This document shows, piece after piece, positions 1 through 64,000 of a stretch of DNA of 64,000 nt. This DNA comes from Prochlorococcus sp. RS04 (lineage in GTDB: Bacteria; Cyanobacteriota; Cyanobacteriia; PCC-6307; Cyanobiaceae). The notes beneath the pieces are model-generated. The model saw nothing but the letters and a program-made list of their open reading frames with translations. It was not told the origin of the DNA and did no database searches. The DNA lies in assembly GCF_001989455.1 (NCBI RefSeq), contig NZ_CP018346.1, forward strand, positions 1,240,001-1,304,000, read 5' to 3'. The stretch's first letter is position 1, and the number at the start of each line of letters is the position of its first letter. The translations under genes were made by a program, and so were the position numbers.

Positions 1-15
1 CTAGCGGTATTTAAT

Positions 16-1089
16 CTAATCTTCTGCCCAAATATATTTGGTTAATTCTTCTGAAGGGGGTTCGGGAGCTTCAATAGCATTTTTGACTGACTCAGATATC
101 TCGGTATCGATTTTCTTTTCAATTATTTTTAATTCTTCTTTCGTTGCGAATTTACCATCAATCAACTCTTGAGCTAATTTCTTAATAGGATCTCTTTTAC
201 CCCAAAACTCCTTCTCTTTTTCAGACCTTAGTTCATCTGGATCTGCAAGAGAATGCCCCCTGTATCTATAAGTCAGACATTCTAAAAGTGTGGGCCCTTC
301 TCCTGCTCTGGCTCGATCTATTGCTCTTTGTGCGGCTCCTCTTACTGCTAATACATCCATCCCATCAACTTCCTCGCCTTGCATACCAAAAGCAGACGCT
401 TTTCTCCAGATTTCAGGATTGCTAGTAGCTCTATCATGAGCCATACCGATAGCCCATTTATTATTTTCAACAACAAAAATTATAGGTAATTTCCATAACT
501 GGGCCATATTTAAACATTCAAAAAACTGCCCATTATTGCAAGTCCCATCACCAAAGAATGCTGCAGTTACCGCATCACTAGTTTTATCACCAGCCACTTC
601 CTTTTTATATCTACTTGAAAAGGCTGCCCCTAAGGCAACTGGAATTCCCTCTCCAATAAATGCATATCCTCCGAGTAAGTGATGCTCTTTTGAGAATAAG
701 TGCATGGATCCACCTCGGCCTTTGCTACAACCAGTAGCTTTCCCAAAAAGTTCACTCATTACTTCAAATGAGGGAACACCGGCACTTAATGCATGAACAT
801 GATCGCGATAGGTACTACAAAACCAATCATGTTTCTTTTTCATGGCACCAATTACTCCCGTACTTATAGCCTCTTGACCGTTATATAAATGAACGAAACC
901 AAACATTTTGCCCCTGTAATACATTTCTGCACACTTATCTTCAAACCTACGACCAAGTGTCATGTCTTCATAAAGAAATAATCCGGTTTCTCGATTTAAT
1001 TCGGCTTTTTTTATGTCTTGAAGATTTGAGATTCTCTCTACGTGTGTTTCCAAGAAAAATACCTTAACGAAGTTTTGATTTGTTAACAT
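16..1089 (-). CDS. pdhA: Pyruvate dehydrogenase E1 component, alpha subunit
   Basis: This 357-residue protein is the alpha subunit of the thiamine-diphosphate-dependent E1 enzyme, which decarboxylates pyruvate and passes the acetyl group to lipoyl E2. The TPP-binding motif is clear: GDGT at about residue 180, ending in NN near 210. A typical [11 protein letters not shown] loop lies near residue 275. Length and motif order fit the cyanobacterial/plastid type of E1 alpha. The beta subunit is not in this window. The ATG at 1089 faces the divergent ftn2-like gene across about 110 bp that must carry both promoters. The identification is firm; the exact start is less so, because the first 15 or so residues are poorly conserved in the family. 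Confidence 0.96.
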
Positions 1090-1202
1090 TCTAAGCCGTG
1101 AAGGGCGATTTTCATGATTTTTTTTAATAACTCTGTAAGACCTTGTGAAAAAAATTTTTAACTTGATAAAATTTGTCTAAGAATTTTCAATAGGATATTT
1201 GT

Positions 1203-3308
1203 TTGGAACTTCCTTTAGACCATTTTCGTTTAATTGGCGTAAGCCCCTCTGCAACTTCTGAGGAAATATTAAGGGCGTTTCAATTGCGGTTAGATAAAAC
1301 ACCTGATGAAGGTTTTACTTATGAAGTATTAACCCAAAGATCCGAGTTGCTCCGCCTTACTGCTGATCTACTTACAGATCCAGAAAGCAGAAGAGAGTAT
1401 GAAAATTTGTTGTTAAATGGGAATTCTGGATTGGATTTTTCCTCAAATAGAGAAGTAGCAGGATTAATACTTCTTTGGGAATCGGGTTTACCAAAAGAAG
1501 CGTTTAAAATCACGAGAAAAGCATTGCAGCCCCCACAAACTCCAGCTTTAGGAAGTAGTAGAGAAGCTGATTTAACATTGTTGGCTGCTTTAACAGCTAG
1601 AGATTCTGCAATTCAAGAACAACAGCTTAGATCCTATTCAAACGCGGCCGACTTTTTACATGAAGGAATACAACTTCTACAAAGAATGGGAAAGCTTGGA
1701 GACATAAGAAAAGAACTTGAAGAAGACTTGGTTGCTTTACTTCCTTACAGAATCCTAGATCTACTTAGTAGGGATCTGAATGATCAAGAGTCTCATAAAA
1801 AAGGCTTAAGTATGTTGGAAAATTTAATAATCAAAAGAGGTGGTTTAGAAGGTAATAATAAATCTGAATATAAAGATTATTTAAATCAGCAAGAGTTTGA
1901 AGCTTTTTTTCAACAAATTAAGCCATTTTTGACAGTGCAAGAACAGATTGATTTGTTTCTTGAATTACAAAAAAGAGGATCATTAGAAGCAGGATTTTTA
2001 GCTTTTCTATCCTTAACAGCTATTGGTTTCTCTAGAAGAAAGCCAGAAAAATTATTTGAAGCGAGGAGAATTTTAAAAAAACTAAATTTATCCGGTCTTG
2101 ATTCAATGCCTCTAGTTGGTTGTTTAGATTTGCTTTTAGCTGATATTGAACAAGCCTCAGCAAGATTTTCGAGTAGTTCTGATGAAAATTTACGAGATTG
2201 GCTTAATAGTTATCCTGGAAATAAGTTAGAAGCGATATGTATTTTTTGTAAAAATTGGTTAGAGAATGATGTTTTAGTTGGGTATAGAGACATTGAATCA
2301 AAAGAGGTTGATTTAGATTCTTGGTTTGAAGATAGGGAAATTCAAGAATTTATTGAAAAATTAGAAAAGAAATCAAATAAAATTGCAATTAGGTCAAATC
2401 TTCAGAGCCAACAGATTGAGAAGGAATCCTCCACAAAAACGACTGAAGACTTTGATAATTTATTGGACAATATTGATGAAAGGAAATTACCTTGGCCTGG
2501 TGGTATAAAACGAGATTATGAAAAGGTTGAGATCAAAGAATACGATTTCAATGAGGAATACTTTAAGAAAAAACCAATAGAGTTTTATAATTATTTAATT
2601 GAAAAAATTGCTGAATTAAAGTTTAGTTTTGGGGAATTCTTAAAGGATAAAGAGATTATTAATCGTACGCCCTATTTAATTTATATCTACGCGTTTTTGA
2701 TCTTATTTGCATTTGGTATTGGCATTGGATTTTTAAGAAATAATTTAAAAAAATCAATTCAGGACGAATCTATTGCTGAAAAACCTTTAATTGCCATAGA
2801 TAAAAATCAAAAGCTTAATGACATAGATATTATTCAAGAAATAAAAAAAAATCCTTCAAGTAAATTAAATTCTATTTCTGAGAAATCTACTGCAATTATT
2901 TCCTATGAATTCAAAGAACTTAATACAGCTTCACCTTCTTTGGAAGATATAAGGAATTTAATTAATGGATGGCTTCTAAGTAAAAGTAATTATTTAGCAG
3001 GAAAGAGTGAAATAAATCTTTCAAACATTGTTAGTAAAGGTCTAATTGATCGAACAATCGAAGAAAGACAGAACGATATCAAGAAAGGAATTTATAAGGA
3101 AATAAATTCCCAAATACGTAAGATTGATTTGGAATCGCAAACTGCATCTCGAATAGTTGTTTTAGTAGAGTTAAATTATATAGAGAGAATAGTAAAGAAT
3201 TCTGGAGAATTTGTTAATGAAACATCATTAAATCCCCTTAAAGTTAAATATATTTTGGGTTTTTCAAATAAATCATGGAAATTGGTCGATTTCGTGAGCG
3301 GCTTGTAA
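1203..3308 (+). CDS. ftn2: Cell division protein Ftn2/ZipN (ARC6 homologue)
   Basis: This 701-residue protein resembles the cyanobacterial division protein Ftn2/ZipN, the relative of plastid ARC6, which anchors FtsZ to the inner membrane. Residues 1-70 form a degenerate J-domain-like region (DHFRLIGVSPSATSEEI, then DPESRREY). A long helical middle follows. One hydrophobic segment (about 491-512, YLIYIYAFLILFAFGIGIGF) is the single membrane anchor, and about 190 residues lie beyond it and match the ARC6/IMS-type C-terminal domain. The start is TTG at 1203; no ATG gives the J-like domain intact. The gene is divergent from pdhA and sits 47 bp upstream of ffh. The family call rests on domain order and is good; the symbol follows cyanobacterial usage. 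Confidence 0.88.
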   Translation: MELPLDHFRLIGVSPSATSEEILRAFQLRLDKTPDEGFTYEVLTQRSELLRLTADLLTDPESRREYENLLLNGNSGLDFSSNREVAGLILLWESGLPKEAFKITRKALQPPQTPALGSSREADLTLLAALTARDSAIQEQQLRSYSNAADFLHEGIQLLQRMGKLGDIRKELEEDLVALLPYRILDLLSRDLNDQESHKKGLSMLENLIIKRGGLEGNNKSEYKDYLNQQEFEAFFQQIKPFLTVQEQIDLFLELQKRGSLEAGFLAFLSLTAIGFSRRKPEKLFEARRILKKLNLSGLDSMPLVGCLDLLLADIEQASARFSSSSDENLRDWLNSYPGNKLEAICIFCKNWLENDVLVGYRDIESKEVDLDSWFEDREIQEFIEKLEKKSNKIAIRSNLQSQQIEKESSTKTTEDFDNLLDNIDERKLPWPGGIKRDYEKVEIKEYDFNEEYFKKKPIEFYNYLIEKIAELKFSFGEFLKDKEIINRTPYLIYIYAFLILFAFGIGIGFLRNNLKKSIQDESIAEKPLIAIDKNQKLNDIDIIQEIKKNPSSKLNSISEKSTAIISYEFKELNTASPSLEDIRNLINGWLLSKSNYLAGKSEINLSNIVSKGLIDRTIEERQNDIKKGIYKEINSQIRKIDLESQTASRIVVLVELNYIERIVKNSGEFVNETSLNPLKVKYILGFSNKSWKLVDFVSGL

Positions 3309-3355
3309 TTACAAACTTTAAGATCATCTATAATAGTTAAAACTACTTTTTAATA

Positions 3356-4825
3356 ATGTTTGATGAACTCTCTTCACGCTTTGAAGACGCAGTAAAGGGT
3401 TTAAGAGGCGAAGCAAAAATTAGTGAAAATAATATTAACGATGCCTTGAAGGAGGTAAAAAGAGCACTCCTTGATGCAGATGTTAGTTTATCTGTAGTAA
3501 AAGAGTTTATAACAGATGTTAAAGATAAAGCTATTGGAGAAGAAGTAGTTAGGGGTGTAAATCCAGGTCAAAAATTTATAGAAGTTGTTAATAAGGAATT
3601 GATTAACATCATGGGGAATGAAAATTCTCCATTAAACGAAAATGAAAATAGTCCTACAGTCATTTTGATGGCTGGACTTCAGGGAGCGGGTAAAACAACT
3701 GCAACAGGAAAATTAGGACTTTACTTAAAGGAAAAAGATAAAAAAGTTCTATTGGTTGCTGCAGATATTTATCGACCAGCAGCTGTAGAGCAACTTAAAA
3801 CATTGGGAAGTCAATATGAATTGGAAGTTTTTTCAGCTAAAGAAAAAAATAGCAAACCAGAAGAAATAGCAAAGGAAGCATTGAATTTTGCTAGTGAAAA
3901 TGATTTTAATTCGATAATTATTGATACTGCAGGAAGACTGCAAATTGATGATTCCATGATGAGCGAGATGGTTCGAATAAAAGAAGTCTCTAATCCTGAT
4001 GAGGTTTTGCTTGTTGTTGATTCAATGATTGGGCAAGAAGCTGCAGACTTAACAAAGTCATTTCATGAAAAAGTAGGAATCACAGGGGCGATATTAACTA
4101 AGTTGGATGGTGATTCAAGAGGCGGAGCAGCTTTATCAATAAGAAAAATAAGTGGTAAACCAATCAAATTTATAGGTGTAGGCGAAAAAATAGAGGCACT
4201 GCAACCATTTCATCCAGAGAGAATGGCTAGCAGAATTTTAGGCATGGGTGATGTATTGACACTTGTTGAAAAAGCGCAAAAAGAAGTTGAACTTGCTGAT
4301 GCAGAAGCGATGCAAAAGAAACTTCAAGAAGCGACTTTCGATTTTAATGATTTTGTAAAGCAAATGAGATTAATTAAAAGAATGGGTTCACTTGGTGGAT
4401 TGATCAAATTGATTCCGGGAATGAATAAGATAGATGATGGGATGATAAAAGATGGAGAAGATCAACTTAAGAAAATAGAATCTATGATCTCGTCAATGAC
4501 TCTTGAGGAGAAACAAAAACCCGAAGTTCTTGCCGCTCAACCCTCAAGAAGACAAAGGATCGCTCAGGGTAGTGGTTATGAAGCAAAAGATGTAGATAAA
4601 GTTTTAGCTGATTTTCAAAGAATGAGAGGTTTTATGAAACAAATGTCTAACGGAGGAATGCCAGGAATGGGAGGAATGCCAGGAATGGGAGGAATGCCAG
4701 GAATGGGAGGAATGCCAGGAATGGGAGGAATGCCAGGAATGCCAGGAATGGGAGGGATGAGTGGTAATAAGTCGATGAAAAAACAAAAAAATAATAAAAA
4801 GAAAAAAGGTTTTGCCGATTTATAG
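3356..4825 (+). CDS. ffh: Signal recognition particle GTPase Ffh (SRP54)
   Basis: Ffh binds signal sequences and SRP RNA and delivers ribosomes to FtsY at the membrane. The N and G domains are complete: P-loop GLQGAGKTT near residue 106, DTAGR near 190, and TKLDGDSRGG near 248. The methionine-rich M domain begins around residue 300, and the SRP-RNA-binding SRRQRIAQGSG segment is intact. The tail is unusual: from about residue 433 the hexapeptide GMPGMG is repeated several times before a lysine-rich end, at the expense of any other sequence. The length of 489 residues is slightly above the bacterial norm because of that tail. rpsP follows after 54 bp, the common ffh-rpsP arrangement. Confidence 0.97.
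   Translation: MFDELSSRFEDAVKGLRGEAKISENNINDALKEVKRALLDADVSLSVVKEFITDVKDKAIGEEVVRGVNPGQKFIEVVNKELINIMGNENSPLNENENSPTVILMAGLQGAGKTTATGKLGLYLKEKDKKVLLVAADIYRPAAVEQLKTLGSQYELEVFSAKEKNSKPEEIAKEALNFASENDFNSIIIDTAGRLQIDDSMMSEMVRIKEVSNPDEVLLVVDSMIGQEAADLTKSFHEKVGITGAILTKLDGDSRGGAALSIRKISGKPIKFIGVGEKIEALQPFHPERMASRILGMGDVLTLVEKAQKEVELADAEAMQKKLQEATFDFNDFVKQMRLIKRMGSLGGLIKLIPGMNKIDDGMIKDGEDQLKKIESMISSMTLEEKQKPEVLAAQPSRRQRIAQGSGYEAKDVDKVLADFQRMRGFMKQMSNGGMPGMGGMPGMGGMPGMGGMPGMGGMPGMPGMGGMSGNKSMKKQKNNKKKKGFADL
4652..4760 (+). repeat. In-frame 18-bp tandem repeat encoding GMPGMG in ffh
   Basis: About five near-perfect copies of an 18-bp unit (ggaatgccaggaatggga) lie head to tail inside the 3' end of ffh. 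The unit is a multiple of three, so gain or loss of copies keeps the reading frame and only changes the length of the Met/Gly-rich tail. The final copy is broken by a shorter GMP step and ends in GGMSG. Confidence 0.9.
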
Positions 4826-4879
4826 TTTCAATATTTTTACCTTTAAATGATATTATTAATAAAAATGCATTAATTTACG

Positions 4880-5245
4880 ATGATTAAATTGCGCCTTAAG
4901 CGCTTTGGGAAGAAAAAAGAGGCAAGTTTCAGAATTGTTGCATGCAATAGTACTTCCAGAAGAGATGGTAGACCTCTACAAGAACTAGGTTTTTATAATC
5001 CAAGAACTAAGGAAACCAGGCTTGACACAGAAGCTTTAAGAACAAGACTTATTCAGGGTGCTCAGCCAACTAATGTTGTGAGAACTTTATTAGAAAAGGG
5101 AGGGTTATTAGAAAAAACAGAGAGACCATCTATCGCAATTGGTAAAGCAAAGTTAGAGAAGGAAAAATTAGCTAAGGCTAAAACTAAAGACGAAGAAAAT
5201 GATAGTACTAAAGCAGAAAGCGAAAGTAATGAAGCTGAAAGCTAG
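4880..5245 (+). CDS. rpsP: 30S ribosomal protein S16
   Basis: S16 is a primary 16S rRNA-binding protein of the small subunit. The N-terminal [20 protein letters not shown] and the [14 protein letters not shown] motif are diagnostic. The core ends near residue 85. The remaining 35 or so residues form a charged Lys/Glu-rich tail that bacterial S16 proteins often carry in cyanobacteria; it makes the protein 121 residues against about 80-90 in many bacteria. The gene lies between ffh and phoH with short gaps, consistent with one transcript. Confidence 0.97.
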
Positions 5246-5281
5246 TGATTTGATCAATTTTTATTCTTATTCAATAACTAG

Positions 5282-6238
5282 ATGAAGGAAGTTTCCAAAA
5301 TTGGTCACTTCAAAATTGATTTGCCAAGCTCTGATGCCGCTACAGCATTATCTGGACCTGGTAATTCTTTCTTAAAAAAATTTGAGTCTCTGACAGGAGT
5401 TTCTTTAACTATAAGAGGCTTACAACTTGAGATGAACGGTGTAATATCTAAAATTGAGAGAGCCTCAGCATTAGTAGAACTAACAAGACCAATTTGGGAA
5501 CAAGGGTTAGAAGTCCCAGAGGTAGATCTTAAAGCGGCTTTAAGTTCTTTAAATATGGGCGAATCGTCTTCACATGCTGAACTTGGAAAAAAAATTCTTG
5601 CACGTTCAAAAGAAGGAAGATTTTTAAGACCAAGAACTATAAGGCAAAAAGAATATGTTGAATCAATTGAAAACTTTGACCTTACGTTCGCAATTGGGCC
5701 AGCTGGAACTGGCAAGACATTTTTAGCAACTGTTTGCGCGGCAAGGCTATTGAACGAGAAAAAAATTGAAAAAATTGTTTTAACCAGACCAGCTGTAGAA
5801 GCTGGTGAAAGTTTGGGATTTCTACCTGGTGATTTGCAACAAAAAGTAGATCCATATTTAAGACCCTTATTTGATTCTTTACATAGTATTTTCGGGTTTG
5901 ATAGAACAAATTCGTTAATTGATAAGGGAATTATTGAAGTTGCTCCTTTGGCATTTATGAGAGGCAGAACCTTAGATAACTCCATAGTTATCCTAGATGA
6001 AGCTCAAAATACTACTTGCTCTCAAATGAGAATGTTTTTGACCAGATTAGGAGAGAGATCAAAAATGGTTGTAAACGGAGATATTACACAAATTGATTTA
6101 AAAAAAGATCAGGAAAGCGGCCTCATTGAAGCATCGAGAATTTTCACTGAAACTGAAGGCATAAAATTTTGTTATTTAAATATTGAAGATGTAGTTCGTC
6201 ATCCTTTAGTTCAGAAAATTATTGAGGCTTATCAATAA
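5282..6238 (+). CDS. phoH: PhoH-family ATPase
   Basis: This 318-residue PhoH-like protein has a P-loop GPAGTGKT near residue 140 and a Walker B-type ILDEAQN near 237-241. An ARSKEGRFLRPRT stretch precedes the ATPase core, as in the PhoH/YbeZ group. PhoH proteins are ATPases linked to RNA metabolism and, in some bacteria, phosphate stress; the precise role here is not settled by sequence. The start ATG lies 36 bp after rpsP. A 226-residue ORF runs antisense across most of the gene but is a shadow, since the sense frame carries all the conserved motifs. Confidence 0.92.
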   Translation: MKEVSKIGHFKIDLPSSDAATALSGPGNSFLKKFESLTGVSLTIRGLQLEMNGVISKIERASALVELTRPIWEQGLEVPEVDLKAALSSLNMGESSSHAELGKKILARSKEGRFLRPRTIRQKEYVESIENFDLTFAIGPAGTGKTFLATVCAARLLNEKKIEKIVLTRPAVEAGESLGFLPGDLQQKVDPYLRPLFDSLHSIFGFDRTNSLIDKGIIEVAPLAFMRGRTLDNSIVILDEAQNTTCSQMRMFLTRLGERSKMVVNGDITQIDLKKDQESGLIEASRIFTETEGIKFCYLNIEDVVRHPLVQKIIEAYQ

Positions 6239-6312
6239 ATTTATAACTCTGGAGATCCGTACCCTGAAATTTTAAAAAACAAGTAGAATAGGTTCATATT
6301 TAATTAAAGAAA

Positions 6313-7050
6313 ATGCCAGCAAGTAGTAATTTCAATCAGGCTATTCGTGAAGCACAAACTAGTTCAATTGTTGGACCAAATGTTGTTCAAAAAGCTCTAC
6401 CTTATGTAGGTGGAGGTATGGTTTTAACTTCTTTAGGAGTTTTAGCAGGTGTCTCACTAATAGCAACAAATCCTGGACTTTTCCAACCTCTTTCAATAGT
6501 TGCATTAATTGCAGAATTGATTTTGTTTTTTATAGCCACAAGTGCTGCAAATAATGCAAATAACGCGAAGGCCTTGCCATTGCTGACGGGATTTAGTTTG
6601 TTAACTGGATTCACATTAAGTGGAATAGTTGCTTTAGCAATAGGAACAATTGGTATTGGTTCGGTTGGAACAGCTGCCTTAGCTACGGGTATAACTTTCG
6701 TTATTGCCTCTTACACTGGCCAAAGAATGAGTGATAGTGTTGGTCAAGCACTAAGTGGAGTAGTTGGTCTAGGATTAATAGGACTGCTTATAGCAATGTT
6801 CGTCCAATTAATTGGAGGATTCTTTGCTCCAGGAGTTTTTGGGGGTTCAGGACTCGAATTGATAATTGCAGGATTTGGAACTGTCTTATTTGTTGCAATG
6901 TCTTTCGTTGATTTCTATACAATGCCAAGAAGATACAATGATGATCAATACCTTGCAGGAGCTTTAGGAATGTATCTAACTTATATAAATCTTTTTGTTT
7001 TTATATTGAGATTAATGATTGCACTACAAGGCGGTGGAAGAAGAGACTAA
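6313..7050 (+). CDS. Bax inhibitor-1 (BI-1/YccA-like) family membrane protein
   Basis: This 245-residue protein is almost entirely hydrophobic after the first 30 residues, with about seven predicted membrane spans and a short charged C-terminus. The run of spans and the late VDFYTMPRRYNDDQYLAGALGMYL segment match cyanobacterial Bax-inhibitor-1/YccA-like proteins, in which a conserved acidic residue of the sixth to seventh span is linked to pH-dependent calcium leak in bacterial homologues. The physiological role in cyanobacteria is unknown. The gene is followed by a clear intrinsic terminator and faces a convergent gene. Confidence 0.85.
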   Translation: MPASSNFNQAIREAQTSSIVGPNVVQKALPYVGGGMVLTSLGVLAGVSLIATNPGLFQPLSIVALIAELILFFIATSAANNANNAKALPLLTGFSLLTGFTLSGIVALAIGTIGIGSVGTAALATGITFVIASYTGQRMSDSVGQALSGVVGLGLIGLLIAMFVQLIGGFFAPGVFGGSGLELIIAGFGTVLFVAMSFVDFYTMPRRYNDDQYLAGALGMYLTYINLFVFILRLMIALQGGGRRD

Positions 7051-7074
7051 ACACATAACGTAAATAAATAATCT

Positions 7075-7103
7075 AAAGCGTAGATTTGTTCCTACGCTTT
7101 TTT
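7075..7103 (+). terminator. Intrinsic terminator after the BI-1 family gene
   Basis: A 9-bp perfect stem (aaagcgtag / ctacgcttt) with an 8-base loop is followed by further T residues, 25 bp after the stop codon of the membrane-protein gene. Its right arm touches the end of the convergent gene at 7102, so it may also serve that transcript, though the opposite strand has a weaker U-tract. Confidence 0.85.
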
Positions 7104-7629
7104 ATTGGGCGATATCAAGAATTTGTTTTTTTATGAATTCCTTTTGCTCTGAGTCATACTTTACTGAATCATCAAAACTATTACCCATATCATCTAATTC
7201 TCTAAGGACTTGATTGACAGACTTTGTAACTGACTTAGTTTCTAGCAGTCTTAAAATAGCCTTACATCTATCTGAAATGTTTTCTGATGTTATCTCATAT
7301 TCATGATTATTATCTCTTCGATGAATAATAATTTGAGCGGAACTCATTATTAAATTTTTTACTACTATTTCTGTTACAGCATCACCACCTTCGTTCAGTT
7401 TGTAAATGAGTGAATAAGGAAGTTTATCTAACAAAAGACAATCGTTATCTGATAAAGCGTATGCAAAAAATCCTCTGAGCCCATTTCTTGTTTTAGTTAG
7501 CTCTGCGATTCTATCTGCTAAAACCTCTTCGCTGAGTAAATCTTCACCCCACTCTTTGCACCATTGTGCGGATATGTTTATTGCTTGCGTGAACGAAGCT
7601 TCTTTTAAATTTATTGTTTTTTTTTCCAT
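7102..7629 (-). CDS. Conserved cyanobacterial protein of unknown function
   Basis: I do not recognise a named family for this 175-residue protein. It has no signal peptide or membrane span. It looks soluble and mixed alpha/beta, with the segment RNGLRGFFAYALSDND near residue 49 and a helical, acidic C-terminal third. The ATG at 7629 gives MEKKTINLKEA and lies only 37 bp from the start of era on the other strand, so the two genes share a divergent promoter region. Base composition matches the neighbours, which argues for a resident core gene and not a recent arrival. Confidence 0.8.
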   Translation of the reverse strand: MEKKTINLKEASFTQAINISAQWCKEWGEDLLSEEVLADRIAELTKTRNGLRGFFAYALSDNDCLLLDKLPYSLIYKLNEGGDAVTEIVVKNLIMSSAQIIIHRRDNNHEYEITSENISDRCKAILRLLETKSVTKSVNQVLRELDDMGNSFDDSVKYDSEQKEFIKKQILDIAQ

Positions 7630-7666
7630 TTTTGATCAGAATTTTATTATTGATGCATTAAAGTCT

Positions 7667-8578
7667 TTGGCTAATTATAGATCTGGGTTTGTAACTTTAC
7701 TAGGAAGGCCAAATGTTGGTAAATCTACTTTAATAAATAAATTGATTGGAGAAAAAATAACAATTACTTCTCCAATAGCGCAAACTACCAGAAATAAATT
7801 AAAAGGAATACTTACTACAGACAATGGCCAAATAATTTTTGTTGATACGCCAGGTGTTCATAAACCTCATCACAGACTTGGAGAGATATTAGTAAAAAAC
7901 GCAAAATCTGCAATTAATGGAGTTGATATAGTAATTTTTGTAATTGATTCAAGTGCAGAACCTGGTAGAGGTGATGAATATATTTTGAACTTTCTAATCG
8001 CAAATAAAACTGAGTTTATTGTGGCATTAAATAAGTGGGATTTGGTTAATAAAGAATTTAGGAATTTACGATTAGACCAATATAGAAGATTTTTTGGAAT
8101 TAATAGAAACTTTCAAATTGTAAGTGCTTCTAAAGGAGAGGGATGTTCTGAACTAGTCGATATGGCACTTAATTTTCTTCCAGAGGGACCAAAACTTTAT
8201 GGCGAAGAGACGATTTGCGATCAACCATTAGATAACTTATTATCTGATTTAGTAAGAGAGCAGGTATTAATAAATACAAGAGAAGAGGTACCTCATAGTG
8301 TCGCAGTGAAGATAGAGAAGAGAGAGGAAATGAAAAGAAAAAATGGCAAAGTTTTTACAGCTATTTTGGCAACTATTATCGTTGAAAGATCAACTCAAAA
8401 AGGTATTCTTATTGGAAAGAAAGGTTCAATGTTAAAAATTATTGGTCAGTCAGCAAGATCAAATATGTCAAAATTAATTGATGGTCCAGTTCACCTAGAG
8501 TTGTTTGTGAAAGTTGTTCCAAATTGGAGAAAAAAAGAATTAAGGTTAATTGAATTTGGTTATGAGGAAGATTTCTAG
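7667..8578 (+). CDS. era: Ribosome-associated GTPase Era
   Basis: Era binds the 3' end of 16S rRNA and helps 30S maturation. The G1 motif GRPNVGKS starts near residue 13, the DTPGVH G3 motif follows, NKWD is G4, and the C-terminal KH domain includes the GKKGSMLK loop. The open frame runs back to an ATG at 7556, but that would place the first 37 residues inside the oppositely oriented gene and add sequence absent from the family. A TTG at 7667 gives 303 residues, the usual Era length, so I place the start there. The stop codon abuts the trmD ATG with no gap, implying translational coupling. Confidence 0.93.
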   Translation: MANYRSGFVTLLGRPNVGKSTLINKLIGEKITITSPIAQTTRNKLKGILTTDNGQIIFVDTPGVHKPHHRLGEILVKNAKSAINGVDIVIFVIDSSAEPGRGDEYILNFLIANKTEFIVALNKWDLVNKEFRNLRLDQYRRFFGINRNFQIVSASKGEGCSELVDMALNFLPEGPKLYGEETICDQPLDNLLSDLVREQVLINTREEVPHSVAVKIEKREEMKRKNGKVFTAILATIIVERSTQKGILIGKKGSMLKIIGQSARSNMSKLIDGPVHLELFVKVVPNWRKKELRLIEFGYEEDF

Positions 8579-9799
8579 ATGAGTTATTTTAATTTTGATG
8601 TAATTACATTGTTTCCCAAAGCTTTTGAATTAATAAATAATTTAGGAGTTATAACAAGAGCTCTAGATAAGAATTTGATCAATGTAAATTTACATGATTT
8701 AAGAGAATACGGAGAAGGTTCTTACAGGCAAGTAGACGATAAGCCTTATGGAGGAGGGGCAGGTATGGTATTAAAACCTGAACCTATTTATAAGGCATAT
8801 GAATCCATTAGTAAATTACCTAAAAGAAAAACTCTTCTGATGACCCCACAGGGTAAAGTCTTAAAGCAAAAGGATCTTGCGAGATGGTCCACTTTGGATC
8901 AAATAATAATTATTTGTGGTCAATATGAAGGTTTTGATGAAAGGATTAGATGTTTAGCTGATGAAGAGATATCGATAGGCGATTATGTACTTTCTGGAGG
9001 TGAAATACCCGCTATATCAATAATTAACGGTTTGACTAGATTATTACCAGGAACTCTTGGTGATCCAGACTCCTTAGTCGATGAGAGTCATAATTCTTCT
9101 TTATTAGAATATCCTCAATTCACGAGGCCGTTAATTTTTAAAGATATGAAAGTGCCAGATATTCTTGTAAGCGGTAATCATGAAGAGATTAAATCGTGGA
9201 GAAGAAGAAAAAGTTTTGAAAGAACATTGGAGAGAAGAAGTGACTTAATTTCAAATGAAAACTACAAAAAATCCCCACAAAGTAAGAGAATAATGAAAGA
9301 AAATAATCAATTCATGAAATTTAGAATAGGTAATGGATACGATATTCACAGACTAGTAGAGGATAGAGATTTAATTATTGGAGGTGTAAAATTGCATCAT
9401 CCTGAAAATTTAGGTTTGGATGGTCATAGTGATGCTGATGTTTTAAGTCACTCAATAATGGATGCATTATTGGGAGCACTTTCGTTGGGTGACATAGGAA
9501 AGTATTTCCCTCCATCTGATGAAAAATGGAAAAATGCTGATAGCTTGTTTTTGTTATCAAAAGTAATTGAATTGATAAGACAAGATGGTTGGGAAATAAA
9601 TAATATTGATAGTGTTCTTGTTGCTGAAAGGCCAAAAATTATGCCACATATAAAACTAATGAAAAAAAATATTTCTGAAATCTTAAATATTGATGAAAAT
9701 TTAATTGGGATTAAAGCAACCACGAATGAAAAATTAGGTCCAGAAGGGAGAGAAGAGGGCATAAGTTGCCATTCAGTAGTTCTACTTGAGAAAAAATGA
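8579..9799 (+). CDS. trmD-ispF: TrmD-IspF fusion: tRNA (guanine37-N1)-methyltransferase and MECDP synthase
   Basis: One uninterrupted frame of 406 residues encodes two unrelated enzymes. Residues 1 to about 235 are TrmD, the SAM-dependent m1G37 tRNA methyltransferase, with the knot motifs KPYGGGAGM and GDYVLSGGE. Residues from about 246 are IspF, which makes 2-C-methyl-D-erythritol 2,4-cyclodiphosphate in the plastid-type isoprenoid pathway; GYDIHR and [10 protein letters not shown] carry the metal ligands. The junction holds two in-frame ATGs at 9293 (M239) and 9314 (M246), either of which would give a normal-length IspF. So the product could be a real fusion, or IspF could also be made separately from an internal start. 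The next gene overlaps by 4 bp. Confidence 0.9.
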
Positions 9800-10242
9800 G
9801 ATTTAATTTAAATTTGAAAAAAAAATTTCAAAGATTTTGTCTATTATTAATTTGCTTGGTAGTTTTAATTTTTCAATCTGATATTACCAATTTAAAAGCT
9901 CTTACAATGGATAATTTTCAAAGTGAAATGGTCATAGAGGAATTAAGACTTAAAGTACCTGCCGATGTAAAAGCAGCTTGGTTAAATGCTGAAAAAGAAA
10001 TATGGGAGCCATGGTTATCTTCTCAAGATGGTTTTTTGGGAAGACAATTATTTTGGGATAAAGAAAAAGAAGAAGCATTAATATTGGTAAATTGGAAAAG
10101 TAAGAAATTATGGAAAAGCATACCAATGTCAGAAGTAAATGTAGTTCAACAAAAATTTGAAGCTAATGTTAAAGCTGCTCTAAATATAGGCGAAAATCCT
10201 TTTGAATTGATTTATGAGGGAGAATTAGATAAGCAAACATGA
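9796..10242 (+). CDS. Secreted or lipid-side cyanobacterial protein, TIGR03792/ABM-like
   Basis: This 148-residue protein has a strongly hydrophobic segment (about 14-28) after a basic start, which looks like a signal peptide or membrane anchor. The soluble part, with [21 protein letters not shown], a GFLGRQLFW strand and a [13 protein letters not shown] segment, resembles the cyanobacterial TIGR03792 group and the antibiotic-biosynthesis-monooxygenase-like ferredoxin fold. Function is unknown. Its ATG overlaps the stop of the trmD-ispF frame (atga), and its own stop overlaps the start of larB by 4 bp, so the three genes are almost certainly cotranscribed. The family name is from memory of the pattern. 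Confidence 0.75.
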
Positions 10243-10895
10243 ATTTTGATATCAAGTTTGATTTTCAAAGAAGAGATAGGCTTGGACTTATTGAGGCTAT
10301 TTGGGGGCAAGATAAGAGTATAGACCAATTAGAGAGATTATCTGAAAATGTATTAAGTAAAAATGAGGTTGTTTTCATTACTAGGATTAATAGTGAAAAG
10401 GCTAATTATCTTTTAGATTTGTATGATGATGCACGATTCTATGAAGAAGCAAATTGCCTAACAATTGGTAAAAATCTGAATAAAATAAACACGAATAAAA
10501 AAGTTGCTATAGTTTCTGGCGGCTCAAGCGATTTAGCCGTAACACTTGAAGCTCAATTAGCACTTGAAATTTATGGAGTGAATTGTCAATCTTTTATAGA
10601 TGTTGGAGTAGCTGGACTTCATCGATTGATGAGTCAGTTAGAAGAAATTAATAAATATGATGTATTAATAGTTTGTGCTGGAATGGAAGGTGCTTTGGCA
10701 ACGGTTGTCGGTGGATTGTTGGCACAACCCATAATTGCAGTACCGGTATCAGTCGGATACGGCGTTAGCAAGGATGGAGAAACTGCATTAAATAGTATGT
10801 TGTCAAGTTGTTCTCCTGGTATTGCAGTTATGAATATAGATAATGGTTACGGAGCAGCAATGGCGGCTCTAAGAATTATTAAAAGTATTTCCTAA
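10239..10895 (+). CDS. larB: LarB-like, PurE-related carboxylase domain protein
   Basis: This 218-residue protein matches LarB, which carboxylates and hydrolyses nicotinic acid adenine dinucleotide in the first step of nickel-pincer cofactor synthesis. The PurE-like core is visible: VAIVSGGSSDLAV, DVGVAGLHRL, CAGMEGALATVVGGLLAQPIIAVPVSVGYG. No larC or larE lies in this window, so a link to a lactate-racemase-type cofactor is not shown by context. LarB homologues without the rest of the pathway occur in many cyanobacteria. The start overlaps the upstream gene by 4 bp. Confidence 0.88.
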   Translation: MNFDIKFDFQRRDRLGLIEAIWGQDKSIDQLERLSENVLSKNEVVFITRINSEKANYLLDLYDDARFYEEANCLTIGKNLNKINTNKKVAIVSGGSSDLAVTLEAQLALEIYGVNCQSFIDVGVAGLHRLMSQLEEINKYDVLIVCAGMEGALATVVGGLLAQPIIAVPVSVGYGVSKDGETALNSMLSSCSPGIAVMNIDNGYGAAMAALRIIKSIS

Positions 10896-10899
10896 ATAA

Positions 10900-11031
10900 T
10901 TACTTTTTTTCTATTTCTAATAGGTTTTCTATCCATAAATTAAGTTGTCTTGATAGCATTCCTTCTTCTCTCATTTTGATTGCTTTTATCACGACTTCTG
11001 TATTTACCCACTCTGGAAATCTTTTTTGCAT
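10900..11031 (-). CDS. Small ORF, 43 residues, unknown function
   Basis: An ATG at 11031 opens a 43-residue frame (MQKRFPEWVNTEVVIKAIKM...) ending just 5 bp past the larB stop on the opposite strand. The composition is protein-like: two predicted amphipathic helices, two tryptophans, and a charged IEKK end. It fills an otherwise gene-free gap, and a second small frame in the same orientation follows it upstream. No known domain. Short Prochlorococcus proteins of this size are often missed; conservation was not tested. Confidence 0.55.
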   Translation of the reverse strand: MQKRFPEWVNTEVVIKAIKMREEGMLSRQLNLWIENLLEIEKK

Positions 11032-11098
11032 TTATTTTTATATTCAGTAATTTTAATTTGGTACAAATTTTTATAAAAACAAGATCTAAGTAACAAAT

Positions 11099-11266
11099 TT
11101 AATCTTTTATATTTGATTTTGTACCTAATCTGGACAGCTCAGATGAGGTATGTTCACTTTCTACATTTTTTAATCTTTCAATTAGCTCAGAGAGATCTTT
11201 ATGGGCTAACTCACCATTTTGCTCCCATTTAAGGGACCTTGAGTTACTATCAATTTTTTCTTTCAT
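11099..11266 (-). CDS. Small ORF, 55 residues, unknown function
   Basis: An ATG at 11266 opens a 55-residue hydrophilic frame beginning MKEKIDSNSRSLKWEQNGEL and continuing with an amphipathic helix (HKDLSELIERLKNVESEHTS). It ends 68 bp upstream of the 43-residue ORF in the same orientation. The amphipathic helix and lack of rare codons make it plausible as a real small gene. No family recognised. It lies between larB and thiS, in the thiS orientation. Confidence 0.5.
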   Translation of the reverse strand: MKEKIDSNSRSLKWEQNGELAHKDLSELIERLKNVESEHTSSELSRLGTKSNIKD

Positions 11267-11378
11267 TGTAATATTTAAGTATTAAAAATATAAAACGAAA
11301 ACAGGAGAAATTTGGTTATTGTTTCAAGCCTAAACTTAAAAAAATATGAAGATTTTTAATATATAAAGAATTTATCTT

Positions 11379-11588
11379 TTAACCACCGCCAACTATTGAA
11401 ACGATTTCTAAATTATCACCATCTTTAAGTTTCACTTTTTCCCATTTCATTGAATTTATAATTAAATTATTTAACTCCACTACAATTGTGTTTGGTTTAT
11501 ATCCCATATGGTTAAGAGCCGTAGATAGTAGAGCATTTTCATGATCAAGTTCTATTTTTTTTTCTTCCCCATTTACCTTAATTTTCAT
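11379..11588 (-). CDS. thiS: Thiamine biosynthesis sulfur carrier protein ThiS
   Basis: ThiS is the ubiquitin-like carrier that delivers sulfur as a thiocarboxylate for the thiazole ring of thiamine. The protein has 69 residues and ends in the required GGG. The MKIKVNGEEKKIE beta strand and GDNLEIVSIVGGG end are typical. It overlaps thiE by 11 bp and follows it in the same operon, so carrier and coupling enzyme are made together. Confidence 0.94.
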   Translation of the reverse strand: MKIKVNGEEKKIELDHENALLSTALNHMGYKPNTIVVELNNLIINSMKWEKVKLKDGDNLEIVSIVGGG

Positions 11589-12633
11589 GAGATAGCTCTT
11601 TTAGAATCATAATAGCGTCTTCTTTAGGATCTTCAGAATTCATTAATTGAGAGACTAGAGCAACTTTTTTAAACCCATTTCTTTTTAAGTAAGGAATATT
11701 ATTTGACTTAATTCCTCCGATAGCAAACCAAGGAATATTTAAATCCTTTGTTAATGTTTTGATATTTTCAATACCTAAAGGTTTTTTGTTCTTTTTTGTT
11801 GTAGTTTCAAATACTGGTCCTATTCCTATGTAATCACAACCCTCCTTAAGAGCATTTGTAATATCAATTGCATTATTTGCACTTATACCAATAATTTTTG
11901 AATAACCTAATAGTTTTCTTGCGGTTTTTAAGTCTAAATCGTCTTGTCCAAGATGAATTCCATCCGCGTTAGATGCTAGAGCTATATCAATTCTATCGTT
12001 AACGATAAACAAAGAATCATATCTTTTACATAGATTTTTTATCTGAATTGCTTCTTGAAGATGATCTTGATCAGTTCCCGTTTTAAATCTATGTTGAATA
12101 ATTCTAACTCCCGCAATTAAAATCTCTTCTATTATTTCTAATAAATTGTCCTTTGGATCTGTGATTACATATAGGTCATTTTCTTTTATTATTTCCTCCG
12201 ACTTCTTACACTTGCTATAACTCAATAAGTCAATTTCAATAGTATAAATTTCATATCTAATTTCCGAGGCGATTTTTGAAAGCTCATTATTCTTTAACCT
12301 TGAGAATTCTTCTATGACTCTTAATGCTTCTTGAACTCGGGCTGAATTAGAACTTATAATTTGCTCAGAAGTTTTCCTGTTGATTTGCTCTTGATGTGTT
12401 AATCCTTTACATTTGTCCTCAATGTGATTTCTAGATTGTTTATAAACTTCTAAGTGATTTTTTCCTAAAATTTGTCTAAAATTTTTAATCTTTTCAACAT
12501 ATTTTTCTTTGCCTAGACCAAATCTAGCCCAATCCTCTAGTACTCTTAGTCCTTCTCTAGCTCTATCTAGATTAGCGTCAATAATTTGATAAATTCTTAA
12601 ATCTTCTGTGTTTGTTGTATTGGAATTCAGCAT
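11578..12633 (-). CDS. thiE: Thiamine-phosphate synthase ThiE with an N-terminal ThiD2-like domain
   Basis: Thiamine-phosphate synthase joins HMP-pyrophosphate and the thiazole phosphate. The C-terminal half (from about residue 150) is a normal ThiE barrel: VITDPK start, QHRFKTG, DRIDIALASNADGIHLGQDD, GIGPVFETTTKK, AIGGI. The first 140 residues are an added helical domain with the repeated motif ANLDRAREGLRVLEDWARF / NSARVQEALRVIEEFSRL, which resembles the ThiD2 domain found fused to ThiE in cyanobacteria and proposed to act on HMP phosphate. The order thiE-thiS is preserved, with ribF 7 bp upstream in the same direction. The ThiE call is firm; the ThiD2 assignment is from pattern memory. Confidence 0.93.
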   Translation of the reverse strand: MLNSNTTNTEDLRIYQIIDANLDRAREGLRVLEDWARFGLGKEKYVEKIKNFRQILGKNHLEVYKQSRNHIEDKCKGLTHQEQINRKTSEQIISSNSARVQEALRVIEEFSRLKNNELSKIASEIRYEIYTIEIDLLSYSKCKKSEEIIKENDLYVITDPKDNLLEIIEEILIAGVRIIQHRFKTGTDQDHLQEAIQIKNLCKRYDSLFIVNDRIDIALASNADGIHLGQDDLDLKTARKLLGYSKIIGISANNAIDITNALKEGCDYIGIGPVFETTTKKNKKPLGIENIKTLTKDLNIPWFAIGGIKSNNIPYLKRNGFKKVALVSQLMNSEDPKEDAIMILKELSHEN

Positions 12634-12640
12634 TTGTATT

Positions 12641-13564
12641 TTATTTTTTGTAGTTTTTAAAAATTCTTAGGGCATTCTCTCTATCATTTTTAATTTGACT
12701 AGAAAGTTGCTTGATATTATTGAACTTGATTTGAGATCTAAGCTTTTCAACTGGCTCTACAGATAGATTTAAACCATATAGACTTATATCTTTATTTATT
12801 AAATGAACTTCAACTGCAGATGGTAATAAGGGATTTATTGTTGGTTGAGAGCCAAGATTCATAACAGATTCAATTTTTTGGTTGGAATTTTCTATAGTTG
12901 TCCAAGCTGCGTAGACTCCTTCTCCAGGTAAAAATTTTCTGCCATCTATTTCAAGATTTGCGGTGGGCCACCCTATACTTTTTCCAATACCTTTACCTTT
13001 TACAACCTTTCCATTAAAACTATAAGGTCTATTAAGAATTTTGAAAGCATTTTTCAGATCACTTTTATCTAATAAATCTCTTATTCTGCTGCTGCTTATT
13101 CTACCTTCTTTGTCTTCTAAAATTGGAGTAATTTTTAGTTTTATATCCGTATCTTTAATTATATTTTTTATAGTATTTATATCTCCACTTCTTTTAAAAC
13201 CAAATTTAAAATTAGCACCTACAGAAATGTTTTTTGCTTGTAATTGATTTATCAAAATATCTCTTACAAATCTTTCTGCACTTAATTTAGATAATTCCTT
13301 GTTAAAAGGAATCAGAACTAATTGTTCAATCCCGAGGTCTTCAAGAATAGGTAGTTTTTCTTCAGGTAAATCAAGTCTAAGGCGTGTCTCTTTGTATAGA
13401 ACTTCTCTTGGATGAGGCCAGAAGCTTGCAATTGTAGGGGTATATAGATTGTCTTCAACAACACTTTTTATTAATTTTCTGTGGCCGGCATGAAGCCCAT
13501 CAAAACTCCCAATAGCTATTGAAGTAGGATTCTTAACTTCAGATGGCGATATTAAAGAGATCAA
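12641..13564 (-). CDS. ribF: Bifunctional riboflavin kinase / FAD synthetase
   Basis: RibF makes FMN and then FAD from riboflavin. The N-terminal nucleotidyltransferase half shows GSFDGLHAGHRKLI near residue 18 and SSSRIRDLL near 155. The C-terminal flavokinase half shows GKGIGKSIGWPTANLEI and LPGEGVYAAW. The length of 307 residues is normal. It is the first gene of a ribF-thiE-thiS run, separated from thiE by 7 bp. The start is divergent from the DUF3611-like gene, with a palindrome in between. Confidence 0.95.
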   Translation of the reverse strand: MISLISPSEVKNPTSIAIGSFDGLHAGHRKLIKSVVEDNLYTPTIASFWPHPREVLYKETRLRLDLPEEKLPILEDLGIEQLVLIPFNKELSKLSAERFVRDILINQLQAKNISVGANFKFGFKRSGDINTIKNIIKDTDIKLKITPILEDKEGRISSSRIRDLLDKSDLKNAFKILNRPYSFNGKVVKGKGIGKSIGWPTANLEIDGRKFLPGEGVYAAWTTIENSNQKIESVMNLGSQPTINPLLPSAVEVHLINKDISLYGLNLSVEPVEKLRSQIKFNNIKQLSSQIKNDRENALRIFKNYKK

Positions 13565-13600
13565 AAGATTACGTGCAATTTTATGTTTTTGATGGCAAAT

Positions 13601-13624
13601 TTGAATAGATCATAGTTTATTCAA
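13601..13624. promoter_or_regulatory. Inverted repeat between ribF and the DUF3611-like gene
   Basis: The 7-bp arms ttgaata and tattcaa are a perfect inverted repeat separated by 10 bases, 8 bp upstream of the plus-strand start codon, in the gap shared by two divergent genes. It could be a regulator-binding site or a leader hairpin. There is no U-tract placed for termination. The assignment is tentative in this AT-rich DNA. Confidence 0.3.
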
Positions 13625-13632
13625 TCAAATGA

Positions 13633-14166
13633 ATGTCTGACAAAATTGATTTTCAGTCCCTTTCATTTGGAATGCGGCGCATTGGATGGATTCGCTTTTG
13701 GGTTCAATCCATTTTAGGTGTTGTTGTTGCAGCTGTTTTGCTTTTTTCAAATGTTGTAAATAATAGCGAAGGACAGCTTGGCTTGGCGCCTGGTTTATCA
13801 CTTACAACAATATCCTTGATCTTACTACTTTTTAGTCTTTGGCAAGGTTGGTTAATAGTTAGAACAGGAAGAGCAATCGCAAGCAATGCAAGACCCTCAA
13901 GAGGGCAAACCAGTAGATTAATAAAAAGAGGACTAATAGTTGATTTATTAGGAATTTTGTTTGGATTAATTGGATATCAAGCTCTTATGGGGGCACTATT
14001 TATACAAGCATCCTCACAGACGACTGGACAATTAATAACAGCGACATCTGATATTCCAATTACTGGACTTGAAATATTATCTGTTCTCAGCAACACACAA
14101 GTTATTGCTGCTCATTTTTTTGGACTATGCTTTTCTTTATGGCTTTTAAGAAGGATTTACAAATGA
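13633..14166 (+). CDS. DUF3611-like membrane protein
   Basis: This 177-residue protein has four likely membrane spans (about 20-42, 58-75, 97-117 and 150-172) and short soluble ends. The opening [25 protein letters not shown] and the [18 protein letters not shown] loop match the DUF3611 group found in cyanobacteria and plastids. Function unknown. Its last 21 bp overlap the convergent surE gene. Confidence 0.8.
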
Positions 14167-14955
14167 ATTATTAATTTTAGGTAAGTCATCTAAATTACCC
14201 CTCCAAAATAAATCTGGTTCTACAGGTGTAAGCGATATTTTATTATCTTGTATTTGAGATACATCACTAGGCCAATTCTTAGGACCATAACCTTTTGATT
14301 TAAGATCTAAAACTACTTCACCTGCTAACCAATAATAATCATCACCCCTTGGGTCTTCTCTTTTTGAAAATTGATTTTTATATTTTCTTACTGATAATCT
14401 TGTCCAGGATAATTCTCTTATTTTGCTTTCCTCGCAAGGGGGTATATTCAAGTTTAATAAAAGTGAAGCTGGCCAGTTATCCTTAATGGCTTGTTCGGCA
14501 ATATTCATTGCAATTTCTCCAGCAAATTCAAAATTCTTCCATTTAAAACTAGCTACACTTATTGCCATAGAAGGAACATTTTCTAAAGTTCCCTCCATGG
14601 CTGCAGCAACTGTGCCCGAACAAAAAATATCTGTTCCTAAATTTGGACCGTGATTTATTCCAGATAAAACAAGATCAGGTTTATTATCCAAGAGTTCAGA
14701 TAGTGCTAATTTGACGCAATCAGCAGGCGTGCCCGAACATCCCCAAGCTTCAATTCCTTCCTCGAATAATTCGTCCGCTCTTTCCACTCTTAATGGAGAT
14801 TGTAAAGTAAGACCATGACCAGTAGCGGACCTTTCTTGGTCAGGACATACTACTTTTACCTTATGCCCTCTTATTCGAGCTGATTTTGCTAATGCTCTTA
14901 TCCCCGCTGCAAAAACACCATCATCATTGCTAATTAAAATATTTAACGGTTTCAT
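14146..14955 (-). CDS. surE: 5'-nucleotidase SurE
   Basis: SurE is a metal-dependent nucleoside monophosphatase connected to survival and stress in several bacteria. The metal site motif [14 protein letters not shown] lies at residues 9-22, and [19 protein letters not shown] near 95 carries the conserved Asn and the phosphate-binding loop. The length of 269 is normal. It is convergent with the DUF3611-like gene and divergent from pheS, so it is expressed alone. The last few residues overlap the neighbour's coding end. Confidence 0.95.
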
Positions 14956-15023
14956 TAATCAATAAATTTTATTTATGGACGATATTTAAGTAAGATGAAG
15001 CAATACTTATTTTTACTATATCA

Positions 15024-16031
15024 GTGAGTCAGATTGAATCATTAAGTCAAATTGAGGAAAAATTAAATAATCTTTCTCTAACAGCAAAAAATAATATAGA
15101 TAAAGCTAGTACTCATGAAGAACTGGATCAATTGAGAGTTTCCTTGTTAGGTAAAAAAGGTGAGTTGTCAATTGTCTTGAAAATAATGGGTCAATTATCT
15201 GCTACTGATAGACCAGTTGTTGGCCAGAAGGCAAATTTAATAAAGATAAATTTGCAAGAATTAATAACTGAAAGAAAAAATCAACTAAATAGTGAGGCCT
15301 TAGATAAAAAGATTAAAACAGAAAAAATTGATGTAACTATCCCTTCAATTGGAACCCCCCCTGGAAATAAACATCCTTTAATTTCAACTCAAGATGAAAT
15401 AATTGATATTTTTTGTGGTTTAGGATATACAGTTGAAAGTGGGCCTGAAATAGAAACTGATTTTTATAATTTTGAGTCTCTCAATATTCCTAAAAATCAT
15501 CCCGCAAGAGATATGCAGGATACTTTCTACTTAGATGAAAATCGTCTTTTAAGGACTCATACTTCTCCTGTACAGATAAGATACCTAGAAAAAAATCCTC
15601 CTCCAGTAAGAATTATTGCCCCAGGGAGAGTGTATAGGAGAGATGCTGTAGATGCTACCCATTCCCCTGTATTTAATCAGGTCGAGGTTTTATGTATCGA
15701 TCAAGATATTAATTTTAGTCATTTAAGAGGAACAGTTCTTACTTTTTTAAAGACCTTTTTTGGAGATATTCCTGTAAGATTTAGAGCTAGTTATTTCCCA
15801 TTTACTGAACCTTCGGCAGAAGTAGATGTTCAATGGAAAGGTAAATGGTTAGAAGTAATGGGATGCGGAATGGTAGATCCGAAGGTCCTAGAAAAATTAG
15901 GAATAGATTCTGAGAAATGGACAGGATTCGCTGCGGGATTAGGAGTTGAAAGATTTTGTATGGTAAGACATCAGATTGACGACATCAGAAAATTTTATAC
16001 AAATGATCTTAGATTCTTAGAACAGTTCTAG
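15024..16031 (+). CDS. pheS: Phenylalanyl-tRNA synthetase alpha chain
   Basis: PheS forms the catalytic core of the alpha2-beta2 phenylalanyl-tRNA synthetase. The N-terminal coiled coil is followed by class II motifs: [10 protein letters not shown], motif 2 with [16 protein letters not shown], and the GMVDPKVL / GLGVERFCM end that holds motif 3. The length of 335 is typical. The start codon is GTG at 15024, which gives [10 protein letters not shown]. pheT is not adjacent, as usual in cyanobacteria. Confidence 0.96.
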
Positions 16032-16102
16032 TAAAATTGAAATTTTAAATTAGGATTGTCTAGCAAATTAGTTTAATATAGTCATAGTTTTTAGTTTTTT
16101 GA

Positions 16103-17011
16103 TTGGTACGTAAAGCAGGGCTAATAGTTAATGATGGAAAAGAACTTGCGGTTCAAACTGCAAGTTCTGTTGAGAAAAAGTTGGCAAAATCTAATTATGA
16201 AGTTGTAAGGGTCAGTAGCTCTGGCGGAATGGTTGGCTTCGCGAATCCTGATCAACATGTACGTCCTTTGGGATATACGAATTGTGTTCCCGAGGGGTTT
16301 GACTCGTCAATAGAATTTGCAATTGTTCTTGGCGGAGATGGAACCGTGCTTTCTGCAGCAAGGCAAACAGCACCTGCTAAAATTCCAATCCTTACAATAA
16401 ATACTGGTCATTTAGGTTTTCTTGCGGAAGCTTATTTATCAAATCTTGATGAAGCAATAGATAAAATCATTGCTGGAAATTGGGATATTGAAGAGAGAAC
16501 ATGCTTTATTGTTAGTGTAATGAGGAATGATCAGAGGAGATGGGAGTCTCTCTGTCTTAATGAGATGGCTCTTCATAGAGAACCTCTGACAAGTATGTGT
16601 CATTTCGAGATTTCTATTGGGCGACATGCTCCTGTGGATATATCAGCTGATGGAGTAATTCTATCTACGCCAACTGGTTCTACTGCATATTCGTTGAGTG
16701 CTGGTGGGCCAGTTATTACACCAGATTGCCCAGTTGTGCAATTAACTCCAATTGCTCCACATTCATTGGCATCTAGGGCATTGGTTTTTAATGATTCAGA
16801 GCCAGTAACTGTTTTCCCCGCAACTCCTGAAAGGTTGGTAATGGTTGTTGATGGGAATGCTGGTTGTTATGTTTGGCCTGAAGATAGGGTTTTAATAAGA
16901 AAAAGTAAACACTCAGTAAAGTTTATTAGACTTGAAGATCATGAATTTTTCCAAGTTTTAAGAAATAAACTAGGTTGGGGGTTACCCCATGTGGCTAAAC
17001 CAGATAAATAA
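16103..17011 (+). CDS. nadK: NAD kinase
   Basis: NAD kinase phosphorylates NAD to NADP. GGDGT near residue 78 and the diagnostic [20 protein letters not shown] stretch near 180 are intact, with [13 protein letters not shown] between them. The start is TTG at 16103; no better ATG lies upstream. Length 302. Cyanobacteria usually carry two NAD kinases, and this one has the NAxGGxxxH-free, longer N-terminal form; which paralogue it is cannot be told without an alignment. Confidence 0.94.
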
Positions 17012-17018
17012 AAATTAT

Positions 17019-18299
17019 TCAAGATTCTTTTTTTCCTTTTAATATAAAAACAGGATTATTTGGTTCTAATCTCATTCCTTCAGCGATACTTAAGCTTTTA
17101 TAGGTCTGAATTAAATTTAAAATTGTTTCGAAATTTTTATCTTCTAATTCCTCTTTCAATTCTTTAATAGTTTGAATGTCAATTATTGGGATAACGATAA
17201 TATCTCCAATACTCATACTCTCAGCCAGAGTATTAATAATTTGAAGTTTAGTGTTCTTATCACATCCTCCAATTACTAATCTATTAGGTTTTCCAAAAGA
17301 ACTTAAATTTCTTGTGTTCAAGGAATTATTTATGTCTTCCTCTAAAATAAATTTTGGTTTAACGCCAAGCCTTTTTGAGTTTTCTAGTATTAATGCTTTT
17401 GATCCAATTCTTTTATCGATACAAAATAAATCTAAATTAGGCCTTAATTTTAGTGCTTCTAAACCTATTGATCCACAACCTGCTCCTATATCCCAGATGA
17501 CACCATTTTTAGGGAGTTCTAGATCAGCTAAGATTTGAACGCGAACCTCCCTTTTAGTAAATAAATTTGGTCTATCATCAAAAGTTTTAAAAACATTGTC
17601 ACTTATACCGAAAAGAGGGATATTATAATTTGTGTAATTTTCCTTTGTTTTTGTAAGAACGACAAAGTTCAAACTTGATATATCAGATGGTAATGACTCT
17701 TTAAGATTTAATTTTCTTATCTTTTCATTCTCGAAGCCAATCTCTTCAAAGAGCCAAAAATCATAGAAGTCAATAAGATTTAATTCTGATAAGTTTTTTT
17801 TGATTATTTCTAAACTATTGTTATTTGAATCTGTAATAATAGCCAAGCTTGAAGGCCTTGATTTAAGAGCCTCTACTAACCTATTAGAATCTCTGCCGTG
17901 CATACTCACATTAACAGTATTTTGCCATGGAATCTTTAACTTACTAAATGCCAATTGAATGCAAGTATTTGAAGGGTAGAAACTTAATTCATCTTTTGAA
18001 AAATTTTCTAGTAGTATTCTCCCAATGCCAAACCAAAGTGGATCACCTCTCGAAATTAAAATAACATCAGTTTTTTGTGATCTAAGCCATTTAACAAGTT
18101 CCTTATTACTGTTGCTCGAAAAGAATAATTTCTTTTTTTCTAAACCATTTTTGCTCCATGATTTTATTTCTTCAAAATATGAATTTGGAACTGCAATAGA
18201 AACTGTCTCTTGAAATAGATTTTGTAATTTGAAAGATAGATCCTCAAATTTATAAGAATTAATTCCTACTACATGAATTTTTCTTTTTTTTTCAGTCAT
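17019..18299 (-). CDS. cobL: Precorrin-6Y C5,15-methyltransferase (CbiE-CbiT fusion)
   Basis: This 426-residue protein is a two-domain corrin-ring methyltransferase of the cobalamin pathway. Residues 1-210 form a CbiE-like tetrapyrrole methylase (HVVGINSYK, LISRGDPLWFGIGR, VSMHGRDSNRL). Residues from about 230 form a CbiT-like SAM-dependent methyltransferase/decarboxylase with IWDIGAGCGSIGLEALKL. Prochlorococcus makes a cobalamin-type corrinoid, so the gene fits. It faces nadK convergently with an 8-bp gap and diverges from the next small gene. Confidence 0.92.
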   Translation of the reverse strand: MTEKKRKIHVVGINSYKFEDLSFKLQNLFQETVSIAVPNSYFEEIKSWSKNGLEKKKLFFSSNSNKELVKWLRSQKTDVILISRGDPLWFGIGRILLENFSKDELSFYPSNTCIQLAFSKLKIPWQNTVNVSMHGRDSNRLVEALKSRPSSLAIITDSNNNSLEIIKKNLSELNLIDFYDFWLFEEIGFENEKIRKLNLKESLPSDISSLNFVVLTKTKENYTNYNIPLFGISDNVFKTFDDRPNLFTKREVRVQILADLELPKNGVIWDIGAGCGSIGLEALKLRPNLDLFCIDKRIGSKALILENSKRLGVKPKFILEEDINNSLNTRNLSSFGKPNRLVIGGCDKNTKLQIINTLAESMSIGDIIVIPIIDIQTIKELKEELEDKNFETILNLIQTYKSLSIAEGMRLEPNNPVFILKGKKES

Positions 18300-18352
18300 A
18301 AATATTTAATTAAAAGAAACTTATCTATTTGAATGTTTTATTAAATTATCTT

Positions 18353-18634
18353 ATGATTGTTCGAGCTTTTATAATAAATCAATTGTCTGAAAGAAGAAAG
18401 AGATTACATGATTTATTGTTAACTCTAATAAATAAAGATAGTAAATTTGAGTTTATTGAAGAAAACTCTAACGATTTAACATCTAGCTATTCAGAAAAAG
18501 ACACTTTGAATTTATCTCGAGTTATAGAAAAAAATCGTAAAATAATTAAAAGATATCAATCTATTGTAAGAACAGCTGTTACTCTTGACGCCCTGATGGA
18601 TTCTGAAAATGAAGAAAATTACAAAATCAAATAA
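18353..18634 (+). CDS. Small conserved cyanobacterial protein, unknown function
   Basis: The ATG at 18353 gives 93 residues (MIVRAFIINQLSERRKRLHD...). A TTG at 18329 would add eight residues, but the sequence from the ATG reads as a cleaner start. The protein is hydrophilic and mostly helical, with basic residues in clusters (SERRKR, RVIEKNRKIIKRY). No recognised domain. Its end overlaps the following signal-peptide protein by 26 bp, which suggests cotranscription and coupling. Confidence 0.7.
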   Translation: MIVRAFIINQLSERRKRLHDLLLTLINKDSKFEFIEENSNDLTSSYSEKDTLNLSRVIEKNRKIIKRYQSIVRTAVTLDALMDSENEENYKIK

Positions 18635-19109
18635 AAATATTTTTTTAAAAAAAATATTACCTTTACTTTTACTACTATCTTTTATTTTTAACCCTTTAAA
18701 AGTATCCGCAGAAGTTGCTGAAACAGAAATAAATGGGGAATTAATGAATGCCAGCAGTGAGTTTTTAAGGGATTTGGACTTTGAAACTTGGCAATTAGTA
18801 GCTTATAAATCACCTCTATTTGAAAATAGGTTGATCTTGAGGGTAATAGGTTATCCAGGAAACCTTAGGATTGATCATCCCACTGACTTAAGGGTGGAAT
18901 CAGGAAGGAAACAGTGGCTTTTAGATGATAAAACATTACTTAATGTGGAATTAGCAAATGATGGAAGACAAGCTGCTGCAGAATTTGATCTTAATGAACT
19001 TATTCAAAACATCGATAAAAATAGACCATTGAGATTATCTTTATCAGGTGTTTTTTCAGAGTTACCTGTACCTCCTTTTCTGGTTAAAGAATGGAGGACA
19101 CTCAGTTGA
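18609..19109 (+). CDS. Exported cyanobacterial protein, DUF3122-like
   Basis: This 166-residue protein begins with a signal peptide: a basic start, a hydrophobic run (about 15-27, PLLLLLSFIFNP), and a likely cut after SAEVA near 36. The mature part, with DFETWQLVAYKSP, RLILRVIGYPG, WLLDDKT and PVPPFLVKEWRTL, looks like the short periplasmic or lumenal proteins grouped as DUF3122 in cyanobacteria. Function unknown. It lies between the small helical protein and ribD with short spacings. Confidence 0.72.
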   Translation: MKKITKSNKNIFLKKILPLLLLLSFIFNPLKVSAEVAETEINGELMNASSEFLRDLDFETWQLVAYKSPLFENRLILRVIGYPGNLRIDHPTDLRVESGRKQWLLDDKTLLNVELANDGRQAAAEFDLNELIQNIDKNRPLRLSLSGVFSELPVPPFLVKEWRTLS

Positions 19110-19124
19110 TTATTAATAGAGGAG

Positions 19125-20219
19125 ATGTCTGAAAAATTAAAAAGCCATGCAAAATGGATGAAAAGAGCGATCTTTTTGGCTTCTCTGGGCAAAAATACAA
19201 CGAGTCCTAACCCTAGGGTGGGAGCAGTGATAATAGATAAGAATGGAAAGCTCATTGCAGAAGGATTTCATTACAAGGCTGGCATGCCCCATGCTGAAGC
19301 GATGGCTTTTAATAATCTAAAAAAAGATGCTAGAGGTGGGTCAATTTATGTAAATCTTGAACCGTGCTGTCACCAGGGTAGAACACCTCCATGTGTAGAT
19401 AAGGTGATATCCTCTGGGATAAAAAAGGCTTATATATCTATTGAAGACCCTGATGTAAGAGTCGCTGGTAAAGGTATTAAGCTGCTAAAAGAAGCTGGAA
19501 TACAAGTTCACTTAGGATTATGTAAAAGGGAATCCTTAGATTTAAATAAGGCTTTCATTCATAGGCATATTACTAAAAAGGCATTTGGTGTTTTCAAATG
19601 GGCAATGAGTATTGATGGAAGAATAGCTTTAAAAAATGGAAAAAGTAAATGGATTACTAATGAAGAATCAAGGTCGCTAGTGCACTCTTTTCGAGCAGAA
19701 TTTGATGCAATAATCATTGGGGGAAATACATTAAGAATAGACAATCCATTTTTGACTACTAGAGGTTTAAAAAATCCAGAGCCACTGCGAGTTGTTTTCA
19801 CAAAAAGTTTAGATCTGCCTTCAAAATCTAATCTTTGGAATTGCAATAAGGCAAAAACCTTAGTTATTTATGATTCTTCTACAGCAAATGAAAGATATCT
19901 CTCAAGGATTCCGAAGTGTGTGGAAGTTGAAAAGGTATCATCAGATAATCCAGAGTCGATTTCAAAAATACTTGCTAAAAGAGGTTGTAATAAAGTTCTT
20001 TGGGAATGTGGACCCGGATTGGCTACTTCCGCTATTCAATCTAATTGTATTCAGGAAATAATTACCTTTATTGCTCCAAAAATTTTAGGAGGTAAAAATA
20101 GTATGAATCCCTTGGGTGATTTTGAATTTAAAGAAATGAACGAAATTTTTAAATTAAGTAATCCTCAGTTTAGCTTGATTGGGAATGATATATGCGTTAA
20201 AAGTTCATTCAAAAATTAA
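19125..20219 (+). CDS. ribD: Bifunctional riboflavin biosynthesis deaminase/reductase RibD
   Basis: RibD carries out the deamination and side-chain reduction steps of riboflavin synthesis. The N-terminal deaminase has the zinc site: HAEAMAF and the Cys pair in EPCCHQGRTPPC. The C-terminal reductase starts near residue 150 (FKWAMSIDGRIALKNGKSKWI) and continues through GGNTLRIDNPFLTTR. The length of 364 is normal. It starts 15 bp after the exported-protein gene, so the three genes from 18353 probably form one transcript. Confidence 0.95.
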   Translation: MSEKLKSHAKWMKRAIFLASLGKNTTSPNPRVGAVIIDKNGKLIAEGFHYKAGMPHAEAMAFNNLKKDARGGSIYVNLEPCCHQGRTPPCVDKVISSGIKKAYISIEDPDVRVAGKGIKLLKEAGIQVHLGLCKRESLDLNKAFIHRHITKKAFGVFKWAMSIDGRIALKNGKSKWITNEESRSLVHSFRAEFDAIIIGGNTLRIDNPFLTTRGLKNPEPLRVVFTKSLDLPSKSNLWNCNKAKTLVIYDSSTANERYLSRIPKCVEVEKVSSDNPESISKILAKRGCNKVLWECGPGLATSAIQSNCIQEIITFIAPKILGGKNSMNPLGDFEFKEMNEIFKLSNPQFSLIGNDICVKSSFKN

Positions 20220-20292
20220 ATTTTTTAATACCATTTTATATGGGTTAAAGTATCGTACGGTTCTTACCCAAAAAAAATATTACAGGTACGGA

Positions 20293-20319
20293 AACTCATT
20301 GTTTAGTTTATAATGAGTT
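20293..20319. promoter_or_regulatory. ftsH promoter -10 box within an inverted repeat
   Basis: The arms aactcat (20293-20299) and atgagtt (20313-20319) pair perfectly with a 13-base spacer, and the right arm overlaps a consensus tataat at 20309-20314, 22 bp upstream of the ftsH start codon. A repeat overlapping a -10 box is the usual layout of an operator, but a hairpin in the leader is equally possible. No good -35 box is seen. Confidence 0.4.
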
Positions 20320-20335
20320 CAAATTGTTAACAACT

Positions 20336-22198
20336 ATGCCAATAAGACAAGACGATAATCAACCTAATAAAAGATTTGGAATTATAAATATTATTTTGAT
20401 AGGAGTTGGAGCATTACTTCTTTTTAGTAGTCTTTTCCCTAATCAAAATATGCAAATCCCTAGGGTACCTTACTCATTATTTATAGATCAGGTTAATGAT
20501 GGGGAAGTTAAGAGAGCATATATAACCCAAGAACAAATTAGATATGAGTTAAATGGAGCTGAAGAAGGAGCACCTTCAGTTTTGGCAACAACCCCAATTT
20601 TTGATATGGATCTACCTCAAAGATTAGAAAGTAAAGGGGTCGAATTCGCTGCGGCTCCACCAAAGAAACCAAATTTCTTCTCAACCATCTTAAGCTGGGT
20701 TGTTCCTCCCTTAATTTTTATCTTAGTTTTACAATTCTTTGCCAGGAGAAGTATGGGAGGCGGAGGTGCACAAGGAGCGCTAAGTTTTACTAAAAGTAAA
20801 GCTAAAGTTTATGTCCCCGATGATGAATCAAAAGTAACATTTGCTGATGTTGCAGGAGTTGATGAGGCTAAAGATGAACTAACGGAAATTGTTGATTTTT
20901 TAAAAAGGCCAGAAAGATATACAGATATTGGGGCGAGAATCCCAAAAGGTGTGCTTCTCGTAGGCCCTCCAGGTACAGGAAAAACTCTTCTTTCAAAGGC
21001 AGTTGCAGGTGAAGCAGAAGTTCCTTTCTTTATTATTTCAGGTTCTGAATTTGTTGAACTTTTTGTTGGTGCAGGTGCGGCAAGAGTCAGGGATTTATTT
21101 GAACAAGCCAAGAAGAAAGCTCCTTGTATTATTTTTATTGACGAATTAGATGCTATTGGTAAAAGCCGTTCAGGATCGATGGGAGTAGTTGGTGGTAATG
21201 ATGAGAGAGAACAGACCTTAAATCAGCTTCTCACCGAAATGGATGGATTTGCATCTACTGATAAGCCAGTTATTGTCCTTGCTGCTACGAACCAACCAGA
21301 AGTTCTTGACGCTGCGCTTCTAAGACCAGGAAGATTTGACCGACAAGTTTTAGTTGATAGACCAGATTTATCAGGTAGAAAAACAATATTAGAGATCTAT
21401 ACAAAAAAAGTAAAACTTGCTGATTCAATAGATTTAGATTCTATAGCCCAAGCTACTAGTGGATTTGCTGGAGCTGATTTGGCTAACATGGTAAATGAGG
21501 CAGCTTTACTTGCAGCTAGAGCAAAAAGAAAAAGTGTAGAACAACAAGACTTAAGTGAAGCTATAGAGAGAGTTGTGGCTGGTTTGGAAAAGAAGAGTCG
21601 TGTTTTGCAAGATGATGAAAAGAAAGTTGTTGCATATCATGAGGTCGGTCACGCAATAGTTGGTCACCTCATGCCTGGAGGTTCAAAGGTTGCAAAGATT
21701 TCTATTGTACCCAGAGGTATGAGCGCTCTTGGTTATACCCTTCAATTACCCACTGAAGAAAGATTCTTAAATTCTAAAGAGGAATTAAAAGGACAAATTG
21801 CCACACTTCTAGGAGGAAGATCTGCAGAAGAGGTTGTTTTTGGAAAGATCACAACGGGCGCATCAAATGATTTACAAAGAGCAACTGATATTGCTGAACA
21901 AATGGTTGGAACATTTGGGATGAGTGATATACTTGGTCCCCTCGCTTATGATAAACAAGGTGGAGGCCAGTTTTTAGGAAATGGAAATAATCCTAGAAGA
22001 TCTGTAAGTGATGCCACTGCTCAAGCAATAGATAAGGAAGTTAGGGACCTTGTGGATGATGCTCATGAGACAGCATTAAATATCTTGAGAAACAATTTAC
22101 CTCTACTTGAATCAATTTCTCAAAAAATCTTGCAAGAAGAAGTTATTGAAGGAGAGGATCTCAAAACTCTTTTAGCAGAAAGTAAAATGCCTGCATAG
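20336..22198 (+). CDS. ftsH: ATP-dependent zinc metalloprotease FtsH
   Basis: FtsH is a membrane-bound AAA protease that removes damaged membrane proteins, including D1 of photosystem II in cyanobacteria. Two N-terminal membrane spans (about 16-36 and 118-137) flank a short lumenal segment. The Walker A GPPGTGKT is near residue 210, Walker [12 protein letters not shown] near 265, the second region of homology follows, and the zinc site HEVGH is at about 435. I chose ATG at 20336 ([11 protein letters not shown], 620 residues) over a TTG four codons upstream because it matches the usual start of these proteins. Cyanobacteria have several FtsH paralogues; which one this is needs an alignment. 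Confidence 0.96.
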
Positions 22199-22226
22199 TA
22201 GAATATTCATCTAACAAGAATTATTC

Positions 22227-23153
22227 ATGCTAAAACCAAATAAGCTTGCTAATAATAATTTCCTATCAAGCTTGGATTTATCTACTGAAGAGGTTTTACA
22301 TATTTTAGATCTAGCAAATAATTTTAAAAATAAAAAATTAAATATTGATCTTGACAATAAAGTTTTAGGATTAATTTTTGATAAGTCATCAACACGCACA
22401 AGAGTTAGTTTTCAAGTCGCGATGACTAGACTTGGGGGAACCACTATTGACCTCAATCCAACAACATCGCAAATAGGAAGAGGCGAGCCAATTAAAGATA
22501 CTGCAAGAGTTTTAAGTAGATATTGTGATGTTATTGCAATTAGAACATTTGATCATCTAGATTTGGAAGAATACGCTAAGTGGTCTACAAAGCCAGTTAT
22601 TAATGCTCTTACTGATTTAGAACATCCATGTCAGGCTTTAGCTGATTTTTTAACAATTAATGAGGAATTTCTTGATTTTAAAGATGTAGTTTTGACATTC
22701 ATTGGAGACGGTAATAACGTCGCAAATTCTCTTATTTTATGTGGGGCGTTATTAGGAGTAGAAGTTAGGATTGCATGTCCTAAAGGTTATGAACCTAACT
22801 CTTTGGTGATCAATAAAGCATATGAAATATATAAAAATAAGAATTTGTTGAAAATCACTAATGATCCTATTACCGCAGTAAAGGGAGCAAATGTTTTATA
22901 CACAGATGTTTGGTCATCTATGGGTGAAGAAAATCAAAAAGAAAAGAAAGATAAAGACTTTAATGAATTTAGGATAGATAGTGATTTAGTAACTAGGGCA
23001 AATAAAGATGCAATTATTCTTCATTGCCTTCCTGCTTATAGAAATAAAGAGATAACTGAAGCTGCGATGGAAAGTAAAAATAGTAGAATTTTTCAACAAG
23101 CTGAAAATAGACTACATGTACAACAAGGGTTATTAGCTTGCCTTCTTTCATAA
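22227..23153 (+). CDS. argF: Ornithine carbamoyltransferase
   Basis: ArgF makes citrulline from ornithine and carbamoyl phosphate in arginine synthesis. The carbamoyl-phosphate motif STRTRVSFQ, the HPCQALADFLT motif, the ornithine-binding ALTDLEHP / YTDVWSSMG segments and the catalytic HCLPAYR are all present. Length 308, normal. The gene starts 28 bp after ftsH, so it may be read in part from that transcript. The next gene, lexA, has its own regulatory signal. Confidence 0.96.
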   Translation: MLKPNKLANNNFLSSLDLSTEEVLHILDLANNFKNKKLNIDLDNKVLGLIFDKSSTRTRVSFQVAMTRLGGTTIDLNPTTSQIGRGEPIKDTARVLSRYCDVIAIRTFDHLDLEEYAKWSTKPVINALTDLEHPCQALADFLTINEEFLDFKDVVLTFIGDGNNVANSLILCGALLGVEVRIACPKGYEPNSLVINKAYEIYKNKNLLKITNDPITAVKGANVLYTDVWSSMGEENQKEKKDKDFNEFRIDSDLVTRANKDAIILHCLPAYRNKEITEAAMESKNSRIFQQAENRLHVQQGLLACLLS

Positions 23154-23185
23154 AAAATAAATTCTTGCATATTGGGTTTTTTAGA

Positions 23186-23199
23186 GGTACAAATGTATT
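23186..23199 (+). promoter_or_regulatory. Putative LexA box upstream of lexA
   Basis: The 14-mer ggtacaaatgtatt lies 17 bp upstream of the lexA start codon. It fits the published cyanobacterial LexA consensus (RGTACNNNDGTWCB) at all but one position, a T in place of the conserved C in the right half. The left half, GGTAC, is perfect. This suggests that lexA represses itself, as in most SOS regulons. Confidence 0.55.
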
Positions 23200-23215
23200 A
23201 GTCGTTAAATAATTA

Positions 23216-23830
23216 GTGGAAAATTTACCTGTGGATCTTACAGAAGCTCAAAACGAGCTTTATGGATGGATAAAAAATTATTTAAAAGATTTTCAACATA
23301 GCCCATCAATAAGGCAAATGATGCAGGCAATGGGTTTGAAATCTCCTGCTCCCATTCAAAGTCGTTTAAAACATTTGCAAGAAAAAGGCTATATTTCATG
23401 GCAGGAAGGAAAAGCAAGGACTCTTCAAATAGTAGATGAACTAACTGATGGAATTCCTGTTATGGGATCTGTAGCTGCTGGAGGATTAATAGAGACTTAT
23501 AGTGATGTAAATGAGAATTTAGATATCTCGGATGTTTTAAAAAAGAAAGATGTTTTCGCTCTTACAGTAAATGGAGACTCAATGATTGATGCGTGTATTG
23601 CAAATGGAGATATGGTTTTGATGGAACCAATAAAGGATTCATATTCTTTAAAAAATGGAACTATTGTAAGTGCAATGGTTCCAGGACTTGGAACTACATT
23701 AAAATATTTCGTAAAAAAAGATAATAAAATCTTTTTAGAGGCAGCAAATCCAGCTTATGAGCCAATTGAATTAAATCTAGAGGAAGTTGTTTTTCAAGGA
23801 AAGCTACTTGCAGTTTGGAGAAAAATTTAA
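23216..23830 (+). CDS. lexA: LexA repressor
   Basis: LexA represses DNA-damage genes and cleaves itself when RecA is active. The N-terminal winged helix includes SPSIRQMMQAMGL and SPAPIQSRLKHLQEKGYI. The autocleavage site Ala-Gly is at residues 88-89 (SVAAGG). The catalytic Ser is at about 122 (NGDSMI) and the catalytic Lys at about 163 (TTLKYF), so self-cleavage should work. The start is GTG at 23216; a second GTG at 23231 (MDLTEAQ) is also possible. Length 204, normal. Confidence 0.95.
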   Translation: MENLPVDLTEAQNELYGWIKNYLKDFQHSPSIRQMMQAMGLKSPAPIQSRLKHLQEKGYISWQEGKARTLQIVDELTDGIPVMGSVAAGGLIETYSDVNENLDISDVLKKKDVFALTVNGDSMIDACIANGDMVLMEPIKDSYSLKNGTIVSAMVPGLGTTLKYFVKKDNKIFLEAANPAYEPIELNLEEVVFQGKLLAVWRKI

Positions 23831-23945
23831 AAAATTTTACTTGCAATTTTGAAATTAGACTAGTACCTAACTTATAGTTTTTAAAACCATATTTAGTTAT
23901 TATTCATCGTGTTATTATCTATTATTAAATCTATAAAGATTTGCC

Positions 23946-25769
23946 GTGATTTTTAGAGGAGAGAAAATTTTTTATTTTAAATCAATATTCTGGTTTGTTT
24001 TTTTTACGAATTTAAGTTTAAGTACATTTTTTGAGGCTATAGGGCAAGATGCAATTATTTGGGAAAAGTACAAAATTGAGAAATCAAGAAAAGATCCTAT
24101 AGATACAAAACTAAAAAAACAGTCTTCTGATTTTGAGACTTTCGGGCAAGATGCAATTATTTGGGAAAAGTACAAAATTGAGAAATCGAAAGAAGATCCA
24201 ATAGATACAAAACTAAAAAAACAGTCCTCTGATTTTGAGGCTATAGGGCAAGATGCAATTATTTGGGAAAAGTACAAACTTGAGAATTCACAAGAAGATT
24301 TTATAAATCCTGATGTTGCCAAGAAACCTGCAACTTGGAGGAATCGTATCTTACGATTTTCCTTTGAGGAGATTGATATGCCAGAGGAAGGTGAACAAAT
24401 GGGTTTATATGGTTTAGGTGCTTATGAAAGATTTAATCCTTGGCTGTACGGTGGGATCACAGCTTATGGAGCAGCGACCGGACGCCGTGGTGGTTTCTTT
24501 ACTGGTGGCTATACATTGGGCATGGAAGGCAAGTTAACCGATAAATGGAATATAGATGTTGGTGGATATGTAGGTGCTGGTGGCGGCGGTGCGGCTCCGG
24601 ATGGAGGAGGGTTACATATTCGTCCCCATATAGGTATCAAGTACAACTTTAACTGGGGGTTACTTGGCCTGAATTATGCCTATGTAGATTTCCCCAACGG
24701 AGATATTTCTAGCGATGCAATCGCGCTTTCAATGGAGTTCCCTTTCAGTTCACTGATAGATAATTCAGATGATAATGGGATTGCTGCGACTGACTATTTT
24801 GGTACCGAATGGAGCAATTTAAGCCGTCACCGATCTCATTTGGCTGCTCGCGTTCGCTCCTACTCACCATACAGCGGCAGCAAAACCGTATCTGGAAAGT
24901 CGCTTGATAATCAATTGGGTCTCGTCGGCGTAGAGTATTCTTATTTTCTCAATGAAAACTGGTTTACCACCTTTGAAACTGCCGGTGCAGCATTTGGTGA
25001 TGTAGGAGGTTACGCTGAACTTTTAGCTGGGCTAGGCTATCGCCTTCCCTTAACCAAAAACGATCGTATTGCCTTACTCCCCTCACTAACCATCGGCGGC
25101 GCCGGCGGCGGGGACGTTGGAACAGGGGGAGGATTTGTCGCTAGAGGAAATCTAGGCCTAGAATATCGACTTTCGAGTGATCTTAGCTTAATTATGGACA
25201 GCGGCTATCTAACCGCTCCAGATGGCAATTTTGACACCCAATATGTTGGATTGAATTTGGCATACGTAGAGGAAACTTTTGCACAGGATCAAAAAGGCGC
25301 TCCCCTAGAGGAAACTGAGCTTATAAAAACAACTAGATGGCGCTTTCGCCCAACGCACCAATGGTATTTTGATGCGCAACGTAAGGGAAATTCTTTACGA
25401 GATATGCAACTTTTGGGAGGTAAAATTGACTGGATGCTAAACGATTGGTGGTACCTTACAGGCCAAGGATTAAGCGCATATGGCGGCGGGGCAGGCGGCT
25501 ATTCTGAAGGTCACTGGGGGTTAGGCGTTATTAGCCCGAGTTGGAAGAATTGGAACCTCTTTGGTGAAATGCTCATAGGTGCAGGAGGGGGCGGCGGCGT
25601 TGATAGCGGTAGCGCCTTATTGTACAAACCGAGTGTTGGTTTAAAGTACAAGTTAAATAATGACTTCAGCCTTCAAACTGGCATAGGAAAAGTGATTTCT
25701 AGAGAAGGGAATCTAGATGCTAATACCTTGGACGTTAGTCTGGTTTGGCGTTTTGGGACACCAAAATAA
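23946..25769 (+). CDS. Exported repeat protein with a triplicated beta-rich, outer-membrane-like domain
   Basis: This 607-residue protein is not one I can name. From the GTG at 23946 it has a signal-peptide-like start (about 8-27), then three copies of a 34-residue unit starting at F29 (FEAIGQDAIIWEKYK...), the third partial. From about residue 150 it changes to glycine-rich, aromatic beta-strand sequence. That part holds three related modules, about 153-267, 324-441 and 489-603, each with a GAGGG motif (near 210, 385 and 545) and a LGLxYxLxxD/N-type strand. Alternating strands and a C-terminal aromatic end (WRFG) suggest an outer-membrane barrel. The DNA of the second part is much richer in G and C than its surroundings, a sign of transfer and fusion. 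The gene is just upstream of tRNA-Ala. Confidence is in the gene, not its function. Confidence 0.85.
   Translation: MIFRGEKIFYFKSIFWFVFFTNLSLSTFFEAIGQDAIIWEKYKIEKSRKDPIDTKLKKQSSDFETFGQDAIIWEKYKIEKSKEDPIDTKLKKQSSDFEAIGQDAIIWEKYKLENSQEDFINPDVAKKPATWRNRILRFSFEEIDMPEEGEQMGLYGLGAYERFNPWLYGGITAYGAATGRRGGFFTGGYTLGMEGKLTDKWNIDVGGYVGAGGGGAAPDGGGLHIRPHIGIKYNFNWGLLGLNYAYVDFPNGDISSDAIALSMEFPFSSLIDNSDDNGIAATDYFGTEWSNLSRHRSHLAARVRSYSPYSGSKTVSGKSLDNQLGLVGVEYSYFLNENWFTTFETAGAAFGDVGGYAELLAGLGYRLPLTKNDRIALLPSLTIGGAGGGDVGTGGGFVARGNLGLEYRLSSDLSLIMDSGYLTAPDGNFDTQYVGLNLAYVEETFAQDQKGAPLEETELIKTTRWRFRPTHQWYFDAQRKGNSLRDMQLLGGKIDWMLNDWWYLTGQGLSAYGGGAGGYSEGHWGLGVISPSWKNWNLFGEMLIGAGGGGGVDSGSALLYKPSVGLKYKLNNDFSLQTGIGKVISREGNLDANTLDVSLVWRFGTPK
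24030..24300 (+). repeat. Tandem 102-bp repeats in the exported protein gene
   Basis: Copies begin at 24030, 24132 and 24234, exactly 102 bp apart. The first two are nearly identical and the third keeps about two thirds of the unit before it diverges. Each unit encodes 34 residues with the core GQDAIIWEKYK. Near-identity at DNA level means recent duplication or gene conversion. Confidence 0.92.
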
Positions 25770-25869
25770 AGCTTCCATTATTTATTTATGGTTTTTATTA
25801 TATTTAGTTCTTTCTGCCTTCTAAGGAAGCATATTAATAATGTATTATCTTAATAAATCATAAGATTAT

Positions 25870-25942
25870 GGGGCCATAGCTCAGTTGGTAGAGCACCTGC
25901 ATGGCATGCAGGGGGTCAGCGGTTCGAGTCCGCTTGGCTCCA
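25870..25942 (+). tRNA. tRNA-Ala(GGC)
   Basis: A complete 73-nt cloverleaf without encoded CCA. The acceptor stem pairs ggggcca with tggctcc (one G-U pair), the D arm is tagctcagttggtagagca, and the anticodon stem cctgc/gcagg encloses the loop atggcat with anticodon GGC. The T arm contains the GGTTCGAGTCC core. It reads GCC codons. Degenerate copies of its 3' half lie downstream at 28557 and 29821, marking it as a likely integration site. Confidence 0.97.
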
Positions 25943-26295
25943 TTAGGATTTTCGCTAGTTATACCAATTAGTTTGGTCAGTAATCAACAATAATCAACAA
26001 TAATACGTATCGAATAATAATGTATAAATATGGGTTCTCTGCCAGCTACTCTGCGAGCCGCAACCCTTGCAAATAGGTTTTTAGGGTTTGGAAAGAAATC
26101 AAAATAGAAAAATTTAATGAATTAAAGATGCTTTCTTTATTAAGTCGAGAAAATCAGAATGATTTAATCAACATTTCTGAAATTTAAAATTGAAAGATAG
26201 TAAAAAGAAGATTTTTTAGATGATGATTTTAATGAAATAGATGCAAGATTAAAAGCAGGTTGTTATGTCCATTGCGGTCAAAGAAAGATATAATT
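25943..26295. other. Gene-free gap after tRNA-Ala with gene remnants
   Basis: This stretch has no intact gene. It starts with ATTAGG directly after the tRNA, a motif that recurs beside the third tRNA copy near 29843. At 26051-26058 it has ctgcgagc in a context that reappears at 29742-29749. A decayed reading frame fills 26081-26293. This looks like scarred DNA left by past insertions. Confidence 0.5.
26081..26293 (+). pseudogene. Remnant of a small coding sequence
   Basis: Two short protein-like stretches lie in different frames: KFNELKMLSLLSRENQNDL ending at 26187, and KEDFLDDDFNEIDARLKAG continuing to CYVHCGQRKI and a stop at 26293. They read like the two parts of one small hydrophilic protein broken by a frameshift. 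No family recognised, and no start codon is convincing, so decay is inferred. Confidence 0.35.
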
Positions 26296-27450
26296 TTATA
26301 TAAATTTTGCATTTGGATTAATGTTTTTTAAAATATCTTCTTTTATCTCATTATTGTAAGTACCCGCTTTCAAAATAATTAATGGGTTATTAATATCTTT
26401 CAATATTTTTGGAGATTTTACAAATAATTTTGAACCGTAAAGTCTTTTCCCTTGTTTTTCAGTATCATTATCTAGGATACATTCAATTTTATTAATATTT
26501 AATCCAAACTCTATAAGGTATTGAGAAAAAATATGTGCTCCAAACAGAAATACTCTATGAGAATTAATATTGATATCAGAATTTAACTTTTTAATTAAGT
26601 TTTGATGATATTTAATGTAACTCATAAAAATTGACTTATTTGTTTGATAATAATCTTGAGGCAAGTTAGATATTTTTAATTTCTTCGTTCTTATGCATTT
26701 ATAGAATATGCTGTGATCCTCTTTAAAATATTTTTTATCTATTATTTCAAAACCACTAGAGGTTAAAAGGAAATCGATTAAAGGCTCAGTTATAAATATG
26801 GTGTGTTCGAAATTCAAGCAGTTAGTATATTTTCTTAACAACATCTCATGAAGATTTGGAAGAGAAAAAATAAGATAAGTTGATAATTTAGTTTTTGATA
26901 AATCCTTAAAAAATTGCAGAGGATCATATAAGTGTTCTAATAAATGAGAATGAACAATAGTATCTACTTCATCATCTATTTTAAATTTACTGTCGAAGAA
27001 TCCTTTAATAAATTTCGCCTCACATCCAAAAACAGGATTTGGATTTGGTTCTATAATAGTCCAAGGAATTTTTGCTTTTGATAAACAATTCTTAGCGAGA
27101 ATACCATGAGCCCCCCCAATCTCTAGTACATTTTTGGGATTATTTTCTAAGATATATTCTGAAAATTTCTGATGATGATCCATCCAAATAGATCCAATAG
27201 ATCCAGAATTATGGCTTTGACCATATAGAATTTCTAATGGCACTAATTTACGTAGTTGAATTATCCCGCTTACTTTTGATATCTGCCAAGTTTGGTCAAC
27301 TCTTATATCAGACTCGAAATTTGAATTAACACATCCCATAAATATTGGATAGTTTTTTAAAGTATGCAAATCTTCCATTTCGAAGTTGCCTGTAATAATA
27401 TCCTTATCTCTAACAATTATTTCCATATTAGGTAAAAAAGATCTAAACAA
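26296..27450 (-). CDS. SAM-dependent methyltransferase, sugar C-methyltransferase-like
   Basis: This 384-residue protein has the layout of the TylCIII-type sugar C-methyltransferases. Residues up to about 95 correspond to the region before the catalytic core, and VLEIGGAHGILAKNCL near 109-124 is the SAM-binding motif. The last 110 residues (HRVFLFGAHIFSQYL...LDNDTEKQGKRLYG) match the C-terminal domain of that group. In the family the N-terminal part binds zinc through several cysteines; here the cysteines are largely absent, though the following GIIQLRKLVPLEILYG segment is kept. Substrate unknown, probably a nucleotide sugar. The gene lies in the patchwork after tRNA-Ala. Confidence 0.75.
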   Translation of the reverse strand: MFRSFLPNMEIIVRDKDIITGNFEMEDLHTLKNYPIFMGCVNSNFESDIRVDQTWQISKVSGIIQLRKLVPLEILYGQSHNSGSIGSIWMDHHQKFSEYILENNPKNVLEIGGAHGILAKNCLSKAKIPWTIIEPNPNPVFGCEAKFIKGFFDSKFKIDDEVDTIVHSHLLEHLYDPLQFFKDLSKTKLSTYLIFSLPNLHEMLLRKYTNCLNFEHTIFITEPLIDFLLTSSGFEIIDKKYFKEDHSIFYKCIRTKKLKISNLPQDYYQTNKSIFMSYIKYHQNLIKKLNSDININSHRVFLFGAHIFSQYLIEFGLNINKIECILDNDTEKQGKRLYGSKLFVKSPKILKDINNPLIILKAGTYNNEIKEDILKNINPNAKFI

Positions 27451-27642
27451 ACTATTTAAATTGTAAATTAAATTCCTAAAAACAAAAAATATTTTAAAAA
27501 AAAGAAGGAAAATTAAATATTTTCATTAATCAAGAAGAAATTCTATTATTCTTTTTTTTTATTAACTTATTTTTAATATTAAAATAATTTTTCGTTAACA
27601 AATTAGAAAAATTTACAAGTTAATGTTTTATCTAAAAAATTG

Positions 27643-28455
27643 CTAACTAAAAACTTTTGAGTAGAAACTTTTTAAATAAACCCTAAATTCACCAATTTTT
27701 CTTTTAATAAACATTTTTATTTTTGAAAGTATTGATTGTTTAAGATAATACCTAAGAGGTTTAACATCATTAATATCAATATAATAAAAAGGCTTAATAT
27801 TTAAATAATTTAAATGCTCTAGAGAAGCAAAAGGACTTCTAATTGAATAGTTCAATATCTGATCATAAAGAGATGAAAATTTAATGGCTTGTTCATAAGA
27901 GGAGATAAATAAAAAATCATGAAGTGACTCATAGTTATCAAAAGCTCTTGGAATACAAATAAATTTGTTAATTAAATCAGGCGTCAAATCAATTTTCTTA
28001 GTAAAAAATAAATCATATCTAAGTTGAATAACAAAATCATAATTAACATCAAATTTTTCTTTGTATTCTTTCATTAATCCGATAGATTTTTTTACACTTA
28101 GCCATCTACTATGAGTTTGCAAAATTAGTCTTTTTAACTTCTCAATACCACCTTGTTTTGAATACTTGTCAAAAATAGCCTTATAAGATTTATGATTCTG
28201 AATTTTATAATCTTTTAATGAGATATTTGAAAAATCTAATTGTTGTTCTACAAAAATAGATTTAGGTTTATATGTATTAATTATTTTTTCTTTCATATTA
28301 ACGGACCAAGAATGTGCAAAAAAGTCAATATCTAAATCCTTAAAAATCATTTTCTTATAATTTTTATAAGATTTATTTAAATTTAATTCCCTACCCTCTC
28401 CGTTACTACCTTTAGAACCCCCTGTCAAACCAAAAAGGCATACTGCAATTTTCAT
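27643..28455 (-). CDS. Putative glycosyltransferase-like surface protein
   Basis: This 270-residue protein starts MKIAVCLFGLTGGSKGSNGEG, then has an IDFFAHSWS segment and a YDFVIQLRYDLFFTKKIDL segment in the middle. That order (MKIAV.xFG, then H-T/S-W, then R.D.xF) is seen in poorly characterised glycosyltransferase-like proteins of capsule and LPS islands. The C-terminus is basic and could lie on the membrane. No certain family; the glycosyltransferase role is inferred from pattern and context. Confidence 0.5.
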   Translation of the reverse strand: MKIAVCLFGLTGGSKGSNGEGRELNLNKSYKNYKKMIFKDLDIDFFAHSWSVNMKEKIINTYKPKSIFVEQQLDFSNISLKDYKIQNHKSYKAIFDKYSKQGGIEKLKRLILQTHSRWLSVKKSIGLMKEYKEKFDVNYDFVIQLRYDLFFTKKIDLTPDLINKFICIPRAFDNYESLHDFLFISSYEQAIKFSSLYDQILNYSIRSPFASLEHLNYLNIKPFYYIDINDVKPLRYYLKQSILSKIKMFIKRKIGEFRVYLKSFYSKVFS

Positions 28456-28793
28456 AATTAGATATCACTTAAGTTAATTTTTAATAATATAACATCAATA
28501 AAAAATGCCATAAATCATAAAGTTATTTTATTTTAAGGTTTTTTGTCTTATGAAAGACATACAGGCTGTTGGGGTTCGAGACCGCTTAGTTCCATTTTAT
28601 TATTGAAGAATATTTCTTTTATAAAAATCTCCAAATTTTATTATTTTGGGATCTTTTTAGATATGATTCAGACTTACCTCTAAGGATAAATTTTTTTTAA
28701 AGATCAAATATTACAATTTCAAGACTACTAATTTACTTTTTTAAAAAGCATAGAATAGTGCATTTATAGTTTTATTAAGAATGAATATTTCAG
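28456..28793. other. Gene-free gap with a partial tRNA-Ala copy
   Basis: The only structure I see is the degenerate 3' copy of tRNA-Ala at 28557-28596. The rest is AT-rich and gene-free, and should contain promoters for the two genes that diverge from it. No clear promoter boxes or terminators stand out. Confidence 0.5.
28557..28596 (+). repeat. Degenerate copy of the tRNA-Ala 3' half (possible attachment-site remnant)
   Basis: About 40 bases align with the segment from the anticodon 3' stem through the acceptor end of the tRNA-Ala at 25870, with about eight mismatches and one gap. GGTTCGAG is identical, followed by aCCGCTTaGtTCCATT. There is no 5' half, so it cannot be a tRNA. The 3'-end-only duplication on the same strand is the signature of integration at a tRNA gene. 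Confidence 0.7.
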
Positions 28794-29612
28794 GTGAGCA
28801 ATCCTTTAACTTTAAAACTTAAGAAAAAATACTATAGATATAAATTCAAATTAAATATTGCCAAAAATATCATTATTGAACAACCTTTTAACAAAGGGAT
28901 TAATTTAGGCGCTGGAAAGAATTGGAAGCAACTTAATTGGATAGGTATAGATAAATTAGATGGTAATTATTTAGATGACAAAAGTATATTACCTTTTAAG
29001 GATAAAAGTATTAAGTATGTTTATAGTTCTCATTTTTTTGAACATATTAATGATGAATGTGCAATAAATTTATTTCGTGAGATTAAGCGTGTTCTTATGG
29101 ATAATGGCCTTTTAAGAATAATAGTTCCAAATTTTGAATTACTTCATCAAAATCTAATAAATAATGATTCCACTCTAATGGAGTTAAGTGGATTTAAAGG
29201 AAGAACTGAGTGGCAGAAATTTGGTATAGAAAATAATAACACTAATAAAATCCTTCACTGGTTCGCAAGTTATTCAAATTACCAAGAAGAAAATATATTT
29301 GAGAACTGTCCAGAAGACTTATATAGAGGTCCACCAAAATTAAAAAAAGAGGAAGTACTTTCAGCAGCAAAAAATTTGACAACCCTGGAATTTGGTGAAT
29401 GGGCAATTTCTAAAATTAAAAAAAAATATATTAAAAATGGTGGTCATATAAATACTTGGACAACAAAAAAATTTATTGATCTCTTATTAGATGTTGGTAT
29501 AAAATCTAAACAAAAAAACTATGGCGATTCAGAATCCAAAGTTCTTGGCTTATTTGATTATTTAAATGATAGGAGTCAAATTTCTTTATGTCATGAGGGA
29601 TGTGTTGATTGA
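28794..29612 (+). CDS. Class I SAM-dependent methyltransferase
   Basis: This 272-residue protein has the type-11 methyltransferase layout: INLGAGKNWKQLNWIGID near residue 39 is the SAM motif, SILPFKDKSIKYVYSSHFFEHI is the family's acidic/His loop, and EIKRVLMDNGLLRIIVPN follows. A longer helical insert and a GHINTWTTKKF end are typical of O-antigen-locus members. The start is GTG at 28794; an upstream ATG is in another frame. It lies between the two partial tRNA copies, so it may be cargo of one inserted cassette. Substrate not predictable. Confidence 0.82.
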   Translation: MSNPLTLKLKKKYYRYKFKLNIAKNIIIEQPFNKGINLGAGKNWKQLNWIGIDKLDGNYLDDKSILPFKDKSIKYVYSSHFFEHINDECAINLFREIKRVLMDNGLLRIIVPNFELLHQNLINNDSTLMELSGFKGRTEWQKFGIENNNTNKILHWFASYSNYQEENIFENCPEDLYRGPPKLKKEEVLSAAKNLTTLEFGEWAISKIKKKYIKNGGHINTWTTKKFIDLLLDVGIKSKQKNYGDSESKVLGLFDYLNDRSQISLCHEGCVD

Positions 29613-29931
29613 ATAAATAATTAATTTAATTAAAATATTTTTCAAAATAAAGTATAAAAATCACCCTCTAAAGATTAAAAATTAGGATATCATCTTTTCT
29701 ATGAATTCTATTTTCATTTTTGGAATAATCATTGACCAGCCCTGCGAGCAAAATCCCGAAAATACTTTTAAAATCTTATTAGCGTTTAGTTGTTGATCTG
29801 CATTTTATGAAGCGGTTCAGTATTTCGAGTCCACTTGCCTTTATTAGGCTTTCAAATTTTAGAGCATAAATTACAAGAATCAGTGCAAAATCTTGTGAGC
29901 TATTAGTTTGCTATGCATTAATGCTTATCTT
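29613..29931. other. Gene-free gap with a second partial tRNA-Ala copy
   Basis: No gene is visible. The gap contains ctgcgagc at 29742 in a context like that after the intact tRNA, and the second degenerate tRNA 3' copy at 29821. It separates the methyltransferase from the minus-strand sugar operon and looks like a junction between inserted blocks. Confidence 0.5.
29821..29848 (+). repeat. Second degenerate tRNA-Ala 3' copy with adjacent ATTAGG
   Basis: Over 28 bases, 21 match the last bases of the tRNA-Ala plus the first six bases after it: TTCGAGTCC is identical, followed by aCTTGcCTttATTAGG. Because the match includes ATTAGG from beyond the tRNA, it is unlikely to be chance similarity to any tRNA T-arm. 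Same strand as the intact gene. Confidence 0.6.
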
Positions 29932-31506
29932 CTATTTCAAGTTGTTTATATTTTTATATAGCATGCTTTTACCTAAAGAAAAAAGAAGTTCACTATATGG
30001 ATAATGATGAAGACCTGCTATGTTTAGATAAATTAGAGAAGTTAATAAATAAACTTTTCTTGAACTGTAAGTATTATTATTTAACCAATTATTAAAATAG
30101 TTTTCACATTGAACTAGATTAAATGTTCTGTTTAAGTCAAAATTTATATCATCATTAATCCAATTTATTGAGTATAGATTTTTCTCAATTATTTTGTGGT
30201 TAACTATCAAACCATGCATTAATTTAGCAAAATCATAATATCGATCACCACATTTAATATTAGATGCAAAATCCTGTCTCCAATCAAGGAAAATAAATTT
30301 TTTGCTTTTATCATCATATAAAATATTTTCAAGATGAAAGTCACCATGAAAATCAGATGGGATTCCTTCTGATAAATGATTCCAATCTAGCTCAAGGATA
30401 AGATCTTTAACTTTTGGAATCTTTTCTCCATTAATATATGTAATTGTATCTTTGTGATTAAATTTTTTAAAAAACAAATCTATTCTTTTTTCCGTTTTAA
30501 CTTTATAAAAGTCTAGGCACTTATTCTTGAAATTATTAAATTCGTCTTTGGATAGTTTTATATCTTTCCAAAAAATGGAAGATTCTTTAAGTAAATTTAT
30601 AAATTTTGGGATATTAACTTTATTAGAGAGAACTTCCCCATCTGCTTTTTTATATGCGTACATATTCTCAGAAACATCAGTAATATGTGGAATGAAATCT
30701 TTAATTATTTTAGACCTTTTAACTCTATTTTTAATAAATTCCTTATCATCAGAAAATTTTATAACTTTATCATTTACGAACCAGATACATTCATTCTCTT
30801 TTTCTAAAATTGTAGGACTTTCCCTAAGTTGAAAATATATTTTTGCCTTCTTAAGTGAATCCAAGTTACCTGTATCGTGCCAAGTAAATGGTATGGATTT
30901 AATGGGTGTTGTTTTTATCAAATTTTTAAGTGCGTATGACTCCCCTATTCTTATAGCTTCTTCTTTACCTTTAATCATTTGATCCCAAAATTCTTTTGGT
31001 TTATTTATTCCAGCAAGTCCAATATATGGAAAACAATCTTTATCTGTAACTTCCTTTTCACAAATATCAAATACTAATTTATCTTTAACTTTTAATGACC
31101 TGTATTGTTTATCATTTTCTAGATTTGAATAACCCATCCAATTACAATTAGGAGATGGAATATTTTCCTCAACTAATGTATCGCATGACATAAATATAAA
31201 AGGCTCATTTAAATAATTCCTACATTGAATTATTGAATAACCCAGACCGCTTCCATCGCCTTTATAGTTATCAACATCTACAAAAATAAATTTTCTACTG
31301 GGATAAGAAATTTGTAAAAATTGTTTTACAAGTTTACCTTTATAACCAAGTGCTATAACAAATACTGTATCTTCTGAAAACTTTTCAATTTGCCAAGATA
31401 AAATTGGTTTAAGATTTATGCTTATTAAGGATTTGTTTAAGTATTTAGTATATTTGTCTAGTCTTGAGCCTAAACCAGCAGTAGGGATTAGTACTTTATA
31501 TTTCAT
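29932..31506 (-). CDS. Nucleotidyltransferase-kinase fusion (sugar or choline-type activation)
   Basis: This 524-residue protein joins two activities. Residues 1 to about 225 form a nucleotidyltransferase (VLIPTAGLGSRLDKYTKYLNKSL; FMSCDTLVEENI; DTGNLDSLKKA). Residues 235-520 form an aminoglycoside/choline-kinase fold: HGD at 387, then N394, and LDWR near 407. All catalytic positions are kept. Pairs of this kind phosphorylate a small substrate and couple it to a nucleotide, as LicA/LicC do for choline and AmgK/MurU do for amino sugars. It ends the minus-strand operon, with the cupin 5 bp upstream. Substrate unknown; an anomeric sugar kinase plus NDP-sugar synthase is my preferred reading. Confidence 0.82.
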   Translation of the reverse strand: MKYKVLIPTAGLGSRLDKYTKYLNKSLISINLKPILSWQIEKFSEDTVFVIALGYKGKLVKQFLQISYPSRKFIFVDVDNYKGDGSGLGYSIIQCRNYLNEPFIFMSCDTLVEENIPSPNCNWMGYSNLENDKQYRSLKVKDKLVFDICEKEVTDKDCFPYIGLAGINKPKEFWDQMIKGKEEAIRIGESYALKNLIKTTPIKSIPFTWHDTGNLDSLKKAKIYFQLRESPTILEKENECIWFVNDKVIKFSDDKEFIKNRVKRSKIIKDFIPHITDVSENMYAYKKADGEVLSNKVNIPKFINLLKESSIFWKDIKLSKDEFNNFKNKCLDFYKVKTEKRIDLFFKKFNHKDTITYINGEKIPKVKDLILELDWNHLSEGIPSDFHGDFHLENILYDDKSKKFIFLDWRQDFASNIKCGDRYYDFAKLMHGLIVNHKIIEKNLYSINWINDDINFDLNRTFNLVQCENYFNNWLNNNTYSSRKVYLLTSLIYLNIAGLHHYPYSELLFSLGKSMLYKNINNLK

Positions 31507-31511
31507 ATTAT

Positions 31512-31853
31512 TTAAATTCTATTGTAATCATCTAAAATCCTAACGACGTCATCCATTTCTGGAGTACTTGCCTCTAGATAAACACTATCCTCAACACCTT
31601 CCATTCTATGAATTTGTCCTGGATTTAATGTGATTGATTCACCCTTTAGATAAATTTCAGAATCCAATTCATTTTCATTTTCACCTTTATAAATTCTAAG
31701 CTTTCCACTTAAGATATATATGGTTTCTTTTTTATAATTATGATATTGCAAGCTGCATTTTTTACCCGCATACATAGTTAATTTTTTCAGCATATATTTG
31801 TCATTGATTTCTAATACTTCTTCCTTGCCCCATGGCTTATTTATAATTTTCAT
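31512..31853 (-). CDS. Cupin, mannose-6-phosphate isomerase type II-like
   Basis: This 113-residue single cupin resembles the C-terminal isomerase domain of ManC: NKPWGKEEVLEI start, LQYHNYKKETIYILSG with the metal-binding His and Glu, GESITLNPGQIHRMEG. Compared with the full domain in the ManC at 58183 it is free-standing. It may isomerise or epimerise a sugar phosphate, or simply bind one. It lies 5 bp upstream of the nucleotidyltransferase-kinase gene in the same operon. Confidence 0.8.
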   Translation of the reverse strand: MKIINKPWGKEEVLEINDKYMLKKLTMYAGKKCSLQYHNYKKETIYILSGKLRIYKGENENELDSEIYLKGESITLNPGQIHRMEGVEDSVYLEASTPEMDDVVRILDDYNRI

Positions 31854-31937
31854 ATTTTTTTTTTAACTATATTAATAGTACTTCTCTGGTGTCTAGTTGA
31901 TTTTAAAATTTAAAATTTTATTATAATTTTATTAAAA

Positions 31938-32762
31938 TTAAATCTTATAATGTTCTAATTCTGGATGAAATTCGAAAAATTTATCATAGAAGTTTTTTAC
32001 GTATTGATTCATATCCCATCTGCTATTAAATCCATACTTTCTTTTGATCCATTTCTTACCTTCTTCTAAATACAACTTTCTATTCTCAAAAAAATCCTCT
32101 GTACGTATAAGATCTGATTTTTCAATTAAATAAGTTTCATTCTCTTCAGCAAAAACTTTTTTTGTAATTGCTGCTGCCCAATTGTTGACATATGCCTTAG
32201 CAATAATTTCACTTTCTGTAAAATATCCCCTAAAATTACTCCCATCAAATAAAAAATTTAAGTGATTAGGATTTTCTTTTTCAATTATCATTTCAATAAA
32301 TTTTCTTCTTAAAAGTAAAGCATTATTATGGATAAACCAAAAATATTTGGTTTGACAAGAGTTTAATAAACTAATTTCGCCCCAATTTTTAGAGGCAGGA
32401 GATAATATCCCAACCATTGGATGTTCTTCTAGAACATTTAATAAAGTTTTTATAGTTTCTAATGGATAGAGCTCTGTGTCATTTGTTAGTAAAAAGAAAG
32501 CTTCATATTTGTCCCAATTTTTCTCTTTAAATAGTTCAAGTAGTGCATAATTCATTCCCCGACCATATCGTAAACCATTCTTAATAGCTTCATTATTATT
32601 AATGTACCATGTACAATATTTAGATAATTTATCTTTATCAGAACCAGCTTCGATTACATAAGTGTCATTATAATTAGCATCATATTTCTTTAAATGCTCA
32701 TAAAGTGCATTAGTGGGATCAGGAAGATTCCTATTAAGAATTATCGTACAAATTCTTTTCAT
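31938..32762 (-). CDS. Glycosyltransferase, GT2-like
   Basis: This 274-residue protein has a GT-A-type start (CTIILNRNLPDPTNALYEHL), a region YEAFFLLTNDTELYPLE that would hold the metal-binding acidic pair, and a helical C-terminus. The order suits a family-2-like transferase that acts on an NDP or CMP sugar. No signal peptide. It lies 1 bp after the GatZ-like gene, so it is cotranscribed with sugar-precursor genes, and probably uses their product. Confidence 0.7.
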   Translation of the reverse strand: MKRICTIILNRNLPDPTNALYEHLKKYDANYNDTYVIEAGSDKDKLSKYCTWYINNNEAIKNGLRYGRGMNYALLELFKEKNWDKYEAFFLLTNDTELYPLETIKTLLNVLEEHPMVGILSPASKNWGEISLLNSCQTKYFWFIHNNALLLRRKFIEMIIEKENPNHLNFLFDGSNFRGYFTESEIIAKAYVNNWAAAITKKVFAEENETYLIEKSDLIRTEDFFENRKLYLEEGKKWIKRKYGFNSRWDMNQYVKNFYDKFFEFHPELEHYKI

Positions 32763-32763
32763 T

Positions 32764-33933
32764 TTATAGTACCATTCTAAAGTTTTTTAAGTATCTATAA
32801 ATAGACTTTTTAATCGCTTCTTTTAAATTAAGATCCAGATTTATACCCTTTGTGTCTAGGATATTATCGGCTTTATTTTTTATTTCAATGAATTCTGGCG
32901 TTGAGAAATTATAATGACCAGCTATTATCGCTTTTTCTCTATCAGTTGTTTTACTTCCTTTGATTATCCATTTATCCCATTTTCTAGAATCATAAGAAAG
33001 CCTCAAGAATTGACTAGCGATATTTTTAAGGCCATTATTTTCTAAAGTTTTTAAAAAGGCTTTAGTTTCTGTAACCCCAAATTCAGGAGCTACATTCGCA
33101 GAGTGAATTCCTAGTCTTGGATGCCAAGATAAAACTTCATCAGAAAGATAGTCGGCATTATGTTCTTTCATATAAATCTGATATTTCTTACATATATTAA
33201 TCATTTGAGGGATCTGAATTTCTGGGGGAATTTCTTTTTTAACCCTAAAAGGACTGTCCAAAGATCCAATATTTCTTAATTCTTTCACTTTTGTTCCTGT
33301 TTGGATAACGACAAATGTAGGTTTTGGGTATTTATTCTTTTCACAAAACTCATAAATTTTAGATAAGGTAAAGTGCAACTCTTCCTGACTGTTTGTGCTT
33401 CCAGTTTGTTCTTCAGTGCCTATTTCATAAATTATTTCCTTACCCTGTTTTTTTGCATAGTTACAACAAAAATCATATAGTTCAAATAACCTCTCTAAGC
33501 CTTCCTCAACACTTATAGGTCCATGTATATCAATACTTGGATCTAAATGTAAAATTTGAAAACCAGCATCAATATCAACTTTATATGATTTTTTTGCGGA
33601 TTCCATAGCCTCACGAAGTCCAAATCTCTCTTTTCTTTCAAGATCACTCTGCCAAGGGCCACCATGGTCTCTTGCAAGATAAGTTAATCCAAGTTTATCC
33701 TTATTAAATACATATTTTGAAAATTCTTCTGTAGACCAATTATTCACATAACCCCCCCCAAAATCTTCTGAATCTATTTGTCTCCTAGAGGCTATTAAAA
33801 TTAAGGGAATTTTTTCATGATTGCTTATTTCAATAACTGAATCAACACAATTCAATGACATTGGTCCAACTCCTAAAAGAGTAGAACATTTCTTCATATA
33901 GCTAATAAGCATTTCCTTGATCATATTGCCCAT
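32764..33933 (-). CDS. GatZ/KbaZ-like class II aldolase-family protein
   Basis: This 389-residue protein resembles GatZ/KbaZ, the larger, supposedly non-catalytic subunit of tagatose-1,6-bisphosphate aldolase. The matching stretches are PLILIASRRQID, then GGGYVNNWSTEEF, LARDHGGPWQSD, AGFQILHLDPSIDIHG and YEIGTEEQTGS. The catalytic partner GatY/KbaY is not in this window. Stand-alone members in polysaccharide islands may make or break a keto-sugar phosphate on their own. Its first 13 bp overlap the phosphatase gene, so the two act together. Role inferred. Confidence 0.75.
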   Translation of the reverse strand: MGNMIKEMLISYMKKCSTLLGVGPMSLNCVDSVIEISNHEKIPLILIASRRQIDSEDFGGGYVNNWSTEEFSKYVFNKDKLGLTYLARDHGGPWQSDLERKERFGLREAMESAKKSYKVDIDAGFQILHLDPSIDIHGPISVEEGLERLFELYDFCCNYAKKQGKEIIYEIGTEEQTGSTNSQEELHFTLSKIYEFCEKNKYPKPTFVVIQTGTKVKELRNIGSLDSPFRVKKEIPPEIQIPQMINICKKYQIYMKEHNADYLSDEVLSWHPRLGIHSANVAPEFGVTETKAFLKTLENNGLKNIASQFLRLSYDSRKWDKWIIKGSKTTDREKAIIAGHYNFSTPEFIEIKNKADNILDTKGINLDLNLKEAIKKSIYRYLKNFRMVL

Positions 33934-34448
33934 TCACCTGAAAACTTAACTTTATTATGGGGAAAATTTTTTGGGTTATAAGGCTTAAAAAACTTTTCTA
34001 GAATATGAAGGCATGCTTCAGCCACAGACCTGTCCCCACCTGATCTTTTAGTTACAAAATTGGCACTTTTTTTTGTAAAAGGATCACCATTTGAGGGTGC
34101 GATACTATATCTAACCTCTCTCATAACATAATGATCAAAAATACCGTCTCCCATATAAATAACATCATTGCAATTATAGTTATCTTTAATCCAATCAATT
34201 CTTTTAACAGTGCTTACAAGGTCAAGTTTAAATTTCATATCTTCTACTATTCTTTTTTGGGAGATTTTAAATCCTTTTTTATCGCCTGTTATAAATCTAA
34301 TATCAATGTAAGGTTTTAAAAGTGTAAGAGCATCATGGTCGTCAGGTCCAAAAACTTTTAATAATTTACCTTCCTCTGAGTAAAAAAAATCTCCAGATGT
34401 CATAACTCCATCTACATCAAGAAGAAATATTTTTGGTTTATTATTCAA
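33921..34448 (-). CDS. HAD phosphatase, KdsC-like
   Basis: This 175-residue HAD enzyme has the KdsC pattern: LDVDGVMTSGDFFYSEEG with the nucleophile Asp pair, the ITGDKKGFKI segment, and YMGDGIFDHYVM for the metal site. KdsC and the related 9-phosphate phosphatases remove phosphate from KDO-8-P or from nonulosonic acid 9-phosphates. It is the first gene of the minus operon and faces the NeuB-like gene across a shared promoter region, which supports a role as the phosphatase after the NeuB step. Confidence 0.82.
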   Translation of the reverse strand: MNNKPKIFLLDVDGVMTSGDFFYSEEGKLLKVFGPDDHDALTLLKPYIDIRFITGDKKGFKISQKRIVEDMKFKLDLVSTVKRIDWIKDNYNCNDVIYMGDGIFDHYVMREVRYSIAPSNGDPFTKKSANFVTKRSGGDRSVAEACLHILEKFFKPYNPKNFPHNKVKFSGEWAI

Positions 34449-34791
34449 ATTAATTAAAAATCTAAGATTTAAATTTATCTTATCATTTGTCGTTAACTGT
34501 TTTTATTTTACAAAAAAACCAGTTGAATTAATTTGTATCAATTAAAACAAATTTTTCAATTTTCAAATTATTTATCAAAAAGCTATGGCTGAATATTAAT
34601 AAAATATTTATTTTTTCGTTAACTTAATCAACATAATTTTGTATTTTGATAAGTGTTTTATAAATAAATGTCAACTTAAGTAGTTTTCAAAGAAGAGTTT
34701 AAGAAATCAATAATATCTTAACTTTAGTATGAATAAATTTTTTTTGTATATTTGGAATGATATATATAAATAAATAAATATTTGATTCAAA
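34449..34791. promoter_or_regulatory. Divergent promoter region between the two sugar operons
   Basis: This 343-bp AT-rich gap separates the minus operon (phosphatase first) and the plus operon (NeuB-like first). It must contain both promoters. I see many TATA-like stretches but no convincing pair of -35 and -10 boxes and no hairpin; AT bias makes matches unreliable. Shared control of the two operons is inferred from position. Confidence 0.5.
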
Positions 34792-36618
34792 ATGAAAATA
34801 AGCTTAATAGCAGAAATTGGCATAAATCATGATGGAGATTACGAAAAAGCAGTTTTTTTAATTAAAAATGCCGCTAGATCAGGAGCATCTTCAATTAAGT
34901 TTCAATACAGAAATTTACAAAGATGTTATTCCAATTCTTCAAGAGAAGAGATAGGTGACCAAATGATTAAATCAGAAATAATTAGAAATTATTTAACTCC
35001 AGATAAAATATTAAAACTTCTTCACTTTGCTAGAAAAATAGATTTAAAAGTTGGTATTAGTTTTTTTAATCTAGAAGATATAAATGATTTTAAAGAAATC
35101 AAGGAATTTGATTTTTTCAAGATTCCATCTGTAGAACTTTTAAATTTCAAATTAATTAAGAAATTGCTATCATTTGGCAAAGAATTATTAATATCTACTG
35201 GGTGTAATTCAGAGAGTGAAATTATAAGTTGCATTGATAGGTTTAAAGAATATAAAAATTGGAGGATGCTCCATTGCGTATCAAACTATCCTCTGAATTT
35301 AGTAAATAGTAAACTCGGCTATATAAAAAGATTAAAAGAATTGTCACAAAGAGGAGTTGGATATTCTAGTCATGATGAGAATTGGGAAAATTGTCTTATT
35401 GCTGCTACACTTGGTGCAGAAATTATTGAAAGACATATAACTTACGATAAATCTTCGTTTGGTTTAGATCATACAACCAGTTCAGATGTATACGAATTCA
35501 CTAAATTAAATAAATTTCTTCAATCATTACCAATAATATTGAAGGGGAATAATCCAAGGACATTAAATCAAGGTGAATTACTAAATAAACAAAATTTAGG
35601 GAGATCTTTATATGCAAAAAAAGATATCGAAATAGGGTCATATTTAAAACAAGAAGATTTAGAAGAATTAAGTCCCCAAACTGGTATAACAGTTAGGGAA
35701 TTTTTTAAATATGAAGATCAAAAAGTGCTTAGATCTATTAAAAAAGGAGAAGTTATTGAAAAAAGCCATTTTGATAATCCATATTTTTTATCAAAAGAAT
35801 TAAAATACAAAGCAAATAAAACAAAATTATCACTGCCTGTGAGGCTTCATGATTTTATCAATATAAATGATCAATTTAATTTAGAAAACTACGAATTTCA
35901 CTTATCTTATAAAGAAGTTTTAACGGGAAATTTGTGTGCGAATAATTATCCTAATGATAAAAAATACAGTATACACTTACCAGACTATATCGATTCTTCC
36001 AACATAATTGATCCTTTTTCAAATAAAGAATATATCTCAGGTAAGAGTAATGAAATTCTGGAAAAGGTTATTAAATTTGCGAATGATTTGCAAGAAAGAA
36101 CTAACGCTTTAGTACCCATAATTGGTAGTTTTAGTAAATGCGAAACTTCCAAAGAAATATTTTATGAAAATCATAAAAATCTTATTGAAAAACATGAAAA
36201 CCTTGATTGCAAATTATTACCTCAATGGCTCCCTCCAATTGCTTGGTATTTTGGCGGTTCAGTATCTTTAAATGTCTTTAATAATAAGGATGATATTGAA
36301 CTCTTAAAACAATTTTCAATTAACATTTGTTTGGATATATGCCACTTTGGAATGGGTTTTGCTGCTAACAACTTGACTAAGGAATCATTTGAAGATCTTT
36401 TTACATTAGCAGGACATATACACCTAGCAGATTCAATTGGCATAGATGGAGAAGGAATCCAAATTGGTAAAGGGGATGAGGAAAATAAATATTTCTTAAA
36501 AAAATCATTAAACTCCGAACTGACTAAAGTAATAGAAGTTTGGCAAGGCCATCTAAATTCCTACAGGGGTTTTCATGATGCAATAAAATATTCATTAAAT
36601 ATGGCTAATAATGAATAA
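34792..36618 (+). CDS. NeuB-like synthase fused to a SAF domain and a sugar-isomerase-like TIM barrel
   Basis: The first 250 residues are a sialic-acid/nonulosonic-acid synthase: AEIGINHDGDY, SIKFQ, FFKIPSVEL, HCVSNYPL, GYSSHDENW and IERHITYD, which condenses PEP with a 6-carbon sugar. Residues about 275-335 form the antifreeze-like SAF domain (RSLYAKKDIEIGSYLKQEDL). The last 270 residues form a xylose-isomerase-like barrel (ICLDICHFGMGFA, HIHLADS, GEGIQIGKGDEE). Normal NeuB has about 340 residues, so the extra domain is a fusion that could supply or modify the substrate. The gene is first in the plus operon and overlaps the next by 8 bp. Confidence 0.88.
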   Translation: MKISLIAEIGINHDGDYEKAVFLIKNAARSGASSIKFQYRNLQRCYSNSSREEIGDQMIKSEIIRNYLTPDKILKLLHFARKIDLKVGISFFNLEDINDFKEIKEFDFFKIPSVELLNFKLIKKLLSFGKELLISTGCNSESEIISCIDRFKEYKNWRMLHCVSNYPLNLVNSKLGYIKRLKELSQRGVGYSSHDENWENCLIAATLGAEIIERHITYDKSSFGLDHTTSSDVYEFTKLNKFLQSLPIILKGNNPRTLNQGELLNKQNLGRSLYAKKDIEIGSYLKQEDLEELSPQTGITVREFFKYEDQKVLRSIKKGEVIEKSHFDNPYFLSKELKYKANKTKLSLPVRLHDFININDQFNLENYEFHLSYKEVLTGNLCANNYPNDKKYSIHLPDYIDSSNIIDPFSNKEYISGKSNEILEKVIKFANDLQERTNALVPIIGSFSKCETSKEIFYENHKNLIEKHENLDCKLLPQWLPPIAWYFGGSVSLNVFNNKDDIELLKQFSINICLDICHFGMGFAANNLTKESFEDLFTLAGHIHLADSIGIDGEGIQIGKGDEENKYFLKKSLNSELTKVIEVWQGHLNSYRGFHDAIKYSLNMANNE

Positions 36619-37636
36619 AACGATTTTTATTACTGGTGTAAATGGACAAGATGGATCCTTACTTGCGGATTTTTTTGTTAAGAGTGGAGATAATGTAATT
36701 GGCACATTTAGAAGAGGAACTCAACCAAAATTTTGGCGACTTGAAGAATTAAATATCGTAAATAAAATCAAATGTATAGGATTAGATCTAGGGGATTCAC
36801 TCTCACTTTTAAAAGAACTTGATGATTGCAATCCTGATCAGATTTATCATTTAGCTGGAGATAGCTTTGTAGCTGACTCTTATAAAAATCCTAAATCTTC
36901 CTTAGAAAATAGCGTAGAACATACAATAAATTTACTAGAAGCCATGAGATATCGAAAATCTAAATCCTGGTGTTTTATACCTTCAAGTTCCGAAATTTTT
37001 GCAGGAAATAAAAAAGATTTGTTAACTGAAGATGATTACCCTATATCTATGAGTCCCTATGGTTTATCTAAGTTAGTAAATTTACAGATTTCTGAAATGT
37101 ACAGAAAAATTTACAATTTAAGAATAGCTTCAGGAATTTTATTTAATCATGAGAGTGCCCTAAGATCAAGAAGTTTTGTAACAAGAAAAATCACATACAA
37201 TCTTGCAAAAATAAAAATTAGTTCAGGCCCCCCCATGTTATTAGGTAATTTAAATACATCCAGGGATTGGAGTAGTGCAGAAGATTTTGTAAAAGGCATG
37301 GCAGAACTAGGAGAGAAAAATAAAGTCGGTTCATTTATTTTTTCTTCAAATAAATTAACAACCTTAAGAGAATTTATTGGACTTGCATGCGAGGCTGCAG
37401 ACTTTGATGTTTTTTTTGAAGGAAATGGATTACAAGAAAAAGTTATACATAAGCAGACTGGGAATATATTGTGTAAGGTATCAGAAAATTATTTTAGGAT
37501 TTCAGATACAAAAGGAAAGATTGGTTCTAACAAAAAATTAAAATCTGAAATCAACTGGGAGCCTAGATATAAAATTAAAGAGTTAGTAAGTAAGATGGTA
37601 AAAACTGATATTGAGAGAAGATTAAATGAAAACTAA
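36611..37636 (+). CDS. NDP-sugar dehydratase, GDP-mannose 4,6-dehydratase-like
   Basis: This 341-residue extended SDR shows ITGVNGQDGSLLADFF at the NAD(P) site, SSSEIF and YGLSK in the active site, and LFNHESALRSRSFVTRKIT, a stretch shared with Gmd. It differs clearly from the canonical gmd at 60609, for example SALRSRS in place of SPRRGET, so it is a second, divergent member with perhaps another substrate. It overlaps the genes on both sides (8 and 11 bp), and so is translationally coupled to the NeuB-like and DapA-like genes. Confidence 0.82.
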   Translation: MNKTIFITGVNGQDGSLLADFFVKSGDNVIGTFRRGTQPKFWRLEELNIVNKIKCIGLDLGDSLSLLKELDDCNPDQIYHLAGDSFVADSYKNPKSSLENSVEHTINLLEAMRYRKSKSWCFIPSSSEIFAGNKKDLLTEDDYPISMSPYGLSKLVNLQISEMYRKIYNLRIASGILFNHESALRSRSFVTRKITYNLAKIKISSGPPMLLGNLNTSRDWSSAEDFVKGMAELGEKNKVGSFIFSSNKLTTLREFIGLACEAADFDVFFEGNGLQEKVIHKQTGNILCKVSENYFRISDTKGKIGSNKKLKSEINWEPRYKIKELVSKMVKTDIERRLNEN

Positions 37637-38582
37637 CTTATTAAGTGATTTGAAAGAATCTTTAGATGGTCCTATTTTTACTATTTTTACTCCATACAAA
37701 GAAGATTTTTCAATAGATTATTTTTCAATTGAAAAATACATAAATTTTTTATTTGAAGGAGGAGCAAAAGTTTTTTATGTAATGGCTTATAATTCTAGAT
37801 ATTCACAACTGAGTAACAAAGAGATTATTGATCTTAATAATTTTTGCATTAAATGTGTTAAAAAATTAGATAAAAAAAACATCATAATAGTTGCAGATCC
37901 AATTCATTGCTCTACTCAAGAATCAATAAAATTTTCTTTATCTGCTAAAGAAAATGGAGGTGACGCAATTTCCTTAATAATGAGAGAAAAATATTTCTCA
38001 GATGACCAAGTACTTGAACATTTCTATTTAATTGGAGAACATACTAATTTTCCTATAATTATCCATGAAATGCCGTTCTTATCTGGTTATGATGGTAAAC
38101 AGATTAATTGGCCAAAGAGTTTAATTTTACGCCTAGAAGAATTAAATAATATCTTAGCTATTAAAGAAGATGCAAAAAATATAGAAATATCTAAGTTAGT
38201 TCTTAGTTGTGAACCAAATATAAGAACAATATTTGCAGGAACAAAGAAAACTTTTTTACCTCTAAAAAAATATGGTTTAAAAAGTTATTTAAATGGAATT
38301 TCAATAATTAATCCTCGCATTGGAATTAAATTTTGGGAATTCTGGAAAGATAATGATTTCAGTGGAATGAACTGGATAATAGAAAATCTAGAAAATCCTT
38401 TTTTTGAAGGTCCAGTGTCTAAGTTTGGATGGCATAGATGTAATAAGGCCATTCTTCAAGCATCCGGACATATGCATAGAAGAGATCGCATGCCAATGCC
38501 CACTTTAAAAAGAGAAGAATTTAAAGAAATAGAACTTATCTATGAAACAATTAAAAACAATATTGACGATTTATTTTCTTAA
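37626..38582 (+). CDS. DapA/NanA-family lyase with altered active site
   Basis: This 318-residue protein belongs to the dihydrodipicolinate synthase / N-acetylneuraminate lyase family. The Schiff-base lysine is kept: K180 in ILAIKEDAKN. The conserved catalytic tyrosine of the YNxP motif is replaced by His147 (IIIHEMP), and the GTTGE-type loop reads YNSRYSQL. Thus it probably binds an alpha-keto acid but need not catalyse the normal reaction. It starts inside the end of the dehydratase gene. In context it may act on a nonulosonic-acid-like sugar. Confidence 0.82.
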   Translation: MKTNLLSDLKESLDGPIFTIFTPYKEDFSIDYFSIEKYINFLFEGGAKVFYVMAYNSRYSQLSNKEIIDLNNFCIKCVKKLDKKNIIIVADPIHCSTQESIKFSLSAKENGGDAISLIMREKYFSDDQVLEHFYLIGEHTNFPIIIHEMPFLSGYDGKQINWPKSLILRLEELNNILAIKEDAKNIEISKLVLSCEPNIRTIFAGTKKTFLPLKKYGLKSYLNGISIINPRIGIKFWEFWKDNDFSGMNWIIENLENPFFEGPVSKFGWHRCNKAILQASGHMHRRDRMPMPTLKREEFKEIELIYETIKNNIDDLFS

Positions 38583-38620
38583 AATGTAATTTATTTATAT
38601 ATTAGTTTTTAAAAATTGTT

Positions 38621-39328
38621 TTGCAAAAAATAGCATTTATACCTGCAAGGTCAGGTTCAAAAAGATTTCCCGATAAAAACATAGCTAAACTAAACGGTAA
38701 ACCCTTAATAGTATGGGCTGTAGAAGAATTTTTAGCTACTAATTGCTTCGATAAAATAATTTTTTCTTCTGACTCAGAAAACTACTTTAAAGTACTTAAG
38801 GATTTTATAAATTCTGATTTACTTGTTTTCCATAAAAGAAGTGAAAAAGAAGCTGGAGATAAAATAAAAATATTTGATTATGTAAAAGATAATATATATA
38901 ATTGGTGTTCTAATGATGATTTATTTGTTTTAGGATTGCCAACTTGCCCCTTTAGAAAAGCAATTCACATTAAAGAATGTATAAATTTATCTCTTAAAGC
39001 AAATAAATCAGTTTTCTCTTCTTGCGAGTACGACTTTCATGTTCAATTTGCTTTTTCCCCAAGATTTCAAAAAGATCAAATCATCGGCTGGGATTCCCCC
39101 TTTTCTAATTCGCCATTATTAACGGGTAATACTAGGAGTCAAGATCAAACCTCATATTTACACCCAAATGGTGCGATTTATGTTATTAAACCTAATCTAA
39201 TTAAAGAAGAAACTAAAACTTTTTACGAAAATTCTTTACCTTATATTATGACAAGAAGTGAATCAATAGATATAGATGCAAAAGAAGATTTAGAGATAGC
39301 TGAAATTTATTCAAAAAAATACGAATAA
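38621..39328 (+). CDS. CMP-sugar synthetase (CMP-N-acylneuraminate cytidylyltransferase-like)
   Basis: This 235-residue enzyme carries the family signature IPARSGSKRFPDKNI right at the N-terminus and a LGLPTCPFR segment that replaces the usual QPTSP. It activates a keto-sugar acid with CTP. The start is TTG at 38621 (MQKIAFIPAR). The end, DIDAKEDLEIAE, is also normal for NeuA/PseF/LegF. It follows the DapA-like gene by 38 bp. The activated sugar cannot be named from sequence; a nonulosonic acid or KDN-like sugar fits. Confidence 0.88.
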   Translation: MQKIAFIPARSGSKRFPDKNIAKLNGKPLIVWAVEEFLATNCFDKIIFSSDSENYFKVLKDFINSDLLVFHKRSEKEAGDKIKIFDYVKDNIYNWCSNDDLFVLGLPTCPFRKAIHIKECINLSLKANKSVFSSCEYDFHVQFAFSPRFQKDQIIGWDSPFSNSPLLTGNTRSQDQTSYLHPNGAIYVIKPNLIKEETKTFYENSLPYIMTRSESIDIDAKEDLEIAEIYSKKYE

Positions 39329-39517
39329 ATTTAAAAAAATTATGCTGAAATCTACCAAAAAGTTTTTAAAAGAATTTTAAGCTCTTAGCCTCAAAAAATT
39401 AAAATTAAAAATAGCTTTAAATATATTTTTTATTTACTTATCACATAATTCTGTGATTATTGCAATTTAAAAATTCCAAATATACATTATAATGAATCAG
39501 TTTTTAAATTTAGGAAA

Positions 39518-40228
39518 TTGGAATTTCATCTCCATGGATTAAGTTTTGAGGAAATTTCATACCAACTTCTTATTGATGGATATTCAGTTATCAAGCCAGA
39601 TTTCTCTAGGAATCTCTTAAATTTTCTTCCAGATCTTAAATCAAATACAGAGGAATTCATTTCGTCTTCAACTAAATATAATGATGATGAGTATGAGGGG
39701 GGGTTATATAAGATAATAACAAAAAAAAATTTAACCAATCCAAATTATAAGGTATTTAGAATTTACAATGAATTTTGTCTGAGTTTCATGAAAGCATTAA
39801 ATATAAATAACCATGAATTCAATTCAATGTATCAAACAATAGATACAAAAAAAACTAAACATATTGCTCAAAAACCTCATTTTGACAGGCTACCAGCGCT
39901 TAAATTTATGCTTTATTTGAATAATTTAAATTCTGATAATGGTGCATTTAAATTATCTAAAGGAAGCCATCATTGGGTTAAAAAAAAATTACCTAATAAT
40001 CGGCCAAAATTTGAATCAAAAGAATATTTAGAATACAGCAGGAATTTACCCAAATATATATTAAATGGTCTTAATCCCATTGAAGGAGATGCTGGAACCA
40101 TAATTATTTTCTATACAGACTGCGTTCATCATCAAGGGTTAGTTAATAAAGGTAATTGTCAAATATTAAGGTCGCATTATTGGAAAAAAACTACTTTCTA
40201 CGATAAATTAAAAAGAAAAATAATCTAA
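39518..40228 (+). CDS. PhyH-type Fe(II)/2-oxoglutarate oxygenase
   Basis: This 236-residue protein has the phytanoyl-CoA dioxygenase layout: the iron-binding HFD in QKPHFDRLP, then SKGSHHW, and DCVHHQG with the second His near 205, followed by LRSHYW. The start is TTG at 39518. It may hydroxylate a sugar or lipid. It lies between the CMP-sugar synthetase and the ABC exporter. Confidence 0.75.
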   Translation: MEFHLHGLSFEEISYQLLIDGYSVIKPDFSRNLLNFLPDLKSNTEEFISSSTKYNDDEYEGGLYKIITKKNLTNPNYKVFRIYNEFCLSFMKALNINNHEFNSMYQTIDTKKTKHIAQKPHFDRLPALKFMLYLNNLNSDNGAFKLSKGSHHWVKKKLPNNRPKFESKEYLEYSRNLPKYILNGLNPIEGDAGTIIIFYTDCVHHQGLVNKGNCQILRSHYWKKTTFYDKLKRKII

Positions 40229-40247
40229 GTTATTTTTAAATTATTAA

Positions 40248-42005
40248 ATGTCTAAAAAAAATTTTCAATACATTAAAAGATTTTGGAAATTTTTTAGTAA
40301 AAGAAGAAAAAAACAATTCTTTTTTGCTATTTTTTTAATGTTTTCTAGTTCCCTAGCAGACCTGATCTCTTTGAGTACTGCACTTCCATTTTTCTACATT
40401 ACCATTTCAAATAAAGAAGGATTGAGAGATAATCAAGTATTAAGATTCATATATGATTTTTTTAATCTAAACAATTCTAATCAATTAGTTATTCTAACTT
40501 CCTTTTTTTTTGCATCAACTGTAATTTTATCGTTATTTATCAAGATCCTAAATATTAAATATAGTCAAAAACTATCTGCTTATCTAGTTAACGATTTAAG
40601 TAGTAAAGCATATTTTAATGTCCTTTCACAATCATATGAATTCCATATAAGAACAAACAGCAGTGATTTAATTGCCAGAATTGTAAACTTTTCTGATAAG
40701 ACAGGAATAGTTTTTAATCAAACACTATATTTTTTAAGTTCAATAGTGACTTCCATTGGACTTTTTAGCGCCTTTTTGATAGTAAATTGGAAGATTGCAT
40801 TTTTTTCAATATCTTTTATATGTTTTATTTATTTTTTTCTAATTTATTTCTTAAAAGGAAGAGTTAGCAAAATAAGTAAATTAGTCTCTGAAATTACAAC
40901 TTATACTTTTAAAAATATCCAAGAAGGAATTGGATCAATAAGAGAAGTTATCTTAGGAGATTTACAAAACGTATATGTAGATGCCTATAGAAAACCTAAT
41001 TTAAATTTAAGGTATAGCAGAAATAGACTTGAATTCTGGAAAATAATACCAAAGTTTGGAATAGAGGCTTTTCTTCTATTAGGTGTAACTATTTTTACTC
41101 TTATTTTTTCTCTTTATATTCAAAATCCCAATCCGAATCTTATTATTCCAGTACTAGGCTTTATAGCTTTAGGATTTCAAAGATTACTGCCTAATTTACA
41201 ACAAATTTATTTTTCATGGCTCACAATTACTGGAGATAAAGAAGTGGTTAATAGATTTCTCGACTTGGTAGAGCTTGAACCAAATGTGATAAATAAAAAA
41301 TATAAAAAAAACATTTTTAATAAAAGTGCTGATATAAATATTGAAAATTTATATTTTAGGTATTTAAATTCCGAAAAAGAAGTCATAAGGAATCTAAAAT
41401 TACAAATTAAATCTAAGGAAAAAGTCGCTTTTATAGGGAAAAGTGGCTGTGGTAAAAGTACATTACTTGATTTAATTATGGGTTTACTTAAACCTTCTAT
41501 TGGTAGAATTTTAGTAAATGGTATAGATATTAATAAAAGAAATATGATTAATCAATGGAGATCATCTATTGCCCATGTTCCTCAAAATATTTTCTTAACT
41601 GACACTTCAATAATTGAAAATATTGCATTGGGAATTACAAAATCGGAAATTGACTACGACAAGGTAAAGAGAGTCTGTGAAACAGCACAAATACAAGAAT
41701 TCATTGAATCTACAGAATTTGGATACGAAACTATTATAGGTGAAAGAGGTATAAGCTTAAGTGGAGGCCAGCGGCAAAGAATAGGCATAGCGAGAGCTTT
41801 ATACAAAGCGTCATCGATACTAATATTGGATGAGGCGACAAGTGCTCTAGATAATTTAACTGAGAAAAAGGTAATAGAAGCAATCTTTTCTACAAGTAAA
41901 GATTTAACTGTAATTCTTGTAGCGCATAGACTTTCCACAGTAAAATATTGTGATAAAGTTATCCGAATATCAGAAGGTAAAATTGAAGAATCCTATAAAC
42001 CATAA
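40248..42005 (+). CDS. ABC transporter, fused membrane and ATPase domains (MsbA/PglK-like)
   Basis: This 585-residue half transporter has six membrane spans in the first 330 residues and a complete ATPase domain: Walker A GKSGCGKST, signature LSGGQRQRIGIARAL, Walker B ILILDEATSALD and the AHRLST switch. Such exporters flip lipid A or lipid-linked oligosaccharides. It follows the PhyH gene by 19 bp. It may be the flippase of the cluster, because no Wzx was seen. Confidence 0.9.
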   Translation: MSKKNFQYIKRFWKFFSKRRKKQFFFAIFLMFSSSLADLISLSTALPFFYITISNKEGLRDNQVLRFIYDFFNLNNSNQLVILTSFFFASTVILSLFIKILNIKYSQKLSAYLVNDLSSKAYFNVLSQSYEFHIRTNSSDLIARIVNFSDKTGIVFNQTLYFLSSIVTSIGLFSAFLIVNWKIAFFSISFICFIYFFLIYFLKGRVSKISKLVSEITTYTFKNIQEGIGSIREVILGDLQNVYVDAYRKPNLNLRYSRNRLEFWKIIPKFGIEAFLLLGVTIFTLIFSLYIQNPNPNLIIPVLGFIALGFQRLLPNLQQIYFSWLTITGDKEVVNRFLDLVELEPNVINKKYKKNIFNKSADINIENLYFRYLNSEKEVIRNLKLQIKSKEKVAFIGKSGCGKSTLLDLIMGLLKPSIGRILVNGIDINKRNMINQWRSSIAHVPQNIFLTDTSIIENIALGITKSEIDYDKVKRVCETAQIQEFIESTEFGYETIIGERGISLSGGQRQRIGIARALYKASSILILDEATSALDNLTEKKVIEAIFSTSKDLTVILVAHRLSTVKYCDKVIRISEGKIEESYKP

Positions 42006-42042
42006 AATATTTTTTTGATATTTGATAATTAATAATTTTTAA

Positions 42043-43473
42043 ATGGATAAGAATTTAAAAAAATTTGAAAAATTAGAAAATACTTTAATACTTGATTCAG
42101 AAAAATTTTTCTTATGTTTTTGGTGGGAGGGAATTAGATATAGAGTTTTCGAAGAAATTAGAAATCAAAAAAATAATGAAATTAAAAAAGATAATATAAA
42201 ACAAAGAAGAATAACTAGTTTTTTTAAAAAATGTATTAGGACCATCAGATTAATTTTATTAATAAAAGAAAAGTTTCCTTTTTTTTCAAAAAGAAAAAAT
42301 ATTTTTATCTTTTCTAATAATAGAAGAACTAGATTTCAAAATTATTATATTGATATTTATGCTGATCCTTTTATAGAAATTTTGCCTGAAAATTATGACT
42401 ATTCTTTTTTTGAGGGCACATTTAATGGATATCATGGATTACCCCCCAAAAAATATAATATTTTCTATTTAGACTATTTTATTATTTTTTCCAAGATTAT
42501 TGGAAAAATTATAAGACCATTTATTTTTTTAAATAAAAATAAATTAATTTTCAAATTAAAAAACGAACTAAAAAAATCATTTGGCAAAGACTACTCTATT
42601 TTGCAAAAAATAAAAATTCATATTGTTAATTGGCACTTACTATATTTCTTATATTACTTACTTCTATATTTTAAAAAACCTCTCCAAATTTTTGTGGTGG
42701 ATAGCCAAGCCTTTCAACCATTAGTATTTGCAGCTAAGAAATTAAAAATTCCTGTACTTGAATTACAACATGGTAGTCCATTTAGAGGAAAACTTAATTA
42801 TGACTACTCGAGTGGTGTAAGGCATTCTTCCTTTCCTGACTGGTTTTTATGTTTTAGTAAGTTTTGGAAAAATGATTTAGAAAAATTATTACCTATAAAA
42901 TCTGAAAAAATTTTATGCTTTGGTTTTCCTTATATAAATTCTATATATGTAAAAAAGTTAAATAAAAAATCAGAGTTTCATGAATTAAAGAATAAGAAAG
43001 TAATTCTAATTTTATCTCAACCGACCGTAGCGAACGAACTTATAGATTTTACAATTAAATTAAGAGAGAATATTGATAAAGACATAAAAATCATATTTAA
43101 ACCTCATCCATTTGAATATAAAAGTAAAGAAAACATTTTACATAAATTGAGCTTAAAATCGATCATAATTCCGAAAGAGACAACAAGTCTTTCAGAAATC
43201 TTTGCAATCTCTAACTGCCAATTAGGGGTGTATTCAACGGCTATATATGAAGGCTTAAATTTTGGTTTAAAAACATATATTTTAAATATTGCTAGATCAG
43301 AATATATGTCAAAAATAATTGAATTAGGATATGCAAAATTAGTTTCTGATCCTAGAGATATTATTAATGATTTTTTAATGAATCCAAAATCAGATTCCAA
43401 TAAACCAGATTTTTTTTCAACAATAGAGGGTAACGAAATGATTTCATATGTATTGTCAAAAATAAATAATTAA
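42043..43473 (+). CDS. Putative GT-B glycosyltransferase, polysialyltransferase-like
   Basis: This 476-residue protein has a basic N-terminal half and a C-terminal half with VLELQHGSPFRG near 240, ILCFGFPY, KIIFKPHPFEYK and QLGVYSTAIYEGL. The HP motif and the S/T-rich loop before the acidic residue are typical of GT-B enzymes of capsule loci that use CMP-sugar donors and of CDP-glycerol-type transferases. In this position it may transfer the CMP-activated sugar made by the preceding genes. It is an inference, not a firm family assignment. Confidence 0.6.
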   Translation: MDKNLKKFEKLENTLILDSEKFFLCFWWEGIRYRVFEEIRNQKNNEIKKDNIKQRRITSFFKKCIRTIRLILLIKEKFPFFSKRKNIFIFSNNRRTRFQNYYIDIYADPFIEILPENYDYSFFEGTFNGYHGLPPKKYNIFYLDYFIIFSKIIGKIIRPFIFLNKNKLIFKLKNELKKSFGKDYSILQKIKIHIVNWHLLYFLYYLLLYFKKPLQIFVVDSQAFQPLVFAAKKLKIPVLELQHGSPFRGKLNYDYSSGVRHSSFPDWFLCFSKFWKNDLEKLLPIKSEKILCFGFPYINSIYVKKLNKKSEFHELKNKKVILILSQPTVANELIDFTIKLRENIDKDIKIIFKPHPFEYKSKENILHKLSLKSIIIPKETTSLSEIFAISNCQLGVYSTAIYEGLNFGLKTYILNIARSEYMSKIIELGYAKLVSDPRDIINDFLMNPKSDSNKPDFFSTIEGNEMISYVLSKINN

Positions 43474-43677
43474 TGCCTAATTTTTTCCAGATTATATACA
43501 AAAATTAATCGACATAAATTAAAAATTTTTTAATATATTATTAACCTTGATTTAAATAGTTTTTAACCAAAAATATTTAATTTTGATTTAAATCCCAAGA
43601 AATAACATTGTTTAAATTTATTTATCTACTTCTTTTAAAAAGGTTAAGATTAAACTAAATAAACAAGATTTTGAAAA

Positions 43678-45435
43678 TTGAATGAGATTAATCACCAAAC
43701 TCAAATATCTAATGTACTAGTAATTGGTTGTGGGGGAGCTGGTTTAAGAGCTGCTATAGAGGTTAAGAAAAATGGCCTTGATGTTTGTATCCTTGGTAAA
43801 AGACCTAAGACAGATGCACATACCGTTTTAGCAGCAGGAGGAATTAATGCTGCTTTGGGGAATTTAGATAAAGATGATTCATGGCAACATCATTTTACAG
43901 ATACATACTTAGAAGGTTATGGAATTGGAGACCCCTCAAAAATTGAGATAATGGCTAAAGAAGCTCCAAATGTTGTAAAGGAAATTGATTCTTGGGGTGC
44001 AAACTTGGCAAAATTAAAAGACGGTAACCTAGATCAAAGATTTTTCGGTGCTCACAAATATCGAAGGACTTGTTACTCTGGAGACTTTACAGGATTATCA
44101 ATATTAAAAACACTCCTAAGGAAAGCTGATGATTTAAAAATTCCTATTTATGATAATCAATATGTCACAGAACTATTAATAAAAGAAAGTATTTGCTTTG
44201 GTGCGATGTCATTTAATATTTCTACATCTGAAAGAACAGTAAACTTGGCTGATGCAGTTATTTTATGTACTGGAGGTCACACTAGAATATGGAAAAAAAG
44301 TTCATCCCGAAAAAACGAAAATACAGGAGATGGATATTATTTAGCCTTAAAAGCTGGATGCGAATTAATAGATATGGAAATGGTACAGTTTCATCCCTCG
44401 GGAATGGTTCTACCAGAAGAAATTGAAGGGACATTGGTAACTGAGGCAGTTAGAGGCGAAGGTGGGAAACTATTAAATAATAAAGGAGAAAGATTTATGA
44501 AAAATTATGATATCTCAAGGATGGAATTATCAACGAGGGATAAAGTAGCAGTTGCTAACTACAAGGAAATTATAGAAGGAAGAGGAACAAAAAATGGAGG
44601 CGTTTTTCTTGATATAAGCCATAAAAGTAAAGAATTTATTATTGAGAAAATACCAACTATTTATAGACAATTTCTTGAAACTCAAATGCTTGATATCTCA
44701 AAATATCCAATGGAAGTTGCCCCAACTGCTCATTATTCTATGGGAGGTATAAAAGTTAATCCTTATAATCTTGCTACTTCAGTAGAAGGTTTATATGCTG
44801 CAGGAGAAGTTGCAGGAGGTCTTCATGGGGCAAACCGCTTAGGTGGTAATTCTCTTGCCGAAATTCTTATTTTTGGCAAACGAGCTGGTTTTGCAGCTGT
44901 AGAATACTCTAGGAAATTAAATCAACAAGTCAGATCAGGAAAAGCTATTTTAATCGCACATCAAAATATCAATAAATATATAAAAAGAGGTAAAGAATTA
45001 GTTAGACCACTTCAGCATGAATTACGCCTAATAATGTGGAAGAATTGTGGCGTTATAAAGAACCAAGAATTACTCTCAGAGGGTTTAGAAAAAATTAAAC
45101 TTCTTAAAAGTAAAATCAATGATACCGATGTAAGGATTGATATACATAATTGCGAAGATTTAACTTTAATTTTTGATCTTCAATCTTCTTTAAAAAGCGC
45201 TGAAGCAACCATAATTTCTGCTATGCAAAGAAATGAAAGTAGAGGAGCTCATCAAAGGAGTGATTTTCCACAAACTGATCCCAATTTTGAATTAAATTGT
45301 ATAGTTAGAATGTCTAATAATGAAGATGAACTAATTATTTCGAAAGTCCCCAAAAAGAAGTTAAGAAAAAACCTCCAAAAAATTGTACAAAAAACAACTA
45401 AAATTGAGGATTTTAAAAATAAATTACTTGAATGA
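43678..45435 (+). CDS. sdhA: Succinate dehydrogenase/fumarate reductase-type flavoprotein
   Basis: This 585-residue FAD protein has the full SdhA/FrdA set: VIGCGGAGLRAA, the FAD-histidine region HTVLAAGGINAALGN, FHPSGM, RGEGGKLLN, APTAHYSMGGI and GLHGANRLGGNSLAEI. It oxidises succinate or reduces fumarate. L-aspartate oxidase is related but shorter. The iron-sulfur partner SdhB is not next to it. The start is TTG at 43678. A core respiratory enzyme in a surface-sugar island is notable and suggests an old core gene flanked by insertions. Confidence 0.85.
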   Translation: MNEINHQTQISNVLVIGCGGAGLRAAIEVKKNGLDVCILGKRPKTDAHTVLAAGGINAALGNLDKDDSWQHHFTDTYLEGYGIGDPSKIEIMAKEAPNVVKEIDSWGANLAKLKDGNLDQRFFGAHKYRRTCYSGDFTGLSILKTLLRKADDLKIPIYDNQYVTELLIKESICFGAMSFNISTSERTVNLADAVILCTGGHTRIWKKSSSRKNENTGDGYYLALKAGCELIDMEMVQFHPSGMVLPEEIEGTLVTEAVRGEGGKLLNNKGERFMKNYDISRMELSTRDKVAVANYKEIIEGRGTKNGGVFLDISHKSKEFIIEKIPTIYRQFLETQMLDISKYPMEVAPTAHYSMGGIKVNPYNLATSVEGLYAAGEVAGGLHGANRLGGNSLAEILIFGKRAGFAAVEYSRKLNQQVRSGKAILIAHQNINKYIKRGKELVRPLQHELRLIMWKNCGVIKNQELLSEGLEKIKLLKSKINDTDVRIDIHNCEDLTLIFDLQSSLKSAEATIISAMQRNESRGAHQRSDFPQTDPNFELNCIVRMSNNEDELIISKVPKKKLRKNLQKIVQKTTKIEDFKNKLLE

Positions 45436-45511
45436 ATTTATCTGCTATAAATAAACTTTTTTAGAAAAATATAATTCTTAGTTCATATTCATAATTAAAT
45501 TTAAAAAATTT

Positions 45512-46429
45512 CTAAAACTTCTCGTATTCTTTTCTATTCATTAGCATGTATGGACTATTGCCAATATTACTTAGATATCTTGTTAAACCATAAATTGAAG
45601 CTAGAGCAATTTTTTTTCTTGATCTCCTGCAAGACAGAGGATAACCAAAATTCCTTGCATTTTTTTTCTTAATAGATAACTTTTTTTTATAATTTGTTGT
45701 TTCTATAGATTCTGATATCCCATTCCCTCCCATTAATAATTCATTAGGACAATAATGCGCTGTAATTGATTTTCTTGAAAACCCTGGTTCTTTCTGAGAT
45801 GATGAGCCATGGATAAGTAGAGGATGCCAAATCAATACATCTCCTTTTTTTAAAAAAATGTTTTTCTTCTTAAATTTCTTTTGGTTTAATTTTGTCCATT
45901 CAATTAGCTGATTATGATCAAGATTAATCCAAGATTTTGAAGAATTCTTATGAGACTTTGGATAAACATGAAAAGAGCCACCTTTCCCATCAATGTCTTC
46001 TAAAGCAACCCATACTGCAAGTAGACTTCCAGGAGGGTTTGTATCTAAATACCAAGAATCAATATGATCAATAGTACCGGTAGATTTATCAAAAAGCATA
46101 TTTTGCCACATAGTAAATTCTTTAAAATAAGATAGTTTTGATAATGCATTTTTGATATCTGAGGATTGCAATATGTCTCTACCTGCTTTACCAAATCTAT
46201 ATGCCCAAAGGATGTCAGTGAAATTATGGAATGAAGTATTTAAGAGATTAAATTCATCTAAATCATTTTTAACTCTTCTATAGTTGTGTTCAGATTGAGA
46301 AAAGTATAATAAATTATTTTTTTTAAATTTATCTAATTCATCTAATAGCGAATCGATCTTTGCATTAGATATTAACTTAGGGAAAATTACATATCCATTT
46401 TCCTTATATTGATCAAAAAGATTAATCAT
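45512..46429 (-). CDS. PhyH-type Fe(II)/2-oxoglutarate oxygenase
   Basis: This protein has IDHIDSWYLD for the first iron-binding His and Asp, then LLAVWVALEDIDGKGGSF, and WHPLLIHGSSSQ for the second His. It is a phytanoyl-CoA dioxygenase-family oxygenase. I take the ATG at 46429 (MINLFDQYKENGY, 305 residues) since aaagga lies at proper distance before it; an ATG 18 bp upstream would add six residues without sense. It is unrelated in detail to the PhyH protein at 39518. Substrate unknown. Confidence 0.78.
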   Translation of the reverse strand: MINLFDQYKENGYVIFPKLISNAKIDSLLDELDKFKKNNLLYFSQSEHNYRRVKNDLDEFNLLNTSFHNFTDILWAYRFGKAGRDILQSSDIKNALSKLSYFKEFTMWQNMLFDKSTGTIDHIDSWYLDTNPPGSLLAVWVALEDIDGKGGSFHVYPKSHKNSSKSWINLDHNQLIEWTKLNQKKFKKKNIFLKKGDVLIWHPLLIHGSSSQKEPGFSRKSITAHYCPNELLMGGNGISESIETTNYKKKLSIKKKNARNFGYPLSCRRSRKKIALASIYGLTRYLSNIGNSPYMLMNRKEYEKF

Positions 46430-46788
46430 CAAATTTCCTTTGCTCACGTAGTAATTTTACTTTAATAAAAATTTTGTTTCATTTAAAATTTACTTTAACT
46501 TAAAAGTTTCAGAACTAAAAATTACTTAAATTTTATACACACTTAAATAAAATTTTGTGATATAAATTCTTTCATTATTTACGTTTTTATAAATTTAATT
46601 TTTATAATGTTTTATTTATAAAACTCAAATCTTAATATTCTATAAAGTTTATTTGAATATTTTTATAATAAATAATTTTTTATTTATTTTTTTAATAAAA
46701 TAAATGAAATTTTGAGTAAAAGTTGTATGCTTTTATATAATCAGCCTTTTTGGGTTGTAATCTATTATTTAAAGATAGCGCTTTTATT
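46430..46788. other. Gene-free AT-rich gap, divergent promoter region
   Basis: This interval separates the minus-strand PhyH gene from the large plus-strand polysaccharide operon and must contain the promoters of both. It is extremely AT-rich, with long A and T runs. No tRNA, repeat or convincing hairpin is seen. Confidence 0.5.
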
Positions 46789-47976
46789 TTGAAACCAGTT
46801 ATTTGTATAGCAGCTTATAATCGCCCAGATTCTTTAAAAAATTTACTTAATTCTATTAATAATGCTTTCTATCCATTTAATGTTAGTTTAATAATTTCTA
46901 TTGAATATGGGGCACCTGCAGAGATCATAAAATTAGCAAAAGAATTCAATCATCCCAAATTAAATAAAGATATTATTATTAGAAAGGAAAGGCTAGGTTG
47001 TAGAAAACATATTTTGGCATGCGGAAATTTAACTTCAAAATATGAAAGTATAATTTTGTTAGAGGATGATTTAATTGTTGATAAATATTTCTATATTTAT
47101 TCCTTAAATGCTGTTTTAGAATATTCAAAATCTCCTGATATTGCTGGAATTGCTCTTTACTCTTACAACCAAAATGAATTAAAAGGGATACCCTTTTATC
47201 CTCTAAATAATGGTTTTTCTACATATTTTATGCAATTTCCTTGTTCATGGGGGCAAGTTTGGACTAGAAGTCAATGGGAACCTTTTTACTCTTGGTATTT
47301 AACAATGGATGAAGATAAATTAAATAACATTTATGGATTACCAAAAGAAATAAAGAAATGGACCAAGCATTCATGGAAAAAGTTTTTTGCTGCATATCTT
47401 CTTATATTTAGAAAGTTAATCATTTATCCTTATCAAACGTTTAGCACAAATTCCTCAGGAGCAGGTGGAACGCATTATGCGTTTAAAACTAACTCTTTTC
47501 AAGTACCCTTAAATTTAAATGAAAGAAATCCTCCAGATTTTAATTTTGTACCAGTGCTTGATAAAAAAGTATGTTATGACATTTTTTTTGAACCAATCGG
47601 AGACCATATTTTTTCTGAATTAAATATAGATAAAAGAAGTTTAGAAATCGATTTGCAAGGATACAAACCTTACTTTCTTTTAAAGAAAAAAAAATATGTA
47701 CTAACAAGTAAACCTGTTTCAAGGTATATTAAAATATTTCAATTAGATTTTTTACCTCCAGAAATTAATATAAAATTTAACAAGTTAGAAAAAAATAATG
47801 ACTTCTATCTTGCAGAGTCTAAATATCTTATTTATTTACCACTATGGATAGTAACTTCAAAATATTTGTCTAAATTACCAGTTTTTAATTCATTAAGACC
47901 ATTTAATATCTTTTGCCTTCTCTCAATTTTATTTAAAAGATTTAGTAATAAAATTACATACTTAATTAATAAATAA
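46789..47976 (+). CDS. Glycosyltransferase, GT2-like
   Basis: From a TTG at 46789 this protein starts MKPVICIAAYNRPDSLK, the normal beginning of a GT-A transferase; an earlier TTG at 46750 adds 13 residues of unlikely sequence. The metal-binding site is LLEDDLIV near 95, and GTHYAF with a long helical tail follows. The C-terminal 150 residues may contact the membrane. It starts the plus-strand operon of polymer assembly genes. Confidence 0.75.
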   Translation: MKPVICIAAYNRPDSLKNLLNSINNAFYPFNVSLIISIEYGAPAEIIKLAKEFNHPKLNKDIIIRKERLGCRKHILACGNLTSKYESIILLEDDLIVDKYFYIYSLNAVLEYSKSPDIAGIALYSYNQNELKGIPFYPLNNGFSTYFMQFPCSWGQVWTRSQWEPFYSWYLTMDEDKLNNIYGLPKEIKKWTKHSWKKFFAAYLLIFRKLIIYPYQTFSTNSSGAGGTHYAFKTNSFQVPLNLNERNPPDFNFVPVLDKKVCYDIFFEPIGDHIFSELNIDKRSLEIDLQGYKPYFLLKKKKYVLTSKPVSRYIKIFQLDFLPPEINIKFNKLEKNNDFYLAESKYLIYLPLWIVTSKYLSKLPVFNSLRPFNIFCLLSILFKRFSNKITYLINK

Positions 47977-48024
47977 ACATAAAGATAAAGTATTATAAAG
48001 ACGTTATTGTTGTTTAATTAAAAG

Positions 48025-49116
48025 TTGCAAAAAAATAAATTTAAAAAGTATATAACAACAAATAATTTATTAATTTTGTACATATTTTTAATATGTATTG
48101 TTCCTTTTTTTGACTACACCTTAATTGGTTATTTAGGTATTTCAACTACAAGGGGATATTTGCTTACGTTTGGCCTATATTTTTCCATGGCTTTCGGTAT
48201 ATTTATTGGAAACAATTTTGGAAAATACATAAAAAAAAGGAGATTGGTTAATAATCAGTTATTAGAAATAAGTCTTTTTTATATTCCATTACTAGCAATT
48301 TCTGGAATGATTGGTATTGCATTATTTACTTTCAAACCAGGATTAACTTTTGAATATCAGCCATATATGGAATTTGCGGAATATTTAAAAGGCAGAGCAA
48401 TAATACATTTGTTACCTGCTGGCTTAGTATATAAATTAAATACTAACTCAATAAATAAAAGGACACTATATTATACGGTAATAATTGCTATACTTTATGT
48501 TTTTTTATATGGAGAAAGGGCATACATAGTTCCATTTTGCGGAATACTTCTAATAAATTTAAATAGAAAAAATTTACTAAACTTTGGAAAATTGATAAAT
48601 TATACTTTCTATTCTATTTTCATATTTATTCTTGTAGAACTTTCTCGATCATGGGTAGTTGTTCGTCTTGTAGCTAATGAACTTAATTTATTTGAAGCAA
48701 TAAGACTATCTTTTTTGAGACTTGGAGTATATTATGCAGACACTTTTTTTAAAATATCGGCTTGCCTGGATAATACTCAATACAATTCAATTATGAAAGG
48801 TTGCAGAAGCGTAAGTTTAGATTGGTATACAACAACATTAACTAATAGAGGTTTTATATCTTATATTTTTCCTAATCTTCCATATTTATACATTCTTGCT
48901 TTACTTTTTATATTCTCTTATATTACCTCAAAAATAATAAAAAGTTATGAAAAATCTAACTACTTAGGATGGGACTCATTAATAGCTCCTTATCTTTTCA
49001 CAGCATTTATTGAAATTCCAAGATGGGATTATCCACTAAGAATTCGCTTTTGGATGATATTCCCAATTTTAATTTTTTTATCATACACCTCATCAAAAAG
49101 TGAATATTATGAATAA
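48025..49116 (+). CDS. Putative O-antigen/oligosaccharide polymerase (Wzy-like)
   Basis: This 363-residue protein has about ten hydrophobic spans with short loops, basic cytoplasmic-side ends, and a larger loop between spans near the C-terminal half containing CLDNTQYNSIMKGCRS. Such proteins in sugar loci are usually Wzy polymerases that join repeat units. No sequence signature proves it, as Wzy enzymes are very divergent. The start is TTG at 48025. The end overlaps the next ORF start region. It is the only polymerase candidate here. Confidence 0.6.
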   Translation: MQKNKFKKYITTNNLLILYIFLICIVPFFDYTLIGYLGISTTRGYLLTFGLYFSMAFGIFIGNNFGKYIKKRRLVNNQLLEISLFYIPLLAISGMIGIALFTFKPGLTFEYQPYMEFAEYLKGRAIIHLLPAGLVYKLNTNSINKRTLYYTVIIAILYVFLYGERAYIVPFCGILLINLNRKNLLNFGKLINYTFYSIFIFILVELSRSWVVVRLVANELNLFEAIRLSFLRLGVYYADTFFKISACLDNTQYNSIMKGCRSVSLDWYTTTLTNRGFISYIFPNLPYLYILALLFIFSYITSKIIKSYEKSNYLGWDSLIAPYLFTAFIEIPRWDYPLRIRFWMIFPILIFLSYTSSKSEYYE

Positions 49117-49852
49117 TTATATTTTTACAGTTGTTGTTTCTCTACATAATATGAAAAGTGAATTAGCAGATTTTATTCAATGGTTCAAAGATGAGCAAGA
49201 AAATATAAAAAACATTTTTTATATTATTAAAGATACAGGTTATAATTTTGAAACTCTAAAAAAAATTAAAAATTATAAAAACATTCTCATAATATCTGAG
49301 CCTGATAATTCTTTATATGAAGCGTGGAATAGAGTTCTACCTTTAGTTAAAACTAATTATGTAATGTTTCATGGTATTTCAGATCGTATTTCACATGTCC
49401 CAATAAATCTTCAAAATTATTTAAAAATTTCAACATCAGATGTTATTTATTTTGATTTTATAGGTAATAGCAACAAAATTTATAAATTAAAAAATGTTAA
49501 TCAAAAATTCGCTTTACAGAAATTCCCTATAAATTTAAAATTTTGTTTTTCATGTTCGCTTATTAAAAAAGAGTCTTTATTAAAAAATCCTTTTAATTGT
49601 AATTATGAATATAAAATCCTTGGAGATTTAGACTGGATTATTAGAAATAAAAAAAACTTAGAATTTAGATATTACGCTACTTTACCATTTCTTATTTTTG
49701 ATACTTCAGGATGTAGTAAAAATTACAAGTTTTTCAATGTTAGATTAAAAGAATATTTAAATATTATTAATTCAAATAATTATAGTTTTATTCACTATGT
49801 TGTTTACTTTTTGGGCACCTTTATTAAAACTATCATATTTAAATCTTTATAA
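49109..49852 (+). CDS. Glycosyltransferase, GT2-like
   Basis: From the ATG at 49109 the protein has 247 residues and begins MNNYIFTVVVSLHNMK, a GT2-like strand-loop start. The middle shows SEPDNSLYEAWNRVLPLV, characteristic of transferases of the WcaA/GT2 type (D.G.YDAWN). ILGDLDWIIR resembles the ED-type acceptor motif. A GTG at 49100 is an alternative start in frame and overlaps the polymerase gene by 17 bp. Likely one of the repeat-unit transferases. Confidence 0.72.
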   Translation: MNNYIFTVVVSLHNMKSELADFIQWFKDEQENIKNIFYIIKDTGYNFETLKKIKNYKNILIISEPDNSLYEAWNRVLPLVKTNYVMFHGISDRISHVPINLQNYLKISTSDVIYFDFIGNSNKIYKLKNVNQKFALQKFPINLKFCFSCSLIKKESLLKNPFNCNYEYKILGDLDWIIRNKKNLEFRYYATLPFLIFDTSGCSKNYKFFNVRLKEYLNIINSNNYSFIHYVVYFLGTFIKTIIFKSL

Positions 49853-49917
49853 AATTTATGATATTTGGCTTCTTATTAATCGCATGAATATTAAATTAAA
49901 CGATATCTATTGTAGTT

Positions 49918-51054
49918 ATGACTAAATATCAATCCCAAAAATTTGTTAAACATATTTTATTTGTTATTACACGCTCAGATGATATTGGAGGTGCTCATAT
50001 TTATTTAAGAGATTTAGCATATTGGCTTCAAAGTAGAAAATATAAGATATCAATTATAGTAGGCGGTCATGGTAAATATATAAATCATCTTAGAGAAATT
50101 GGACTTAATGTCTTCCCAATTTCATCTTTAGGACGCCAAATTAATTTTTCAAAAGATATTAAATCTATTTTTAGATTATTTTTATTAATAAAAAATCTTA
50201 AACCAGATTTGATTTCAGTTCATTCAGCAAAAACTGGAATTTTAATTAGATTTCTTGGTATTTTCAAATTAATACCAAAATGTATTTTTACTGCCCATGG
50301 GTGGTCTTTTGCCGAAGGTGTTGGTAAATTATCCTTTTTCTATAGATTACTAGAGACATTTTTTGCTTATGTTCCCCAGAAAATAATAACAGTTTGCAAA
50401 TCAGATTATAATCTGGCTTTAAATTTTAGAATATGTTCAAAAGAAAAACTCATTTACATTCATAATGGGATTAAGGATTTAAATAAGTACAACCCAAAAT
50501 TTTATAAGCAAAATGAACCAATCAAATTAATAATGACGGCAAGATTTGAGAATCAAAAGGATCATCTTACATTAATTAAAAGCCTCTCACTTTTAAAAAA
50601 CTATAATTGGAATTTAAAGTTATTAGGTAAAGGCCCACTTCAACAATCAATAAAAGTTAAACTTAAGGATCTAAATATTTCGGAAAGAGTAGAATTTTTA
50701 GGATGGAAAAATAATGTTGCAGATTTTTTAGAAAATTCGGATATATATTTACTAATTACAAAATGGGAAGGTTTTCCTATAAGCATTTTAGAAGCCTTGA
50801 GGGCAGGATTACCAATAATCGCTACAGATGTTGGGGGAATTTCAGAAAGTGTTAAAAATGGAGAAAATGGCTTTTTAGTAAAAAAAGGTGATCATTTGGA
50901 ATTAAAAAAATATCTTGAATTATTTTTTAAAAAACCAAATCTTATAAAAGAATTCGGATTGAAAAGCAGGAAATTATATTGTGAAAATTTTAAATTTATA
51001 AAAATGGCAGAAAAAACTGAGAAAATATACAATGAAGTTATTGAAAATGATTAA
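49918..51054 (+). CDS. Glycosyltransferase, GT4 family
   Basis: This 378-residue GT-B enzyme has the N-terminal GGAHIYLRDLAYWL motif, VHSAKTGIL and FTAHGWSF in the acceptor domain, and the family donor motif KWEGFPISILEALRAGLPIIATDVGG near residue 280. All main residues (Glu, EAL, G) are intact. It likely adds a hexose in the assembly of the repeat unit on the lipid carrier. It is in the operon between a GT2 enzyme and the initiating transferase. Confidence 0.93.
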   Translation: MTKYQSQKFVKHILFVITRSDDIGGAHIYLRDLAYWLQSRKYKISIIVGGHGKYINHLREIGLNVFPISSLGRQINFSKDIKSIFRLFLLIKNLKPDLISVHSAKTGILIRFLGIFKLIPKCIFTAHGWSFAEGVGKLSFFYRLLETFFAYVPQKIITVCKSDYNLALNFRICSKEKLIYIHNGIKDLNKYNPKFYKQNEPIKLIMTARFENQKDHLTLIKSLSLLKNYNWNLKLLGKGPLQQSIKVKLKDLNISERVEFLGWKNNVADFLENSDIYLLITKWEGFPISILEALRAGLPIIATDVGGISESVKNGENGFLVKKGDHLELKKYLELFFKKPNLIKEFGLKSRKLYCENFKFIKMAEKTEKIYNEVIEND

Positions 51055-51146
51055 TCTCGAAATTAAAAAAATAAATATTGTAATATTTCTCTTTAAAATT
51101 TATAAGTATTTATCAAACCAAATGTAATATATTAAAAAATGATTTT

Positions 51147-52523
51147 ATGAATAATCATACTAGAAATATTCCATGGCTTAAATCAAGAAAACAAATAATT
51201 TTATTTATATTTATAGACTTTTTTTTCTTGACTATTGTTAATAGTATATTTTTTAAAGAAATATTTTTAAATAACAAAAATGGACATTTTGAAACAATAA
51301 TAAATTATTTACTTTATTACCTTGCATGGACTTGTGTAGCCTACATCACGGGAAGATATCATTTTTATCAAACCAAATTATTAATAAATAATTTCTACTA
51401 CTATTTTTTTATAATTTTTTGCCCTTCATTTTTATTTGTGTTTATTATAGATCCCTTTTTAAATATATTTACATCCTTAGCAATAACTGAAATTTTGAAA
51501 GTTTCTAGGATCCAATTATTCTTAAATTTTTCTATAATAACTTTTTTTATTCAGCTTCCATTTCGAATCTTAATCCTTAATTTTTTTAATAGTAAAAAAA
51601 GTAAATGGTTTGTTTTATCAGATAAAGTACTTTTCAACGATTTAAAAAAATGGAGTAAAAATAACCTTAAGAAAATTAGTTTTTACTTAATAGACTCAGA
51701 AAATATTAAAAACCTAGATTTGCAAAAAACAGAAGGGCTCGTGATAAATGAATTGAGTTCTTTTAAAAAAAACGATTTAAATTTAATAAATCAAATATCA
51801 GAAAAAGGAATTGAAGTTATTGATTCTGTTAATTGGTGCGAAATAAATATGCAAAAATTGCCTTCCAAATTATTAATTAATAATCAATACCTTGATAAAA
51901 ATTTACTATCAAAACACAATGGAGTTGAATTAAGAATTAAAAGAATTGGAGATATATCACTTGCTTTATTAATAAGTATTTTAAGCTTACCCTTTGTTTT
52001 ATTAGCTTTGATTCTTATTAAATTAGAAGATAATGGTCCTCTTTTTTATCAACAAGAAAGAGTTGGGAAGGACGGAAAAATTTTTAAGATTACAAAATTA
52101 AGAACAATGAAACCTAACTCAGAATCAAATGGAGCTGAATGGTCAAAAAAAGGTGATCATCGAGTTACAAGAATTGGGCAAATACTACGAAAAACTAGAA
52201 TCGATGAAATACCTCAGTTAATATCAATTATTTCTGGAGACATGAGTTTAATAGGACCTCGTCCTGAAAGATTATTTTTCATTAAAATTTTAGAAAAAGA
52301 AATTCCGTTATTTTCAAAGAGAACTTTAATAAGACCAGGATTAAGTGGCTGGGCACAAGTAAATTATCCTTATGGAGCATCAGTTGAAGATTCTGAAATA
52401 AAATTAAGCTATGACTTGTTTTACATAAGACATTTTTCTATTTTTTTAGATTTTCTAATTTTATTTAAGACCATAAAATTAGTATTTAATTTGAAAGGCA
52501 GCAATCCTGGTGAGGAAATTTAA
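51147..52523 (+). CDS. Undecaprenyl-phosphate sugar phosphotransferase (WcaJ/WbaP-type)
   Basis: This 458-residue polyisoprenyl-phosphate hexose-1-phosphate transferase starts a lipid-linked repeat unit. The N-terminal half has four or five membrane spans; the C-terminal catalytic part has RIKRIGDISLALLIS (membrane re-entrant), YQQERVGKDGKIFKITKLRTM, RKTRIDEIPQLISIISGDMS, LIGPRPE and GLSGWAQVNYPYG. It is one of two such initiators in the window; the other is at the right edge. The middle of the protein is shorter than in E. coli WcaJ. Sugar specificity not readable. Confidence 0.93.
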   Translation: MNNHTRNIPWLKSRKQIILFIFIDFFFLTIVNSIFFKEIFLNNKNGHFETIINYLLYYLAWTCVAYITGRYHFYQTKLLINNFYYYFFIIFCPSFLFVFIIDPFLNIFTSLAITEILKVSRIQLFLNFSIITFFIQLPFRILILNFFNSKKSKWFVLSDKVLFNDLKKWSKNNLKKISFYLIDSENIKNLDLQKTEGLVINELSSFKKNDLNLINQISEKGIEVIDSVNWCEINMQKLPSKLLINNQYLDKNLLSKHNGVELRIKRIGDISLALLISILSLPFVLLALILIKLEDNGPLFYQQERVGKDGKIFKITKLRTMKPNSESNGAEWSKKGDHRVTRIGQILRKTRIDEIPQLISIISGDMSLIGPRPERLFFIKILEKEIPLFSKRTLIRPGLSGWAQVNYPYGASVEDSEIKLSYDLFYIRHFSIFLDFLILFKTIKLVFNLKGSNPGEEI

Positions 52524-52580
52524 AAACTAAAAATTTTTTGAGAAATTATAAGTTATAATAAATCATGATTTAGATAAAAC

Positions 52581-53738
52581 TTGCTTAATAGATTCTCTAT
52601 ATTTTTATTTATTCTTTTATTTTTTGTTGGAAATGTAATGCCAATAATTTCAAAAGATAATACTTTAGAAAAAAATTCAACCTCTTTAACAATAGATTAT
52701 CTAAATAGGTCGTCGGGGAATGATTATATTCTTGGGCCAGGAGATAATTTAAAACTAATAGTGTCTAGATTCTATCCAGAACTTACATCTTTTTTTACTA
52801 TAGATGGAGAGGGCAATGCTAATATACCAAAACTCAGTAGAGTCTATTTAGATAAACTAACAGTCAAAGAAGCCACGCAATTATTAAATGAAGCATATAA
52901 GAAATTCGTTAAATATCCAAATGTAGAAATACAAATAATTAGATACCGTCCAGTTAATATTTTTGTGTCAGGTGAGGTTGAGAATCCTGGGAATCAAATA
53001 TTAACTGGCTCTTTATCTATACAAGAATTTATTACCAACAATTCCAAAGATTCAGACTCTTCTATAAATGATAATAATAATTTAGATTCATTTAATACAC
53101 AAGATAATTATCAAACAAACTATTTCCCTAAAGTATTTGATGCTCTAAGAAGTGTTGGAGGAATTACTCAATTTACAGACTTATCGAATATACAAATTAT
53201 ACGTAAACAAAGTATTTCAAATGGTGGAGGGAGTAAGATTGCGACTGTTAACTTCGAAAATATGTTATTAAATGGAGATAACACAGGAAACATCAGGATA
53301 TATGATGGAGATATAATAAAAGTTGGCAAGAGTAATGTAACTAATACAGAAATTTTACAGAAATCAATACTATCAAAAATTACATCAAAGTTCGCAAATG
53401 TTTTTGTATCAGGAAGAGTTGAAAGGCCTGGGAATATAAAAGTTTCCAGAGCAGGTTCCCTTTCTGATGCAATTGATATGGCTGGCGGAACAAAAGTTTT
53501 AAAAGGTCCTATTACCTTTATAAGATTTGAAAATAACGGATCAATTGATAAAAGGAAATTTGCATTTAACCCAAGAAAAGAAAGAGGCTCATTTAAAAAT
53601 CCTTTCTTAAAAGATGGAGACATAATCATAGTAGGAAACAGTTTCATTTCATCAACAAATCAAGTTATAAAAGAATTCACTAGTCCTTTTATTGGTATTT
53701 TCTCCACTTATGGATTAATAAAGGCAATATCAGATTAA
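52581..53738 (+). CDS. wza: Polysaccharide export protein Wza
   Basis: This 385-residue protein has an N-terminal signal peptide (about 5-20), then the polysaccharide export domain YILGPGDNLKLIVSRF, VNIFVSGEVENPGNQ near 130, and SLBB-like repeats FVSGRVERPGNIKVSRAG near 275. No lipoprotein cysteine is seen. Wza makes the outer-membrane export channel. The start is TTG at 52581. It is followed by the Wzz/Wzc-like gene 4 bp later, the usual pair. Confidence 0.9.
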   Translation: MLNRFSIFLFILLFFVGNVMPIISKDNTLEKNSTSLTIDYLNRSSGNDYILGPGDNLKLIVSRFYPELTSFFTIDGEGNANIPKLSRVYLDKLTVKEATQLLNEAYKKFVKYPNVEIQIIRYRPVNIFVSGEVENPGNQILTGSLSIQEFITNNSKDSDSSINDNNNLDSFNTQDNYQTNYFPKVFDALRSVGGITQFTDLSNIQIIRKQSISNGGGSKIATVNFENMLLNGDNTGNIRIYDGDIIKVGKSNVTNTEILQKSILSKITSKFANVFVSGRVERPGNIKVSRAGSLSDAIDMAGGTKVLKGPITFIRFENNGSIDKRKFAFNPRKERGSFKNPFLKDGDIIIVGNSFISSTNQVIKEFTSPFIGIFSTYGLIKAISD

Positions 53739-53742
53739 ACCA

Positions 53743-55677
53743 ATGCTATATATTCAGGATAAAGAAAGTAAAAAAAATAATTCAAGTGATCAAGAATTTG
53801 ATATTTTTTTGTTTTTTAAATTTTTACTAAGAAATAAATTTCTAATTGGCAAATTTTCTCTAATTTCATTTTTATTAGGAATAATTTTTTCTTTTACTAT
53901 TAAAAATGTTTATGAAGGACAATTTCAGATAGTTCTAAAAAAAGATGAACAACAAGCTTCTGCGTATGGAAGCTTTCAAAACATAATAGGTCTAGATAAA
54001 ACAAATGATTTAAAAACTGAGGTAGGAATATTAGAGAGTCCCTCATTACTTAAACCTATACTAAAGTACATTTTGTTATCGAAGGATTCAGAGGACATAT
54101 CTAATCTTGATGCAAAGTTTTTTTCTTGGAGAAAAAATAATTTAGATGTGAATCTCCTTAAAGGTACCTCAATTTTAGATATTTCTTATAGAGATGAAGA
54201 TAAAGATTTAATTATACCTGTGCTACAAAAAATGACCTTGGCTTATCAAGATTACTCAGGCAGAACAAAGAGGAGAAGAGAAGAATTAACAAAAACTTTT
54301 TTAATAAATCAAATTGATAAATATCAAAAGAAAAGTTCTGCATCCTTAAAAGCTGCTCAAGATTTCGCTATAGATGAGGATTTAGTATTCAATAATTTAA
54401 ACATCGATGAAAATAGTAATTTAATACAAAATAATTCATTATCAACCACTAACCTTCTTCAAACAAATATAGGTTTCGAGAGAGATAGAGTAAAAGCTGC
54501 TAATCAATTAAAAAAAATTGATCTGCAAATTGAAAAGATCAAAAATCTAAAAGATGAAGTTGATGAACTTATTTACTATGGAGCTTCGATTCCAGCATTA
54601 GCAAAAGAGGGTCTGCCTGATGAGATAAAAGAATCTGAAAATAGATTACTAACTATTAATCAACAACTTGAGAGTATTAAATCATTAAATGAAAATGATC
54701 TAGAAGCCCTTCAATACATAGGAGCAAGTATCCCTGCATTAGTAGAGCAAGGTCTCCCACAAACACTAAAAAATATTGAATCAAATTTAGTTGATTTAAG
54801 AGCTAAATATACTGATGCTGACATCAATATAATTAACTTAATTGAAAAGAGAAAGCTTACAAGCTCACTATTAAGAGAAAGAGCAATAAAATACCTAAAT
54901 GTAGAAAAGACAAATATCTTTTTAAATCGAGAGCCCAGAATAAATCTTCTAAAAGATAGGGCTATAAAGTATTTGAAAGCATTGCGATTAGAGATTGAAG
55001 CAGATATGGAAGCAGTTATGCGTCCAAAAGAAGTTATCTTAAAATATAAAGAATTAATAAGAGAGGCCGCAAGAGATGAAAAAACATTAATTTCTCTTGA
55101 ACAACAACTTCGCATAATTGAATTAGAGGGAGCAAAAACTGAGGATCCTTGGGAACTAATTACAGAACCCACTTTAAAAAATAAACCGGTCGAGCCTTCT
55201 AGAATATTTATCTCATTTAGTTTTTTAGTATTAGGTACGCTTTTGGGCGTAATATTTTCTATTTATAAAAGAAGAAAATCAGATTTAGTTGAAGATTCAC
55301 AAAATTTAGAAAATTTCTTTAATGTCAAAATTATTGAGAATTTAAGTTCAACTGATATAAAATTAGGTTCAACAAAAATATTATTTCTAAAGAAATTTTT
55401 TAATAACCTCTCAGGTGAAAGAACAGTTTTGATCTCACTTGGAGAATTTAAAGAAGAAAATTCTAAAAAATTAAAGAAATTGTTAACTTTAGATAAATCA
55501 AATGATAAAACCTTAATGATTAAATCATCATTAGAATTTATGGATGATACTACAGATTTCGAAAACGCTTTTTTAATAACTAGAGTAGATACATTGAAAT
55601 TTAAGGAAATCAAAGAATTAAGAAAAAGGCTTGATTTCTTAAATTTAAGAATTAAGGGAATTATTCTTATGTATTAA
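53743..55677 (+). CDS. Wzz/Wzc-like chain-length regulator with a degenerate kinase domain
   Basis: This 644-residue co-polymerase has two membrane spans (about 33-52 and 487-506) flanking a large periplasmic coiled-coil region. The beginning has the Wzz-type VYEGQFQIVL and ILESPSLLKPIL. After the second span, 135 residues resemble a BY-kinase in fold order (ISLGEFKEENSKKLKK, ending in IKGIILMY), but the Walker A glycine-lysine loop and the tyrosine-rich tail are missing. Two 15-residue copies, YYGASIPALAKEGLP near 277 and YIGASIPALVEQGLP near 324, mark an internal duplication. Thus it probably sets length without kinase action. Confidence 0.85.
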   Translation: MLYIQDKESKKNNSSDQEFDIFLFFKFLLRNKFLIGKFSLISFLLGIIFSFTIKNVYEGQFQIVLKKDEQQASAYGSFQNIIGLDKTNDLKTEVGILESPSLLKPILKYILLSKDSEDISNLDAKFFSWRKNNLDVNLLKGTSILDISYRDEDKDLIIPVLQKMTLAYQDYSGRTKRRREELTKTFLINQIDKYQKKSSASLKAAQDFAIDEDLVFNNLNIDENSNLIQNNSLSTTNLLQTNIGFERDRVKAANQLKKIDLQIEKIKNLKDEVDELIYYGASIPALAKEGLPDEIKESENRLLTINQQLESIKSLNENDLEALQYIGASIPALVEQGLPQTLKNIESNLVDLRAKYTDADINIINLIEKRKLTSSLLRERAIKYLNVEKTNIFLNREPRINLLKDRAIKYLKALRLEIEADMEAVMRPKEVILKYKELIREAARDEKTLISLEQQLRIIELEGAKTEDPWELITEPTLKNKPVEPSRIFISFSFLVLGTLLGVIFSIYKRRKSDLVEDSQNLENFFNVKIIENLSSTDIKLGSTKILFLKKFFNNLSGERTVLISLGEFKEENSKKLKKLLTLDKSNDKTLMIKSSLEFMDDTTDFENAFLITRVDTLKFKEIKELRKRLDFLNLRIKGIILMY

Positions 55678-55928
55678 TAAACTAAATTTATTTAATTCTT
55701 TGTTTAAAATTTTATTCAAAAAAATTATCTTTTCTAAAATAAATAATAATTTAAGAATAAATATCTAAGTTTTTATATAAGTTATATTTGTTTATTTAAA
55801 AATCTCAAGAACTTATTCATGCTTAAATGTGAAAAATTACAATTTAAAGATAATAATCGTTAATTTAACATTAGAATTGGATGTTATATTATCAAATAAA
55901 TTTTTGCTACAATCCTTTCCATTTTTTC
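55678..55928. other. Gene-free gap before galE
   Basis: The 250-bp gap separates the polymer assembly operon from galE. It is AT-rich and contains no hairpin with a U-tract that I can defend. A promoter for galE is expected but not evident. Confidence 0.4.
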
Positions 55929-56969
55929 ATGAAATCTATTCTAGTTACTGGGGGCGCCGGATTTATAGGAAGTCATACATGTGTCAAACTGCTTCAAGAA
56001 GGTTTTGATGTTTGTATTGCTGATTCTTTAGTAAATAGTTCAGAATTTACCATAACACAAATAAATAAGATTATTAAAAACTTTCATAAAGATAAATACG
56101 GTAAATTATTTTTTAGAAAAGGCGATTTGAGAAATAAAAATTTTGTTCAAGATTTATTTTCTGAATTTAAAAATAAAAAAAATCCTTTTGAATCTGTAAT
56201 ACATTTTGCAGGCCTCAAAGCAGTTGAAGAATCTATCAATAAACCTTTGGATTATTGGAATGTGAATTTAATTTCTACAATTAATCTTTTATCAATAATG
56301 GAACAAAATAATTGCAATACTATCGTCTTTAGTAGCAGTGCGACCATATATGAAACAGCCAAAGATCGTTTATTGAAAGAAAATGATCAAAAGAATCCAA
56401 TAAATCCTTATGGAAATACTAAATTAGCAATTGAAACACTTTTGAATGATTTATTCAATAGCAATCCAGGAAAATGGAAAATAGCAAATCTAAGATATTT
56501 CAATCCAGTTGGAGCTCATGAATCAGGCCTTATAGGAGAAAATCCACTAAATAAGCCATCAAATCTTTTTCCTTTAATTCTAAAAGTTGCAAAAGGAGAA
56601 TATGAACATCTTTCAATTTTTGGAAATGATTGGGAGACTAGAGATGGAACCTGCATAAGAGACTATATACATGTTATGGATTTAGCAGAAGCGCATTTTG
56701 AAGCATTGAATTTTCTTAAAAGAAGTAAACCCCAGATTTTACCTCTGAATATTGGGACAGGAAAAGGTACAACAGTTTTAGAAGTTTTGGAAGCATTTAA
56801 AAAAATAAATAAATGTGAAGTGTTTCATAAAATCAAGAATAGAAGAAAGGGAGATAACTGTTGTGTGGTCGCAGACAATAATTTAGCTAAAGAAACACTA
56901 GGTTGGTATCCAAAAAGAGGTATGTACGAAATATGTTCTGATTTATGGAAATCGGCAAGTTTAGATTAA
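55929..56969 (+). CDS. galE: UDP-glucose 4-epimerase
   Basis: GalE interconverts UDP-glucose and UDP-galactose. From the ATG at 55929 the protein begins MKSILVTGGAGFIGSHT and has 346 residues; the frame extends 48 bp further upstream to a TTG, but that part is not family sequence. VIHFAGLKAVEES, SSSATIYE (active Ser/Thr) and NPYGNTKL (Tyr and Lys) are intact, as is NLRYFNPVGAHESG and the RDGTCIRDYIHVMDLA end. It supplies UDP-Gal, or UDP-GalNAc, for the polymer. Confidence 0.95.
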   Translation: MKSILVTGGAGFIGSHTCVKLLQEGFDVCIADSLVNSSEFTITQINKIIKNFHKDKYGKLFFRKGDLRNKNFVQDLFSEFKNKKNPFESVIHFAGLKAVEESINKPLDYWNVNLISTINLLSIMEQNNCNTIVFSSSATIYETAKDRLLKENDQKNPINPYGNTKLAIETLLNDLFNSNPGKWKIANLRYFNPVGAHESGLIGENPLNKPSNLFPLILKVAKGEYEHLSIFGNDWETRDGTCIRDYIHVMDLAEAHFEALNFLKRSKPQILPLNIGTGKGTTVLEVLEAFKKINKCEVFHKIKNRRKGDNCCVVADNNLAKETLGWYPKRGMYEICSDLWKSASLD

Positions 56970-57136
56970 TAGAATGATAATTATACCTACTTTGTTTTTT
57001 CTCTACTTATCTAAACTTGTATTAGGTTTTTTGCCAAATAGCCAATAATCATACTTATTTATCTTAAAAAAATTTTTAATCATATTATTTAATTTTTAAG
57101 GAAACAATGTAGAATATTCAAACAAACACTTATAAA

Positions 57137-58147
57137 TTGAAAAATATTCTTATAACTGGTGGGGCTGGTTTTATAGGATCTGCTTTAATAATTAAACTAC
57201 TTGAAAATGGTCATAATGTTATTGCTATTGATAATATAAATTCTTATTATGACCAGAAACTCAAAATAGACAGAATTAATCATATTGAAGAAACAAATAT
57301 AAATAGAAAATCTTCTTTTAAATTCTATAAATTATCAATTTCAGATAAATCTGCCTTAACTAATCTTTTTGAATCTAATAATTTTGATACGGTAGTACAT
57401 TTAGCTGCTCAAGCTGGAGTTCGGCACTCCATTGATAATCCTGATGTTTATTTTCACTCAAATCTATTGGGTTTTGGAAATGTTATAGAAGAAATTAGAA
57501 GAAACAACGTTTCTAATTTTATTTTTGCTTCAAGCAGTTCAGTATATGGAGGTAATGAAGATTTGCCATTCAAAGAAAGTCATATTGTAGATACGCCTGT
57601 AAGTCTTTATGCTGCTACAAAAAAATCTAATGAATTAATGGCTTATTCTTATAGTCATTTATACGGTATACCTACTACTGGCTTGAGATTTTTTACAGTT
57701 TATGGTCCTTGGGGAAGACCTGATATGGCACCAATGAAGTTTACAAAAGCAATCCTAGAAGGAAGAAAGATAAAGGTATTTAATTTTGGAAAAATGAAGA
57801 GGGATTTTACATATATCGATGATGTTGTTGAAGGAATTCTAAAATGCTGTTTTAAGCCTGCTACGAGTAATAAAGTTTCTAATAATTTATTCAATTCGGC
57901 GCCCTATAGAATTTTTAATTTAGGAAATGGCCAACCAGTAGAACTTATGGATTTTATTAATATTTTAGAAAATTCTTTAGGGATTAAATCAAAAAAAGAA
58001 TTTATAAAGATGCAACAAGGAGATGTGGTCCAAACATGGGCAAATACATCGAGTCTTAGTGAATGGATAGGATATAGCCCTAAAACATCTATAAAAGATG
58101 GAGTTGATAAGTTTACAAGATGGTATAAAGAGTATTATGGGTTTTAA
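57137..58147 (+). CDS. capI: UDP-glucuronate 4-epimerase
   Basis: This 336-residue SDR begins KNILITGGAGFIGSALI and contains HLAAQAGVRHSIDNP, SSSSVYGGN, LYAATKKSNELMAYSYSHLY and RFFTVYGPWGRPDMA, which are signatures of the CapI/GAE group. It makes UDP-galacturonate from UDP-glucuronate. The start is TTG at 57137, because no ATG precedes the glycine loop. Together with the UDP-glucose dehydrogenase at 61915 it gives a path from UDP-glucose to UDP-GalA. It faces the minus-strand ManC gene. Confidence 0.93.
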   Translation: MKNILITGGAGFIGSALIIKLLENGHNVIAIDNINSYYDQKLKIDRINHIEETNINRKSSFKFYKLSISDKSALTNLFESNNFDTVVHLAAQAGVRHSIDNPDVYFHSNLLGFGNVIEEIRRNNVSNFIFASSSSVYGGNEDLPFKESHIVDTPVSLYAATKKSNELMAYSYSHLYGIPTTGLRFFTVYGPWGRPDMAPMKFTKAILEGRKIKVFNFGKMKRDFTYIDDVVEGILKCCFKPATSNKVSNNLFNSAPYRIFNLGNGQPVELMDFINILENSLGIKSKKEFIKMQQGDVVQTWANTSSLSEWIGYSPKTSIKDGVDKFTRWYKEYYGF

Positions 58148-58182
58148 AAACTCTGTAAATCAAAATTAATTGATTATAAAAA

Positions 58183-59610
58183 CTAACTTCTACCATAACT
58201 GTCCTCAAACCTTACAATATCATCTTCACTAATATAATTTCCGCTTTGAATTTCAATTAATACTAGAGGAATTAAGCCTTTATTACTTAATCTATGCTTT
58301 GCTCCTAATGGTATAAAAGTACTTTCATTCTCATTTAGTTCAAAAGAGTTTTCATTTACTTCTACATAGGCTGTTCCATTTACTACTACCCAATGCTCCG
58401 CCCTATGATGATGCATTTGTAAAGAAAGAGTAGAACCTGGATTTACATTTATTGTTTTAACGAGCCAACTTTCGCTTTCAATCAAAGATGTATAAAATCC
58501 CCAAGGCCTATAAACTTTTTTATTCATTTTTCCTTCTGAGAATTTATTATTTATTAATTGATTAACTATTGTTTTAATCTCCTTTGAATATTTTCTTTCT
58601 GCGGCGAGGATAGCATCACATGTTTCAACTAATATGATGTCTTTTAATCCCAGAGTTACTAATAGTCTACTTTCGCTTCTTAGGTAGGAATCTTGACATT
58701 TGTAATTTACGATATTTCCCTCTACTACATTTCCAGAGGCATCCTTTTTTTTGCTTTCCCATAATGACTCCCAGGAACCAATATCACTCCATCCTGCATC
58801 AAGAGGTATTACTACCCCTTTATCTGTTTTTTCCATGACAGCAATATCAATTGGAATATTCGGGGTTTTTAGAAAAGAATTTTTATCAACTCTTATAAAG
58901 TCAAGATCTTTCTTACTTTCATTCATCGCTTTTTTGCATTGTTCAAGAATTAATGGAGCATATTTCTGGAGTTCATCCATTATTACTTTGGTTTTAAAAA
59001 CAAACATTCCACTATTCCATGTATATCGTTTGCTTTCTATAAGTTTTTTGGCTAAATCCTCATTAGGTTTCTCAATGAATTTTATGATTTTTGAGCCTTT
59101 TATGGCTTCTTTATCAAGATTAGATTCGCTTTCTATATAACCATACCCAACCTCAGGTTTATTAGGTAAGATTCCAAAAGTTACCAAATTATCTTCTTCT
59201 GCGCTTTTAAAGCCTTCTATTAAAACTTTCATGAAAAGTTCAACATCTTTTATTATGTGATCAGCGGATAAAACTAATAATAAAGAATTTTCATCTTCTT
59301 CAATTGCTTTAAAAGTTCCAAGAGAGATTGCAGGTGCAGTATTCCTCCCCTCAGGTTCAAGTATTATTGCCTTGGGATTTACATTTATATTTCTCATTTG
59401 CTCTGCAACTAAAAATCTATGCTCTTCATTACAAATGATAATTGGATCCTGAATATCCTTATGATTTGATATTCTTTCATAAGTTTTTTGCAATAATGTT
59501 TTATCTCCTTCTCCATATAGAGATAAAAATTGTTTTGGATAACTTTGTCTTGATAAAGGCCAAAGTCTTTTACCACTTCCTCCGCATAAAATTAAAGGGT
59601 ATATTTTCAT
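58183..59610 (-). CDS. manC: Mannose-1-phosphate guanylyltransferase / mannose-6-phosphate isomerase
   Basis: This 475-residue bifunctional protein has the GDP-mannose pyrophosphorylase start PLILCGGSGKRLWPLSR with YPKQF, FIEKP and WNSGMFVF, and a C-terminal type II isomerase cupin (RPWGFYTSL, LSLQMHHHRAEHWVVVNG). It makes GDP-mannose from fructose-6-P or mannose-1-P. Length and order are normal. It is the last gene of a three-gene operon with fcl and gmd, which make GDP-L-fucose. Confidence 0.95.
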   Translation of the reverse strand: MKIYPLILCGGSGKRLWPLSRQSYPKQFLSLYGEGDKTLLQKTYERISNHKDIQDPIIICNEEHRFLVAEQMRNINVNPKAIILEPEGRNTAPAISLGTFKAIEEDENSLLLVLSADHIIKDVELFMKVLIEGFKSAEEDNLVTFGILPNKPEVGYGYIESESNLDKEAIKGSKIIKFIEKPNEDLAKKLIESKRYTWNSGMFVFKTKVIMDELQKYAPLILEQCKKAMNESKKDLDFIRVDKNSFLKTPNIPIDIAVMEKTDKGVVIPLDAGWSDIGSWESLWESKKKDASGNVVEGNIVNYKCQDSYLRSESRLLVTLGLKDIILVETCDAILAAERKYSKEIKTIVNQLINNKFSEGKMNKKVYRPWGFYTSLIESESWLVKTINVNPGSTLSLQMHHHRAEHWVVVNGTAYVEVNENSFELNENESTFIPLGAKHRLSNKGLIPLVLIEIQSGNYISEDDIVRFEDSYGRS

Positions 59611-59621
59611 GGTTTTGAAAT

Positions 59622-60599
59622 TTATTTTCTTAATTTATTATTCTTTAACTCTTCTAAAAAACTCTTATAAGATATCTTTAATCCTTGATCTAAATCAGTA
59701 GATGCAGACCATCCTATTTCAGTGAATTTACGGATATCAAGAAGCTTTCTTGGTGTGCCATCTGGCTTATCTTTTTCCCATAAGATTTCTCCTGTGAATC
59801 CACATATATTAGCTATTTTGTAAGCTAGGTCTTTAATGGTAATTTCATTCCCTGATCCTACATTTAAAAAATTTAATTCATTTAATTTTGGTCTCCAATT
59901 TTCTAAAGCATATACGCATGAACTACCAAGATCATCAACAAAAAGGAATTCACGTAGAGGTGATCCGGTGCCCCAGCATTTTACTTGTGATTTTTTTTCT
60001 AAAACTGCCTCATGAAATCGTCTAATCAATCCAGGAATAACGTGACTGTTTTCTTTATGGTAATTATCACCACTTCCATATAAGTTAGTAGGCATCAAGC
60101 ATATTGCATCAAAGTTATATTGTTTTCTTAAAGCATCACATAATTTTATTCCTGTTATTTTTGCTAATGCATACCATTGATTAGTTTGCTCAAGCGAGCC
60201 TGTTAAAAGATCTTCTTCAACCATGGGCTGTTTACAATATTTTGGAAAGATACAACTACTCCCAAGAAATAAAAGCCTTTTAACATTATTTTTCCAAGCA
60301 GCTTCGATGATGTTATTTTGTATTTTCATGTTATCTAACAAGAATTCAGTTGGATAAGAATTATTAGCTATGATACCTCCAACTTTGGCAGCTGCTATAA
60401 CAACAACTTCAGGTTTATTATTATAAAACCATTTGATTACTGATTCATGATTACAAAGATCTAGTTCATCTCTGCGAACAGAAATACTATTTCTATAGTT
60501 GTTTTTAATAAGTGCTCTACAAATTGCACTACCTGCCATGCCATTATGACCTGCAATAAAAAATCTATCTTTTTTATCGATTAATTTTCCCATAATCAA
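59622..60599 (-). CDS. fcl: GDP-L-fucose synthase
   Basis: This 325-residue SDR (also called WcaG) does the last epimerase-reductase step to GDP-L-fucose. FIAGHNGMAGSAICRAL is the nucleotide site; GSSCIFPKYCKQPM and the active-site Tyr in WYALAKITGIKLC are unmistakable. The gap to gmd is 9 bp and to manC 11 bp, so the operon order is gmd-fcl-manC. It gives a substrate for fucosylated surface polymers. Confidence 0.95.
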   Translation of the reverse strand: MIMGKLIDKKDRFFIAGHNGMAGSAICRALIKNNYRNSISVRRDELDLCNHESVIKWFYNNKPEVVVIAAAKVGGIIANNSYPTEFLLDNMKIQNNIIEAAWKNNVKRLLFLGSSCIFPKYCKQPMVEEDLLTGSLEQTNQWYALAKITGIKLCDALRKQYNFDAICLMPTNLYGSGDNYHKENSHVIPGLIRRFHEAVLEKKSQVKCWGTGSPLREFLFVDDLGSSCVYALENWRPKLNELNFLNVGSGNEITIKDLAYKIANICGFTGEILWEKDKPDGTPRKLLDIRKFTEIGWSASTDLDQGLKISYKSFLEELKNNKLRK

Positions 60600-60608
60600 A
60601 TTAAAAAA

Positions 60609-61721
60609 TTAATTTTTATTTTTTTTAGAAAATTCTTTTTCTAAAATTGAATTTTTTAAAGCAATATTTTTATCATTTTCAATCATTTCTTCTATTAATT
60701 TTTCTAATGAAATTTTTGGTTCCCAATTTAGTATTTTTTTTGCTTTACTTGCATCTCCTATTAGAGTTTCAACTTCAGCAGGTCTAAAATAACGTTTATC
60801 AACTTTTATCACTTCTTCTCCTGTATCAGCCCTTATCCCGATCTCGTTTAGACCCTCTCCCTTCCAAATAATTGCTTTATTGGAGCTTGAATTTTTATTC
60901 CAACCTAATTTATTTGCAGCAATCTCAATAAATGTTCTTACAGTTTCTTGCCTGCCAGTAGCAATAACAAAATCCTCAGGTTTTTCTTGTTGTAACATTA
61001 GCCATTGCATTTCTACATAATCTTTAGCATGTCCCCAATCACGTAAAGAATTTAAATTACCCATATAAATACATTTTTCTAATCCTGCATTAATCCTAGC
61101 TAAACCTCTCGTAATTTTTCTAGTGACAAAAGTTTCCCCTCTTCTTGGACTCTCATGATTAAACAATAATCCATTGCAAGCATACATATTGTAAGCCTCT
61201 CTATAATTAACAGTTATCCAATAAGCATATAATTTTGCTACTCCATAAGGACTTCTAGGATAAAATTGTGTTTTTTCAGTTTGCGGCGTTTCTTGAACTA
61301 GTCCAAATAGCTCGCTTGTGCTTGCCTGATATATTCTCGTACGTTCTGTTAATCCCAAAAACCTTACAGCTTCAAGAATTCTTAAAGTACCAAGCGCATC
61401 TGAATTAGCTGTATATTCTGGCGATTCGAAACTAACCGCCACATGACTTTGTGCTCCTAAATTATAAATCTCATCTGGTATTATTTGCCCAATTAGTCTA
61501 ATAATGTTTGTACTATCTGTAAGGTCACCATAATGCAGTATTAATTCACAATTAAAATCATGTGGATCTTGATATAGATGATCTATCCTTCCAGTATTAA
61601 AACTACTAGATCTCCTTTTTAAACCATGGACCTCGTATCCTTTACTAAGTAAAAATTCTGCCAAGTAACTACCATCTTGACCTGTGATACCAGTAATAAG
61701 AGCTTTTTTTGATTTATACAT
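60609..61721 (-). CDS. gmd: GDP-mannose 4,6-dehydratase
   Basis: Gmd converts GDP-mannose to GDP-4-keto-6-deoxymannose. It has [54 protein letters not shown] and [18 protein letters not shown], exactly as in the canonical family. Length 370. It is the first gene of the gmd-fcl-manC operon on the minus strand. A more divergent relative is at 36611. Confidence 0.97.
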
Positions 61722-61914
61722 TTTGGTAAAATTCCCCTAAATTTTTTAAGTATAGTTTTCTATATATAATTAAATATTAATATTGAATTATGGCATATTT
61801 TGAATTAATCTTCAAAAATAAAGTTTATTTTGATGATTTTATTAATTTTGTATTAATATAAAGGCTTATAATTTTTTCAGTAGGTTTTCAACATTTGGGA
61901 AATAATATTATTAT

Positions 61915-63354
61915 TTAATCTCCAACACCATCACCAAGTCGCCATAAGCTAAGACCTGCATCCCTAACTTCTTGAATATTAACAATTGACCTTGAATCAA
62001 AGACCCAAGCAGGTGGAACCATTTGTTTTGCTATAACCGTCCAATTAAGATTTTTAAACTCTTCCCATTCAGTAAGAATTATTGTGGCGTAAGCATTTTT
62101 AAAAATTTGATGATTATGAATACTTTTAATATGTTCCCAGCTTCCTGTGTCTTTATTTGAAGAAGTATTTTCATTCACTAAAGATTTTGTTGGATTTATT
62201 TTTAAATCATTTTTTATTTGGGAGGCGGAAACTTTAGGATCATAAATTAAAAGATTTGCTCCTTCATTAAGTAAGTTTTTGCATATATTAATTGCTGCAG
62301 ATTCTCTTGTATCGTTAGTATTAGCTTTAAAAGCAAATCCTAAAATTATTAATTTTTTATTTGCTACAGTCCCAAAAAGTTTTTTTACAATAATTTCTGA
62401 AATTCTTTTTTGATGCCAGTTATTTATTTCAACAACGCTTTCCCAAAAATTAGCCACTTCTGTTAATCCAAAATATTCTGCCAAGTAAACAAGATTTAAG
62501 ATATCTTTTTTAAAACAACTTCCTCCAAATCCTGGCCCAGAATTAAGAAACTTTGATCCTATTCTGCTATCTTTGCCAATAGCTCTTGAAACTTCTCTAA
62601 CATCTGCACCAGTAACTTCACAAATCGCGCTTATGGAGTTTATTGAACTAATTCTTTGAGCCAAAAAAGCATTTGAAGTAAGCTTAGCAAGCTCGCTACT
62701 CCATATATTAGTTAGAAGAATTTTGTCTTCAGGAACCCATTCTTTATAGATTTCTGATAATCCAAGCATTGCTTGTTTATCATCACCTCCAATTAAAACT
62801 CTATCAGGATTTAATAAGTCATTTATTGCAGTTCCTTCAGCGAGAAACTCTGGATTAGATAATACCTTAAAACTTTTTTTTAGTACTCCAGAGTTTTTTT
62901 CAGCAGAATAAAGAATTTTTTGTATTACTTCTGCTGTTCTGACAGGTAAAGTGCTTTTTTCAACTACTATTGTATGACCCTTAGCAAACTTAGCAACTTC
63001 TCTAGCACTTGCTTCTACCCACTTTAAATCACTAGCTTTACCAGCACCAATACCTTTTGTCTTAGTGGGTGTATTTACTGAAATAAAAATCATATCTGCA
63101 TTTTCTACTGATTCTTTTATTCTGGTTGAAAAGATTAAATTTTTGCCCCTTGTTTTTCCTACTATTTCTGCCAGGCCAGGTTCAAAAACTGGTAATTTTG
63201 ATAAATCATCAGAATTCCAAGCATCTATTCTTTCTTTATTAACATCAACTACATTTATACATATATCAGGACACTTAAGAGACATTACAGCCATAGTTGG
63301 CCCCCCAACATATCCTGCTCCAATACAACAGATTTTTTTTATTGGTATATCCAT
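61915..63354 (-). CDS. ugd: UDP-glucose 6-dehydrogenase
   Basis: This 479-residue NAD-dependent enzyme oxidises UDP-glucose to UDP-glucuronate. The start CCIGAGYVGGPTMAVMSLKC, the NTPTKTKG loop, EKSTLPVRTAE, NPEFLAEGTAINDLL, and the catalytic Cys in GPGFGGSCFKKDILNLVY are present. The long form, with the KCP near residue 30 and extended C-terminus, resembles the animal/plant type more than the short bacterial type. It provides UDP-GlcA for CapI and for transferases. Confidence 0.95.
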   Translation of the reverse strand: MDIPIKKICCIGAGYVGGPTMAVMSLKCPDICINVVDVNKERIDAWNSDDLSKLPVFEPGLAEIVGKTRGKNLIFSTRIKESVENADMIFISVNTPTKTKGIGAGKASDLKWVEASAREVAKFAKGHTIVVEKSTLPVRTAEVIQKILYSAEKNSGVLKKSFKVLSNPEFLAEGTAINDLLNPDRVLIGGDDKQAMLGLSEIYKEWVPEDKILLTNIWSSELAKLTSNAFLAQRISSINSISAICEVTGADVREVSRAIGKDSRIGSKFLNSGPGFGGSCFKKDILNLVYLAEYFGLTEVANFWESVVEINNWHQKRISEIIVKKLFGTVANKKLIILGFAFKANTNDTRESAAINICKNLLNEGANLLIYDPKVSASQIKNDLKINPTKSLVNENTSSNKDTGSWEHIKSIHNHQIFKNAYATIILTEWEEFKNLNWTVIAKQMVPPAWVFDSRSIVNIQEVRDAGLSLWRLGDGVGD

Positions 63355-63556
63355 GGCTTTGATATTTTTTTAAATTTATATAAAATAATAAATAATTCTA
63401 TTTGTGTAATTTATTTTTGAAATTAAAAATACTTTTATCATAAAATAGGGATCTTTTTAATTTTGAGTTAAATTTTATAAATTGATTATAATTTACGATC
63501 TTAATTTCAAATTAATTTTTTAGTAAAACTTATGGTAAGTTTTATTCACTATTATA

Positions 63557-64000
63557 TCAAAAACCACCCTTCCCAAAGGGAAGTATTAATACTTTCAATG
63601 TCTTTATGAAAATTTTAATATCTAGAAGAAAGCTGGTATTTTTGGAATAAAAAATATCTAATTCTATTCTTTTTTCATAAGAAAGATTATTCCTCCCACT
63701 TACTTGCCATAATCCTGAGATACCAGGTTTTATTAAAAAAGCTTTTTCAAAGTTATTCCCGTATTTTTTGATTTCACTTTTAACTATTGGTCTGGGCCCA
63801 ATAAAACTCATTTCTCCTTTTAAAACATTAATGATTTGAGGCAATTCGTCTAAACTTGAAAATCTGAGAAATTTACCAATATTTGTAATTCTTGGATCAT
63901 TTTTAATTTTTCTTGTATTTTTAAATTCATTTTTAAAATTTGGATTTTTAATTAATATTTTTTTTAAAAGATATTTTGATTCCGGCTTCATTGTGCGAAA
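63557..64000 (-). CDS. Undecaprenyl-phosphate sugar phosphotransferase (partial, cut at window edge)
   Basis: This is the C-terminal part of a second initiating transferase. The visible 147 residues hold FRTM at the very edge, GKFLRFSSLDELPQIINVLKGE, MSFIGPRP and GISGLWQVSGRNN. The frame is open through base 64000 on the minus strand, and the FRTM motif normally lies in mid-protein, so the start and membrane domain lie outside the window. The match is closer to the WbaP/ExoY type than the transferase at 51147. It may initiate a different polymer. Confidence 0.92.
   Translation of the reverse strand, partial: FRTMKPESKYLLKKILIKNPNFKNEFKNTRKIKNDPRITNIGKFLRFSSLDELPQIINVLKGEMSFIGPRPIVKSEIKKYGNNFEKAFLIKPGISGLWQVSGRNNLSYEKRIELDIFYSKNTSFLLDIKIFIKTLKVLILPFGKGGF

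Follow-up and report, generated by a model that had tools for sequence, protein, structure and literature searches.

Analysis of a 64,000-nucleotide stretch of the Prochlorococcus sp. RS04 genome (the window; positions 1240001-1304000 of the single 1.66 Mb contig) suggests, with a probability we put at roughly 55%, that two sugar-donor modules abut in a surface-glycan island, the left one providing an NDP-activated rare sugar and the right one a CMP-activated nonulosonic-type acid. The region from 26 to 43 kb of the window is rich in glycan genes and has a G+C content of 24-30%, against 30-43% to its left. Every ORF named in the initial annotation was recovered from the ORF list and the Pfam/NCBIfam profiles with the same coordinates, strand and family. 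The two operons diverge from a gap of 343 bases, in which promoter-like sites were no commoner than in shuffles. Genes of the left operon are 1-84 bases apart or overlap (PHOS and GATZ by 13 bases), and the first three genes of the right operon overlap each other by 8-11 bases. Chance ORFs are excluded because the gene sets are conserved across phyla.

The left operon, on the minus strand, encodes PHOS, a KdsC-like HAD phosphatase of 175 aa (33921-34448); GATZ, a GatZ/KbaZ-like protein of 389 aa (32764-33933); GT, a GT-A-fold glycosyltransferase of 274 aa with no Pfam match (31938-32762); CUP, a cupin of 113 aa from the mannose-6-phosphate isomerase C-terminal family (31512-31853; PF01050, 4.4e-11); and NTK, a 524-aa protein whose predicted fold and APH motif point to an RmlA/LicC/MurU-fold nucleotidyltransferase (NTase) joined to an APH-like kinase (29932-31506). 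With a profile as guide, a scan of 84,980 species revealed at least 40 loci harbouring a relative of GATZ (identity 35-63%, about 12 phyla), a lower bound since only two short peptide patterns were used; on genome contigs the scan needed a two-sequence alignment, and a single-sequence query gave no match. When all window genes were searched by tblastn within 7 kb of GATZ, PHOS and CUP were each found in 36 of the 40 loci, NTK in 35, GT in 30 and MT1 in 21, and the next most frequent gene family reached 7/40, far below the cassette genes. Genes of the right module were rare in the same search (NEUB and NEUA in 1/40 each, DAPA and the fused TIM domain in 0/40). MT1, a SAM methyltransferase of 384 aa with a Methyltransf_14 C-terminus by Pfam, lies directly after NTK or nearby in its 21 loci; the window homologue is displaced (26296-27450, minus strand) and represents an extra cassette gene beyond the span first annotated.

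The left gene set was kept despite rearrangement in other Prochlorococcus genomes, with NTK preceding PHOS-GATZ-GT-CUP in G237 and the NTK-CUP pair on the opposite strand in G251. While a scan of viral contigs for GATZ gave no match, tblastn against phages returned one marine tailed phage, AG-345-E15, carrying HAD, cupin, NTK and GATZ genes in overlapping order. Querying E. coli genomes with the Marinomonas cassette for a known O-antigen structure yielded no match. In the GATZ tree, PTS-linked relatives branch off as a separate clade with full support and the phylum labels are mixed, which makes transfer likely though short of proof, most inner branches being weak.

GATZ is a distant relative of GatZ/KbaZ within the same TIM-barrel family, falling just under the Pfam cut-off (PF08013, 24.7 bits against 26.7, E=1.1e-5) and far under that of NCBIfam (TIGR02810, 20.4 bits against 568.8), with a profile match to structure 2fiq (E=6e-7). 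E. coli GatZ and KbaZ are fructose-6-phosphate (F6P) 4-epimerases converting F6P to tagatose-6-phosphate, for which a Zn site (two His, one Glu) and a catalytic Asp were predicted by modelling (PMC11907403). Motif alignment, with GatZ numbering from the same paper, revealed the Asp-His, Glu and His metal-site motifs in GATZ, where D89, H90, E175 and H258 are invariant in 34/34 members and E174 is kept in 32/34; the motifs RDHGGP and KEHNxDY are invariant across the cassette GATZ family and GTEE is nearly so. Unlike in the E. coli enzymes, Ile takes the place of the substrate-pocket Glu and there is a new SRRQ motif, so the substrate may differ and assignment to C4 or F6P may be wrong. R50 is invariant and R51 near-invariant. 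The nearest non-cassette relatives (36-38%) have most GATZ motifs in common and reside in fructose-type PTS operons of Enterococcus, Listeria, Klebsiella and Pantoea that also hold Fsa, transaldolase, transketolase or HAD genes, a context that fits ketose-phosphate chemistry. GATZ is thus predicted from its sequence to be a metal-dependent ketose-phosphate epimerase with a retained metal site and a changed pocket, and whereas GatZ and KbaZ serve galactitol/GalNAc catabolism, it sits in a biosynthetic cassette.

PHOS matched KdsC structures by profile (E=5e-19) and scored below the curated cut-offs for KdsC-phosphatas (TIGR01670, 63.9 bits against 106.95) and KDN-9-PPhBT (58.6 bits against 180). 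A KDO role was rejected because KdsA, the KDO8P synthase, is absent from the genome (none by TIGR01362 at E<=1e-3, with the control matching 9/14 genomes). GATZ is partnered by three HAD families, namely the KdsC type in most loci, a PNKP-like protein, not KdsC-like by Pfam, in the phage, and a protein that by eye looks GmhB-like ahead of GATZ in a Pelagibacteraceae locus; this exchange of phosphatase types argues for simple dephosphorylation as a pathway step. The AlphaFold prediction for GT (pLDDT 92.7) gave SpsA, TarP and WrtF as top Foldseek matches (E about 3e-7), indicating a GT-A fold. For NTK (pLDDT 92.9), the N-domain aligned to UGPases, LicC and PntC with a VIA Z of about 25, identifying a UGPase/LicC/MurU-type fold, and the kinase half was barely covered by VIA. 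The kinase half carries the APH Brenner motif HGDFHLEN...DWR and had no significant match among PDB profiles, while Pfam APH scored above its cut-off in the NTK of locus L034. The predicted NTase fold would be compatible with CDP-, UDP-, GDP- or dTDP-sugars, and with a sugar-1-phosphate or a phospho-alcohol, and does not discriminate among them.

For the left cassette we infer a metal-dependent epimerisation of the retro-aldol/aldol kind, in which GATZ turns a ketose phosphate, F6P being the likeliest, into a stereoisomer and back; the cupin may isomerise the product and PHOS would take the phosphate off. The kinase half of NTK would then add a phosphate to the free sugar, with the anomeric position as the probable site, its NTase half would form the NDP-sugar, GT would transfer it, and MT1 may methylate the sugar or the glycan. 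The ketose-phosphate step is proposed because GatZ and KbaZ act on F6P (PMC11907403), GATZ has the same motifs and its relatives occur in PTS operons; the donor step is proposed because an NTase fold and APH motifs occur together with a dedicated GT-A enzyme. FKP (PMC11982464), AmgK-MurU and HddA-HddC likewise lead from a free or partly dephosphorylated sugar through a sugar-1-phosphate to an NDP-sugar, and the fold of MurU resembles that of the NTK NTase. However, the kinases of FKP and HddA are of the GHMP class, whereas that of NTK is of a different class, and unlike in these kinase/pyrophosphorylase pairs, the two halves of NTK are fused and a GatZ-type epimerase lies upstream in the cassette. 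A more specific and only tentative version is that the cassette is a broadly distributed NDP-rare-sugar pathway via a GatZ-type epimerase, perhaps leading to an NDP-ketose or aldose isomer, a donor class without an established bacterial origin, and that its core was taken up by phages.

A CDP-activated alcohol or polyol, formed by LicA/LicC-like logic, is an unlikely product of the cassette in place of an NDP-sugar: the best structural matches of the NTase include LicC and PntC, tied with UGPases, but the cassette has a GT-A enzyme in place of a LicD-like transferase, and GATZ and the cupin indicate sugar chemistry. We give slightly less credence to the idea that GATZ works on a keto-acid sugar phosphate, either as an aldolase or as an epimerase, such as one acting at C4 of a 3-deoxy-2-keto acid, with a new acid as the product. 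Such a substrate would explain both the KdsC-type partner in most GATZ loci and the conserved R50/R51 pair, and the sequence-related tagaturonate/fructuronate epimerase, a weak match, uses acids. Most of these GATZ motifs are, however, common to the PTS-linked relatives, GATZ is also partnered by non-KdsC phosphatases, and acids of this kind need no NTase-kinase for activation.

The right operon, on the plus strand, begins with a 608-aa fusion (34792-36618) of a NeuB-family PEP-condensing synthase (PF03102, 1.4e-42), a SAF domain (PF08666) and, at the C-terminus, a TIM barrel resembling xylose isomerase (PF01261). It is followed by a GMD-like SDR of 341 aa (36611-37636; PF16363, 1e-75), a DapA/NanA-like protein of 318 aa (DAPA, 37626-38582; PF00701, 3.5e-21) and a PseF-like CMP-sugar synthetase of 235 aa (NEUA, 38621-39328; CTP_transf_3, 8.7e-19). 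A PhyH-like oxygenase that may be a tailoring enzyme (39518-40228; PF05721, 4e-6), an ABC exporter assigned to glycan export (40248-42005; PF00005, PF00664) and a predicted GT-B/CDP-glycerol-transferase-like enzyme (Glyphos_transf, 42043-43473; PF04464, 3e-6) come next. The right-module enzymes scored below the curated equivalog cut-offs (NeuB_NnaB, 174.9 bits against 399.65; PseI, 145.6 against 340.25; PseF, TIGR03584, 117 against 205.7; GMD, TIGR01472, 222.6 against 415), so that across both operons no protein qualifies as a GatZ, KdsC, NeuB, PseF or GMD equivalog. As in the legionaminic, pseudaminic and Neu5Ac pathways, a NeuB-family synthase is combined with a CMP-synthetase; unlike in those, the DapA-like protein and the fused TIM domain are extra and the module lacks an aminotransferase, an acetyltransferase and a hydrolysing epimerase, none of which was found among the ORFs from 26000 to 47000.

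Relatives of the NeuB fusion aligned over both domains in seven other genomes, and both NeuB motifs and the typical TIM metal-ligand motifs are invariant in all eight proteins. The fusions of Prochlorococcus G177, Marinomonas, Ensifer and others have a longer N-terminus, which in G177 includes a CBS-like stretch by NCBIfam. The Leptospira NeuB-phosphatase fusion (PMC3438082) similarly joins NeuB to an adapter enzyme, although here the partner is an isomerase-like TIM barrel and the right module has no phosphatase. The gammaproteobacterium G433 has the identical order NEUB fusion-GMD-DAPA-NEUA, with identities of 48/41, 42, 54 and 46%, respectively. Marinomonas and G177 have NEUB fusion-DAPA-NEUA with no GMD in between, the NEUA of G177 being 61% identical to that of the window, and Prochlorococcus G007 has a GMD-less module with NEUA on the other strand. 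Of 274 gammaproteobacteria, one carried DAPA in addition to the Marinomonas taken as centre, and neither PHOS nor DapA-like genes were detected on plasmids at E<=1e-20. DapA/NanA-type enzymes have their catalytic Tyr in a YNxP motif. In a five-way alignment the DapA-like proteins keep the Schiff-base Lys, in IKEDA, in 5/5, and the Tyr position, located by motif and not by structure, reads H (HEMPF). The initial annotation was right in seeing an isomerase-like fusion and an apparently altered DapA-like enzyme in a NulO-type operon unlike the standard sets for sialic, pseudaminic and legionaminic acids or KDO. As to reactions and substrates, we infer that PEP is joined by the NeuB domain to a sugar supplied with help from the fused TIM-barrel isomerase and the GMD-like enzyme, while the DapA-like protein may act on a pyruvate-derived intermediate and the CMP-synthetase would activate the acid, ahead of the exporter and transferase genes.

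The neighbourhood proved to be conserved as a left set and a right set, each in its own right, and not as the joint set originally envisaged. Among 266 Prochlorococcus genomes, GATZ occurs in 8 and DAPA in 3, with both in one, an overlap no more than chance (P=0.09 for at least one shared genome; many of the 266 are incomplete, which weakens the test), and the NeuB fusion is present in 2 of 12 cassette genomes. No PHOS relative was found in the right-module stretches of G177, G007, G108 and Ensifer, two of which are short. Marinomonas holds both modules within 10 kb; a stretch of about 13 kb there also includes relatives of the ABC exporter, of the PhyH-like gene (30%) and of two further window genes, one at 27643-28455 (minus strand) and a SAM methyltransferase at 28794-29612 (plus strand), both with a 43% relative between the two modules. 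With such shared neighbours both modules may serve one glycan, possibly as two donor pathways for the same polymer, or may even lead to a joint product.

The least probable reading is a single pathway, in which GATZ and the cupin make an aldose phosphate, NeuB adds PEP, the KdsC-like PHOS dephosphorylates the acid and NeuA activates it; the divergent adjacency in the window, the Marinomonas stretch and the action of KdsC relatives on keto-sugar-acid phosphates speak for it, but it was rejected as the main explanation because the modules are separate across genomes, the right module occurring elsewhere without PHOS and the cassette carrying its own activating enzyme and GT. Placing PHOS, GATZ, GT, CUP and NTK in the pathway of NeuB, as initially proposed, is thus not supported, since in most of the 40 loci these genes make up a cassette of their own, with NeuB, the DapA-like protein and NeuA almost invariably missing from its surroundings. 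The apparent trio of NeuB, phosphatase and CMP-synthetase most likely reflects two modules meeting at the divergent gap.

In the open-access literature we found neither module described, and nothing fitting the cassette, the NeuB fusion or GatZ-type surface-sugar genes. If two abutting donor modules are the correct reading, the six-gene cassette would be a marker, in about 12 phyla, of an undescribed surface sugar and would supply genes for testing its donor pathway, and the GatZ-like fringe family would gain a biosynthetic role. A ketose-donor route would also bear on the fructose donor question in C. jejuni HS1, for which a fructose transferase has been named (PMC7901785). Separating the modules corrects annotation and assay design for such clusters, and with the right module the NulO-type synthases would gain a member that carries an isomerase-like domain of its own and is paired with an apparently altered DapA-like enzyme.

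Beside the left-cassette genes for the KdsC-like phosphatase and the GatZ/KbaZ-like protein (GATZ), loci L035, L044 and L067 carry a divergent NTK (the nucleotidyltransferase fused to an APH-like kinase) and a long cupin, after which comes a gene resembling shikimate dehydrogenase. In the Prochlorococcus genome G158 (L099), a divergent GATZ (32% identity) lies close to a cupin, and NTK (49%) is encoded nearby on the opposite strand. A Sinorhizobium plasmid run (L074:10064-13540) encoding a GATZ relative (41%), a cupin, a DegT aminotransferase and a HAD hydrolase is possibly an amino-sugar variant.

The tailed marine phage Marine virus AG-345-E15 (MH319741.1, L116:7317-10489) possesses overlapping HAD, cupin, NTK (37%) and GATZ (31%) genes, surrounded by other glycan genes. 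Enterococcus phage 9183 (L117:5645-7620) encodes a small PNKP-like HAD and then an NTK-like protein (22%), adjoined by thymidylate and dUTPase genes.

The glycan island in the window also encodes a succinate dehydrogenase/fumarate reductase-type flavoprotein (43678-45435) and, at its left edge, a protein with three copies of an N-terminal repeat, GQDAIIWEKYK (23946-25769).

GATZ relatives accompanied by Fsa, transaldolase or HAD were also observed in fructose-type PTS operons (L075, L076, L077 and L080), which likely represent undescribed ketose catabolism.
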